Shown: positions 1 through 64,000 of the stretch, in pieces | How positions within the stretch are numbered: position 1 is the first letter of the stretch | Layout: each line of letters opens with the position of its first letter | From: Bolinopsis microptera | Taxonomy: Eukaryota > Ctenophora > Tentaculata > Lobata > Bolinopsidae | DNA: 64,000 nucleotides | Assembly: GCF_026151205.1 (NCBI RefSeq) | Contig: NC_087083.1 | Span: forward strand, 3,424,536-3,488,535 | Direction of reading: 5' to 3' | Made by a program: the position numbers and the translations under genes | Notes under the pieces: generated by a model | What the model was told of the DNA's origin: nothing | What the model saw: the letters and a program-made list of their open reading frames with translations, nothing else | Databases searched by the model: none

Positions 1-916
1 CCTACACACCGGCCCGGACAGTACTCCTGAAGAAAATACCTACACACCGGCCCGGAGTAGCGGCAGTATGTTATATAAGAAATAGAAACGTTGACCACTC
101 CGCAAGCAACCCTAGTATGAGCCACAATGTTAGGGTGGCATCAATTTAATAAAATGATAACTGTAACCACATACCAAAATGTAGCCAAGGTACGACTAAG
201 ACGTCTTTAAAAATGTACAACGGCCCTTATATGGGCAGCGTGCTATATTAGCTATTCAAGAGTCAAGTACCTGTCACCCAGTTACTGCGGGTCCCTTACT
301 ATCACCCACACGTAAACCAACTTCGGCCCAAGGTAACATTGGTCGAAGTTGGCTACATCTTGGTAACAGTAATAGTACAACAATTGCCATGTTACAATAA
401 GTAAAACCCGTGACTTCTCAGCTGAATCATTACCCATTTGTACAATTTCAATATTGTCATAGCAATCAGATTAAACCTAATGTTTGTTATTGTCCAAGAA
501 GGTACGTTGTTGTCATAAAACATTGAGGATCAGTAGCCATGGCAACTGTAGTAACTGTAGTAACTGCGGAGTGTGGTAACTGCAGTAACTGCAGTAACTA
601 TGGTAACCAATATGTTAAGGTGGCATGAAGAAGAGGGAGCTAACAAAATACAGATTAATGGTAGCAGACTACAAGGTAAATAACAAGCCAGGAGAGAGCT
701 GACTAAGGCACTGTATGACGGCGAGATGTACACTGTGTGTGTACTCTGCTCACAATACCTGCTGATTAAAGATTCAAATGTCAGCTCCGCTAGTGGCGTT
801 CCCCGCCCACGTGACTCCTCCCGCCCACGTGACTCCTAATCAGACAAGGGTCGACTAATTACGCAGTGACGTAACCTGGAGTAGCAGAGAGTGCTCTATA
901 CCTACAGCACATTATA
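1..916. other. Unassigned sequence with an RFX X-box
   Basis: No gene seen. It holds a short direct repeat at 1-54 (tacacaccggcccgga twice), several gtaactg repeats at 545-605 and an X-box motif at 533-546. It is probably 3' flank of the LRR gene. Confidence 0.5.
533..546. promoter_or_regulatory. RFX X-box-like motif
   Basis: GTAGCCATGGCAAC matches the RFX-factor consensus GTNRCC(N0-3)RGYAAC in both half sites. RFX factors regulate ciliary genes in animals. Use here is not shown. Confidence 0.4.
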
Positions 917-1488
917 GAGCCTTTCAAACAAGGCCTTTCAAACAGGGCCTTTCAAACAGGGTCTTTTAAACGGGGCCTTTCAAACAGGGCCTTCCAAACA
1001 GAGCCTTTCAAACAGGGCCTTCCAAACGGGGCTTCCGAACAGAGCCTTTCAAACAAAGCCTTTCAAACGGGGCTTCCGAACAGAGCCTTTCAAGCAGGGC
1101 CTTCCAAACAGGGCCTCTCAAACAGGGCGTTCCGAACAGAGCCTTTCAAACAGAGCCTTTCAAACGGGGCTTCCGAACAAGGCCTTCCAAACAGAGCCTT
1201 TTAAACAGGGCCTTCCAAACAGAGCCTTTTAAACAGGGCCTTTCAAACAGAGCCTTTCGGACGGGGCTTTTCAATCAAGGCCTTTCAAACAAGGCCACTC
1301 AAACAGGGCCTTTTAAACAGAAACTTTCAAACAGAGCCTTTCAAACAGGGCCTTTTAAACAGGGCCTTTCAAACAGGGCCTTTCAAACAAGGCCTTTCAA
1401 ACAGGGCCTTTTAAACAGAGCCTTTCAAACAGGGCCTTTCGGATGGGCCTTTTAAACAGGGCCTCCCAAACAGAGCCCTTTCAAGTTA
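917..1488. repeat. 14-bp minisatellite (gggcctttcaaaca)
   Basis: About 41 imperfect tandem copies of a 14-bp unit. The last 110 bp are also the first 110 bp of the 3-kb duplicated unit (1381 and 4379). Confidence 0.95.
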
Positions 1489-2400
1489 ATTATAATATCG
1501 ATCCTTTTATTTTAAGGTAATTGGTTTGCAAACATGTAAAACTCCAGCAATCCTAAAACTTTGTCTAAGGATTGAGAAGGTGGTTAGTACCTGACAGTGT
1601 TAATATTAGAGAATTAGGTGAGATGAACAAAATTAAACCTTATTGAGAGAGCTTGAAATGATATTTTATATCATCAAGATCGCTTTGTTTCACGAATTTC
1701 ATTGTTGATGTCTCTGCAATTTTTACGTTTTTTCAAGTCAGCACTATCATCAAATTAAAATGAACATTTTGGTACTCGATAAAAGGCATACCCACAAGAA
1801 CCAGTATGATCCTACCTACCTGCTATGCCGAGAAGCATTTCGTTTAAAAGTTATAGTCGTTTTGCAGAGTTACAGAATAATAGCCACTGACGACGACACA
1901 GATACGTATACTACGTATTATATACGTATTATATACGTATTATACACGTAATATAAGGGGTGTGAAGAGATTTCAGGTTACAAGGCAAGAAACAAAATAA
2001 AACAATCTGTAGCACAGTACGCACAAAATGTATACATCTAACAAAATGGGTATTACAAGTACAACCAAGATTTTACCCGTACCAATCTTTCCATCCTATC
2101 ATCACACGAAAAAGTAATTTTCAGTGCACAAATTGCTAATTTAAATGATAATTGATATGACTATTCTTACTCTTAGGCAAATTATTGCGTTCTTTAATAC
2201 AACTGTGTGGTATAATATTCCGTTAAGAAATTTGTATTTGAAATAGTTCCAGGTCGATTTTGTGTATCATTTTTGTATAATTTTTCAATTCTAAAAAATA
2301 TCAAAATACTAATTGTTAAAAACTCTTTTCCTTACAAGATTCACTATAAAAGTTATTAGCATAATAGCAATACAAAAATGCTGTTCCGCTTTCTTAAACT

Positions 2401-2540
2401 ACAAAAAGACTTTTGCTATAGTAACGCGTGTGTTGCTAAAGTAACGCGTGTGTTGCTATAGTAACGCGTGTGTGTTGTTATAGTAACGCGTGTGTGTTGC
2501 TATAGTAACGCGCGTGTTGCTATAGTGACGAGTGTGTTGA
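2401..2540. repeat. 20-bp repeat with X-box-like core, copy 1
   Basis: Seven or so units of ttgctatagtaacgcgtgtg lying just past the stop of exon B on the minus strand. The gttgctatagtaac core resembles an RFX site. The same array is at 5399-5538. Confidence 0.85.
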
Positions 2541-2545
2541 CATGG

Positions 2546-2664
2546 TTACAATGTACCAACAGCTGCTCGTATAGCGCTAACGTCCATGTGGAACGCTGGT
2601 TTTCCTTCTTGAACACTAAAAAGCTTTCTCTGGAAGTACTCTCTGATGCAACTCATACCTGCAT
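2546..2664 (-). CDS. LRR gene alternative last exon B, copy 1
   Basis: The copy of 5544-5662 in the first unit of the 3-kb duplication, with identical reading frame and stop. It is the most downstream coding segment seen for this gene. Confidence 0.55.
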
Positions 2665-5600
2665 CTGAAAAAGATAGAGGAGGTTAGTTCTACAGTTTAA
2701 TAGGTAGGGAGAAGTTAGTTCTACAGTTTAATATGTAGGGAGAGGTTAGTTCTACAGTTTAATAGGTAGAGGAGGTTAGTTCTAAGGTTCTACAGTTTAA
2801 TAGGTAGGGAGAGGTTAGTTCTACAGTTTAATAGGTAGATAGAGGTTAGTTTTACAGTCTAATAGGTATATGTTAGTTCTACAGTTTAAAAGGTAGGGAG
2901 AGGTTAGTTTTACAGTTTAATAGGTAGGGAGAGGTTAGTTCTACAGTTTAATAGGTAGGGAGAGGTTAGTTCTACAGTTTAATAGGTAGAGGTTAGTTCT
3001 ACAGTTTAATATGTAGGGAGAGGTTAGTTCTACAGTTTAATAGGTAGGGAGAGGTTAGTTCTACAGTTTAATAGGTAGGGAGAGGTTAGTTCTACAGTTT
3101 AATAGGTAGGGAGAGGTTAGTTCTACAGTTTAATAGGTAGATAGAGGTTAGTTTTACAGTTTAATAGGTATATGTTAGTTCTACAGTTTAAAAGGTAGAG
3201 AGAGGTTAGTTTTACAGTTTAATAGGTAGGGAGAGGTTAGTTTTACAGTTTAATAGGTAGGGAGAGGTTAGTTCTACAGTTTAATAGGTAGGGAGAGATT
3301 AGTTTTACAGTTTAAAAGGTAGGGAGAGGTTAGTTCTACAGTTTAATAGGTAGGGAGAGGTTAGTTCTACAGTTTAATAGGTAGGGAGAGGTTAGTTCTA
3401 CAGTTTAATAGGTATATGTTAGTTCTACACGTATATCTAAATACAACATTCGTCTGATACGAAACTTTTTGAGATATTTTAGCCTAAATTACGAGTTAAG
3501 TTTAAATCAAGTTGAGTTAAAGCTTTAAAATAGGTGATGAAACTAAGGCTGGTTGCTATGACTACCATAATAATTAAACTAATGCAGGTGTGCAAAAGTT
3601 TGTTTTAGTGACTGTGTGACTACACGAATTGTAATTAGTTAATTGATGAATAATGCATAATGATGTTATTCGTGATGTTGCACCGCACGGCCCCGTCACT
3701 ATAGCAACCGTCGCGCAACGGGAATTCACCACTTGCGTGCGGCGCGACGGCATTTGTCTGAAGATCTCACCAGAGCGGCTAACGGGTCACAGAATGAGGG
3801 AGGAAGAGAAAGTGCTCTAAAATAACCTGTCAAATATATTGAAATGACAAGTAAGTGCGTTCTAGATTACTGAACTCATGCATACCTATCTTCAGCACAA
3901 CCAGGGGTCTTCACAAGATTAAGAGAGCCCCCTGTAGTTCCAACAGCTACTACATCAACTACTTGAAGAGTATGTTTTCCTTTATGTATACTAAAATATT
4001 TTCTCAGAAAATACTCTCGGATAGATTTCATGCCGGCACCTAGAACGTTCACAAAAATTAAAATACAGTGCTTCTATTTTAGTACGCGTTTCTCCTGCAT
4101 TTGATGTAAAATAAATCTTTATATGAATTATAATATTTTTGATCTGTATTATCTCCGAAATTTAGCTTATGACAAGAAATATTGGCAGAAATTACAATGA
4201 AGTTTTTAATATTTAGTTATTTGTTTTAGGGAAAGATTAGACTTGGGCGTTGTTTTTAACTATCCCTTGTTTAGAACTTTGATTTAATACTAATAGTTCC
4301 TCCCGTACCTCGCTGCTCGCGATCATTTTCTTAATAAAATGTTTCCCTCCCAAAAGTAGTTTCAGAAATCAGCCAAGATTTCAAACAAGGCCTTTCAAAC
4401 AGGGCCTTTTAAACAGAGCCTTTCAAACAGGGCCTTTCGGATGGGCCTTTTAAACAGGGCCTCCCAAACAGAGCCCTTTCAAGTTAATTATAATATCGAT
4501 CCTTTTATTTTAAGGTAATTGGTTTGCAAACATGTAAAACTCCAGCAATCCTAAAACTTTGTCTAAGGATTGAGAAGGTGGTTAGTACCTGACAGTGTTA
4601 ATATTAGAGAATTAGGTGAGATGAACAAAATTAAACCTTATTGAGAGAGCTTGAAATGATATTTTATATCATCAAGATCGCTTTGTTTCACGAATTTCAT
4701 TGTTGATGTCTCTGCAATTTTTACGTTTTTTCAAGTCAGCACTATCATCAAATTAAAATGAACATTTTGGTACTCGATAAAAGGCATACCCACAAGAACC
4801 AGTATGATCCTACCTACCTGCTATGCCGAGAAGCATTTCGTTTAAAAGTTATAGTCGTTTTGCAGAGTTACAGAATAATAGCCACTGACGACGACACAGA
4901 TACGTATACTACGTATTATATACGTATTATATACGTATTATACACGTAATATAAGGGGTGTGAAGAGATTTCAGGTTACAAGGCAAGAAACAAAATAAAA
5001 CAATCTGTAGCACAGTACGCACAAAATGTATACATATAACAAAATGGGTATTACAAGTACAACCAAGATTTTACCCGTACCAATCTTTCCATCCTATCAT
5101 CACACGAAAAAGTAATTTTCAGTGCACAAATTGCTAATTTAAATGATAATTGATATGACTATTCTTACTCTTAGGCAAATTATTGCGTTCTTTAATACAA
5201 CTGTGTGGTATAATATTCCGTTAAGAAATTTGTATTTGAAATAGTTCCAGGTCGATTTTGTGTATCATTTTTGTATAATTTTTCAATTCTAAAAAATATC
5301 AAAATACTAATTGTTAAAAACTCTTTTCCTTACAAGATTCACTATAAAAGTTATTAGCATAATAGCAATACAAAAATGCTGTTCCGCTTTCTTAAACTAC
5401 AAAAAGACTTTTGCTATAGTAACGCGTGTGTTGCTAAAGTAACGCGTGTGTTGCTATAGTAACGCGTGTGTGTTGTTATAGTAACGCGTGTGTGTTGCTA
5501 TAGTAACGCGCGTGTTGCTATAGTGACGAGTGTGTTGACATGGTTACAATGTACCAACAGCTGCTCGTATAGCGCTAACGTCCATGTGGAACGCTGGTTT

Positions 5601-8600
5601 TCCTTCTTGAACACTAAAAAGCTTTCTCTGGAAGTACTCTCTGATGCAACTCATACCTGCATCTGAAAAAGATAGAGGAGGTTAGTTCTACAGTTTAATA
5701 GGTAGGGAGAAGTTAGTTCTACAGTTTAATATGTAGGGAGAGGTTAGTTCTACAGTTTAATAGGTAGAGGAGGTTAGTTCTAAGGTTCTACAGTTTAATA
5801 GGTAGGGAGAGGTTAGTTCTACAGTTTAATAGGTAGATAGAGGTTAGTTTTACAGTCTAATAGGTATATGTTAGTTCTACAGTTTAAAAGGTAGGGAGAG
5901 GTTAGTTTTACAGTTTAATAGGTAGGGAGAGGTTAGTTCTACAGTTTAATAGGTAGGGAGAGGTTAGTTCTACAGTTTAATAGGGAGAGGTTAGTTCTAC
6001 AGTTTAATAGGTAGGGAGAGGTTAGTTCTACAGTTTAATAGGTAGGGAGAGGTTAGTTCTACAGTTTAATAGGTAGGGAGAGGTTAGTTCTACAGTTTAA
6101 TAGGTAGGGAGAGGTTAGTTCTACAGTTTAATAGGTAGATAGAGGTTAGTTTTACAGTTTAATAGGTATATGTTAGTTCTACAGTTTAAAAGGTAGAGAG
6201 AGGTTAGTTTTACAGTTTAATAGGTAGGGAGAGGTTAGTTTTACAGTTTAATAGGTAGGGAGAGGTTAGTTCTACAGTTTAATAGGTAGGGAGAGATTAG
6301 TTTTACAGTTTAAAAGGTAGGGAGAGGTTAGTTCTACAGTTTAATAGGTAGGGAGAGGTTAGTTCTACAGTTTAATAGGTAGGGAGAGGTTAGTTCTACA
6401 GTTTAATAGGTATATGTTAGTTCTACACGTATATCTAAATACAACATTCGTCTGATACGAAACTTTTTGAGATATTTTAGCCTAAATTACGAGTTAAGTT
6501 TAAATCAAGTTGAGTTAAAGCTTTAAAATAGGTGATGAAACTAAGGCTGGTTGCTATGACTACCATAATAATTAAACTAATGCAGGTGTGCAAAAGTTTG
6601 TTTTAGTGACTGTGTGACTACACGAATTGTAATTAGTTAATTGATGAATAATGCATAATGATGTTATTCGTGATGTTGCACCGCACGGCCCCGTCACTAT
6701 AGCAACCGTCGCGCAACGGGAATTCACCACTTGCGTGCGGCGCGACGGCATTTGTCTGAAGATCTCACCAGAGCGGCTAACGGGTCACAGAATGAGGGAG
6801 GAAGAGAAAGTGCTCTAAAATAACCTGTCAAATATATTGAAATGACAAGTAAGTGCGTTCTAGATTACTGAACTCATGCATACCTATCTTCAGCACAACC
6901 AGGGGTCTTCACAAGATTAAGAGAGCCCCCTGTAGTTCCAACAGCTACTACATCAACTACTTGAAGAGTATGTTTTCCTTTATGTATACTAAAATATTTT
7001 CTCAGAAAATACTCTCGGATAGATTTCATGCCGGCACCTAGAACGTTCACAAAAATTAAAATACAGTGCTTCTATTTTAGTACGCGTTTCTCCTGCATTT
7101 GATGTAAAATAAATCTTTATATGAATTATAATATTTTTGATCTGTATTATCTCCGAAATTTAGCTTATGACAAGAAATATTGGCAGAAATTACAATGAAG
7201 TTTTTAATATTTAGTTATTTGTTTTAGGGAAAGATTAGACTTGGGCGTTGTTTTTAACTATCCCTTGTTTAGAACTTTGATTTAATAGTTCCTCCCGTAC
7301 CTCGCTGCTCGCGATCATTTTCTTAATAAAATGTTTCCCTCCCAAAAGTAGTTTCAGAAATCAGCCAAGAAATCTTGACAATTCCAACGATCTCATCAAC
7401 GTACGAAAGATTCGTCAGATAATTTTTAAATGAATAAAAATATTAGTAACTGATCGGTAAACTGTTGTCAAGCTTTAAGAAGTGTTTTTCTCGAAAGTTT
7501 GCACCCTAGATTTTTAGCCAAGGTGACTTTATGCCTCAAGGCATAACAAAGCATTGGACCCAAGATCAACGTATCCAGAACCTCAGGGGGAGGGGGGGAC
7601 CTCAGGATGAAAACAGTTAGCCCCGAAACACTGTGGCCTACAGAAATTCAAGATTAAGCGAAGGAAGTGATACTTTTACTTTCAATGTCGCGGGAGCACG
7701 CAATTTTTGGGCACAACGCCTTGGCGCAGGAATTTACTGATAAATGAAAATCGAAATGTAAGCATTTTTATTTACAGCTCGATATTTTTTTCGAAAAATG
7801 ATTTCAAACCAGGAAATGCTCGATTACAGAAATGAGTGTTCTCAAAAAACTCTTTTTTTTGTGTGTGGGAATGATGCTTAAAACGATCACTGAACTTTCT
7901 GTGAAGTCACTCGACCTGGACGACACTAAACCCTGTTTTGGTGTATAATATACAGTATATATGGGTCCTTAATAGTTGTATTACATTTTTTGGTTAAATT
8001 TTCTATCCCAAAAATAACAGATGGAGATCGATATTGACAACAGTAGAAGTGTGTTGCTATGGTGATGTGAGTTTAACAAACCTATTATAGTATTATTAGG
8101 GTCCTCCATGGGATTGTTGGTACACTCAATAATGGAAATCTTGGAAAGTCGGACAATCTCCGCTGGCAGAGCAGATACTCCGTTATCAGCAAACCTGAAC
8201 TCCTGGAATATGTGTTAGCTAGTATTGGCAGAGCAGACACTCCGTTATCAGCAAACCTGAACTCCTGGAATATGTGTTATTTAGTATTGGCAGAGCAGAC
8301 ACTCCGTTATCAGCAAACCTGAACTCCTGGAATATGTGTTATTTAGTATTGGCAGAGCAGACACTCCGTTATCAGCAAACCTGAACTCCTGGAATATGTG
8401 TTAGCTAGTATTGGCAGAGCAGACACTCCGTTATCAGCAAACCTGAACTCCTGGAATATGTGTTAGCTAGTATTGGCAGAGCAGACACTCCGTTATCAAC
8501 AAACCTGAACTCCTGGAATATGTGTTATTTAGTATTGGCAGAGCAGACACTCCGTTATCAGCAAACCTGAACTCCTGGAATATGTGTTATTTAGTATTGG

Positions 8601-11600
8601 CAGAGCAGACACTCCGTTATCAGCAAACCTGAACTCCTGGAATATGTGTTATTTAGTATTGGCAGAGCAGACACTCCGTTATCAGCAAACCTGAACTCCT
8701 GGAATATGTGTTATTTAGTATTGGCAGAGCAGACACTCCGTTATCAGCAAACCTGAACTCCTGGAATATGTGTTATTTAGTATTGGCAGAGCAGACACTC
8801 CGTTATCAGCAAACCTGAACTCCTGGAATATGTGTTATTTAGTATTGGCAGAGCAGACACTCCGTTATCAGCAAACCTGAACTCCTGGAATATGTGTTAG
8901 CTAGTATTGGCAGAGCAGACACTCCGTTATCAACAAACCTGAACTCCTGGAATATGTGTTAGCTAGTATTGGCAGAGCAGACACTCCGTTATCAGCAAAC
9001 CTGAACTCCTGGAATATGTGTTATTTAGTATTGGCAGAGCAGACACTCCGTTATCAGCAAACCTGAACTCCTGGAATATGTGTTAGCTAGTATTGGCAGA
9101 GCAGACACTCCGTTATCAGCAAACCTGAACTCCTGGAATATGTGTTATTTAGTATTGGCAGAGCAGACACTCCGTTATCAGCAAACCTGAACTCCTGGAA
9201 TATGTGTTATTTAGTATTGGCAGAGCAGACACTCCGTTATCAGCAAACCTGAACTCCTGGAATATGTGTTATTTAGTATTGTAACTTGTTTTATTATAAT
9301 ACTAAAATAAAATAAATATTGTTTGTTTGGGGACCAGTTTTTGGTACACCGGCCAATGTTTAAAAATCATCAATCAAAAAACAAATTAATCAAAAAATAT
9401 TAGTAAAAGTAAAAGTACAGAAAGCATAATCTTGTTTCTCAAGGAGGAAGCAACTTACGGACAAATTGACCATCCCGTAGATAGTGGTGGGTAGTTTATC
9501 AAACGTGTTCCTGTTCAATATCAGACTCTGCAACAGGATAACTAGTCGTTATGGTAACAGGATAACTAGTTGTTATGGCAACATGATAACTAGTTGTTAT
9601 GGTAACAGGATAACTAGTTGTTATGGTAACAGGATAACTAGTTGTTATGGTAACAGGATAACTAGTTGTTATGGTAACAGGATAACTAGTTGTTATGGTA
9701 ACAGGATAACTAGTTGTTATGGTAACAGGATAACTAGTCGTTATGGTAACAGGATAACTAGTTGTTATGGCAACAGGATAACTAGTTGTTATGGTAACAG
9801 GATAACTAGTTGTTATGGTAACAGGATAACTAGTTGTTATGGTAACAGGATAACTAGTTGTTATGGTAACAGGATAACTAGTCGTTATGGTAACAGGATA
9901 ACTTGTTGTTATGGCAACAGGATAACTAGTTGTTATGGCAACAGGATAACTAGTTGTTATGGTAACATGATAACTAGTTGTTATGGTAACAGGATAACTA
10001 GTTGTTATGGTAACAGGATAACTAGTTGTTATGGCAACAGGATAACTAGTTGTTATGGCAACAGGATAACTTGTTGGTATGGCAACAGGATAACTAGTTG
10101 TTATGGTAACAGGATAACTAGTTGTTAGGGTAACAGGATAACTAGTTGTTATGGTAACATGATAACTAGTAGTTATGGTAACAGGATAACTAGTAGTTAT
10201 GGTAACATGATAACTAGTAGTTATGGTAACAGGATAACTAGTTGTTATGGTAACAGGATAACTTGTATTATATTAATCATCAATAATTAAATATTTAATT
10301 AGAGTGTCACATAGGTAGGTAGGTTCATCGTCCAATATTTAATAAAGTAAAACATTGATCCGATAATGTACGAAAGAGCACTATAAGATCTTAACACATA
10401 TCTTTATAAACTCTGAATACCTGAACGTTTCTAAGTTTGCCAATGTCACTAGGGATGGAGGAGATGTGACAGTCTGATATGTCGATGTACTGGAGGGACA
10501 CAGTTTCACACAGAGAGAGGGGCAAGTCTCTAAACTGGTTATGTGACAGGTCCACTATGAGGAGGTTACTGAGGGTTGAGAACCTGGCGGGAAGTTCTCT
10601 CAGACTGTTCTCTCTCAGATTCAGCACCTGTGTATTATCAGGGTAGTTGTTATGGTAACCTAGATATTATCAGGGTAGTTGTTATGGTAACCTGGGTATT
10701 ATCAGGGTAGTTGTTAGGGTAACCTGGGTATTATCAGGGTAGTTGTTAGGGTAACCTGGATATTATCAGGGTAGTTGTTATGGTAACCTGGATATTATCA
10801 GGGTAGTTGTTATGGTAACCTGGATATTATCAGGGTAGTTGTTATGGTAACCTGGGTATTATCAGGGTAGTTGTTATGGTAACCTGGATATTATCAGGGT
10901 AGTTGTTATGGTAACCTGGATAATATCAGAGTAGTTGTTATGGTAACCTGGGTATTATCAGGGTAGTTGTTATGGTAACCTGGATATTATCAGGGTAGTT
11001 GTTATGGTAACCTGGATATTATCAGGGTAGTTGTTATGGTAACCTGGGTATTATCAGGGTAGTTGTTATGGTAACCTGGATATTATCAGAGTAGTTGTTA
11101 TGGTAACCTGGATATTATCATGGTAGTTGTTAGGGTAACCTGGATATTATCATGGTAGTTGTTATGGTAACCTGGATATTATCAGGGTAGTTGTTATGGT
11201 AACCTGGGTATTATCAGGGTAGTTGTTATGGTAACCTGGATATTATCAGGGTAGTTGTTATGGTAACCTGGATATTATCAGGGGTAGTTGTTATGGTAAC
11301 CTGGATATTATCAGGGTAGTTGTTAGGGTAACCTGGATATTATCAGGGTAGTTGTTAGGGTAACCTGGATATTATCAGGGTAGTTGTTAGGGTAACCTGG
11401 ATATTATCAGGGTAGTTGTTATGGTAACCTGGATATTATCAGGGTAGTTGTTATGGTAACCTGGATATTATCAGGGTAGTTGTTATGGTAACCTGGATAT
11501 TATCAGGGTAGTTGTTATGGTAACCTGGATATTATCAGGGTAGTTGTTATGGTAACCTGGATATTATCAGGGTAGTTGTTATGGTAACCTGGATATTATC

Positions 11601-12740
11601 AGGGTAGTTGTTAGGGTAACCTGGATATTATAAGGGTAGTTGTTAGGGTAACCTGGATAATATCAGGGTAGTTGTTATGGTAACCTGGATATTATCAGGG
11701 TAGTTGTTAGGGTAACCTGGATATTATCAGGGTAGTTGTTAGGGTAACTAATAGTTACTAACTAGTATCTAGTTGTTTTAGCTGAGAACCTGCAAGAAGT
11801 TAAGGCTGGTTACAGTTTCTAGCCCTGCTCCAATCGTAATGAACTCTGTACTGTATAACTATAGCAACCCCCCCCCCTCCACACTGATCTGCAGGTTTGC
11901 AACTATAGCAACCCCCCCACACTGATATGCAGGTTTGTAACTATAGCAACCACCCACACTGATCTGCAGGTTTGTAACTATAGCAACCACCCACACTGAT
12001 CTGCAGGTTTGTAACTATAGCAACCCCCCACACTGACCTGCAGGTTTGTAACTATAGCAACCCCCCACACTGACCTGCAGGTTTGCAACTACAGCAACCC
12101 CCCCCCCACACTGATCTGCAGGTTTGTAACTATAGCAACCCCCCCCCACACTGATATGCAGGTTTGTAACTATAGCAACCACCCACACTGATCTGCAGGT
12201 TTGTAACTATAGTAACCACCCACACTGATATGCAGGTTTGTAACTATAGCAACCCCCCACACTGACCTGCAGGTTTGTAAGGTCACAGATCTTGTCTGGG
12301 ATCCACTTGAGTCCGTTACCGGAACACTGCAACTCCCGGATACAGTTCAACTTTAATATCTCCTCCGGAAATACCTGTTAGAGCGCTGTATTTTATACGT
12401 TCGTTTAATATCTAAAAGGAATATGAATAATGAATATGCCTCTTAAAATAAATAAGAGGAAATTACCATTTCCAATTCTCATAAAGCTTGTACAATTTAA
12501 AACGCAGCTCGTATATAGTATGTATAGTAACAGTTTATAGTAACAGTACTAGCTCGTACGGATAAGTTGTTGTTGCTGATGTTCAGTGTTCGGAGGTTGT
12601 AAAGCCACTCAAAGGTTTCAGGCAGCTTGTGGAGTGCGAGTTTGTTGATGCTGAGATCTCTCATTCCATACAACTGTCCAATACTATCCGGCAACCCAAC
12701 GAACCTGAATATGATCGTGAGGTAGAGAGTATATAATACA

Positions 12741-12774
<34 letters not shown>

Positions 12775-15700
12775 GAGAGTATATAATAAACTAATATATA
12801 AGTTGAGAGAATTAACATTTAAGTTGAGAGTTTGACTGTATCTATATAGCTATATGTAGAATTGTAGATTGTATATTAAAGGCCCCAAAACACTTGACTA
12901 GCAATAATTCACCCGTTGCTACCGACAAAACACTTGACTAGTAATAATTTACCCGTTGCTACCGACAAAACACTTGACTAGCAATAATTTACCCGTTTAA
13001 TTGCTTCCGACAAAACACTTGACTAGCAATAATTTACCCGTTGCTACCGACAAAACACTTGACTAACAATAATTTACCCGTTGCTTCCGATTCGTAGATC
13101 GTCTAGCTCAGCTGCTAAAGGTAACACTTCAGGGAAGTTATCTATCTTGTTGCCCTCCAGCCACAGCCTGTCCAGGTACTTCAACTGTCCTGAATAATAG
13201 ATACTATACAGGGTGTACAATGTACACTGTACATGTAACAATGCATCTCATGCATACAAAAGCAAAACCTTGCAATCCTTAGCTCCTTGATTCAAACATA
13301 CATATATATATATACTTTCAACACTACTATATAACAAATAATTTGAGGATGACTGTAAAGGTACATTTTACCGACATTTGAAGTCAAGGCGTTGTTTTAC
13401 TGATAGTTGTGGCTAACTAATAATATATATATATATATATACAACTACGAGCTAGGCACATGTAAGGATTACACAGGATTACACGTCATGTAAGTGATCA
13501 TAACCTATATATATATACATTACCTAAATATATATTACCTATATCTAGTAGTGTAACTATGGTTACCTATATATATTACCTATATCTAGTAGTGTAACTA
13601 TGGTAACTAGTAGTGTAACTATGGTTACCTATATATATATTACCTATATCATCAGCAACCTCCTCGATCTCATTGAAGCTGAGACTGATCATCCTTAATC
13701 CCTGTATCTTGTGTATGCAGGTCGGTACAAACTTAAAAGCGTTCTTCTCAAGTCCAAGCACCTGCAAAGAGCTGTTAGTTTAAATCACTAAAATTACACA
13801 ATAAATATCCTAATCTCTTTATAAATATGTAAATAAATCACCCAGTAAACACTAGAAATATACAGCTCTACCAGCAAAGAAAGAAGAGTTCATGTTTTAT
13901 ATAGTTAAAAGCGTTCTTCTCAAGGCCTAGCACCTGAAGAGTTGTTAGTTTAAACTACTAAAATAACACAAGAAATATCCTAATCTCTTTATATACTTTT
14001 ATAAATCACCCAGTAAACACTATAAATATACAACTCTACCAGCAAAGAAAGTAGAGTTCATATTTTATATAGTTGCTATGACTACCATACTAATGGTAAA
14101 GTTGAAGGCAGCTCAGTTGGATCCTACCTCCAGAGTGGATATAGCCTCCATAGACGAAGGTAGTCCTCGTAGCTTGTTCTGACTGAGGATCAGGATCACC
14201 AGGTTCATAAACTCGCCCATGTTCTCCGGCAGTGCCATCAGCTCGTTACCGTGCAGGTTCAGTATCTGGGAGCTGTTAGTTAACTTGTTACCGTGCAGGT
14301 TCAGTATCTGGGAGCTGTTAGTTATAACTTGTTACCGTGCAGGTTCAGTATCTGGGAGCTGTTTTGTCACGGTTAGTTATAACTTCTGCATCACTTCATG
14401 TCTTATTATATAATATTCTTCATGTCTTATTATATATTAATGTCTTAGCCAATATTAAATGTTTGAGAAGGTTTAGTTTAAAGAAAAAACCTCCAGTCCC
14501 TCCATGAGCGGCAGCTCGTCAGGTATTTTAGTGAGCTTGTTGTTTCTCACAGATAGGCGTCTGATACTGTGACACCGTGACAGAAACTCCGGCAGCTCTG
14601 TCAGCAAGTTTCCGTCCAGATAAAGGGTCTTGAGGCACCGCAACTGCTCCAACTCTTTGGGGAGCTCTTTGAGCTTGTTCCTGGCGACGCTCAAACACTC
14701 AATGTGCCGCATGTTCACAATTGCGGGAGGTAGCTCTGTCAGCCTGTTCGCGCTCATGTCTAAAATCTGAAGAAATGTTAACTCAAACAGTGTAGTTTTA
14801 AAACTAGTCGTGGGTAACTATGGGTAACTATGAAATAACCAATCCAAGCACTGTCGATAAAGGTTTCCAATCCTGTCTTATCTATTCCACAACACATAAA
14901 ACTGACGAATAACAGCTAGCTGGTATCTCGCCTTGAGGAAGGGGAGCTGGCACTCACCTTGAGGAAGGGGAGCTGGTACTCACCTTGAGGAAGGGGAGCT
15001 GGCACTCACCTTGAGGAAGGGGAGCTGGTACTCACCTGGAGGAAGGGGAGCTGGTACTCACCTTGAGGAAGGGGAGCTGGTACTCACCTCGAGGAAGGGG
15101 AGCTGGTACTCACCTGGAGGAAGTGGAGCTGGTACTCACCTTGAGGCAGGGGAGCTGGCACTCACCTTGAGGAAGTGGAGCTGGTACTCACCTTGAGGCA
15201 GGGGAGCTGGCACTCACCTTGAGGCAGGGGAGCTGGTACTCACCTTGAGGAAGGGGAGCTGGGACTCACCTTGAGGAAGTGGAGCTGGTACTCACCTTGA
15301 GGAAGGGGAGCTGGTACTCACCTTGAGGAAGTGGAGCTGGTACTCACCTTGAGGAAGGGGAGCTGGTACTCACCTTGAGGAAGGGGAGCTGGTACTCACC
15401 TTGAGGAAGGGGAGCCGGTACTCACCTTGAGGAAGGGGAGCTGGCACTCACCTTGAGGAAGGGGAGCTGGTACTCACCTCGAGGAAGGGGAGCTGGTACT
15501 CACCTCGAGGAAGGGGAGCTGGCACTCACCTTGAGGAAGGGGAGCTGGTACTCACCTTGAGGAAGGGGAGCTGGTACTCACCTTGAGGAAGGGGAGCTGG
15601 TACTCACCTTGAGGAAGGGGAGCTGGTACTCACCTTGAGGAAGGGGAGCTGGTACTCACCTTGAGGAAGGGGAGCTGGTACTCACCTTGAGGAAGGGGAG

Positions 15701-18700
15701 CTGGTACTCACCTTGAGGAAGGGGAGCTGGCACTCACCTTGAGGAAGGGGAGCTGGTACTCACCTCGAGGAAGGGGAGCTGGTACTCACCTTGAGGAAGG
15801 GGAGCTGGCACTCACCTTGAGGAAGGGGAGCTGGTACTCACCTCGAGGAAGGGGAGCTGGTACTCACCTTGAGGAAGGGGAGCTGGTACTCACCTTGAGG
15901 AAGGGGAGCTGGTATTTACCTTGAGAAAGGGGAGCTGGTACTCGCCTTGAGGAAGGGGAGCTGGTATTTACCTTGAGAAAGGGGAGCTGGTACTCACCTT
16001 GAGGAAGGGGAGCTGGCACTCACCTTGAGTAAGGGGAGCTGGTATTTACCTTGAGAAAGGGGAGCTGGCACTCACCTTGAGGAAGGGGAGCTGGTACTCA
16101 CCTTGAGGAAGGGGAGCTGGCACTCACCTTGAGGAAGGGGAGCTGGTACTCACCTTGAGTAAGGGGAGCTGGCACTCACCTTGAGGAAGGGGAGCTGGCA
16201 CTCACCTTGAGTAAGGGGAGCTGGTATTTACCTTGAGAAAGGGGAGCTGGTACTCGCCTTGAGGAAGGGGAGCTGGTATTTACCTTGAGAAAGGGGAGCT
16301 GGTACTCACCTTGAGGAAGGGGAGCTGGCACTCACCTTGAGTAAGGGGAGCTGGTATTTACCTTGAGAAAGGGGAGCTGGCACTCACCTTGAGGAAGGGG
16401 AGCTGGTACTCACCTTGAGGAAGGGGAGCTGGTACTCACCTTGAGGAAGGGGAGCTGGCACTCACCTTGAGGCAGGGGAGCTGGTACTCACCTTGAGGAA
16501 GGGGAGCTGGTACTCACCTCGAGGAAGGGGAGCTGGTACTCACCTTGAGGAAGGGGAGCTGGCACTCACCTTGAGGAAGGGGAGCTGGTACTCACCTTGA
16601 GGAAGGGGAGCTGGTACTCACCTTGAGGAAGGGGAGCTGGTACTCACCTGGAGGAAGGGGAGCTGGTACTCACCTTGAGGAAGGGGAGCTGGTACTCACC
16701 TCGAGGAAGGGGAGCTGGTACTCACCTTGAGGAAGGGGAGCTGGTACTCACCTTGAGGAAGGGGAGCTGGTATTTACCTTGAGAAAGGGGAGCTGGTACT
16801 CGCCTTGAGGAAGGGGAGCTGGTATTTACCTTGAGAAAGGGGAGCTGGTACTCACCTTGAGGAAGGGGAGCTGGCACTCACCTTGAGTAAGGGGAGCTGG
16901 TATTTACCTTGAGAAAGGGGAGCTGGCACTCACCTTGAGGAAGGGGAGCTGGTACTCACCTTGAGGAAGGGGAGCTGGCACTCACCTTGAGGAAGGGGAG
17001 CTGGTACTCACCTTGAGGAAGGGGAGCTGGTACTCACCTTGAGGAAGGGGAGCTGGCACTCACCTTGAGGAAGGGGAGCTGGTACTCACCTCGAGGAAGG
17101 GGAGCTGGTACTCACCTCGAGGAAGGGGAGCTGGTACTCACCTTGAGGAAGGGGAGCTGGTACTCACCTTGAGGAAGGGGAGCTGGTACTCACCTCGAGG
17201 AAGGGTAGCTGGCACTCACCTCGAGGAAGGGGAGCTGGTACTCACCTTGAGGAAGGGGAGCTGGTACTCACCTTGAGGAAGGGGAGCTGGTACTCACCTC
17301 GAGGAAGGGGAGCTGGCACTCACCTCGAGGAAGGGTAGCTGGCACTCACCTCGAGGAAGGGGAGCTGGTACTCACCTTGAGGAAGGGGAGCTGGTACTCA
17401 CCTTGAGGAAGGGGAGCTGGTACTCACCTCGAGGAAGTGGAGCTGGTACTCACCTTGAGGCAGGGGAGCTGGCACTCACCTTGAGGAAGGGGAGCTGGCA
17501 CTCACCTTGAGTAAGGGGAGCTGGTACTCACCTTGAGGAAGGGGAGCTGGTACTCACCTTGAGGAAGGGGAGCTGGCACTCACCTTGAGGAAGGGGAGCT
17601 GGCACTCACCTTGAGTAAGGGGAGCTGGTATTTACCTTGAGAAAGGGGAGCTGGTACAGTTGATTAGGTATCTGAGAGAAAGTGTTCCCGTACAATTTAC
17701 CGTGTTCCATTACTCGACCTGAAAGAAGTCATTTATTACAGTGAATAAAAATCCCATAGTTACCATAGTTACACTACTAGTTACCATAGTTACACTACTA
17801 GCTACCATAATTACCATAGTTACACTACTAGTTACCATAGTTACACTACTAGCTACCATAGTTACACTACTAGTTACCATAGTTACACTACTAGCTACCA
17901 TAGTTACACTACTAGTTACCATAGTTACACTACTAGCTACCATAGTTACACTACTAGTTACCATAGTTACACTACTAGCTACCATAGTTACACTACTAGT
18001 TACCATAGTTACACTACTAGCTACCATAGTTACACTACTATTTACAGTGAATATAAATCCAACTCTGTTCCACTAATAGGTTCACATTTTAAAAGCTCAG
18101 TGGAATGAGGAAGGAGGCTGACTGATGATATGGTTGCAGTGACTGTTTGTTGAGTCACCTAGTGGTCGCTTAGCAACCTAGTGGTCGCTTAGCAACGTAA
18201 GCCTTAACAAACAACCCCACAATGGTAATGATCATAATTTGCATCTGCTCCACTATTGGCAGCAATGATTTGTTCTATCGCTCATGAAACTATTCGATTA
18301 CCCAATTTCGATTGATTAAATTGTTGTTAAAATGATTTTATTGGTCACCCCCTGGAAACTAAAAAACTCAAAATTAGTTTGTTTTATGGTTTATTTGTTG
18401 TTTATTAAAATAGCATTCTACTCACCGATGTAAACCTCCTGTAGGTGAATCAGTAGTTCAATATTGTCCAGTGATTCCAGTTTGTTCCTAGACAGGTCTA
18501 TCCACTGAAAGGAGATTATGAGAAGTGAAATTTAAGTGAAATTTAAGTGAAATTTAAGTGAAATTTAAGTGAAACTTAAGTGAAATTTAAACAACCTGTC
18601 ATCATATCCACAAAAATTCTAGAAAGTAATTAAAAGAAATATTGTCTCATCCCAACTATTAGCGATACTTTTCTTTCTTGTTCCCATGTTGATTGTTGAT

Positions 18701-20947
18701 AATAAGATAACATTTTACTTCAATTATCAATAGTATAGTTGATATTGTTGATATTGTTGATATCGTTGATATCGTTGATATCGTTGATATCGTTGATATC
18801 GTTGATATCGTTGATATCGTTGATATCGTTGATATCGTTGATATCGTTGATATCGTTGATATCGTTGATATCGTTGATATTGTTGATATCGTTGATATTG
18901 TTGATATTGTTGATGTTGTTGATATTGTTGATATTGTTGATATTGTTGATATTGTTGATATTGTTGATATTGTTGATATTGTTGATATTGTTGATATTGT
19001 TGATATTGTTGATATTGTTGATATTGTTGATATTGTTGATATTGTTGATATTGTTGATATTGTTGATATTGTTGATATTGTTGATATTGTTGATATTGTT
19101 GATGTTGTTGATGTTGTTGATATTGTTGATATTGTTGATATTGTTGATATTGTTGATATTGTTGATGTTGTTGATGTTGTTGATATTGTTGATATTGTTG
19201 ATATTGTTGATGTTGTTGATATTGTTGATATTGTTGATATTGTTGATATTGTTGATATTGTTGATATTGTTGATATTGTTGATATTGTTGATATTGTTGA
19301 TATTGTTGATATTGTTGATATTGTTGATATTATTGATATTGTTGATATTGTTGATATTGTTGATATTGTTGAAAGTTTAATAACATTTTACTACAGTAAC
19401 ATAGTGTTCTAACCGTACACTGCTGCATGTCACTATTGTAACATATCTCCTCCGGAATTGATGTTAACTTCTTCAGCCCCAGACCTATGCCTATCTTACC
19501 ATCACTACGCTCCTTTATTGATACCTGCATTTTACCTGAGACAGGGTGAATGTTAGTTATTATAGCAAACATCTGGGGTATTGCTCATGAACTAAACTTA
19601 TTGTATCCTCAATTTAACTTGAAATCTGAGCTTGCTATGTTAATTTAACAATTTGTATAGTAGTTACCCATAGTTACCCATAGTTACCCATAATTACCCA
19701 TAGTTACCCATAACTACCCATAATTACCCATAACTACCCATAATTACCCATATTTACCCATATTTACCTATAATTACCCATAGTTACCTATAGTTAACCA
19801 TAATTACCCATATTTACCCATATTTACCTATAGTTACCCATAGTTACCCATAGTTACCCATAGTTACCCACAATTACCCTTAGTTACCCAAAGTTACCCA
19901 AAGTTACCCAAAGTTACCCATAGTTACCCATAGTTACCCATAGTTGAAGTAAGCACACTTCTAGATGACAGGTTCCTGTAAGGTAACAAATCGTTTTTGA
20001 GAACTGTAAAGTTGTCGAATATGTGAGTTTCCTTCATTCTGTACAACATGTCAACCTGTGTCATCTGAAAAAGAGAGCTGCAGGGGGGGGGGGGGGGTGG
20101 GGTTACACTATAGTTAGAGAGACAGGGGGGGGGGGGGCTGAAAGAGAGACAGGGTAGTGTGTTTTGGTATTCGGTGCTTGCTTTCAGTTCAGGTGTATTT
20201 GATATAGAACTAGAAGTACTTACAGTTTAGGTAAAGCCCCCCCCCCCCCCCTGTAGCTCCACTGTGTAGTTTACCCCCCCCCCCTGTAGCTCCACTTATA
20301 TATCTTTTAAAAACTTAATTATCATCCTTGCTTCGACATGCTACTAATCTATAACTACACACAATATTATACTATATACTACTACATACTTCCTATATTG
20401 GAGTTCATTATAAGATTATAGTCAGGGTTACGTAATTCTCTGTCTCTCTTTGTAGTTAATAATATTGTTGCCATGGTAACACTAATCTTTAAAGAGGACA
20501 GATGGTATCACATTACATTCTTTCAGTTTGCTGCTTTCAACTTAGATTTGGGTTTTAGGACTTGCTGTTGTGATTTTTGTAGCACTGTTAACTCTACACT
20601 GAGTCTACAGTATTTGATAAGTTCTAAATAGGGGGGGGGGGGGGGGCTGAAAGAGAGACAGGGTTGTGTGTTTTGGTATTCTTGCCAAGGGGGGGGGGGG
20701 AGGGGGGGTCTGAAAGAGAGACAGGGTCGTATGTTTTGGTATTCTTGACAAGGGGGGGGGGGGGGGGGGGGGGGGGGGGAGAGGGGGTGTTTAGTGTTTA
20801 CTATACCGATAGTTCGAGTACGCCCCCATCCTTGACCATGGGTTTAACTTTTAGATCACTAATTCTCTGAAGCCGTTCCATGTGATCCTTCACCTCCAGC
20901 TGGGAACGCCTCTGAAAGTTGGGCTGTGTGCTCTGTCCACTACCCAT
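2546..20947 (-). CDS. Leucine-rich-repeat protein gene, at least 16 exons, alternative last exons
   Basis: Reconstructed gene with exons (high to low coordinate) 20807-20947, 19938-20064, 19414-19535, 18426-18504, 17636-17718, 14491-14766, 14128-14265, 13644-13761, 13078-13189, 12560-12704, 12267-12374, 11790-11858, 10421-10627, 9459-9527, 8082-8202, then one of 6874-7037, 5544-5662, 3876-4039 or 2546-2664. The product is about 690 residues. It begins MGSGQS, matching the N-myristoylation pattern (Gly2, Ser6), which suggests membrane attachment. After about 100 non-LRR residues come roughly 18 LRRs of the short LxxLPxxI type, ending in a cap-like segment. Phases agree at every join except that the acceptor of the twelfth exon is weak. 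The LRR class is typical of intracellular scaffold proteins, but I cannot assign orthology. Intron arrays are described separately. The gene is divergent from the NACHT-WD gene at 24240. Confidence 0.85.
2681..3428. repeat. 31-bp minisatellite, copy 1
   Basis: About 24 units containing ggttagttctacagtttaat followed by aggtagggaga. It lies between exons A1 and B1. No splice-site derivation is evident. Confidence 0.95.
3876..4039 (-). CDS. LRR gene alternative last exon A, copy 1
   Basis: The copy of 6874-7037 carried by the first unit of the 3-kb tandem duplication, identical as far as I can see. It is usable only if splicing skips about 4 kb beyond exon 15. Confidence 0.55.
5544..5662 (-). 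CDS. LRR gene alternative last exon B, copy 2
   Basis: The acceptor ctttttcag is followed by 39 residues starting AGMSCIREYFQRKLFSV and a TAA at 5544-5546. It joins exon 15 in the same phase as exon A, giving a shorter, different C-terminus. The shared IREYFxRKxFS core shows that A and B arose by exon duplication. Confidence 0.65.
5679..6426. repeat. 31-bp minisatellite, copy 2
   Basis: Duplicate of 2681-3428 with only two base changes, although tandem arrays normally diverge fast. This argues that the 3-kb duplication is very young or an assembly artefact. Confidence 0.95.
6874..7037 (-). CDS. LRR gene alternative last exon A, copy 2
   Basis: The acceptor cgttctag joins exon 15 in the right phase (I-I-G|AGMKSIREYF). 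About 53 residues follow, then TGA at 6874-6876. The pattern MxxIREYF after the last LRR is typical of LRR proteins. A possible donor (GATAG|gtatgc) lies just before the stop, so this exon could also be internal. It is paralogous to exon B. Confidence 0.7.
7371..8081. other. Intron between exon 15 and exon A2
   Basis: Unique AT-rich sequence with a short G-rich tract near 7590. No gene or repeat seen. Confidence 0.5.
8082..8202 (-). CDS. LRR gene exon 15 (last LRR and cap)
   Basis: 121 bp, entering in phase 0 and leaving in phase 1. It encodes EFRFADNGVSALPAEI then a cap-like CTNNPMEDPNNTII. The acceptor catattccag plus the first 40 exon bases recurs 18 times upstream in a 62-bp array. Only this copy continues into the complete exon. 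The donor is ATAG|gtttgt. Confidence 0.88.
8165..9290. repeat. 62-bp array of 18 copies of the exon-15 acceptor
   Basis: Units start every 62 bp (8165, 8227, 8289 and so on to 9219). On the gene strand each holds about 22 nt of intron ending atattccag and 40 nt of exon beginning GAGTTCAGGTTTGC. Only the lowest-coordinate unit runs on into the full exon. Reading through two units hits TAA, so only the last acceptor gives the LRR protein. Confidence 0.95.
9459..9527 (-). CDS. LRR gene exon 14
   Basis: Exactly one LRR in 69 bp (SLILNRNTFDKLPTTIYGM), phase 0 to 0. The acceptor cctgttgcag sits at the end of the 24-bp array 9528-10268. The donor TGTCC|gtaagt is strong. Confidence 0.85.
9528..10268. 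repeat. 24-bp array abutting the exon-14 acceptor
   Basis: About 31 units of gttatggtaacaggataact plus agtt. On the gene strand the unit contains ttatcctgttacc, and the true acceptor reads ttatcctgttgcag. The array is thus built from the pyrimidine side of the acceptor, without the AG. The long plus-strand open frame here is only the repeat translated. Confidence 0.93.
10421..10627 (-). CDS. LRR gene exon 13
   Basis: 207 bp, phase 0 to 0, encoding three LRRs (VLNLRENSLRELPARF, LIVDLSHNQFRDLPLSL and LQYIDISDCHISSIPSDI). The donor is TTCAG|gtattc. The acceptor taatacacag is the end unit of a 32-bp acceptor-like array (10628-11752). Confidence 0.92.
10628..11752. repeat. 32-bp array of exon-13 acceptor-like units
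   Basis: About 35 units. On the gene strand each ends ctaccctgataatatccag, matching the true acceptor ctgataatacacag. The other half of each unit carries the X-box-like gttgttatggtaac. Copies differ mainly at t/g in gttatgg/gttaggg. Confidence 0.95.
11790..11858 (-). CDS. LRR gene exon 12 (tentative)
   Basis: Encodes TEFITIGAGLETVTSLNFLQ, which fits the second half of an LRR. The donor is TTGCAG|gttctc in phase 0. The only phase-0 acceptor seen is gctatag at 11859, with a purine-rich tract in front. The better-looking atacag at 11851 would give the wrong phase. One to three LRR residues seem missing at the join, so an additional small exon inside the array is possible. Confidence 0.45.
11872..12290. 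repeat. 34-35-bp array of exon-11 donor copies
   Basis: About 11 units. The gene-strand core is AAACCTGCAG|gtcagtgtggg. Intact GT donors remain at the true site and near 12034 and 12069. Most others read cagatcag or catatcag, so GT is lost. The unit also contains a homopolymeric C run of variable length. Confidence 0.92.
12267..12374 (-). CDS. LRR gene exon 11
   Basis: 108 bp, phase 0 to 0, encoding FPEEILKLNCIRELQCSG then GLKWIPDKICDLTNLQ. The donor CTGCAG|gtcagt is the core of the array of about 11 units that fills the intron. Most downstream copies have lost the GT (gt to at). Confidence 0.85.
12560..12704 (-). CDS. LRR gene exon 10
   Basis: 145 bp, entering in phase 2 and leaving in phase 0. 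It encodes GLPDSIGQLYGMRDLSI and LRTLNISNNNLS (two LRRs). The acceptor is catattcag and the donor TATCC|gtacga is weak. Confidence 0.8.
12890..13085. repeat. 40-bp array of exon-9 donor copies
   Basis: Five units including the true junction, each with GTAGCAACGG|gtaaat on the gene strand (one has an insertion, one reads gtgaat). Confidence 0.9.
13078..13189 (-). CDS. LRR gene exon 9
   Basis: 112 bp, entering in phase 1 and leaving in phase 2. It encodes LDRLWLEGNKIDNFPEVL, then a second LRR start (LDDLRIGSNG). The donor AGCAACGG|gtaaat is repeated about five times into the intron (12890-13085). Confidence 0.85.
13500..13650. repeat. Triplicated exon-8 donor
   Basis: GATATAG|gtaatata recurs three times on the gene strand, separated by the short motif gttacactactag. 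The motif also makes the array at 17755-18050. Confidence 0.85.
13644..13761 (-). CDS. LRR gene exon 8
   Basis: 118 bp, entering in phase 0 and leaving in phase 1. It encodes VLGLEKNAFKFVPTCI and MISLSFNEIEEVADDI (two LRRs). The acceptor ctctttgcag lies in a duplicated block of about 172 bp (13738-14080). The donor GATATAG|gtaata is repeated three times downstream (13500-13650). Confidence 0.88.
13738..14080. repeat. Duplicated exon-8 acceptor block, about 172 bp
   Basis: Two copies (13738-13909 and 13910-14080) share aaagcgttcttctcaag and the intron upstream, at roughly 90 percent identity. Each has a usable AG (ctttgcag and actcttcag) and the first 25 or so exon bases. Confidence 0.9.
14128..14265 (-). 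CDS. LRR gene exon 7
   Basis: 138 bp, phase 0 to 0, encoding two LRRs (ILNLHGNELMALPENM and VILILSQNKLRGLPSSM). The donor is GGAG|gtagga. The acceptor cagctcccag plus the first 20 or so exon bases is present in three tandem copies upstream (14255-14365). Confidence 0.9.
14255..14365. repeat. Triplicated exon-7 acceptor
   Basis: Three copies of gene-strand cagctcccag|ATACTGAACC followed by TGCACGgtaac. In the two upstream copies CACG|gtaaca would serve as a donor, so each is a potential 16-nt micro-exon. Confidence 0.9.
14491..14766 (-). CDS. LRR gene exon 6
   Basis: The largest internal exon, 276 bp in phase 0 at both ends. It encodes four consecutive LRRs, among them ILDMSANRLTELPPAI and LKTLYLDGNLLTELPEFL, of 23 residues each. 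The acceptor is atttcttcag and the donor is GGAG|gttttt, a poor match beyond GT. Confidence 0.92.
14927..17660. repeat. 26-bp array: about 105 copies of the exon-5 5' splice site
   Basis: On the gene strand each unit is CAGCTCCCCTTCCTCAAG followed by gtgagtac: 18 bases of exon end plus a near-perfect donor (AAG|gtgagt). Variants are CTCGAG|gtgagt, CTGGAG|gtgagt and CTCAAG|gtaaat. A few have lost GT (gcgagt). The array fills nearly all of the intron between exons 5 and 6. The true in-frame junction uses the weaker gtaaat. Confidence 0.97.
17636..17718 (-). CDS. LRR gene exon 5, donor seeds the 26-bp array
   Basis: An 83-bp exon: acceptor cttctttcag, donor CTCAAG|gtaaat, entering in phase 1 and leaving in phase 0. 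It encodes GNTFSQIPNQLYQLPFLK, an LRR half. The last 18 exon bases plus the donor are the repeat unit of the 2.7-kb array that fills the following intron. Reading past this donor meets a stop within the next unit, so this junction must be used to keep the frame. Confidence 0.85.
17755..18050. repeat. 21-bp array with a 42-bp higher-order unit
   Basis: About 14 units of ttaccatagttacactacta in which the next bases alternate strictly g-t-t and g-c-t. The array therefore expanded as dimers. It lies in the intron 5' of exon 5. Confidence 0.93.
18426..18504 (-). CDS. LRR gene exon 4
   Basis: A 79-bp exon between ctcctttcag and CATCG|gtgagt, entering in phase 0 and leaving in phase 1. It encodes WIDLSRNKLESLDNIELL, a clear LRR with the LxLSxNxL signature. 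Confidence 0.85.
18530..18592. repeat. 11-bp repeat (aagtgaaattt)
   Basis: Five or six units lying just upstream of the exon-4 acceptor on the gene strand. Confidence 0.85.
18739..19378. repeat. 9-bp array (gttgatatt), about 71 copies
   Basis: The low-coordinate end is made of gttgatatc units, so each junction has a CG. The rest is gttgatatt, with TG. Open frames across it are repeat translations. Confidence 0.95.
19414..19535 (-). CDS. LRR gene exon 3
   Basis: The acceptor ccctgtctcag is followed by a 122-bp exon (2 nt plus 40 codons) encoding a basic stretch, then GLGLKKLTSIPEEIC, the first LRR-like segment. The donor TACG|gttaga is in phase 0. Confidence 0.75.
19660..19946. repeat. 10-bp array (tagttaccca) at the exon-2 donor
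   Basis: About 28 units. On the gene strand each is ACTATGG|gta, identical to the proposed exon-2 donor. Confidence 0.9.
19938..20064 (-). CDS. LRR gene exon 2
   Basis: The acceptor ctttttcag is followed by ATGACACAGGTTGAC in phase 0. The exon gives about 42 residues including MLYRMKETHIFDNF, with no recognised domain. The donor is uncertain: ATGG|gtaact at 19938 or AGAA|gtgtgc at 19959. Both leave phase 1, as exon 3 needs. If the first is used, the intron begins with a tandem array of that same donor. Confidence 0.6.
20067..20300. repeat. Poly-G and poly-C tracts with gagagacaggg motif
   Basis: Runs of 10-15 G at 20086 and 20127, and of C at 20237 and 20273, inside intron 1. They can form G-quadruplexes on either strand. 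Confidence 0.8.
20467..20480. promoter_or_regulatory. Perfect RFX X-box palindrome in intron 1
   Basis: GTTGCCATGGTAAC, 467 bp inside the LRR gene from its ATG, matches the best RFX sites in both half sites. RFX family targets are commonly ciliary genes. Its use is inferred. Confidence 0.5.
20630..20790. repeat. G-run repeat, about 64-bp units
   Basis: Two to three units of ctgaaagagagacagggt plus gtgttttggtattc, separated by runs of 10-26 G. Assembled run lengths are likely unreliable. Confidence 0.8.
20807..20947 (-). CDS. LRR gene exon 1 (start codon)
   Basis: ATG at 20947 opens 47 codons beginning MGSGQSTQ, followed by a charged, probably helical stretch (QLEVKDHMERLQR). The donor ATCG|gtatag is in phase 0. 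The start is chosen because Gly2 and Ser6 fit the N-myristoyl consensus and a palindromic repeat array lies directly upstream. There is no LRR in this exon. Confidence 0.7.
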
Positions 20948-20954
20948 ATCTCTA

Positions 20955-21198
20955 TAAGTTATCAGTATTTACATTAATGTAAAGTGATCTACAACTCTAC
21001 GAGTTATCAGTATTTACATTAATGTAAAGTGATCTACAACTCTATAAGTTATCAGTATTTACATTAATGTAAAGTGTTCTACAACTCTATAAGTTATCAG
21101 TATTTACATTAATGTAAAGTGTTCTACAACTCTATAAGTTATCAGTATTTACATTAATGTAAAGTGATATACAATTCTATAAGTTATCAGTTTAGGGT
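20955..21198. promoter_or_regulatory. 45-bp repeat with 16-bp palindrome upstream of LRR gene
   Basis: Units begin at 20958, 21003, 21048, 21093, 21138 and 21183 (partial). Each full unit holds the perfect palindrome TTTACATTAATGTAAA. The array ends about 10 bp from the start codon, so it is promoter or 5' UTR. A dimeric, TAAT-binding factor would fit. That is inference. Confidence 0.6.
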
Positions 21199-21764
21199 TA
21201 TATTATACGGGTTCCTGCTAGTTAATGTAAAATGATGCGGGTGAAAACTAAATAGGTTTCCGGCTAGTTGCCAAGCAACTGATCTTGCAGTACGTAACCA
21301 CTGGTACCACAAAATAATAAGCCTTTCCATCAACTCTAATTTAAACGCAGCTGTACTAAACAATAAAGAGTTCGATAACAGACACCACACACAAAGAAGA
21401 ATACTGTATTAGTCACGCAATTATAACGAAGAGAAGTAATGCATATTAGTACGTCTCAACGAGGAGGCTTAATATCTGCTTGAAGATGTGCTCGCACTGC
21501 TTGCTACAATTAACTGCAACTCTCAAGACAATCAGAGCTTTTAACACACACCATTATCAGAGTGGTATAATATAGTGTATTCACATTCAAGCCATTATTG
21601 GAACTGTACATCTTTAAATTTGGTTGTGCTTATTAAAAATTTCATGGCAACAGCATCATCATCAAGAGGGTGTTTTTACTTAATCAGTCATGGCGCACTT
21701 AACTTAACTTAATTTGTGTTTGAGTACTGGGAGTCCGGAGCGTGATCGTGATCGTGACTGATGA
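21199..21764. other. Divergent intergenic region
   Basis: No gene seen. Without the LINE, only about 900 bp separate the two divergent start codons, so this is probably the shared promoter region. Confidence 0.5.
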
Positions 21765-21798
21765 TTCCTTACTTGATAGTAGATTTAACAGTTGTTTA
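21765..21798. repeat. 34-bp direct repeat flanking the LINE, left
   Basis: ttccttacttgatagtagat plus ttaacagttgttta, repeated exactly at 24126-24159 and again at 24174. It is either the LINE target duplication or part of a host tandem repeat split by the insertion. Confidence 0.8.
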
Positions 21799-24125
21799 CT
21801 TACTTTGGTTACTTTACTTTGGTTGTGTTTATCCTCGTAGCAGGAAGGGTCATCAGATTTCTGACCACCTCGATGGCGAGTAGTCTACCAGGGAATTAGA
21901 CCAGCTGCAGCTATAACCGGAAGTCGGAGGGTTGTCCGGTATCAAAGCAATAAACTTGGACAAACTAACTTTAAACGACTCAAACGTAGCTTCAGCTTTA
22001 ATATTATCAGGCACTTTGTTCCACAGTTTTGGTCCTCTTACAGCAAATGAGCTGTCATAGAGTGTCTGGTTGCTCGAGGAACTCAACCTAGACAGGGAAG
22101 GGATGATTGCTCGGGTACCATGTCTGGATGTTTTTGTGAACCTTATATTGCTGCAATTGGGGACAACATTGTGAAGGATCTTCCACATCATCAGAATAGT
22201 GTACCGTTCCCTTCTGCGCTGCAGCGACATTAGCTTTAGATGTGAAAGCCTCTCCCAGTAGTTCATATTTTCCAGACCGCATATACGATCGGTGAATGTT
22301 CGCTGGACCCCCTCCAAAAGCTGGATCTCAGTCACCTTAACAGGGTCCCACAGCGGACAACAGTACTCTAGTAGGCTTCTGACCAAAGACTTATATAGGG
22401 TAGTCATTACGGTCCTATCACGAGTTTTGAAGACACTAAACACCCATGACAGTGTGCTTCTAGCTTTCTTGACCATATTACCGATCTGTTTGGACCAGTT
22501 CAGATCGCTTGATACCATAACTCCGAGGTCTCTTACGTTCTCAACGGGATGTAGTATTTCCTCGCTGGAGACCTTGTAAAGTAGAGTTTCCACGTAAAAA
22601 GGGAGTTCAGAAAAGGTACTCTTTCTATTGTGGAGATGATTCAGGAGCTCAAACTTCTGTTCGTGGAGGTTCATGTTGTTGCAGCGTGACCAGTCGAGAA
22701 TACCGTACAGATCAGCCTGAAGCAGCAGACAGTCCTCAAAGCAATCGATACGTTTGGAGACCCTAGTATCGTCAGCAAAGAAGCTTACCTTAGAAGAGGT
22801 AACAGCTAGCTCTAGATCGTTAATAAACAAAATGAACAATAGTGGTCCTAACACACTTCCCTGAGGGACACCACTTAGAACCCTGGCACTGTTCGAATGA
22901 ACACCGTTTAGGACTACAACCTGTTCACGGTCAGAGAGAAATGACTGGATCCAGCTTAGAAGTTTGCCATGAAATCCGTATCTCTTTAACTTCAACAAGA
23001 GAAGGTCCAAGTCAACTTTATCAAACGCCTTGGCGAAGTCGAGGTATATAGAGTCTGTGTCTTTCCCCTGAGTAAACCCTTCAAAGATGTCATCAAAGTG
23101 ATCGAGCATTTGGGTCAAGCAGCTTCTGTTCGATCTGAAACCATGTTGTTTGTCAGATAACAAATTGTTGGTTTCGAGATGCTGAACCATGTGTTTCCTA
23201 ACCACTCTTTCATAGACTTTGACTACATGTGAGGTCAGAGTAACCGGTCTGTAGTTAGCAGCATCACACCTGCTACCTTTCTTGAAAAGCGGTGTGACAT
23301 ATCCAGTCTTGTAGAAACTTGGGACTATACCTGTATACATGGACTCAGACCAGAGGAGATGAATCGGAACACTCAAGCTTGAAGCACATCTTTTGAGGAG
23401 AATAGCAGGAATACCATCGGGTCCGGGTGCAGAGTCCAGCTTAATCTCAGATATAGCTTCCGCGATGTGGTTAGGTGTGAGTACCAGTTCTGTATCCCTA
23501 CTAGTGAGAGGTGGTACTGTAAATGTAGGTAGTGACTTATCAGGGCAGTTGGGGTCACTAAAGACAGAACAGAACTGTTGCTGCAGTATATTAGCTAACT
23601 CTTTCCGTTCAGTTACCAGTTTCTTATCACGGTTTAGAAGAGTTGAAATATTGTGCTTAACTTTAGAAAAAGATTTAGCGTATGAGTAAAAGTATTTAGG
23701 ATTGACTTTAATTTTATCCACTGCTCTCTTTTCACCTTTATCAAGATGGTGGACTATAGCTTCCTTGATCTCATAGCAAATTAATCCAATTTCGTCTTCA
23801 AGTTTCTTGATTCGAGCTAGGTCATTGGCACACTTTGCAGCAGAGAGACGGGTTTTAAGTCGTGACTTCTTCCTTCTCAGCGAATTATAAAGCTTCGGCT
23901 GGCCAGTTGGTGGTCGTTTCCGAGGAACATTTTCCAGGCATATATTAAGCACTGTCCGTGTAAACTCTGCGGGAAATTCTTCAAAAGTGCTTGCGTCTCT
24001 CAAGTCCTTCCAATTCACTCTGTTCAGGATCTCAGTAATCGGTTCGAAGTCTGCCCGATTAAAGTCTAGGGCTCGGAAGCTCATTTCGTCAAGATATGAA
24101 GCCTGAGTTTATTGTACAGATTATG
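21799..24125 (-). mobile_element. 5'-truncated non-LTR retrotransposon (CR1/Jockey-like)
   Basis: It contains a single long RT frame with no endonuclease, and a very short 3' UTR ending in a repetitive cctttggttac-like tail (plus strand ttactttggttactttactt). Identical 34-bp sequences flank it. The 5' break falls in the linker between endonuclease and RT, as expected from incomplete reverse transcription. Confidence 0.8.
21853..24084 (-). CDS. Reverse transcriptase of truncated LINE
   Basis: 743 codons without a break. Residues 1-130 match the linker that follows the endonuclease in CR1/Jockey-type ORF2 proteins (RALDFNRADF, then VPRKRP). The RT domain spans about residues 200-500: GPDGIPAILLK, NYRPVTLTSHVVKVYE, KQHGFRSNRSC, YLDFAKAFDKVD, GVPQGSVLGPLLF and the catalytic FADD near residue 436. 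The usual thumb and C-terminal region follow (LLEYCCPLWDP). The endonuclease is missing, so the copy cannot retrotranspose on its own. It is uninterrupted, so the insertion is young. It sits between the divergent LRR and NACHT-WD genes, antisense to the latter. Confidence 0.9.
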   Translation of the reverse strand: MSFRALDFNRADFEPITEILNRVNWKDLRDASTFEEFPAEFTRTVLNICLENVPRKRPPTGQPKLYNSLRRKKSRLKTRLSAAKCANDLARIKKLEDEIGLICYEIKEAIVHHLDKGEKRAVDKIKVNPKYFYSYAKSFSKVKHNISTLLNRDKKLVTERKELANILQQQFCSVFSDPNCPDKSLPTFTVPPLTSRDTELVLTPNHIAEAISEIKLDSAPGPDGIPAILLKRCASSLSVPIHLLWSESMYTGIVPSFYKTGYVTPLFKKGSRCDAANYRPVTLTSHVVKVYERVVRKHMVQHLETNNLLSDKQHGFRSNRSCLTQMLDHFDDIFEGFTQGKDTDSIYLDFAKAFDKVDLDLLLLKLKRYGFHGKLLSWIQSFLSDREQVVVLNGVHSNSARVLSGVPQGSVLGPLLFILFINDLELAVTSSKVSFFADDTRVSKRIDCFEDCLLLQADLYGILDWSRCNNMNLHEQKFELLNHLHNRKSTFSELPFYVETLLYKVSSEEILHPVENVRDLGVMVSSDLNWSKQIGNMVKKARSTLSWVFSVFKTRDRTVMTTLYKSLVRSLLEYCCPLWDPVKVTEIQLLEGVQRTFTDRICGLENMNYWERLSHLKLMSLQRRRERYTILMMWKILHNVVPNCSNIRFTKTSRHGTRAIIPSLSRLSSSSNQTLYDSSFAVRGPKLWNKVPDNIKAEATFESFKVSLSKFIALIPDNPPTSGYSCSWSNSLVDYSPSRWSEI

Positions 24126-24222
24126 TTCCTTACTTGATAGTAGATTTAACAGTTGTTTATTGTACAGATTATGTTCCTTACTTGATAGTAGATTTAACAG
24201 TTGTTTATTGTACAGATTATGT
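24095..24222. repeat. 48-bp tandem repeat upstream of NACHT-WD exon 1
   Basis: Two and a half units of ttgtacagattatgttcctt plus acttgatagtagatttaaca, ending 18 bp before the ATG at 24240. One part of the unit is the 34-bp sequence on the other side of the LINE. Confidence 0.85.
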
Positions 24223-24239
24223 TCGGCCTCTGCAGAAAG

Positions 24240-24292
24240 ATGAGGCGGGGTACGGAGGAGAGAGCTGACGACAAGCTGGTCACTACTGAGAA
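24240..24292 (+). CDS. NACHT-WD gene exon 1
   Basis: ATG followed by [16 protein letters not shown], ending GAGAA|gtaagtca in phase 2. Exon 2 supplies the matching G (AA|G, Lys). The start is inferred because the strong donor, the phase match and the open frame agree. No other evidence fixes it. Confidence 0.65.
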
Positions 24293-27200
24293 GTAAGTCA
24301 GATAATATCACGTGATATACGTAACTTACTTGATAATATCACGTGATATACGTAACTTACTTGATAATATCACGTGATATACGTTACTTACTTGATAATA
24401 TCACGTGATATACGTTACTTACTTGATAATATCACGTGATATACGTTACTTACTTGATAATATCACGTGATATACGTTACTTACTTGATAATATCACGTG
24501 ATATACGTTACTTACTTGATAATATTACGTGATATACGTTACTTACTTGATAATATCACGTGATATACGTTACTTACTTGATAATATTACGTGATATACG
24601 TTACTTACTTGATAATATCACGTGATATACGTTACTTACTTGATAATATCACGTGATATACGTTACTTTCTTGATAATATCACGTGATATACGTTACTTA
24701 CTTGATAATATCACGTGATATACGTTACTTACTTGATAATATCACGTGATATACGTTACTTACTTGATAATATCACGTGATATACGTTACTTACTTGATA
24801 ATATCACGTGATATACGTTACTTACTTGATAATATCACGTGATATACGTTACTTACTTGATAATATCACGTGATATACGTTACTTACTTGATAATATTAC
24901 GTGATATACGTTACTTACTTGATAATATCACGTGATATACGTTACTTACTTGATAATATCACGTGATATACGTTACTTTCTTGATAATATCACGTGATAT
25001 ACGTTACTTACTTGATAATATCACGTGATATACGTTACTTACTTGATAATATCACGTGATATACGTAACTTACTTGATAATATCACGTGATATACGTTAC
25101 TTACTTGATAATATCACGTGATATACGTTACTTACTTGATAATATCACGTGATATACGTTACTTACTTGATAATATCACGTGATATACGTTACTTACTTG
25201 ATAATGTCACGTGATATACGTAACTTACTTGATAATATTACGTGATATACGTTACTTACTTGATAATATCACGTGATATACGTTACTTACTTGATAATAT
25301 CACGTGATATACGTTACTTTCTTGATAATATCACGTGATATACGTTACTTACTTGATAATATCACGTGATATACGTTACTTACTTGATAATATCACGTGA
25401 TATACGTAACTTACTTGATAATATCACGTGATATACGTTACTTACTTGATAATATCACGTGATATACGTTACTTACTTGATAATATCACGTGATATACGT
25501 TACTTACTTGATAATATCACGTGATATACGTTACTTACTTGATAATGTCACGTGATATACGTAACTTACTTGATAATATTACGTGATATACGTTACTTAC
25601 TTGATAATATCACGTGATATACGTTACTTACTTGATAATATCACGTGATATACGTTACTTACTTGATAATATCACGTGATATACGTTACTTACTTGATAA
25701 TATCACGTGATATACGTTACTTACTTGATAATATCACGTGATATACGTTACTTACTTGATAATATCACGTGATATACGTTACTTACTTGATAATATCACG
25801 TGATATACGTTACTTACTTGATAATATCACGTGATATACGTTACTTACTTGATAATATCACGTGATATACGTTACTTACTTGATAATATCACGTGATATA
25901 CGTTACTTACTTGATAATATCACGTGATATACGTAACATACTTGATAATATCACGTGATATACGTTACTTACTTGATAATATCACGTGATATACGTTACT
26001 TACTTGATAATATTACGTGATATACGTTACTTACTTGATAATATCACGTGATATACGTTACTTACTTGATAATATTACGTGATATACGTTACTTACTTGA
26101 TAATATCACGTGATATACGTTACTTACTTGATAATATCACGTGATATACGTTACTTTCTTGATAATATCACGTGATATACGTTACTTACTTGATAATATC
26201 ACGTGATATACGTTACTTACTTGATAATATCACGTGATATACGTTACTTACTTGATAATATCACGTGATATACGTTACTTACTTGATAATATCACGTGAT
26301 ATACGTTACTTACTTGATAATATCACGTGATATACGTTACTTACTTGATAATGTCACGTGATATACGTTACTTACTTGATAATATCACGTGATATACGTT
26401 ACTTACTTGATAATATCACGTGATATACGTTACTTACTTGATAATATCACGTGATATACGTTACTTTCTTGATAATATCACGTGATATACGTTACTTACT
26501 TGATAATATCACGTGATATACGTTACTTACTTGATAATATCACGTGATATACGTTACTTACTTGATAATATCACGTGATATACGTTACTTACTTGATAAT
26601 ATCACGTGATATACGTTACTTACTTGATAATATCACGTGATATACGTTACTTACTTGATAATATCACGTGATATACGTTACTTACTTGATAATGTCACGT
26701 GATATACGTAACTTACTTGATAATATTACGTGATATACGTTACTTACTTGATAATATCACGTGATATACGTTACTTACTTGATAATATCACGTGATATAC
26801 GTTACTTACTTGATAATATCACGTGATATACGTTACTTACTTGATAATATCACGTGATATACGTTACTTACTTGATAATATCACGTGATATACGTTACTT
26901 ACTTGATAATATCACGTGATATACGTTACTTACTTGATAATATCACGTGATATACGTAACTTACTTGATAATATCACGTGATATACGTTACTTACTTGAT
27001 AATATCACGTGATATACGTTACTTACTTGATAATATCACGTGATATACGTAACATACTTGATAATATCACGTGATATACGTTACTTACTTGATAATATCA
27101 CGTGATGTACGTTACTTACTTGATAATATCACGTGATATACGTTACTTACTTGATAATATCACGTGATATACGCTACTTACTTGATAATATTACGTGATA

Positions 27201-30200
27201 TACGTAACTTACTTGATAATATCACGTGATATACGTTACTTACTTGATAATATCACGTGATATACGTTACTTACTTGATAATATCACGTGATATACGTTA
27301 CTTACTTGATCATATCACGTGATATACGTTACTTACTTGATAATATCACGTGATATACGTTACTTACTTGATAATATCACGTGATATACGTTACTTACTT
27401 GATAATATCACGTGATATACGTTACTTACTTGATAATATCACGTGATATACGTTACTTATTTGATAATATCACGTGATATACGTTACTTACTTGATAATA
27501 TCACGTGATATACGTTACTTACTTGATAATATCACGTGATATACGTTACTTACTTGATAATATCACGTGATATACGTTACTTACTTGATAATATCACGTG
27601 ATATACGTTACTTTCTTGATAATATCACGTGATATACGTAACTTACTTGATAATATCACGTGATATACGTTCCTTACTTGATAATATCACGTGATATACG
27701 TTACTTACTTGATAATATCACGTGATATACGTTACTTACTTGATAATATTACGTGATATACGTTACTTACTTGATAATATCACGTGATATACGTTACTTA
27801 CTTGATAATATCACGTGATATACGTTACTTACTTGATAATATCACGTGATATACGTTACTTACTTGATAATATCACGTGATATACGTTACTTACTTGATA
27901 ATATCACGTGATATACGTTACTTACTTGATAATATCACGTGATATACGTTACTTACTTGATAATATCACGTGATATACGTAACTTACTTGATAATATCAC
28001 GTGATATACGTTACTTACTTGATAATATCACGTGATATACGTTACTTACTTGATAATATCACGTGATATACGTTACTTACTTGATAATATCACGTGATAT
28101 ACGTTACTTACTTGATAATATCACGTGATATACGTTACTTACTTGATAATATCACGTGATATACGTTACTTACTTGATAATATCACGTGATACACGTTAC
28201 TTACTTGATAATATCACGTGATATACGTTACTTACTTACTTGATCTTGTTCAACTGCATATCAAACTTAAGAGGGTTCGTCGTTTATGTCACAAAATAAC
28301 GAAAAATCAGGGTGATCCAAAACTTTTGTAATAAAATGGTTTTAGGAAGTCAGAAGAAAGAGCTCCTTCCGCTGACGAGGCCTTAGAAGGCGCTGTGGAA
28401 GAGGCAGCCGGGGTGCGGGAGGGGTCTGTGGAAGAGGCAGCGACACAGCTGAAGGATATAGACTTCAGTGACTGGCTGAATGAGCACCTGTGTGAATTGG
28501 ACCTGACACACGAGCAGGCGGAGGAGAAGAGTGTAGGGGAGTGGACGGAAATACGCCTCTTCCTCAGCTCCACCTTTATTGACACACAGGCGGAGCGGGA
28601 TGAGATTATTAAAACTATAATCCCGGAGATAAACCGGAAGATGGCCCCTAACTTTATAAGGATAATCCCAGTAGATTTAAGATGGGGCGTGCTGGCTGAG
28701 GAATGTAAGAGCTGCTATGATATTCAGAAGACTTGTCTGAATCAGATAGACAACTGCAGGATGTCGGAGAAACAGAGCCCCTGGTTCCTGGGGCTCAGAA
28801 CCTCTCGATACGGCTGGCTCCAAAACGAGGTAATGCCCAGTCAAGGTTTCGAGACTCCTCAGAACTACGGCTGGATAGACAAGTTGAGTGGGACAGAGAA
28901 AGCAGTGAGCATCACTTCTCTGGAGGTGTGCCATGCTTCTCGTGTCCCGGAGACTCTACCCCCCTACCCGACTGTGTTCTTCTATCACCGTCAGTTCACC
29001 CCTGCAGCACAGGAGAAGCTGAGTGGGGACGAGCTGAGGTGGGTGTTTGATTTCGAGTACACAGCTGAAGAAGTTCTGGATCCCGAACTGAAACATCAGT
29101 ACACTCTTATTGACAAGGCTGGAGCCTATGCTAAGGATAAAGACGAGCTAGATGACTTCCTGAAAGACCAGTCTCACATGTTGTACTCTGATTATAGTGC
29201 TGATTATAAACAAGCTTACTACACCAACAAAAGGGAGAATGCTAAGAGCTTCGGGGTCGGCTACACCGACAACTTGGGCGAGTTCGCGCAAAAAGTTGAG
29301 CGAGATCTGTTGACGGCTATAAAAATGAACTTCATTGTGCCTGATGCAAGCAACCTTGACGGTTATCTTTTTGACACAATTCAGCATGAGAATGCCATTA
29401 AATTAAAAGCATCAACATTTGTTGGGAGGACAGAAATGGCAGAGGAGACGTTTGAACACACTAAAAGTACTGAAGGTGAACACACGCTGATACTGCACGG
29501 GGATCCAGGTTGTGGTAAGTCAGGGTTACTGGCTGCTGTGGCTCAACGCACTATCGACTGTAAAGGTAAAGACGATTTCGTGTTCGTGCATGCAGTTGAT
29601 TCCTGCCCGGGCTCCAATCTGCTAGAGAAGTTTCTCAGGAGACTACATGTAAATTTAAGAACTTTCAGACGAGAGCGCGGGGAGATCAACATATCATCTG
29701 ATCCGCCAGAATCCATTACTGACCTGAAGCAAGAGCATCACTCCTTCATCATGAGCACAGCAGAGCAGTATCCAGGGAGTAAGTTTGTAATAATTGTAGA
29801 CGCTGTGAACCAGTTCCATAACAGTCTGGGAGCATGGGACATGTGGTGGATGATTAGAGACGAGGGGGCCCCCAACTTGAGGTTTATTATATCCACCCTT
29901 ACGGAGGAAAACAACACTTACAAGAACGCTATGATATCATGCAAACACTCACGGTCACTTGAAGTCTCACAAATGTCCCAAGAAGATCTGGTAGACATGG
30001 TGAACAGAACACTGGAGAGGTACAACAAAAAGCTCACTAATTACGACGACAGACTGCTGGGAAACCAGATTGAAGTTCTCCTCTCTAAAAGCTCATCTCC
30101 TCTGTTTCTCATTGCAGCCTGCGAGGCTCTCAGAAAATTCGGGATCTTTGAGAAGGTTTCAGAGTACATAGCTTCCTTCCCTGACAGAATAACAGGACTG

Positions 30201-33200
30201 TTTAGTTTCCTGGTAGACGAGTGGTCGGGGGAGTACGGTAAGGATTTCACAGAGGACGTGTGTGGACTGATATGTCTGTCTAAAGACGGACTGCTGGAGA
30301 ACCAGATTAATGACCTACTGAGGTTCAAAGAGGAGATGGTTCAGGGAGAGAAAGGAGGTTTCCTGTATGACTCTTCTTTCTCCAGGATATACGACTCTGT
30401 CAGTAGTTTTCTAGCGGCCGGGGGTGGGGGTTACCTCAGGTTCTTCCACGACCAGCTTAAATACACTATCAGGGATAAGTTTCTGGACGATACATTCTCC
30501 CAAAACACCCACCAGTGGTTCTGTGACTTCTTCATGGCGATCATCCAGCCCCAACTCTGCAGCCAACCTCAGGCGAAAACTCCAGATTATTACGAGCACG
30601 TTCTCAACCAAATTGTGCATCACCAACTAGAGGTGGCAAGGGTTACTCAGTCTTTTGAAACTTTCAAACTCACGCTGAGGAATATCTACTTTGTAAGAGA
30701 GCGGATCCAGTTTAACCAGCATAACAATCTTAACAATGAGTACCTAGCAGCAATAGAAGCTGCTCCACTAGACAAGGCAGCCTTTAAACTGTGGGCTAAG
30801 TTTGTTCAGCTTTACACACCAGCTATCAAGGAGTTTCCTCAGTTCGCGTACAACATGGCCACTAACCAGGCCCCTAGCTCTGTAGTAAGTCAGGACACTC
30901 TGCTCCTGTCTGCTCCGGAGCCTCAGGTTGGTTACCCCCTCTCCTGGGCTAACATTCCTGCTGCTGATGACCCTATTTCCGTGAAGATACCCTCTTTAGG
31001 GGTCGACTGTGTAGCCTCTTCGGTAGCAAAAGATGTTGTTGTGATAGCAGCTAAATCCCACGCTGGTATATACGACTTATCAAGTGGGGAGACGCTACAC
31101 AAACTACCAGTGAGTGCCTACTCAGTCCACCTAGCAGAAGGGGAGGAGACCCTGTTTGTGGGAGATGGGGAGGGAGTAGTACACTCTTACGATGTGGACT
31201 CCGGGGCCCACAAGTGCAGCAGTGAGGCGGGAGAGGGCTGTATTACCTGGCTTGGAACTGACAGAGCGGGGCTGGTTATCGCAGGGCCCGGGTACTCCAG
31301 GAAAGCAATATCTTGGGACGGCCACACCTCAGTCGGTAAATACATGGTGCTGGATCCAGAGGACCTGAGTCTAGTGAGGAGCTGGGGGTGCGAGGACCCT
31401 TCCTTCCATCACTCCTACAACACAGCTACCCACAAACTCATCAGCTCACACAAAGGATTCCTTGCTGTGTGGGACCCTGACTCCGGGGAGAAACTCTTCA
31501 CTGGATCAGATGACAGTGGGTGTATTTATTGTGTAGACAGTCACCTGACAGAGCGTCTAGTTATATCAGGTAACAATGAGTTGCAGGTAGTTGAGTGGGA
31601 GCTAACAGAGCAGGGTCTGCAGATACTAAGGAAGGTGGAGCTGCCCTGTATCAGTGGCTGGGCGTATGGGGGAGTGTGGAGTGTGAAGTACAGTGTGGAC
31701 GGGGATCTGATCTACTGTACTGAGCCACAGTCTCAGAGCATCAAGATCTACAACAAGGAAAGTGAAAAGGTTGGGGAACTGAAGGGACACTCTGATTGTG
31801 TAATGAAGATCTCCACAGTGCCGGGGGAAAGTAGAGAGATCCTCTCCTCTGATAGAGACAGTGTTAGTTTTATATGGAGCCTGCCCTCCTCTGGAGATGT
31901 AGACGCTTGTAAACAGGAACTTGATGAGAAGGTGCAGTGGGTAGGGTTCAGTGTAGGGGAGGAACTGTTCGCTACAGTCACAGACAACCGATGCAGACTG
32001 TGGGACTCCGTGGATCTCAAGGTGGTTAGGTCTGTAAAATTTGGGGGTTTCTACAGGTCTAAAGGAGCATTTCATCCTGATGGGGAGTGTCTGTTTTTAA
32101 ACTCTAGAATGGGAGTTCTCGTCTACAACCTCCAGCTGCAACTACTGGAATCTTATCAGGGTATGTTTCTTGTTGTAGTTTTTAAAATATTTCATTGTGT
32201 TTAGGAAGTTAATATTGACTAGTTTAATCTTAACATTTCAACACAGCTGATGTAAAACGACCTCAGTGCTAAAGAGTGAGGATGGTTCCACCACTGATCT
32301 GAAGATAACACCTGATGGCAGCAAGTTCCTAGTGACAGAGTGTAGGAACAGTAACAGTGAGCTGAGCAAGGCTTTTGTGTGGAACTGCTCCGATCCGAGT
32401 TCTGCTTCGGAGCATCTTATAAAAGAGTAGGTTAAACTTGTTAAACTTACTAGGATAACTAAGTTAAACTTGTTAAACTTACTAGGATAACTAAGTTCAA
32501 CTTGTTAAACTTACTAGGATAACTAAGTTAAACTTGTTAAACTTACTAGGATAACTAAGTTAAACTTGTTAAACTTACTAGGATAACTAAGTTAAACTTG
32601 TTAAACTTACTAGGATAACTAAGTTAAACTTGTTAAACTTACTAGGATAACTTTTTGCTGTATTATTATTCCCCCTTGAAACAATAATTAAATAATGTAC
32701 AATTGTAATTTGTACACGTGACCACCAAAACAGTGTTTTCCCATCCAGGGAAGCATTATTTTACCCTACGTCATGGGGGTTAAATTGAATTAGTTTCGTA
32801 CCCTCAGGGCCTTTTCAAAGAATTTTCCTAAAATTTTCCGAGCGATTTAGTGAAAGCTCACGTCATCAAGATCTAAAATTTTGCCATAAAAAGAATTTTA
32901 CCGCGGTTACACCACTACGCACAATCAGTTTTTCCAATAATCATTTCAAGTGAATAGTTGCTCTAACCAATTAACCAAAGCCCTCTCGCTTACCTGGGAC
33001 CGCAGAATTTCATGTTCATTGTAGGAACCTCCCGTGGGAGTAGCTACTAACTAGTCACTAGGTCTACGCAATTTATAGGGCTCCATCCTATAAGAACCAG
33101 TATAGGATCTAACTACGCCTGGTATATAGTACTGACTACAAGTCTTAATAACTTGCGGTCTAACTACTAGTAGCTAGAGCGCTCTAATGATGACTAGCTT

Positions 33201-36200
33201 GAGGGTCTTCGGGATCGATAGTCTCCACCAGTATGGTGTTACTCTAATTCGCCAAGAACTTGTATCCTCCTGAAACTGTACGAGTTAAGCTTGTGATTAA
33301 ATACGATTTTCTGTGTCAAGGACTCAAATTTACTTGTGGCACTGCACACTTTTAGTAATTGTAACGACTCAACTTTCAATCATAGTCTCAGAGACTTGCA
33401 ATATAGCAGTTTTAGCAGTTGTCGTGTAAGCGATTAATGACAGTATATGAAAAGACCAGCAGAACATCTGGTCATCAAGGTAAGTAGTATCAAGTATCAT
33501 AGTATAGTACAATAAAATATAGTATCGACCGAGCTAACCGACCTTAGGATGAGTAGGAGGGGTGGACAGTTGAAGAGCTGGTTCTCTAATCTGCATATCG
33601 CCACCGCAGCTTAAAGAGTCGACTTTCCTCAACATTGTTTGTTTTGAAACCCCACGGTGGAGGTTGGCGTGTGCCGCAATTTATTAATCAATGGTTATTA
33701 CATAAATGAAATTATAGAAGTCACAATAAAATATAATAATGTTAAATAAAATATATTAAAATAAATGCCCTACTAAAAGTACTATATAACTAACGGTCTG
33801 CAAAACTGGTTGAAGTCGCAATTTGTAAACATGCTAATTACTATTTAGTAATAATAGATAAAAAGTTTTGCGCGGCAGATGTAAATTCGGCAATATAAAT
33901 GGCAGTGAAATTAAAATGATATGTTGTTGATAAAAGATCATAGTCATTTGTCGCGAGTGATCTTTCTTTACGCGTTGTCGCTTACTTATAACTCGGTGCT
34001 GTAGTCTATTTGCAAGCGCCCTTCTCTTTGAGACTTTCTTAGCCCAGGTATACTATAAAGTAAGAAATTTGGCCAATTTTCATCGTCTCCTGAGCTTTGC
34101 AGCTTGAGGAGTTCGCGCTTAGCTGAATTTTTAAAGATTTCAATTGAAAAGGTAGAACTTGGAATAGTTATATCCTTACTTAGTTTTGTAATAGAGAGCA
34201 TGGGTCCTTTGAAGAAAAGAGTATTTCTAAATGTTGGGCTGTTGTAAGTTGTGAACCAAGAAAGGTTATGTTCGTATGTGGAATTATAGGTGGGAATATC
34301 GTGAGGGAAAAGTTCTTTGATGGATTTAGGGAGAAGGCTTGGCATGTTCCTTACTTTGTGTAGTAGAATAAGAGCGTTTTTTACAATGACGCTATGGACT
34401 GTTAGGATATTATGCAATCTAAACGCACTTTTTGTGTGCTCCGGGGGATTGCCGTCTTTATATCTATAATTTACATATCGGTATCCTGACATAACAGCTC
34501 TAATTCCCTGCTTTTGCTTGGTGAACAGAGATTCAATGTGACATTTTGAGGCAAATCCCCACACTAAAGAACAGAAATTTAGATGGGATTGGATAAGGCT
34601 TTGGAAAATGTTTAGGCGGGCTTTGATAGGTAGAAGGTGCTTTAGCTTATACATAACTCCGAGGTAGCGACCCATCTTTATTCTAACTGCCGTAATGTGT
34701 TTTTTCCAAGTGAGCTTTTCGTCTAGGATCACTCCTAAAAATCTTGCTTCAGTCTTACGTTCGATTACAGTGTTGTCAATGGACAAATTAAAGCCGCTGA
34801 AGTCGATTCTTTTTCTAGTGAAAATCATGTAACACGTCTTTTTTACATTTAAAGATAGCCCATTAGCACCTACCCAATCTACAAGACGTGAAATTAGCTG
34901 ATTAGCTTTTAATTGTATTTCTTCTAGGGTGGTTCCACTAATTAATATGTTTGCGTCGTCGGCATAAAGGATGAACTTTGCAAAATCACTAATTCCAGGT
35001 AGGTCGTTTATATAAATTACAAATAAGAGAGGTCCTAGAATGCTACCCTGAGGAACGCCGTAAACTATGGGCATGCTAGAAGAGCAAGTTCCGTTTAAAG
35101 TTACGTATTGAGATCGATTACAAAGGTAAGATCTAAACCATTCGTGCGCGACTCCCCTGATCCCATAATGGTCAAGCTTCTTAAGCAAGGTCTCATGATC
35201 AAGCACGTCAAAGGCTTTACTGTAATCGAGCAGGAGCAGTAGGGAAATTTGTTTCTTATTCAGAGAGTGTAGTATAGAATTTTGGGCATTGAGCAGTGCA
35301 TGTTCGCACGATCTTCCTGGCCGAAATCCGTATTGATTTTCGAAAAGAGAATCGTTCTTATCTAAAAATTCTAAAACACGAGCATGCATAAGTTTCTCAT
35401 AAATTTTCGAGAATGATCCCAAAAGAGAGATCGGCCTATAATTAGCTACTTCCAATTTTGAACCACCTTTGTGGATAGGAACGACTTTCGCAGTTTTTAG
35501 AGCATTTGGGAAGGTACCACTGGAGAACGAACAGTTAATGACATTAGCTAGTGCCCTGGTAAAGTTTTCGCAGCTGTTTGCAATTTTCAGTGGCTCAATT
35601 TTACAATCGAGTGTGGACTTGTTCTTAAGCCCTGATATTATCTTTTGGACTTCACCGTGTGATGTAGGCTTAAGAAACATCGAGTTACTACACGAAGCCT
35701 TAAGAAAATGCTTGAAACCACCTGGGTCAAAGGTTCGACGGGCAGCGATTTGCCTCTTGATACTGGCTGCAATACCGGAAAAGTAGCCGTTAAATTTCTC
35801 AGCGACTGCCAGATCGGAGCTTATAATCGTGCCATCGTCGTCCTTCAGACGGGTGTGTCCGAACTTTTTTCTGTTACGGTTCAGGAGGCCATTGATAATT
35901 TTCCATTGACTTTTAGAGCAGTTTTGGTATTTGTCAAACATTTTTTTATAGTACTTTTCTTTGGCTAGATTCACATGTTTGTGACAAAACTTTTTCATTT
36001 TATCATACGCGTCGCAGTTTTTTTGTGATGGATTTATAGTTTTGTCAAAAAAAAGTAACTTCTTGCGGTTGCATGCCGCCTCAAGCCAGGGTAAGATCCA
36101 AGGCTTTGGGTCAGCTCTTTCGAATTTTCTTCTCGAACTGTCGCGCTTCAGGGGGTATGCAGTATTGTAGTGTTTCATGTACGTTTGATAGATGGAATTG

Positions 36201-39200
36201 TATTGTTCATCAGCGCACGTTGAGGAGGTAGCATCATCCCAGGTCTCACTTACAATAAGCTCTTTGAATTTAGCATGATTAGCTTCGTTAAATACACGGG
36301 CCTCTAATTTCAAGCTAGTGTTGTTGTTCTTTACACGTTGACTACGGAATCGCTCGTTCAAACTAGGTGTGGCTCCTAAACTAATGGTCGTGCTAACCGC
36401 GAGATGATCTGACATATCCAACGTCACGACATTACAACTAATAACGTTGGTCACGTGATTAGTATACACGTGATCAATAAGCGTTGCACTGTGGTCAGTT
36501 ACCCTGGTAGGCTTGGAGACAGTCTGGGCAAACCCATATTTTTCTAGTAAGCTTATAAGATCCTGGCTGTAAGCGTCGGTATCGTATTTTACAAGATCAA
36601 TATTTGCATCACCCAGGAAGACTATCTGTTTTCTGGAGTGTCTATCAAGACCCCTGAGCACGTTTTCAAACTTTTCAAGGAATTTTTTAGGGCTTGTGGA
36701 TGGCGAGCGGTAGAAATTTACGATGATTTTTGTCTTATTTCCGTTTTTAAAATTGTTGATTTTAAGCAATTGAAATTCTCCGCAAGTAACTTCTTCTGGA
36801 CTCAGATTGAGTTCGAGTTCCTGTATTTTATCGTAATCACAAACGCGTTTGTTAACATAGAGCGCAAGACCACCTCCTTTTCCAGATTTACGTGCAGGTT
36901 CTTTGATAAAGGGCTCGTAAAACTGTTCGATTTCAATGTCGTTCAGACCATTAGGAAGATTAGAAATTTTACAGTTGGTTTCATTGAGGCAGATGAGGTC
37001 AAATTTGGAGAATGTTTCTATTTCTTCTCTAAAATTTGAGATATTCTTCACGAGTGATCTAACGTTTAACGAAAGTATCTTAATTTCGCGATTGCTAGGG
37101 GTCTTGATATTATCAGGGTGTTGGTACTTACAGCTAACCAATATCTCCGATATACAATTGTTGAGATCGATTTCGCTGGAATCTATATCATCAGTAAGTT
37201 CGCCTATTTGATTCAGTACGTGAGAACGAATATAGGGGTTAAAAGTGGGGGTTATCGTATTGTAATTATCATTAAGTTCGTAGGAAGTTACTCTATAGCC
37301 AGGTATTAGGTTTAGACAGCATGTAATACAACCTTGTCTATGCGTCTAAAGGTCACTGACACACGACACGAGGTGACGCCAGGTTCGGGGTGTATCGCAT
37401 GCTCCCAGAAAAACTGAGACTCTGTGGTCATTGCGTACACTGTGCCATTCCCTAGTTCGTGTTCACGTCGCTCATCAGTGACTATGTTACGGAAAGTTAA
37501 GGTGCGAGTGGCCCCAAAGCTGGCAGTGATGATTTCACCCGTTAAGCCTGTTTCATTATCCGAGTGAAACGGGATAGAGTCTGAGCCTGTCTGGTATCTA
37601 GTGACCATGCAAGTAACGTTATCCCTATTGAAGGTGGGATCGTCTAGTTCCTCAGCTATACAGTCTAGTATCTTATTTACAGCGTGATCAGATGGTGGGT
37701 AGGCCTTAGCGCGATGGGTAATACTGCCGTAACTGTATTTACTGGAGCCGAAGTAAGAGACGTCACGTGATCCTATGCGTTGAAAGTCCAGTCCATCACA
37801 AACATTATGCGTTTCAAACTCAAACTTTGATCGCAAACTTCTTACCGGAGTAGCTTCTAGTACTTCCTCGTGTCCGGCTGGCGAACCTGTGACGAAGGTT
37901 GAGGGATCTGAAGTAGTGTTGGGAGTAGAGTTCCTAGCGACGAGAGAACTAGAGCTCCTTATCACCTCCTTGTATTCGTCAAGCGTCTGTTCGGCTTTTT
38001 CCAGCAGCATGCAAAAATCGGAGGTTTGCATGCGGAGATGAGTCTGATCGCTGGCTGGAGATGAGTCTGATCATCTTCAGTCGCACGGAGGCAGAATCAG
38101 GGCGTCATCTTAGGGATCAGGGCAGGAACAGAGTAGAAGTGAAGAGATCCAGAGGTTCAGTGTCGGAACGATCGGAGGCCGAGTGACCAACTCGAAGTTG
38201 GAATAATGGAACTGAGTAGAAGTGGGGAGAAGTCCAGGTCGTCATCTCGAATAGTCTCCCAGGTTCTGTTAATTTACCGTTTAAACTCAGAGGTCCGCTA
38301 ATTAATTGGTCGTATCAGCTCGGTTTGTCTCGTCCTGTCCCGGTGCACTGAAATATGAGATTTCGCCGTCAGGACACCGGTTCGGGGGCTCCGTGATTGG
38401 TTGCTATTCGTACGGTTGCTACGGTGATTGGCGCGCTCCACAGTCTGATGGGAGCCTCATCACTGCAACTCTTAATGAGTTTTCATTCGCTCCTAGGCAG
38501 GTGTCCCGTCCGGTCCATCACGGTATGAACTAGGTATGAAGTGTAAGTGTCAACTCCCAGTGCTCAGTTATTAACTGAGCGACAAAAAGAATAGGGGGCC
38601 GAGGTTCTTACACGTCCCTTTCTTCCAAACTGGCGTCCCGCCATGAGTCTATCTGCGTTTTTGGAATCGGGGAGTTGACATGGAGAATGGAGGTTGACAT
38701 CAAGGGTTGCTTGGGAGAGAGATCCACGATGGTTAGGAGTTGTTGGCCCGGTTAACCTTGGTCGATACATTAATACACTTCTAAAAACGTGGTTTCGCCG
38801 CAATAATTTAAGTTAACCCGGTTGTAAATAGTTAAAATAAAACTTGTTTTTTTTTCTTTACAACAAACATTTTGCCAATTATCTTTTACTTTAGTTCGTA
38901 AATAGTTTTCGGCATTAGGCCAATGGTTATTGATGAATGGAGCTGTGCGGTGTTAAGTGTATGACTTTGAATGACTAACAATATCGCCAACATTTGTTAG
39001 AAAAGAAAAGTTACAACTGCAAGTACTAAGGCACGGTTTGTGAAAAGCTTCTTCTTCCTCATTTATTCAAGCCGAGGGTTGCGACTGGGTGATCGCAGGT
39101 AGAGGGTTCCCATGATTGGGAGACCATAACCTGCTTTCTTCGGGCGGACCAGCACTCGCCCACTCGGCAGAACCGAGATTTTAGTGCGTTTGTGAGTGAG

Positions 39201-42200
39201 TGTGACCTAAGGTTCGACGGTAAAGGAGAGAGGCAGAGAAGGAAAAAGAGGGAATTGATTTTATCATGGAACGCCTATGACCAGGTCGTATCCAGACATC
39301 TACTCAGAGGTTTGGAAATACCACCATTTTAAAGAAAACTACCTCCTATTTATAAAAGTCACACTACTATACTCACGCGCCGCCATTACTGGAAAGTTCG
39401 TTCTTCGTCCTGTAAGCCAGGGTAGACTGGATGATATCCGCTTGGGTACATGTATTGTGATGCGTAAGGTCCGGGTAGTGTGCCATCTTGCTGTTCTGCT
39501 TGTCCGATGGGTGCTGTCGGTTTAGGGGCTTCCCCTGCATTTACCACTAATGATATGTGGCTCTCTGATCTCGGTAAGGTACTGCATCGTTCTTCGCCAT
39601 ATCTTTCTAAGCCGGGGTCTCGGAAGTGCACTCTGGTTGAGTTTCGCCTGCACTTGCAACACGGTGGGGGACACATATTAGTGTTAGGAGCGACAAAGTC
39701 TTTGATCATTTTCAATACCACAAATGCCAGCAGTGTGACCCCTACGATGCATGCCATTTTGAAGTACTTGGGGATCATTTTGATATTTTGTATGGTGTCT
39801 TTAATTATTGGTTGTGCACCCGACATAGTGGCAATCTCCTTTTGTCCTTCTTTCAGCTTCTGTAAGTCCTCCTGGAAGTTTTCACGTCTTTAGCCAAGCT
39901 CTCTGCTCCCAGCCCCGGAATTTTTATCATATCCTCTCGATCTATCATTGGCGCCAGTAGAGGTGGTTTGTGGTACATGATACTGTTGGGCGCCGCATTC
40001 TCGGGACTGTGTATCACTATGTTACCGAAGCTAACACTCGTGGTATTCCGATCCCATTTCACAAATGTCACCTGATGCTCCGGCATTATTCTTTCCGCCA
40101 CTGATGATGTGGTTTGCATGTGTGGGTGAGAAGTACCTTGTTCCGAGGATGTGTGGGACTCTATCTTTATCGCCGTCGATTTAGTTCGTAGAATTAGTCC
40201 AGCTGGTGTCGAATTGTAGATTTTCAAAATCTGCATCGATTTATGTCGCTGTCGCCGTCTGATACAGAAGATGGGGAAATTCTGTGAAGAATTTCGAAGT
40301 TTTCGCCAGTTGCCCAGTCGCTAGGTGTCTTACTTAGGAGTTTTGGGCTAGCGAGGTGTATTCCCTTTTTCTTTTTTTTTTTACCTGGAGTACTCTGCCT
40401 AAAAATAAAGTATTTATTGCCGACCATTGAGTTGATCACTTCAATAGTGCGGAACCATACGAGGGTAACACATATTTACGAATAAAATCAACAAAAGTTT
40501 AAAGCACAATTCAAGTTTGTGGACACATATTAGTCTTATAATTAAACACGTAAATTTATATATTTGGTATTTGTTAATATATCAATTCCATTTCCACAAT
40601 CTTTTGTCAATCAAACTTTCAAAGTGTTCCCCAAAATATCGTCGTTTTGGACAGAAACATAACATTTATTATTGTCGAAGATTCGCCCAAGATGTGATCA
40701 CGTAAAATTCTCGGAAAGTAGCCCAAAAGTTTGAAATTCGTACGTAAAAGTATTAGTATGTTCACAACAACCATTTTCGCCGTTTGCGTGCCGTAAAACA
40801 ACAATTTACATTATAACGCACAAGTAGTCTGTTCGCCAATTTGGTTGACCTGCGCACTTTAAGCTCAGGTTGCTCTACTTCTAGAGTTGTGTCCGCCTGA
40901 GGAGCTTCAACTGCTGCTTGTGGTTAATTTACTACTTCTAAGTCAGTGGGGGCTGCAGTACCAGAATCTGTGTGTTTTTTTTTTCTATAAGTTTGTAATT
41001 TACACTAAATGATGGTTTATCATTATGAATGTAATGACGGCTTGTCTCCGATCACCTTTGCTTACCTTACTACTCACCTTACTTTTTTTTAATTTTTTTT
41101 TTAAATGTTTTATATAACGGCCCAGTGCCCATATTGGTTATACTCATATAATATTTCATTAAACTAGGCGCAAACTACCGCTTATTTATCATTATAAATA
41201 TCATCCCGCTTCAATATCAACTTGGCTATTTCTATACCGCCGCAGGCTATTTATATCGCGCCGCAAAACGTGCTTTAATTATCATTCTACGATCTTCTCA
41301 CTTTTGGAGGAATAAAATAACCGGTCAACCTTTATATACATAAACACATCTCAATTTTTATACCGGTGAGCATCATCATTTATATAGCGCTTTATCGGAA
41401 TATCTCATTTATATAGCGGTTCATATGCACGTGCAATTTATATAGCGGCGAACTTCAACTTTAAAATGTAGGCGGTTAATCATCAGTTCTATTCTAAGAG
41501 CTCTATTCATAAAAGTGAGGTTGCTTTACTACAGTTGCCTAATGAAACCTTTTACCTGGTGAGATGAATGGTGAATGGGTGAATTGATAAGTGAATGAAT
41601 TTGATGTACCTGATGATTACCTCCTGTAGCTATAGCTGGCCACTGTAGTGCGCCCTCACTTATCCTTACCTTAGGCCCCTTCCAGCCATTGCCACCTGCC
41701 ACCTAATTTGGCAGGTTTTACATTAAGACTGATAATCAATTTGAAGTCTTAAAATGATTCCTGCAAAATTAACCGAAAACCTGCCTATTTATCGTATTCG
41801 TGCAGAGATTTATCTCACGTAATTATTTAATCGAGTTGTTGATTTATAGAAAAGCCTGCAAAATTAACACAAAACCTGCCTCACCTTTCACCTACTCTCG
41901 GCAGGTTTGCTCTATTTTGGCAGGTTTTCCGTTAAATATAAAGTCGAATGCTGCAGATTTAACGCAAATCCTGCGTAAGCTGAGATAATTTAAATCAACT
42001 TGTGGCGTGATTAAACCTATATTGGCAGGGGTTTTGGATAATTTGAGTGTACAATGTAATGATCGTATAACCTTATTACTAGGTAGGGTGTAGGACTGAG
42101 ACTTGGTTTGTGCAAAGCTACAGAAGTAGAGAATGCTACATGCCTACATGGCTCTATAGTTTATACTTTTATACATGCAGTCACTAGTCAGTGGCGAAAC

Positions 42201-45200
42201 GACCGCCCGACACTCCGGCAACCCCTGCTATGCGGAAGGGGGATGGGGCCGGGGGGTGCAGCAGCGGCCTCTTAGGTACGTTTCGCCACTGCATATTATA
42301 CTTATAGTCAACTGTTACCAACACGGGGTCTATGATAAGTTTGAGTATAAAAGTATAAAAACCGATTATTGGAAAATAACTGTTTTGTGTTTGCTTAACT
42401 TCAGTTCTTAGGTTGCCATTTTTAGATTAGATTGCTATGTTCTTAAGTAGTGAGGACAGCACTTTTTCAGTTGCAGTGCCTCTACCTGTTCATTGTTCAC
42501 ATTGTAAGATTTAGTGAATGAAGTGATTCTGAAAGAATCTTCAATTACAATTAATATAATAGTTCTAAATATTCAGTTATTTTCAGATTATGAGATATTT
42601 GATCGGAAATTTGTCACACGTTAAAGTGACACTTAATAAGTTGGACCTTAATCGAAATTCCTATTCACGAATTGGAAATAGCTCGTACTATAATTTATAG
42701 GTTGACCTCCCACATATGCTCTAAGTGGGAGGTCAACCTATAACTCAAATTATTGCTATTTACCAATATTAATTGATCACTGATGTGGCACTTTCAGCGG
42801 AAAATTAGTAATAGAAAGCGGACAAACCAGTTTTGGTGAAGGATGTATATCTTATACTCTTATAGCAGTTGTACACTGTACAGCAATGCTAAGGTAATGA
42901 GGTAATGCTGTAATGGGACTACTGCGGACCCTCTACCGGCCAAACATATTATCTCATTATTGAAGGGTCTAGACTGTAATATAGATGTAAGAACTTGCTA
43001 AATTGGGAGGTGACTGTTTTTAAATGATCAGATGCTTGCTTACTAACTTATTAAGAATGAGAGGTGATAGTGATTTACTTTATCTTGACACGACAGTTAA
43101 GTATTTAAGCTTAAGAAACCATGTGGAGATAAACGGTGCGAGTGATATAATACTTAAGATATATCGAAGAAGGAAAGCCGCAGTTCTGTGAGGTAAGTAA
43201 TGATAAACGAGAAGATCTGTAATTAAGGGTCTCCAATTGGCCAAGAGAATATAATTTATCTCCAATCCTAATAATAATTGCTCCCCAATCTGCCCAACAT
43301 GAAAATGCAAACAATGATAAGTTTAGTACTGAGAACGTTTATCTCAAGATAGGTAAATCAAAAAGTGCTAAATGATTTCCAAAAGTTGAATAATTTGGTG
43401 ATAGATTATGATAAATCATAATCTATTTGTTTCCGATTGTCCGTTTCTGTTTGTTTGCTATTTTAAACTCTTGAGCACTTTTAAAAATGTTTGTAATATT
43501 CAAGAGTGTGACGTATGAAGTGTCACAACATGATTGGGACTCTTTAAAAGCAAAGTTTTGCCTCACGGACATGCACGAAATGTGGTTGGAAGCTGGTTTC
43601 TCATCAAACGATGGAAATCGGATCACGTTAACTGTGAACTGCCCTCTGACCTTCAATGCGTTGAAGTTGATACCCTCCCCACGACTGCATAAGATCATAG
43701 TCCATTCAAAGCGCTTAAGGCAGAAGCGAAAACGGAATGCCAGTGAATCTAACAGAGAACAGGAACTAAGACCAGTGTTGGAATCAGAGCCAGAACCAGC
43801 TGTAGTAGTAAGAGTTCGAGAACTGCATGCACTTGAACCTGAACCAGCAGAAGTACTGGATCCAGAACTGGTAATAGAGCCTGAACCAGTATTAGAACTA
43901 GATCCAAGACTGGTACTCGAAGAACAAGTAAGTTGCAAATTAATGCTGTCATTAATTAGTCTCACTACAATTATGATCTTCTAAACTAATAAAAGCTGTA
44001 ATATATTCTTTTGAGTGGCTGTTGAACGTTGGTCATTTCTCAGGTTGAACTGCAGGTACTTGAACCTGAACCAGCAGAAGTACTGGATCCAGAACTGGCA
44101 ATAGAGCCTGAACCAGTATTAGAACTAGATCCAAGACTGGTACTAGAAGAACGAGTAAGTTGCAAATTAATACTGTCATTTAGACTTACTACAATAATGA
44201 TCTTCTAAACTAATAAAAGCTGTCATATAATATGTTCTTTTGAGTGGCTGTTGAACGTTGGTCCTTTCTCAGGTTCAGATGGTTGTGGTAGAGGCAGGTG
44301 AATATTACATAACACCTCTGATTCAAGAAAACAACAATTTCAAGAAAACAATTGGTAAATCGGTTGCCATTATCAAAGTACTGGAGTGTCGTGGAGCATT
44401 AATATTGGTGCAATACTTTAAATCAGCTCCGGCGGGAAGGGATAGAGGGATTTTCCGAACATGGGGGGAAGCTGAGGAGATGAATCCAAGCGAACTGCTA
44501 CAGAGAATCACTCCTCCGACCCTTCCAAGGAGAAGTTGTGGTGCCGTGGTAATATTCAAAAACTTGCCGGATCAATTGAATATCCGGTAGAAATTAGAAT
44601 ATCACATGAACATTTGTATCATTAGTATGATTAATATATTATCAGAATTCACCTTTCATATTATGAATAGTTTTATTTAAAAAAAACTTCAACGGTCATT
44701 CATTTGACTGAAGCTACCGGTAATAAAATGTTTTTCCTGAAAAAGTTTGACATCGAAGAAGGCAAAGACAATCAGTGTAGCTGCATCGGATTCGATCCGC
44801 AGCGGATGAAGGTGTACATTGGAACTAACAATCAGATAGTCGTCTATACATTAACAGCAAAGAAATTAGTCATCGACAGAAAAAGCCGTCTTGAGTTTAG
44901 TTTATCAAAAAGTGGAGTGGTGGTTTGCTTTGAAGCGATGTCAATAAACAACTTAATCTGTATTGATGAACTGGAAGGGAGATGGCTTTGCTACGATTCC
45001 GAGAGAATCGCGCTATTCAGGACTGACTGCAGTGGATTCGGAACAGACATCCAATATGTTGCTGTTCCGGAACCAGTAAAGTTTGCTTCGTTTGACAAGA
45101 GGTACCATCAAAACACATTCCTTCTGGTATTGCACAGAAAGCCATCGACAGTAGTGCGTGTAAGATTTACCGATGACTTCTGCATTGTGGAAAGTTTTGA

Positions 45201-48200
45201 AGAAGTGATCACAGTAAATGACCGAATTACTGCACTTTACTCAGCAGGTAAGTTCGGAAATTTTACTTACGTGATCACAGCTTCTCAACGCCTTTTTGTC
45301 CTAGCCTCCATGGATTTTGGGACAAACTTCTGCAGAGCTGTGAACTCTGCTTATAAAGCAGCCGGCTACATTTCTGATACCACTACTGCAAAGAATGCGA
45401 GAAAACCGACAAGCAACGAAACGTTGGAAGAGGCAAAGCGGTTTTCGCAATATTTCAATAACCTCGATACAAGCTCTAAAACACGAACAGGTTGTGCATC
45501 AAACGCTTGAACTTCTATTTCATATTATAGTATTACTAGAAAAGTAGAAAGCCTGTGGTCATACTCATAGGGTAGAAGCTAATAGCATTCTTCAATACTT
45601 TTTTATCAAATTGTTAAAAAAGTGATTACTGATTATAGGGGTCGTTCACATTATATTACATAATCAGCCGAGGGGGGAGGGGGGTTTCCAAATTATGTAT
45701 AACGCTAGTGTAAATGTGTAATTTTGACATATTAGCTATGTGTAAAACTGATTACGGAGGGAGGGGGGAGGGTAAAAATTGTTCAAAAAGTGCTTACGTA
45801 ATACGTGAACGACCACTTACGCAATAATATGTGAATTACTAAAATTAATTTTATCTTACAGGCAAAGCAAGTGTCACAGGACCAGACGGGTCACCCCCAT
45901 CAAAATCTGTCAAATGTATAGATGTTACAGTCAAGTCCCTTGAAATAATTCTGTCTCGGCTGGGATATTTGAAAACGGGGAACTTAGACAAACTACAACT
46001 GTACACTGCTGTAAATGAAGCATTTATAGAGCATGGCTTTGCAGCCCAGCCGGACGGCACTCTTCATACATTCCTTGACTATGCCATAGGTCAAAGAAAT
46101 AATAGGCTTATCATGTTGCAAAATCATTCGGTGACAGCATTTTCCTGTCCCAAACAGTACAGGAAGCGCTACTTGGAAACTCCATCGGAAGGTTCACTGC
46201 CGTCAGAGGAAGTTGACAGCATGGTTAAAGAGCTTGCCGTTACCTTAGCTAATGGGCCAAAGTACGTTGTTATTTCCAGCAAGACAAGCAAAGGCAACAC
46301 AGACCTCACAAAACTGTTGTCAGCGGTAAATATCGCAAAAGCCCAGCCTAGGCGCACCACCAGGACAAAATACAAGGAAGAAGCTGGCTATCGACCCGTC
46401 ATGAACACGCAGGTTATCCAAGACGCTAAAGATAGAATTATCTTTTTCGAAAATGACTTGTTCATGTTTAAAAATGCTGACGGCACAAACAGTATCCTGA
46501 TAATCGTGGAAAATATTTCACAGAACGATTTTATTCTCCATAAGGCTGTCGTTGGCAAACTCGTCCAAGAGTGCCACGACCATGCTGACTGCTTTCAGTT
46601 AATAGATTTAGAAGAAAAGTATGTCAGTGTTGAGGAAGATGCGCTTCTAACTGATCGAACAAGTGGTCAGGTAATGGGTTGTCCGAGTTATTCTGTTAAT
46701 AGATGTTACAGGGTATCAAGCTCATTTATGCATGATTTTTACAACCTTGTCAATGTGTAATGGTATAATACTGGTATAATACTGGTATAATGCTGGTTCA
46801 ATGTTTAAGTTTTTAATTATGTTTTTTTGCAATTTGCAGGTAACTCTTCGTAGTATTTTAAATTCAGTTCTCAAAATCCTAAAATACAATTATTGTTTTA
46901 CTTTTTATAACTTAAGAGGTGTATTGATTTGAAATGAAATTAAAAGATTGCCATAGTTGTCGGAACTTTGTGCATCATTACGCCACAGGAGGTTCAATTT
47001 TATTGCATGGCCAGTCAATTGGTGGGACAGTACTTTTCAATACGCATGACACCGTAGAATTGAAAAGTAGGAGTACTAGCGGTTGGGCGACAATTGAAAT
47101 CCCGACAATTGACCCCCCGAGTATTGACCCCCCCCCCCCCCCCCGACAATTGACCCCCTGGCAATTGACCCTCCGAAAATTTGGCCCCCCCCCCCCCCCC
47201 CCCCCCCCGACAATTGACCCAACAAATATATTTATTATACTAACCCTAACAGTAACCCGTCGTTTTTGGGGACATCTGTCCGAATTTCGGATCATATTGT
47301 AATTCCGGTTCACATTCGTATTTCACAAGCTCACGGTTAATTTCGTGACGTTGCTCCCATTGTTCGAATGCTGATTTGATCCATTGAGATCTGATCCATC
47401 GATACTTGATTGACTATTTAAGGACAGGATTGTGCTAGCCGTACACTAACAAGCTGTCGATCACATCACAGGACACAGCCTACATAAGCACATATAGCCT
47501 ATAGGATAGCAGCCGTATGGAGATCAGTTATCGCAATCCACAATGGCAACCAATCTTCAGTAAACAGACCCAGATCTGCAGCAAACAGACCCGAGAGATC
47601 TGGAAACGCTATCCATTCCTGCAAACTAAATCCTCTACCGACAACAATCCAATGATGCTCTGGGACTCTGGATGGGACGAACAGACTCGTCGATCATTCC
47701 TTTGGGGGACTCCTAAGAACGCAGATCATATGGTGGACGCGGAGCATTGCGTAGTCAACGACCAACGGTACCTTCAAATCCGCACCTAATCTCTTCCATC
47801 AGCTCTTCACAGTCCACGGACTCTTCCCTGACGGCTGGCACCTCCCCCTCTTCTAAGGACTCATTCCTGGAAAATCGACGACCCTCTACCGCAACATGTT
47901 CAAGGAGATAGACACCTGGGCTTCTTGGGCCTTGAGGCTACCAACCACAATACATTCTCATGGACTACGAGCTCGCCATTCACAACGCAGTTGCTTCATG
48001 CCTGCCTGCCTAGGTCGAAAATAAACTAGTAGTACACTATGGCTCAGATCATATCTCAAATTGGCAATGTTACGTATTCAAATTAACAGTTCAGATCACG
48101 TCTCTAATTGGAAATGTGTTGTATTGAAATCAGATCACAATTTCGGACAAATGTCGTTTTTTCTGGTACCCTGAGTCGGACAGATGTCGCTGTCGGACAG

Positions 48201-51200
48201 ATGTCGCTGACAGGAGTCGTGTTACCCAGTAACCCTAACCCTGACCCTAACCCTGACCCTAACCCTGACCCTAACCCTGACCCTAACCCTGACCCTAACC
48301 CTAACCCTAACCCTAACCCTAACCCTAACCCTAACCCTAACCCTAACCCTAACCCTAACCCTAACCCTAACCCTAACCCTAACCCTAACCCTAACCCTAA
48401 CCCTAACCCTAACCCTAACCCTAACCCTAACCCTAACCCTAACGCTAACCCTAACCCTAACCCTAACCCTGAATTGACCCCAGTGTAATTACATGGGGGG
48501 TCAATTGTCGGGGGTAAATTGCATCAGGGGGTCATTTGTCGGAGGGGGGGGGAGGGGGTCAATTGTTGCGGTACCGTACTATATAAGTATATAGCGTACT
48601 ATACCTCTCATTTGGAGATTCAGTGCCATGGTTGTCAGCTTTTTATCATTCCGGCCAATTTCTTGACTGCGCTTATATCAACTCGGTTTTATTGACTTTT
48701 AGTTTTGGTGCCAAATAAGCAAAATTCCAAATAACTTAAGAACTTAAAAGAAAGATAAAAGAAAACCTGCCAATTTATAAATTTAACACTGCCATAATAA
48801 GATAATAGCATTATAATCTATTTGGCATGGATTGATAATTTTATAACAAATCCTGCAAAGTTAATGGAAAACCTGCCGATTTAACTTTATCACTGCCGTA
48901 ATCTATCCGGCAAGGATTGATAATTTTATAAAAAATTCTGCCAAGTTAATGGAAAACCTGCCGATTTAACTTTATCACTGCCGTAATCCATCCGGGAAGG
49001 ATTGATAATTTTATAGCAAATCCTGCCAAGTTAATAGAAAACCTGCCAAATAACAAATACCTGCGCTGTTGATGCAGGATCACTAGTTAATTAGGCAGGT
49101 TTTGACGTAAAAAATTAAGAGAAAACCTGCGGATTTAGTGTAATATACTGCTGATCTGGACAGTGTAAATTAGATTACTAGGCAGGAGTGGTAATTTCGC
49201 AGTCTTCGCTATTAACTGGGCAGGTTTTAGGTTAAATTCGCAGTGGCAATGGCTGGAAGGGGCCTTACCTTACGTTAATATAAGTATTTATAGTATATCG
49301 GCCGGTTCCGTTGTCGGCCAGGATCGCCGTATTAGCCACGCTGAGGGCTTTGTTAAGTAGTATATAAATTAATTGGTGGTGATTTCATGGTTTATCTTAT
49401 CAACTTATAGTTATACCTTTGGTGACCGGGACAGTGCGTGTGACTTTGAGTAAACACATCTTCTGTAACTCCTTGTGGTGCACAAAACCATTCCAACCTA
49501 TGTATGTCCCCCTTACGGGTTCCACAAGCCCGACGGTACATAGTTAGACGAAAGACAGAGAAGCCTTGATTGCCAGATCAAGGACTGCATCAGTAGCAGC
49601 GAAATACGGATATACCTTCTCCCTTACAGTCAGCGAGCTGACAACTATCTGACTGTGTCTTTTAGGCCTTGCCACACCACTTTCGCTATTGCATTCGCTC
49701 GCCCTTATTTACTGACACATTCGTACACAAGGTCTCTCTTATTGAGTCTATACTCACGATCGCCATTACTTACCAGTTCAACTTGTGCTACACAGGTACT
49801 GTTGACATGTGAATCTTGGGTGCCCTATTTAGTTCAGTGACCTGGTTATGTGTCACGTACGTTTCCGTACGTGACTACATTATATAAAATGTGAGGTCTT
49901 TAAGATTATATTTTTACTTAAATGCACCAGCCTGCGAATGTTCATTGAGATATTGAATGCAGCCTGACCCGGGTGACGTTCGTAAAGTTGTGTTTAAATG
50001 ATCCGGCCTGGAGACAAACTTGTTCTATTATTATGCACGGTTCCCAGACTGCGATATGTATTAAAATGTCTCATTGCTGTCCATGGTGGGGTACGAATTA
50101 CTGTCATTATCGGACAGCGCTCCCTATAATTGGCACTCAGAAGGATGGGTTCTCCAGCTGATATAATTAGCCTGTCCGACTTTATTTTAGAATGTGCCGC
50201 TGATTCCAGGAAAGTACCTGTCACCTGACAACTTTAGGAGGACTGGTCGTATTCGCCACGTCATTACGTGTTCGCCACTAAAATATGGAACTTATTCGCC
50301 AGATTCCATGATTAATTACAAATAATAATATCGGAGCAGACCGGTGTAATCATGCTAAAAGGGCTTAAAGTTAATTACAGTCATAATACCGTACTTAATC
50401 TTGATACACATAAATACACTTCTTTCATTGCGTACATTTTACAGTTCCACCGATTCTGATCTGTTTACTTTTCACCGTTAACTCACGATAATCAATTTAA
50501 TTTGGGCATAGACAGAAATTTTGGTAATCTACCCGTCAATATTTGTGCAAATGCCTTGGAGTTAATAATAATATGGCTGGTACGTTAACTCCGTTCATAT
50601 TGTGCCCGTTACATTGGTCTTAAATGCAAGTTTTATAAAAATCAAAAACTATCAGAGTTTAGTTAATTGAAACTTTTAGTAATTCAACGGTCGCTTTTGC
50701 TAAAATGACCTTTTGAATTTGGTCAAGGAGGGTGTATATGAGTCGACAAATTTTGTTAAATTTTTAGTAGTCCTCGTTTACTAGTGTACTGTAATGTTAT
50801 ACAAATTGTACTGTGGAAAATGGAATTGACGTGTTACCCAAAAGTGCTGCAAGAAATCTGCTTGGATCAATGAGGGGGGGTTCGTAGAATATAATTCGCC
50901 CAAAAAAACATATAATCCGCGTGTTAAGCTGTTAATAGTAGTCTCACCAAGTGAGAGCTACTGTGTAAACTACGCAAACTAAGGCCATGCAGAATTAATG
51001 ACTACATGGTCATCAAGTAGGTGCTCGCCTTCCTCTTTGTCAAGGAATTAAAGAAAATTAAAGGAATATTTTAACCTGTTTAAAAAGGTACAGAACTTTA
51101 AGGCCATGCAGACTTACCACTGCATGGTCGTCAAAATCTTTCGGCCAGTTCTGCATACAGCCGCCTTTTTCATTAAACTAACGGCGATCTATATAATTTA

Positions 51201-54200
51201 GTAGTGTTATTGGTGTTTTATGGTAAAATGTAAGAATGTCCGCAGTTGTTTAACCACGGACACATCACGCCTATTTAAGTCTAGTTGCAATAATGGCCGT
51301 AAAATATTCGGGTAAATAATGTAAAAATTCCGCGTTAATCAGTAGGCTGGCATTGGACACAGTGCTTTGTCTCTTTGATTGAGACGGGTTCGACGTGATG
51401 AATATTGATTTATAAGTAAAATAAAAATAGTGGGGTGAACTGAGCGTGAGTGAATTAATAAGTTTGGCTTAAGCTGGTCCACTCGGTAACCGTGGTTTGT
51501 ATTGGTGCCGTTAATTTGAATATGAGCCATATTCGATCTCAGAATTTTTTGTGTAGTTACTTTAAAATGCTGGCATTCTGGGGCGTTACAAAAGGTTTGC
51601 CTATGGCCTCTCTTTTGCACATACGACAAAATGTGCCTTCCCAGCAGTAACCACGTAGCCTGGCCTTTGGTTACCATAGTGTATCAACTCTCGCTTCATT
51701 ACAAATACAATTATTATCAGAGATTATTGTCGTCAAAAAAACTGAATAATTGGAAAATTCAATCACATTGGCCTTCGCCCTGTATTAAACTGTTGCTTTC
51801 TTTCTAGAAAGTTCGATTTCGCCATATATGGGCGTGGAACATTTTATAAACTTATAAAATTAGCCTCGATGCTACTGCCTACATAACTTAAAATATTAAA
51901 TTAACATGCTTGTAACGATGAGTTGTGATGTGGATAATATATTGACGCAATTACTGACCAGCACGGTAACACACAACTTATACAGTACAGTTACTCCTCA
52001 GAGCTCTATTTCTTAGTTACTGATTTAGTAACGCCATGTATGGCCCGTTATATTTCATTATGTTCTATCACATTTCGCCAAAAATTTTCCGCCAGAAGTA
52101 GCACATTTAGCTTACAATTCTTTACTAGTGCAAACTGAGCGCTTTTATGGAACGACAACTCTTACCTTGGTGGCCTGCAATGCCTCTTCTTGGGAGTTGT
52201 CCTCTTCTTATCCACTTTGTCGCCGTAATGTGGAGTAGAGATCTTTTGAGTTTGTTTTGTCTTGCTTCTGAGGTATTCTCTCTGTCCTTCTCGGAGTTCG
52301 TCAGAGAGATAGCCGTCTGTAGGATTCGTCTTCCTTGATTGTCTCAACTCGTTACTGTGTGGGAAAGTTCTTTTAGAATCAGAGTCTCGTTTCAGTCTCC
52401 AATTTGTAGGAACCTCCCGTGGGAGTAGCTACTAACTAGTCACTAGGTCTACGCAATTTATAGGGCTCCATCCTATAAGAACCAGTATAGGATCTAACTA
52501 CGCCTGGTATATAGTACTGACTACAAGTCTTAATAACTTGCGGTCTAACTACTAGTAGCTAGAGCGCTCTAATGATGACTAGCTTGAGGGTCTTCGGGAT
52601 CGATAGTCTCCACCAGTATGGTGTTACTCTAATTCGCCAAGAACTTGTATCCTCCTGAAACTGTACGAGTTAAGCTTGTGATTAAATACGATTTTCTGTG
52701 TCAAGGACTCAAATTTACTTGTGGCACTGCACACTTTTAGTAATTGTAACGACTCAACTTTCAATCATAGTCTCAGAGACTTGCAATATAGCAGTTTTAG
52801 CAGTTGTCGTGTAAGCGATTAATGACAGTATATGAAAAGACCAGCAGAACATCTGGTCATCAAGGTAAGTAGTATCAAGTATCATAGTATAGTACAATAA
52901 AATATAGTATCGACCGAGCTAACCGACCTTAGGATGAGTAGGAGGGGTGGACAGTTGAAGAGCTGGTTCTCTAATCTGCATATCGCCACCGCAGCTTAAA
53001 GAGTCGACTTTCCTCAACAAGTCCGGAGATGAGTCTGATCGCTGGCTGGAGATGAGTCTGATCATCTTCAGTCGCACGGAGGCAGAATCAGGGCGTCATC
53101 TTAGGGATCAGGGCAGGAACAGAGTAGAAGTGAAGAGATCCAGAGGTTCAGTGTCGGAACGATCGGAGGCCGAGTGACCAACTCGAAGTTGGAATAATGG
53201 AACTGAGTAGAAGTGGGGAGAAGTCCAGGTCGTCATCTCGAATAGTCTCCCAGGTTCTGTTAATTTACCGTTTAAACTCAGAGGTCCGCTAATTAATTGG
53301 TCGTATCAGCTCGGTTTGTCTCGTCCTGTCCCGGTGCACTGAAATATGAGATTTCGCCGTCAGGACACCGGTTCGGGGGCTCCGTGATTGGTTGCTATTC
53401 GTACGGTTGCTACGGTGATTGGCGCGCTCCACAGTCTGATGGGAGCCTCATCACTGCAACTCTTAATGAGTTTTCATTCGCTCCTAGGCAGGTGTCCCGT
53501 CCGGTCCATCACGGTATGAACTAGGTATGAAGTGTAAGTGTCAACTCCCAGTGCTCAGTTATTAACTGAGCGACAAAAAGAATAGGGGGCCGAGGTTCTT
53601 ACATTCATAAACTGAAACATGAATAGAGATTCGGCGGAATGACAGGCTGAGCGCCGCCCGGCCCTGTAACCCTCTCGCTTTAACACCGCAATTCCAGTCG
53701 CAAGCCTGGGACCACTACTAGCATAGTCACAACATCTACAAAGCTGCCATATAGCCTGACTGACAATTTTCTCGACTGACTGACAATGTTTCTTCTTTTT
53801 ACCTATAGTTTACCTAGATTGCGGTATATAAGTATATATTATAAACTAATTACAACACTACACCATACACATCTATTACATTTATTGAAGACGTTACAGA
53901 ATTGATTCAGGATGTCAATCCTTCGCAGCTCGGTGAGGCACAGTGGTGCATTTCGCCGATCTACCGAAGTGGTTGCGAGAAGAATTATTTGATGCGCGGC
54001 GCGACCCAGTAGTGCATCGCGCTACAAGTTACAGAAGGAATGTATTTAATGTAGTTATTGCGGAGTCCTAACTCTCCTCACGTCCGTAAATGGAGTTTTC
54101 TTTCTACCATAATTGATAATCCATATATGGAATGATAGCACGTGTTATGCGATGCGCGCGTACCGTGCAGTTTTAGGAAGAACGCGCACATATATCCAGT

Positions 54201-57200
54201 TGCGTTCTGTTCTGTTTGCTTTCGTTGAAAGTTTGACCACCAGTCATGCGCAACGTTGAGCTGCGATTTATGTCATTTTAAGTGCACAATTATAAATTGA
54301 TCTTATCGGTTTTCGAGGATGGCTACGTTCTTTGGACAAATGTTTTGTTATTCTCAATATTTAGTTTTATATTCTGTCACTAGGCACTTAGTCTACAAAT
54401 TAGACTTTACACTATTTCTGCTATTATGAGTGAATTCAAATGCTAATTGATATCATTAAGCAAACTAGTCCCGTTTTTACTTTTTTAAATTCTTCATTAT
54501 TTGGTAATTTGGGGTAATTTGTTGTTGTTTCCAAACCACGTATGACGAATGTAATCACTTTGTCTATTCTGGCCCATTCATATTACATTTACTGTAATAA
54601 CTGTATAAAACATTTCGATACAAAACACTGTAATATTTAACAATAAATCAGAAAGGAAACTCAATTAAATAATAGTAATAATAGTAAGTGGGTGAAATTA
54701 TTTGCAAGTTTTAATTGCTAGCCTAATATATTTGTACAAATGTCACCTCAGTGGCACAATTGGTTAGTACAATTGGTTAGCCTTGGCCCCTCAGCCCGGA
54801 GGTTGCGAGTTCGAATCCCGTCAAAATTTCAAAAATCGTCAATTAGTTCAAGCATTAATAAAGGCTTGTGTATATACATGTTTCAGAAAAATAGAACTAG
54901 TCACCCACCAACGTTATTACACAGTAATATTAAATTGAATGCCGTATAATACGAGCAAAGCTACTCAGTTTACGTAACAAACGTAACATGTGAGGTGTAT
55001 CGTCTAATGTATAACCCTCCCGTGGGAATATAAAAACAGAGCAGTAAACACGTGCTCTTGATAACGCTAAGTAAAGGTGAGTCAGGTCCCTCTTCTCACT
55101 GTACAACACTCTGTGCAGTACTATTACAGCTGGCCACTGAGCAGAATAACTAGACCTACTGTGACACACTGCAATACTATCAGTGTTAACACATCTCATA
55201 TTAACACTGTTCTTAACTAGTGACATTACACTACTAGTGACATCAGTAATTATACCTATATCAGAGTAATTTAATCCATCACACAATCTATCTAATTCAT
55301 TATTAAATACACGCATAATACTAGTACATTGTAATCTTTAATACACATGCATGACAGTAAATGTACCGGGTATGAAGTGTCCCTGGTGATTGTGTAGGTA
55401 AAACTATATCTAAAATATCTGATTTAAGGAACATATTTAACGAATTCATCTCTAATTACAGATAAAATACTCGATAAATCAGACGTATTCTCAAGTTCAT
55501 AGATAAAGTAGTACTCTGATGAGGTGCTTAATATATCAGTATTTACATTAGCTACGATTGAAATGGCACCTGTGTTTGTAGAATAGAACGCCCAAGCCTG
55601 AACATAATCACATGCAATCCACACATTCTTATCTGCTGATAATTCTAATAACTTGTTAATCAGTTCACTCCACATTTTAGATGTGATATCATATTTAATT
55701 ATTGTCTGTACTCTGTATATCATCAACAAACAAATGATAACCATTCAATAAACTAAGTCTATCTATTAAATATGTGGTACTTGGAGGATCTGTTATCTCC
55801 ACAATAATAACATTACACGAACTCTCTGTAATCAGATCAGCTAGTTGTGCGGGAGTGTGATTATCAAAACTAGTGCTTATCAGTTCATATTCTATACTAG
55901 CTTTATCCAATGCATCTTGATAATGCTGCGAATTGTTCCCTTCTCCTGCAAACTTAAATACAACTACTTTATTGTTACTATCAGATTGTATTAAGTGTAT
56001 TATTTTGCCACACAATAATAATATGACAGTCTTTCCCGCCCCTGCGGGTCCATTGATCCACAACATATTCTCACTTGAATTAAACACACTATTTTGTTGT
56101 GTGGTTAAATTGAGAACCCCAACGTATTTGCTTATGACATCAGGAGCTTTTACAACCCCGGGATTTTGTCCACGTTTTTTACCTTTTTTAGGCTCAAAAG
56201 TAATGCGACCCTCCTTAAGTTGTTCGTTGACATCCATAATACAACGTCCTAAACTGCACTTTGATTGATCACATTTGTTTCTGTCTGTGGCCCATATGGC
56301 TAGTAAAATGTTCCTTGCTTTCTCATGAGAATCTTGATTGTATCCAGATATTGGTATTTCTGTATTTGATACTATTTCTTCAGAAACTCTTCTTATAGAT
56401 GATATGGCCTGAGTTACATTGTCTGCCCACCAAGCAGCAAAAGTAGATAAGTCCTCATCTGTTTTAACTAATTTCTTGTTTGATGGATTATTGTCTGAGT
56501 CAGAAATTACTTCTCCTTCACTGCTCGTGTCATTTGTATCAGTGGTTTTATTGCAGCAGCGAGAAAAGCAGCTTACTATACGAGAAAAATAGTTTTGATC
56601 AGGATAAGTCTGCTCCGTTAAACTTGTCGCCGAGTTTATCGAGGGTTTCCTTTGAAAAATCTGATTTGATGCGGCAATTGGAAATGTCCTCTTCAAATAT
56701 GATAGTCGAAATTTCATCATCACTTAACCGGAATTCTGTCAACTCACTAAATTGAAACTGTTCTTCAAACTGTTTACTAAAATTAGGGTACGCTGTGAAT
56801 TGAAGAATAGTTGCGTCCTTGTCAATAAATCTGATCAGTTCCACTACCTTGCTTCTTTGCTCAGCTGACTTCCTGTACGTACCAATCAATGCCTCCAATT
56901 TTCTAGTTGTGCACTCAGGTTGCCAGTCCTCGCCAATAGAACACAAGTGGAAGTCTGGTTCACATTCCATCATCTCTCTATCAACATGCTCCATGTTCTT
57001 CACCTCGATAACAATGAAACTGTCCGGACAAATGATGATAAAATCGCACTCGCCTTCCTTGTTAAATGGACTCTTGCACTTGTCACACGTTTTTCTGTTC
57101 CTAACATGACTTTTACCTGCACACAGGCAATACTGATTGTGTGTGTACATAAAACTGTGGAGAACAATAAAGTTTTTAACAAACCCTAATTCTGAAGCCC

Positions 57201-60200
57201 TATACATTTTAACCTCGGTCTCATAGTCTGACTGATGTTGTCTGTCATCTCTAAAGCTTGGACCAGCTGGTTGATCTTCTTCTGGATATTTGTCTACGTA
57301 GGTCTGCTCTGGAGCTCTTGGAAGCATTGTGGGCAGGTTTCCAGCCGATGAGCAGTATTCTTCGTAAATTTGTTTCCCATTTTCCAAATATTTATCCATT
57401 GCTGATCAGTTGATATATCTGAAATGAAAACAGGTGTAATATTTAGGAGTGATGCGGTTTTAAAAAATGAAAGAATCAAGGATTAATACTTAATATATTT
57501 ATACTATATCACACAGCTCTCGTAGTACCTAATTATTGAATTTCAGTCAACTTCCAAAATGACTTACCATTTATTTAAAGTGGTCGTTTATTACCTTGAA
57601 ATAAAATAGTGGGTCCGAGGTTGGTTTTAGTGGCGTGTTTCCTTCTTGTCCTATAAAGCAGTAGTTAAGTTATGTAAAAAAGCCAGGTGTGCTCGAATAA
57701 TTACATACTATGAGCAATATTTAATTAATAAGATTCTCTCTGGTATGACTTGCTATTATCACTCATTCGAGGAATACATCAAATCAAATAACAACAATGT
57801 TCATTTTTCCTTATTAACGTTCAATTTTGAATAATTGGATCGAGTCGAATTGTAATGTAATAAGTTTAATAAACTTCAGGACACTTGTCCTGAAAAAAAT
57901 GGGAGCTCTTGCTACTGAGATGAATGACATATCAAGAATCAAGAGCTTATCGATCATTACGTGATTACGCGGGATTAGGTACTTATATGATGCACTTTGA
58001 CCAGGAAATGCTCGATTACAAAAATGGGAATCCTCAAAAAATATTAGTTGTGGGAAACAGTGCGCTAGATGGTCAGTAAACGTTTGGTGTATGCCCCTTA
58101 TAAAAATTACATAAAGAAGTATTTTTATTTGGTACCTGGTGTTGAGAGACTGTTAAGATTGTTTGAGTTGGTTTGATCCTCTCTTTCTGTGTACTGAATC
58201 CTGAAATTCTCCAAGTTATTTTCTTATACTTTATAAGGGGACGTACACCAAAACTTTTTTGCCAGGATTCGGGATTTGACTTAATATTATGAAATTTTTA
58301 AAAATCTCCAAAAAGACTTTTTTTTCGAAAGTGCGTTCTCTCAACAAAAAAAGTGTTATGCATCAAATTTTATTGTTTTTATCTATTTCAATAATCAATA
58401 ATGATTCGCAGAAGGAAGATTGAGTAGTCTGAACACTAAAACATTTACAAACTTGATAAAATAGGCCTAGGGCAGAGTCTTCACAAGATTGACTACAGGT
58501 AGAAAGTAGTTGCTTGAACAAGTTGTTTTGATCCTTTACTTCTGTCCACTGAAATCTGATATACTCCACGAGAGTCTCTTAATCTTATCGCTTTAAAATG
58601 ACGTGCTGGCTGCCGTATTCTAAAATGACACTAACTAAAATGTCCCTCAAATGAATCAACCAATTATTTAACTAATAAAGAACCCGTATAGAAAGAAGAT
58701 TGAGTTGTCTGAATACAGCCAAACATTCATATAGCTAAAAACCTGGAGTAGGTAAGATCAGTCTCCACAAGATAGATTGCAGTTAGGATTTAGGAAATAG
58801 TATTCCTCTCAGAACCGTTTTTAAATTTTCGTAAAATTCAGTAACTGAAATCACAATAGATATATGTTATTTGGTTTACAACAATTTTAGTCAAAATTTT
58901 GACTACATTTATGGTCGACTAAATTTGTCGTTCTTACTTAGGCATCACTATCCTTACTTGGCAAAACCTTTAAATTATAAATTTTCCGTGTACCAATAAG
59001 TTTTAAATGTTTCGCCGACAAACATGCGTCAATTTAAACAGGTCAACAAATCAGGCCAAAAAAAATTAAAAAAAAAATAAAAATTAAAAAAAAAAAAACA
59101 AAAAGAAAAAAAAAAAAACAAAAAAAAAAAAAAAAAAAACAAATCAGGCCGGATTTAGTGAAGCATTTTAATTTGGTACCTGATGTTGAGAGATTGTTAA
59201 AATTGTCTGAGTTGGTTTGATCCTCTCTTACTGTGTACTGAATCCTGAAATTCTCCATGTTATTTTCTTATACTTAGTAGTTTAAAAGTTATAATAGTAT
59301 AAAATTAGCTGTACCGTAATTGAGTCGTGTAACCCTACGGCCGGGACCTCATTATCGCAGTTGAAATGCAAAGGTATAAACCCGCGGCCGTCTATTATAT
59401 TCGAAAACACATGTATAACATTGTCGTATGAAAGTATGAACTCTCTCTACAGTCCAAAAAGACCGCAATAAGTGCTCCCTCCACCCCCTCTCCCCCTAAT
59501 AAGCTTATAGTATTACACAACAGTAAATATTGCGGCTAACCTAATTATTATTTATGTACCAATGCTGGCCATGCTGCCTATGCAGTAATGGGAGAGAGCG
59601 AGGAGGGAGAAAAAGTGAGTCATTTTATGTCACATTTGTGGTACAAAACCATCAATTAAACCACTTACCAACGGCTTATTTAAAAATGTTGCTTATAATT
59701 GGCTTGGTCAGAGTTTTTTCTAAAATATACCGAAAAAACCAGTCCCATGACTCTTACCGTTTTCTTAATTAAGCCACTCGGAAATTACACGCAGACAGAC
59801 AAACACACAGACAGACACACATTCTGAGATTATTATTGAGATTGCTAATTAATATGTAATAATGATTCACGAAGGAGGATTAAGTTGTATGAACACTATA
59901 ATGTTCACAAACCTGATAATCTAGGGTAGGATATGTCAGTCTTCACAAGATTGACTTAAGTTAGGAAGTAGTTTCTTGAATAAGTCCTTATGATCCTCTA
60001 CGGTACCGTACTTCTGTTCACTGAAATCTGATAAACTCCACGTGAGTTTTTTAATCTTATCGGCATCGCTTTAAAAAACGGCGTGCTGGCTGTGCTCTTT
60101 ATAATTCGCTCGCCCAAAAATTATCACGTGACTTTCATGGTTGTATGGTTTTGCATCCGAACAAAACGGTTTTATATAAACCTTCATCCTAACCCTAACC

Positions 60201-63200
60201 ATAACCCGGCCCGAAGCTATCCATAACCCTAACCACAACCCTAACCCGAGCCCTAAACAATTGAATTCGTGTTTTACTAGCCTGTCACGTGACCAAAACG
60301 TTTTGTGCCGTTGGGCGAGCGATTTAGTGGGAGCGGCTGGGCTGCCGTATTCTAAAATGACACAAACTGAACTTCCTCAAAAAATATCAACTAATTAATT
60401 ACCCAATCAAGAGCCAATATGAAAGAAAGTTAGTTGTCCTGAACACTATAAAAACATTCACAAACCTGATATCCTTGGCTCTTCACAAGATAAGTTCTGG
60501 TTACAGTTAGGAATTTGGAAATAGTTTTCCTCTCAGATCGTCTGTTAAAGTTTCGGACAATTCAATCACTGAAAACATTTGCATTCAATAACCATGAACT
60601 GTACTCAAAAATTGAAATATGTATCTCTCAAGTTATGATGAACCTTCGTTTTATTGTTATGATTTAATTACATAGCTTAAAATCCGCTTTGGTATTAATT
60701 ATAATATGTAAGTTGATTAATAAAACTATGCCAAAATGTAAATGAGTTTTATAACTTGGTAAAACCTCTTTACTATAAATCTTCCACGTACCTGCCAAGA
60801 AGCTGTAAATGTTTTGCTGACAAACACTCGTCAATTAAAACACGTTAACAAATCAGGCCTGAGTTTTAGTGCAAGCTTACTAGGTCTCAAGAAAAAGAAA
60901 TGGGTCAGAGCGAACTGAACGGAACACGATTCACGAGTCTCTCTTTGAGTGTAGATTAATATTATTCGTGTACGAACATGATATTACTATGAGTCACGTG
61001 CGCTTCACATGACCCGCCAGGGAGTGCTCTGGATAGCAGGTTAGGTAACGTGACGAGTAACGTGACATTTCATTAAATCAAGCTGCGGTGTTATATTACT
61101 CAACATGTTAAGTCATCGCCTGAAGGAACTAATTATCAGTTTTTTATAGCATGAAGTATATATATATATATATATGTATGGTCATTTTGGTAGTTGCAGT
61201 TCCACATCAAAAGAGTTGTACGTGGAATTGATAGAAAACATAATCTCATTGCGAACAGCTGCCCAGTCTCCGTAATACACAGCAACTTCTATGGTTGGGT
61301 ATTGTCAACCATGTGACAATGGAGAGACGGGGAGTATGAAAGGACCGTGAACGATGACGAAGAGATGAGAGGAGAAAAGAGGAGGCTGACGCAGCTGAGA
61401 GATCATGAGGAGCGAGAGAAATAACATGGTAGTAGACAGCTCTTTAAATGCTAGCTTGCTGACATAAGTAATCTACATTAACCTACACTGTGATAAGCTG
61501 TGGTGTGTTCCTCCCATTCTTCAGTCCGGTCACATTCCAGTGGTTCATCTAGTGTCATAAAACCCAGTTCCTTATCTCTGTTATCTCTTATTCTCTTGTA
61601 TCTTCTGAGACTGTGTTCACCCCTCCACAGGACCTCAAGGACCTGGCAGTTGGCACCTTCAAACAACTTCCACAGTGACATCTTCTAAATATAATAGTTA
61701 ATTATATTAAGATTTAGCTGAAAGGAACAAATAGTTCATGATCTAATAACTCAATGCAGTGGTCGAGTAAACATGAAGAAATGCAGCCACCTTTTTGTTT
61801 GGCAGGCAATATCCTGTCCAAAACATACAACTCTTCAATAACTTACTTTATTCAAGTCGATAAAACACAACAATTTTACAAAATAAAGTTTAACCCTTAA
61901 TGTTAGACCTACAACTGAAATTAATTAGAATTATAGAATGAAATTTTGTTATTAAAGCTTAAGCTTCTAAATTCGGGATAGCCTGTAGCAGGCAACGCCC
62001 GATTCTAATGCTTCTACAGACCTACACAAGTGCAAGTAAGTAAGTAAATATTTCATGCTAGGCATGTGGCACCCATTACGGTAACCATCCATTGAGTTTT
62101 TGCTTTTACCCTGTACTATAATTGCACAGCTCCCCATTTTAACCTCACACACGATTTCTCGAGCATTCGGCTGGGGTGAACCGGAGGCTGCATAGATCCT
62201 ATGGGATCCTTAGCAGAACGTCGACGACGCTCACCTCACGACTAGGTAGACAGCGGGTTTCGAACTCGCAACCTTACGATTGCAAAGCTGGTGCTCTAAC
62301 CAACTGCGTTACCTGGCCGTTGAAGACTCCGTACAGGCAGCCCAGCATTGTATTATTGTACTGAATGAAGACGAGTTTTCTGGTTTTGAGGTCTCCTAGA
62401 TACAGAGTAACAAAGATAGAGCTGGATATCAGACTTTGTTGAGTTGATAACATCTGATATGATGTGTCTCCTAATCTCACATTATCTGATTTGTTGGTTA
62501 CAATGTTTTGAGGTCTCCTAAATAATTTATTTCAGTGGTTACGGGGCGCGTATGTTTTCGTGCGGAGTATCTCACGACAGCAAACTTGGAATTGTAGGAG
62601 GACACTCAGGTGCAATGATACTGGACCTAGATACGGGGGAAACGAGGATATCTGTAGATAGTGGGTGCTTCTTTACTGCATTCCTACCCAACTCTTATCA
62701 GTTCGTTGTAGAGAGTAAGTATCTAGACAACCTCTCTTATCTATCTTTTAGAAATCCTATCTTTATAAACACTATCCCCTTCTTATCAACACTATATCTC
62801 CTCCTTATAAACACTATCCCTCCCCCTTATAAACACTATATCTCCTCCTTATAAACACTATCCCTCCTCCTTATCAACACTATCCCTCCTCCTTATAAAC
62901 ACTATCCCTCCTCCTTATAAACACTATTCCTCCTTCTTATAAACATTATCCCTCCTCCTTGTAAACATTATCCCCTTCTTATAAACACTATCCCTCCTCC
63001 TTATAAACATTATCCCTCTCCTTATAAACACTATACCTCCTCTTATAAACATTTATTCCTCATCCTTATAAACACTATCCTTCCTCCTTATAAACACTAT
63101 CCCTCCTCCTCATAAACACTATCCCTCCTCCTTATAAACACTATCCCTCCCCTTATAAACACTATATCTCCTCCTTATAAACACTATCCCTCCTCCTTGT

Positions 63201-63821
63201 AAACATTATCCATCCTCCTTATAAACAGTATCCCTCAACCTTATAAACACTATCCCTCCTCCTTATAAACACTATTCCTCATCCTTATAAACACTATCCC
63301 TCCTCCTTATAAACACTATTCCTCCTCCTTATAAACACTATCCCTCCTCCTTATAAACACTATCCCTCCTCCTTATAAACACTATCCCCTTCTTATAAAC
63401 ACTATCCTTCCTCCTTATAAACATTATCCCTCCTCCTTATAAACACTATACCTCCTCCTTACAAACATTATTCCTCATCCTTATAAACACTATCCCTCCT
63501 CCTTATAAACACTATCCCTCCTCCTCATAAACACTATCCCTCCTCCTTATAAACACTATCCCTCAACCTTATAAACATTTTTCCTCCTCCTTATAAACAC
63601 TATTCCTCATCCTTATAAACACTATCCCTCCTCCTTATAAACACTATTCCTCCTCCTAATCAGATGGAAGTGGAGTGTACTTGTACTCTGAAGACGGGTA
63701 GGGGATACAGTCACCAGCTTCTTCGGCCACCAGGCACAAGTAGAGACTGGTACTTTTCAAGAGGACCACCTGGTTACGGGGAGTAAAGACGGAACTGTCA
63801 GATTGTTTGATATGAAGACAG
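24240..63821 (+). CDS. DUF4062-NACHT-WD40 STAND NTPase gene (3' end outside window)
   Basis: Exons 24240-24292, 28346-32160, 32267-32426, 62536-62714, 63664-63697 and about 63700-63821. About 1450 residues are encoded here and more lie beyond. DUF4062 begins near residue 86 (RLFLSSTF...AERDE...VDLRWGV), as in NPHP3, TEP1 and NWD1-like proteins. A NACHT/AAA module follows with Walker A GDPGCGKS (403-410) and Walker [12 protein letters not shown] (Asp503), then a helical region, then WD repeats from about residue 900. Such STAND proteins are ATP-driven scaffolds that oligomerise on ligand binding. The specific role is unknown. Introns 1, 3 and 4 are repeat-filled, and intron 3 is about 30 kb. 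Phase agrees at joins 1-2, 2-3, 3-4 and 4-5. The 5-6 join does not. Confidence 0.85.
24308..28238. repeat. 31-bp array with CACGTG palindrome, about 127 copies
   Basis: Unit gataatatcacgtgatatac plus gttacttactt. Each holds the perfect 14-bp palindrome ATATCACGTGATAT, centred on an E-box. Variants are tatta-cgtg, which breaks the E-box, and tgtcacgtg. The array starts about 15 bp after the exon-1 donor and fills intron 1. Confidence 0.97.
28346..32160 (+). CDS. NACHT-WD gene exon 2 (DUF4062, NACHT, first WD repeats)
   Basis: A 3.8-kb exon, open throughout, between acceptor tggttttag and donor CAGG|gtatgt (phase 1). In order it encodes an acidic leader rich in E and A, DUF4062, a linker, the P-loop NTPase, a helical winged-helix/TPR-like region, and WD repeats with the usual GH and WD-type ends ([29 protein letters not shown]-like blades, [15 protein letters not shown]). 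Continuing past 32160 gives only a few intronic codons to a stop, so the join to 32267 is preferred. Confidence 0.9.
32267..32426 (+). CDS. NACHT-WD gene exon 3 (WD repeat)
   Basis: The acceptor cgacctcag is the one that restores frame. The nearer acacag at 32246 would give a stop. It encodes [19 protein letters not shown] then [10 protein letters not shown], a WD blade. The donor AAAGA|gtaggt is in phase 2, matching exon 4 30 kb away. Confidence 0.75.
32430..32653. repeat. 32-bp array at the exon-3 donor
   Basis: Six to seven units of ggataactaagttaaacttg plus ttaaacttacta, starting 4 bp after the exon-3 donor. Confidence 0.93.
32654..33019. other. Intron 3, before the LTR element
   Basis: Unique AT-rich sequence with no gene seen. 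Its last five bases, TTCAT, are the left target-site duplication of the LTR element. Confidence 0.6.
33986..37345 (-). CDS. Endonuclease-reverse transcriptase ORF of the AlkB LINE
   Basis: The open frame runs from 37345 to the stop at 33986. The APE-type endonuclease shows [42 protein letters not shown] and MSDHLAV. RT motifs are [58 protein letters not shown] and the catalytic YADD (about 726 codons after 37141). The thumb follows. Clade: Jockey/CR1/L2 group. There is no AUG upstream of the endonuclease core (the first Met is in LDMSDHL), so translation would need a -1 shift from the AlkB frame, or a 1-nt indel has split one long protein. No internal stop occurs. Confidence 0.88.
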   Translation of the reverse strand, partial: THRQGCITCCLNLIPGYRVTSYELNDNYNTITPTFNPYIRSHVLNQIGELTDDIDSSEIDLNNCISEILVSCKYQHPDNIKTPSNREIKILSLNVRSLVKNISNFREEIETFSKFDLICLNETNCKISNLPNGLNDIEIEQFYEPFIKEPARKSGKGGGLALYVNKRVCDYDKIQELELNLSPEEVTCGEFQLLKINNFKNGNKTKIIVNFYRSPSTSPKKFLEKFENVLRGLDRHSRKQIVFLGDANIDLVKYDTDAYSQDLISLLEKYGFAQTVSKPTRVTDHSATLIDHVYTNHVTNVISCNVVTLDMSDHLAVSTTISLGATPSLNERFRSQRVKNNNTSLKLEARVFNEANHAKFKELIVSETWDDATSSTCADEQYNSIYQTYMKHYNTAYPLKRDSSRRKFERADPKPWILPWLEAACNRKKLLFFDKTINPSQKNCDAYDKMKKFCHKHVNLAKEKYYKKMFDKYQNCSKSQWKIINGLLNRNRKKFGHTRLKDDDGTIISSDLAVAEKFNGYFSGIAASIKRQIAARRTFDPGGFKHFLKASCSNSMFLKPTSHGEVQKIISGLKNKSTLDCKIEPLKIANSCENFTRALANVINCSFSSGTFPNALKTAKVVPIHKGGSKLEVANYRPISLLGSFSKIYEKLMHARVLEFLDKNDSLFENQYGFRPGRSCEHALLNAQNSILHSLNKKQISLLLLLDYSKAFDVLDHETLLKKLDHYGIRGVAHEWFRSYLCNRSQYVTLNGTCSSSMPIVYGVPQGSILGPLLFVIYINDLPGISDFAKFILYADDANILISGTTLEEIQLKANQLISRLVDWVGANGLSLNVKKTCYMIFTRKRIDFSGFNLSIDNTVIERKTEARFLGVILDEKLTWKKHITAVRIKMGRYLGVMYKLKHLLPIKARLNIFQSLIQSHLNFCSLVWGFASKCHIESLFTKQKQGIRAVMSGYRYVNYRYKDGNPPEHTKSAFRLHNILTVHSVIVKNALILLHKVRNMPSLLPKSIKELFPHDIPTYNSTYEHNLSWFTTYNSPTFRNTLFFKGPMLSITKLSKDITIPSSTFSIEIFKNSAKRELLKLQSSGDDENWPNFLLYSIPGLRKSQREGRLQIDYSTEL
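37312..38031 (-). CDS. AlkB-type 2-oxoglutarate/Fe(II) dioxygenase ORF of the LINE
   Basis: 239 codons. The first 65 residues are low-complexity and Ser/Thr-rich. The rest is an AlkB fold: [19 protein letters not shown] with the iron-binding H-x-D at 156-158, [13 protein letters not shown], a distal His (211 or 214) in WEHAIHP, and Arg223/Arg229 in RVSVTFR, which bind 2-oxoglutarate in the family. All catalytic residues are present. AlkB enzymes remove methyl groups from DNA or RNA bases. In a LINE this could repair or demethylate template RNA, which is inference. The next frame overlaps its last 34 nt in a -1 register. The N-terminus may be lost with the 5' truncation. Confidence 0.85.
   Translation of the reverse strand: MQTSDFCMLLEKAEQTLDEYKEVIRSSSSLVARNSTPNTTSDPSTFVTGSPAGHEEVLEATPVRSLRSKFEFETHNVCDGLDFQRIGSRDVSYFGSSKYSYGSITHRAKAYPPSDHAVNKILDCIAEELDDPTFNRDNVTCMVTRYQTGSDSIPFHSDNETGLTGEIITASFGATRTLTFRNIVTDERREHELGNGTVYAMTTESQFFWEHAIHPEPGVTSCRVSVTFRRIDKVVLHAV
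38613..38627 (-). other. Polypurine tract-like sequence
   Basis: On the minus strand TTGGAAGAAAGGGACG abuts the TGTAAG edge of the LTR, the position of a retroelement PPT. Confidence 0.5.
39386..40439 (-). pseudogene. Decayed envelope-like region of the LTR element
   Basis: Three overlapping minus-strand frames (40224-40439, 39853-40236, 39386-39826) appear to be pieces of one protein broken by at least one single-base frameshift in an A-run near 39880. The last frame has a coiled-coil-like stretch, one strong membrane segment and a short Cys- and Pro-rich tail with basic residues, as in the transmembrane subunit of retroviral or errantivirus-type envelopes. Its place just before the 3' LTR fits. 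There is no family-level sequence match I can vouch for, so this is a topology-based call. It is not intact. Confidence 0.45.
41674..42020. repeat. Left terminal region of the DNA transposon
   Basis: The 22-bp TIR followed by several copies of ggcaggttt(t) or aaaacctgcc, many next to attaa or gttaa. Confidence 0.85.
42695..42743. repeat. Perfect 19-bp-stem hairpin
   Basis: TTATAGGTTGACCTCCCAC (42695-42713) is exactly complementary to 42725-42743, with an 11-base loop. It lies upstream of gene A inside the DNA transposon. No precursor-RNA evidence. Confidence 0.85.
43487..44590 (+). CDS. Transposon gene A, three exons, unknown protein
   Basis: Exons 43487-43927, 44044-44154 and 44273-44590, all phase 0 with strong donors (gtaagttg) and tctcag acceptors, give 289 residues. 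Residues 1-85 form a globular-looking region ([18 protein letters not shown], then [11 protein letters not shown]) ending in a basic patch (KRLRQKRKR), a possible nuclear signal. Residues 90-185 are acidic repeats of the EPEP, LDPEL type. Exon 2 is a tandem copy of the end of exon 1 with its intron (about 210 bp). Exon 3 encodes a compact 105-residue C-terminal domain ([14 protein letters not shown]...). I recognise no family. It is intact and spliced, and it ends 137 bp before gene B on the same strand. Confidence 0.65.
44728..46932 (+). CDS. Transposon gene B, three exons, unknown protein
   Basis: Exons 44728-45490, 45862-46670 and 46840-46932 give about 554 residues with phases matching (1 then 0). 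Exon 1 (254 residues) looks like beta-propeller or beta-rich repeats ([20 protein letters not shown], ...[11 protein letters not shown]) without a clear WD signature. Exon 2 has a leader ([10 protein letters not shown]) then a helical and beta domain ([29 protein letters not shown]). The first donor CAG|gttgtg is weak. The second, CAG|gtaatg, is strong. Unspliced, the frame would stop at 46760. Intron 1 hosts a MITE. No family recognised. Its position suggests a transposon-encoded or captured gene. Confidence 0.62.
45638..45815. mobile_element. 178-bp MITE in intron 1 of gene B
   Basis: Inverted ends GGTCGTTCAC and GTGAACGACC, with further pairing of attacataa and ttacgtaat. Two G-rich blocks (gaggggggagg) lie inside. 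It has no coding capacity. Confidence 0.75.
47517..48010 (+). pseudogene. MULE-type transposase fragment
   Basis: The first 91 codons end just before a one-base frame change near 47770. The next frame reads [17 protein letters not shown], then WHLPLF, a stop, and [15 protein letters not shown]. This is the recognisable MULE transposase signature (DGTFK..P..F.QL..IHG, then PL.Y.LLPGK), broken by at least one frameshift and one stop. The upstream half ([18 protein letters not shown]) fits the usual sequence before the signature. It is more GC-rich than its surroundings. It is not functional as it stands. Confidence 0.65.
48229..48471. repeat. Interstitial telomere-type repeat (CCCTAA)n
   Basis: About 40 units, the first several alternating ccctga and ccctaa and the rest pure. 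TTAGGG is the usual metazoan telomere repeat. Here it lies deep inside nested elements, so it does not mark a chromosome end. Confidence 0.95.
48740..49264. repeat. Right terminal region of the DNA transposon
   Basis: Three direct repeats of about 85 bp (aaaacctgccgatttaactt and surroundings) and scattered gcaggttt motifs end in the complementary 22-bp TIR. Confidence 0.85.
49273..52404 (-). other. LTR-element interior, 5' part (minus sense)
   Basis: 3.1 kb between the DNA transposon and the intact LTR. Only short frames occur (the longest on the minus strand is 112 codons, 51339-51677), none recognised. A 61-codon basic frame at 52162-52347 ([18 protein letters not shown]) lies just inside the LTR, where gag would start. 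No RT, protease or integrase motif seen. Confidence 0.5.
52384..52404 (-). other. Primer-binding-site-like sequence
   Basis: On the minus strand the LTR end is followed by AAT, then TGGAGACTGAAACGAGA. A PBS begins TGG and lies within a few bases of the LTR. I cannot match it to a particular tRNA. Confidence 0.35.
52405..53603 (-). repeat. LTR (high-coordinate copy), intact, 1199 bp
   Basis: Ends are TG...CA with 12-bp imperfect inverted ends. Two 16-bp repeats (ggagatgagtctgatc) lie at 53025 and 53047. A 75-codon open frame in each LTR is probably chance. Confidence 0.88.
53604..54735. other. Intron 3, after the LTR element
   Basis: It begins with the right TTCAT duplication. No gene or repeat is recognised. 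Confidence 0.5.
54739..54835 (+). mobile_element. tRNA-derived SINE fragment
   Basis: An A-box-like gtggcacaattggttag, partly duplicated, and a B-box ggttgcgagttcgaatccc are spaced as in a tRNA, but no acceptor stem pairs. It is a SINE head, not a tRNA gene. Confidence 0.5.
54930..57399 (-). pseudogene. NERD nuclease-SF1 helicase gene with frame breaks
   Basis: Four minus-strand frames in order. 57399-56599 (ATG, 266 codons) has a Cys cluster (CLCAG...CDKC) and a NERD-type nuclease core [20 protein letters not shown]. 56723-55695 has Walker [11 protein letters not shown] and Walker B HLFVDDIQ. 55744-55424 is a helicase core piece. 55316-54930 ends in the motif-VI-like [11 protein letters not shown] of UvrD/Pif1-type SF1 helicases. 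NERD-helicase fusions are known in animals and bacteria and are thought to act on foreign or damaged nucleic acid. Each hand-over needs a one-base shift or an unseen short intron, with more shifts near 55390, so it is a recent pseudogene or carries sequencing indels. An acceptor (catttcag, 57421) lies just before the ATG. Confidence 0.7.
57422..58134. other. Upstream of the NERD-helicase gene
   Basis: AT-rich. No gene seen apart from a short unconvincing frame at 57646. It could hold the promoter or first intron of the NERD gene. Confidence 0.4.
58135..59055 (-). repeat. Diverged exon-like repeat unit, copy 1
   Basis: Contains three minus-strand exon-like segments near 58140-58215, 58470-58565 and 58760-58860. 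Each has an AG acceptor context (gaatttcag, atttcag) followed by a related coding-like stretch, such as [18 protein letters not shown]. It ends with gtcaatttaaacaggtcaac plus aaatcaggcc. Possible alternative 5' exons of the NERD gene. Confidence 0.5.
59060..59142. repeat. A-rich simple sequence
   Basis: Poly-A broken by single c, g or t bases between the two exon-like repeat units. Possibly the remnant tail of a retroposed sequence. Confidence 0.8.
59160..60865 (-). repeat. Diverged exon-like repeat unit, copy 2
   Basis: The same three segments in the same order (59165-59260, 59930-60030, 60440-60580) and the same end (cgtcaattaaaacacgttaa plus caaatcaggcc). It is roughly 80 percent identical to copy 1 where alignable, and longer through insertions including a foldback element at 60106-60322. 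Confidence 0.5.
60106..60322. mobile_element. 217-bp foldback element (MITE-like)
   Basis: Inverted ends TCGCTCGCCCAA (60106-60117) and TTGGGCGAGCGA (60311-60322). Inner atcacgtgac and gtcacgtgac also pair. The middle holds degenerate ccctaa repeats (60187-60260). Confidence 0.75.
60866..62030. other. Intron 3, unassigned
   Basis: No convincing gene. It has a short TA microsatellite at 61159-61174. Opposing short frames at 61478-61688 are not supported by anything else. Confidence 0.4.
62031..62320 (-). mobile_element. tRNA-derived SINE, about 290 bp
   Basis: On the minus strand it starts GGCCAGGTAACGCAGTTGG with an A-box-like GTTGGTTAGAGC, then the B-box GGTTGCGAGTTCGAAACCC. About 200 bp of unrelated body follow, with a tail of ACTT repeats (tttacttacttacttgcac). 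The anticodon-like loop contains TGC, but the tRNA fold is incomplete at the 3' side. Confidence 0.7.
62536..62714 (+). CDS. NACHT-WD gene exon 4 (WD repeat)
   Basis: The acceptor tttatttcag and the donor GTAGAGA|gtaagt bound 179 bp, entering in phase 2 and leaving in phase 1. It encodes [20 protein letters not shown] then [12 protein letters not shown], a WD blade that continues exon 3 directly. This is the key evidence that the 30-kb stretch between is one intron. Confidence 0.8.
62752..63655. repeat. 22-bp pyrimidine-rich array before exon 5
   Basis: About 40 units of ccttataaacactatccctc plus ct, running right up to the exon-5 acceptor (ctcctcctaatcag). The array itself supplies the polypyrimidine tract. 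Confidence 0.93.
63664..63821 (+). CDS. NACHT-WD gene exons 5-6 (WD repeat) with a frame break
   Basis: From 63664 the frame continuing exon 4 reads [12 protein letters not shown] and stops at TAG (63699). From about 63704 another frame reads [18 protein letters not shown] then [18 protein letters not shown], an excellent WD repeat, up to a strong donor ACAG|gtaagt (63822). A GT at 63698 would leave an intron of only 20-40 nt, too short. A one-base indel in the G-run at 63695-63703 is the simplest explanation. Confidence 0.7.
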
Positions 63822-64000
63822 GTAAGTGGTCGAGGAGTGGGATGGAACGTTACCATTGCCCCCGGCCCCTGAACCCCAAAAACCCTTGGAACCCCCAGAA
63901 ACCTTTGGAACCCCAAAACCCCCTGAATTTTTGGCGCCCCTAAAACACTTACCTATTTCTCAAAAAAGGTCAGGTCTTTTTTATGCGCCCCTATAGTTTA
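63822..64000. other. Start of the next NACHT-WD intron
   Basis: After the donor at 63822 the sequence is C- and A-rich with several cctttggaacccc repeats. No exon seen before the window ends. Confidence 0.5.

Follow-up and report, generated by a model that had tools for sequence, protein, structure and literature searches.

Here, we describe an LRR gene of the ctenophore Bolinopsis microptera in which nine of the 17 minisatellite arrays found by TRF overlap an exon-intron junction, with 2 to 39 exonic bases included. Five donors (exons 2, 5, 8, 9 and 11) and four acceptors (exons 7, 8, 12 and 14) are spanned, and this overlap exceeds chance in the gene under both null models that were applied. 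We put at roughly 70% the reading that these are mirage-type minisatellites of ordinary birth, which started across a boundary, were tolerated there, and are anchored or re-seeded by the boundary copy.

A first-pass annotation of the same DNA had noticed arrays at the junctions of this gene, on donor and acceptor sides alike, with boundaries inside units of differing length. TRF finds the arrays that it named for the gene and bears out each of these points (units of 10 to 168 bp), its exons 13, 14 and 15 being exons 12, 13 and 14 of our model. Its unit lengths (10, 26, about 50, 172, 40, 34, 32 and 62 bp) come close to those of TRF (10, 26, 44, 168, 40, 37, 32 and 62 bp), although some differ.

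The LRR gene

The window is a stretch of 64,000 nucleotides (NC_087083.1:3424536-3488535), and genome searches covered the assembly of 264.65 Mb in 232 contigs. Positions without a locus name are those of the window, and the gene and all arrays described with it lie on the minus strand. The LRR gene (7984..20947) was modelled with 14 exons encoding 648 aa. Exons 1-7 are at 20947-20807, 20064-19938, 19535-19414, 18504-18426, 17718-17636, 14766-14491 and 14265-14128, and exons 8-14 at 13761-13644, 13189-13078, 12704-12560, 12374-12267, 10627-10421, 9527-9459 and 8202-7984. All 13 introns are GT-AG and a single open frame of 648 aa runs through the model, which stops at the stop codon of the last open frame; an additional 3' exon is possible.

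The predicted product matches the Pfam families LRR_14 (3.2e-45) and LRR_8 (8.5e-40), and its best solved relative is SHOC-2 (7sd0, 3.3e-65), with two overlapping alignments. One of these (residues 246-574) is gapless across junctions 6/7 to 12/13, and the other (residues 172-545) is gapless at 5/6 and has a one-residue gap at 8/9. At each of the junctions 5/6 to 12/13, one or both alignments preserve the predicted LRR register; since LRRs are repetitive, this supports the repeat register and not orthology. For exons 1-4 and for the acceptor of exon 14, junctions are predicted from reading frame and splice consensus alone. A genome search of the assembly saw neither a further copy of the gene nor another haplotype, and a protein search found no orthologue of its N-terminal part (residues 1-170) at E<=0.001 among 194 candidates. 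An automatic exon predictor (codon scores plus LRR hints), considered as a genome-wide junction caller, was dropped; its best setting gave 10 of the 26 junctions of this gene, where it tended to pick decoy splice sites. Adjoining the gene is a reverse-transcriptase frame with a full-length match in Mnemiopsis leidyi at 79% identity; among the 120 matches listed, five are NCBI-named, all from Mnemiopsis leidyi.

Arrays at the junctions

No intron of the model is free of arrays, one of which has just 1.9 copies; 17 of the 26 junctions are without a spanning array, and eight of the 17 arrays, that at exon 13 among them, do not overlap a junction. The TRF units of the nine junction arrays measure, from exon 2 to exon 14, 10, 26, 44, 168, 62 (exon-8 donor), 40, 37, 32 and 62 bp. 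Boundary copies within introns were counted at several flank settings, which demanded 8 to 16 exonic bases of a donor and 8 to 12 of an acceptor; in the motifs below, a slash marks the boundary.

The clearest junction array of the gene is that of the exon-5 donor (14918..17657), in which a unit of 20 exonic and 6 intronic bp recurs in 105 copies over 2.7 kb; at the three flank settings, 53, 94 and 93 boundary copies were counted in the intron. The authentic boundary is CTCAAG/GTAAAT, and the copies in the 26-bp array are mostly CTCAAG/GTGAGT. The series of variants beside the exon turns up again, as one block, in three parts of the interior, so the exon edge has a common history with interior copies. 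At the exon-2 donor (19661..19945), the 10-bp unit has 28.5 copies with 8 exonic bp around the boundary ATGG/GTAACT, which was counted 27 times at 8+8 bp and 5, then 0 times with a longer exonic flank. The other donors gave lower counts at the same three settings: 2, 0 and 0 for the exon-8 array (13503..13648; unit of about 62 bp, 2.3 copies), 4, 3 and 2 for the exon-9 array (12886..13090; 40-bp unit, 5 copies) and 10, 10 and 10 for the exon-11 array (11857..12280; 37-bp unit, about 11 copies), where GT is present in 2 of 10 boundary copies and missing from the other 8.

On the acceptor side, the exon-7 array (14245..14363; 44-bp unit, 2.8 copies) has 2 boundary copies at both of its flank settings, and the exon-14 array (8164..9281; 62-bp unit, 18 copies), which includes 39 bp of exon, has 17 at both. 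The exon-8 acceptor lies in a duplication of a 168-bp unit in 2 copies (13733..14074), and the exon-12 acceptor array (10626..11748; 32-bp unit, 35 copies) comes from the 3' end of intron 11. With 2 exonic bases, the latter has the smallest exonic overlap, followed by the exon-8 donor array with 5. Boundary copies of the exon 8, 12 and 13 acceptors numbered 0 at 8 to 12 exonic bases; other flank settings gave 34 copies for exon 12 and one variant copy for exon 8 (CTTCAG/GTG for TTGCAG/GTG).

The exon-13 array (9532..10263; 24-bp unit, 30.5 copies) is adjacent and not spanning: as had been said of it at first pass, it abuts the acceptor, ending 4 bp before the exon. Two more arrays lie 38 bp off a junction in intron 4 (17757..18045; 21/42-bp unit) and 41 bp off in intron 3 (18734..19372; 9-bp unit). 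Upstream of the coding sequence, a 45-bp unit in 5.4 copies (20950..21191) ends 2 bp before the start codon (20947).

The expansions had been taken to be independent throughout. Two array pairs have unit sequence in common (a 16-mer in the exon-12 and exon-13 acceptor arrays, an inverted 40-mer in the exon-8 donor and intron-4 arrays), and they are therefore not all independent; unit sequence apparently travels from intron to intron within the gene. Searched over 264.65 Mb, the dimer of the 26-bp unit has 34 exact matches, all within the exon-5 array, and a motif common to the 24- and 32-bp arrays has 35, all in the LRR gene. Confined as they are to the gene, these patterns mark three arrays as local products and not as copies of a dispersed element, which was set aside as the source of the arrays on this exact search (two patterns, three arrays). 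By eye, a GTTRCTATRGTAAC-like core is common to the arrays at 2413, 9532, 10626, 11857 and 17757. Exact GTTRCYATRGYAAC occurs five times in the window and once in 262 kb of other loci.

Decoy splice sites

Copies with GT/GC or AG in the nine arrays present 192 decoy splice sites. Used in place of the authentic site, 128 of them would give a frameshift, 63 would stay in frame but meet a stop, and one, at the exon-7 acceptor, would be productive. In the 26-bp array, 101 of 104 parsed units start with GT and 3 with GC; 73 of the 103 exon-5 decoy donors read AAG/GTGAGT, nearer the general consensus than the authentic AAG/GTAAAT. With decoys that match better, correct splicing of exon 5 is not obvious and is itself a question.

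Comparison with chance and with other loci

In the seed null, the arrays were collapsed to one unit each and one-unit seeds were dropped on the collapsed LRR gene. Of 16 arrays, 3.96 were expected to span a junction and nine do (P(>=9)=0.0034); restricting the test to the 12 arrays with 2.3 copies or more lowered the expectation to 2.56 (P(>=8)=0.00045); and uniform placement of the 16 arrays within introns, with spanning arrays counted as distance 0, gave Fisher p=1.4e-8, all of these P values being optimistic (post hoc) because the gene was chosen for showing the pattern.

Twenty loci of 10 kb were taken from 80 LRR matches, with short open frames favoured, before arrays were searched for, and two flanks of the window were added. 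Minisatellites (period at least 7, at least 2.5 copies) make up 14.2% of these 22 stretches. Two other LRR loci, L023 and L012, in which exons were called by eye from LRR matches and reading frame, have three spanning arrays and one detached relative. Two arrays of L023 span a junction: one, with a 74-bp unit, covers an acceptor, and the other, of 66 copies of a 46-bp unit, covers a donor and includes 29 exact CTCAG/GTTAGT. L012 has a spanning donor array with a 22-bp unit (44 bp in TRF) and 9 exact GCTGAG/GTTAGT; a further array there, with units of about 70 bp, carries copies with TTTGCAG/GTGAAC (6 exact) and ends about 170 bp upstream of the authentic exon. On inspection, no junction was seen inside arrays near the LRR matches of L014, L016, L019, L022, L025 and L029, some of which (e.g. 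L016) lack a clear exon beside the array. At L013:5582-6053, a 68-bp array extends into the 3' flank with about seven repeats of the stop codon and approximately the last 60 coding bases, and such arrays can thus arise at a border other than a splice site.

Some other arrays of the window lie in and around a NACHT-WD gene. A 31-bp array of 127 copies (24301-28237) fills most of its apparent first intron; it starts a few bases past the donor, without exon sequence, and shares a 15-mer with the 48-bp array that precedes it. A 32-bp array (32431-32652) starts directly after an apparent in-frame TAG of the NACHT-WD reading frame. At 48230-48470 there is an interstitial telomere-like array of 40 TAACCC units.

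Myosin loci served as controls. In the myosin heavy-chain gene L031 (14 exons, modelled by hand), none of seven arrays spans a junction and three lie within 11 bp of one. Over the myosin loci, the distance to a junction falls below the 10% chance level for 5 of 15 arrays (binomial p=0.013, Fisher p=0.063), the 15 probabilities having been computed by hand and then combined. These 15 come from a total of 32 arrays (L031 7/7, L032 1/2, L033 3/8, L034 4/7, L035 0/8); the remainder lie between unresolved exons, and the junctions of L032-L034 are approximate (tblastn ends). L031 also has two similar consecutive exons, at 2614-2806 and about 2866-3088, which are apparently mutually exclusive (VIQYFASICGV, VVSYFASVCGV).

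A further test used array units outside the LRR gene (period 8-200, at least 2.5 copies) and needed no gene models. The best donor-like and acceptor-like score of each unit was compared with non-array segments of equal length and, for composition, with the reversed unit; the matrices were generic and not trained on Bolinopsis microptera, and the L012 and L023 arrays were part of the set. Among 133 arrays, the top decile held 24 donor-like units against 13 reversed and 22 acceptor-like against 9 (Wilcoxon p=0.0019 and 0.00011). Once related units had been removed, 99 arrays were left, with 19 donor-like units against 12 reversed and 16 acceptor-like against 9 in the top decile (paired Wilcoxon p=0.0055 and 0.0053). 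By source, top-decile donors and acceptors numbered 17 and 20 of 96 in the LRR loci and flanks (p=0.014 and 0.0012), 5 and 1 of 21 in the window outside the LRR gene (p=0.052 and 0.89), and 3 and 2 of 20, not significant, in the myosin loci. The focal LRR gene had 3 donors (p=0.11) and 1 acceptor (p=0.72) among 12, so its units are not clearly splice-rich.

Origin of the junction arrays

What, then, might have produced these arrays? We propose that a short tandem duplication straddling an exon-intron boundary would copy some exon bases along with the splice site, and would then grow through the unequal exchange or slippage usual for minisatellites, in a genome rich in them. The extra copies would survive because normal mRNA is still made from the outermost authentic site, the remaining copies being removed as part of the intron. 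With selection acting on protein and splicing alike, the authentic boundary would stay constant and could be a permanent anchor copy, and junction arrays would then persist or be re-seeded more often than purely intronic ones. Normal splicing, this order of events and the anchor effect are what we infer for the LRR gene. Tolerance is enough for junction arrays to exist, as a boundary-straddling duplication would be cheap so long as the outer site is the one used, and the arrays at stop and start codons fit the same rule. Tolerance alone predicts fewer junction arrays than are seen in the LRR gene: the nine of 16 against 3.96 expected, together with the excess of splice-like motifs outside the gene, point beyond it, and anchoring by the boundary copy would be the simplest addition.

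That surplus could also come from the splice junctions themselves, if breaks or slippage linked to transcription or splicing (e.g. R-loops) started duplications preferentially there. The excess over the seed null and over uniform placement fits such directed seeding, as do the motif excess in the 99 non-redundant arrays outside the gene and the unusual nearness of 5 of 15 myosin arrays to junctions. We nevertheless think it unlikely, given that none of the seven L031 arrays spans a junction, that neither LRR-gene nor myosin units are clearly splice-rich, that start and stop codons are also spanned or abutted by arrays, and that the loci were sampled non-randomly, for LRR or myosin matches. With L031 lacking a spanning array, seeding directed by splice sites is suggested and not demonstrated. 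The first-pass annotation had named seeding at splice sites as a candidate; it has gained modest statistical support and is not contradicted, but stop- and start-codon borders are involved as well (L013, 32431, 20950).

Error in the gene model or the assembly, in the form of unreal boundaries or misassembled arrays, is very improbable. The boundaries are predicted from sequence, long arrays are difficult to assemble, and beside the LRR gene a stretch with the same three arrays occurs twice, at 1907-3414 and 4905-6412, about 3 kb apart, either because it was duplicated recently or through an artefact of assembly or haplotype. Against this stand the open frame of 648 aa over 14 exons with GT-AG introns, the LRR register kept against SHOC-2, and the similar arrays at L012 and L023.

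We give equally little credence to the arrays being relics of introns born by tandem duplication of exonic AG/GT segments, on the Rogers model. Units that run from GT to AG do resemble an intron (exon-5, exon-12, L012 and L023 arrays). On inspection, however, the introns of the LRR gene are not bounded on both sides by copies of a duplicated segment: boundary copies stand at one end and other sequence at the opposite end, and in intron 11 the arrays at the two ends are different.

Least probable of all is selection for redundant splice sites, another candidate of the first-pass annotation, which would account for GT being kept in 101 of 104 parsed 26-bp units but which is disfavoured by the 191 of 192 decoys that would lead to a frameshift or premature stop, by the eight of 10 exon-11 copies without GT, and by the 17 of 26 junctions without a spanning array.

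Returning to birth across a boundary with tolerance and anchoring, we tentatively entertain a wider conjecture, to which we would give less than even odds by some distance: that splice junctions are preferred sites of minisatellite birth or retention in ctenophores and, independently, in amphioxus, with the frozen boundary as a permanent seed from which many introns periodically regain repeats of their own splice sites; units running from GT to AG would also allow a second splicing step to take out mis-spliced copies. That a ctenophore has mirages, packed densely into one gene and found at further loci too, suggests that boundary expansion recurs in distant animals. Junction arrays thereby provide a testable route by which introns could lengthen and decoy splice sites arise, and exon 5 offers a natural test of splice-site choice, its authentic donor facing about 100 copies of which 73 of 103 match the consensus better.

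Comparison with known systems

Introners are dispersed intron-making elements, and as such put repeats that carry splice sites into introns. Whereas an introner unit occurs at many loci, the units of three arrays occur, as exact patterns, only in the LRR gene.

Intron gain by tandem duplication of an AGGT-containing exon, following the Rogers model, is described in excerpts of a report on potato RdRp (PMC4974935). The ctenophore arrays are likewise tandem duplications that carry AG/GT proto-splice sites; unlike those of Rogers-type gain, their copies stand at one end of an existing intron, and no new intron is shown.

The closest parallel is amphioxus. The first-pass annotation had named no described process for seeding at splice sites, but excerpts of two papers on amphioxus (PMC3087553; PMC3902484) already name the phenomenon, as mirages, and term its mechanism unclear. 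Mirages are presented there as tandem duplications resembling minisatellites, in which the exon-intron boundary, at either end of the intron, is part of the repeat (PMC3087553). The cases are Adh3, the globins BflGb6 and BflGb9, troponin C and PGBD5 (PMC3087553; PMC3902484); the PGBD5 paper adds the last as a further amphioxus mirage and cites troponin C (PMC3902484). For Adh3, units of 10-72 bp are given, against about 150-160 bp for the globins, with AG/GT in many but not all copies (PMC3087553). In the open-licence literature we found no report of mirages in ctenophores, and the cases found were all from amphioxus. The same excerpts report for amphioxus that regular splicing is not disturbed and that array length is polymorphic (PMC3087553), whereas the ctenophore arrays are known from sequence alone. 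The ctenophore gene differs also in extent, with nine of 26 junctions affected and up to 105 copies, and in belonging to another phylum. In other respects it resembles the amphioxus genes: the units of nine arrays contain the exon-intron boundary, 5' ends (five donors) and 3' ends (four acceptors) of introns are affected, unit length varies from 10 to 168 bp, and AG/GT is present in many copies but not all. As every mirage feature that we tested was found in the ctenophore, we regard the arrays as mirages from an additional phylum and not as a new kind.
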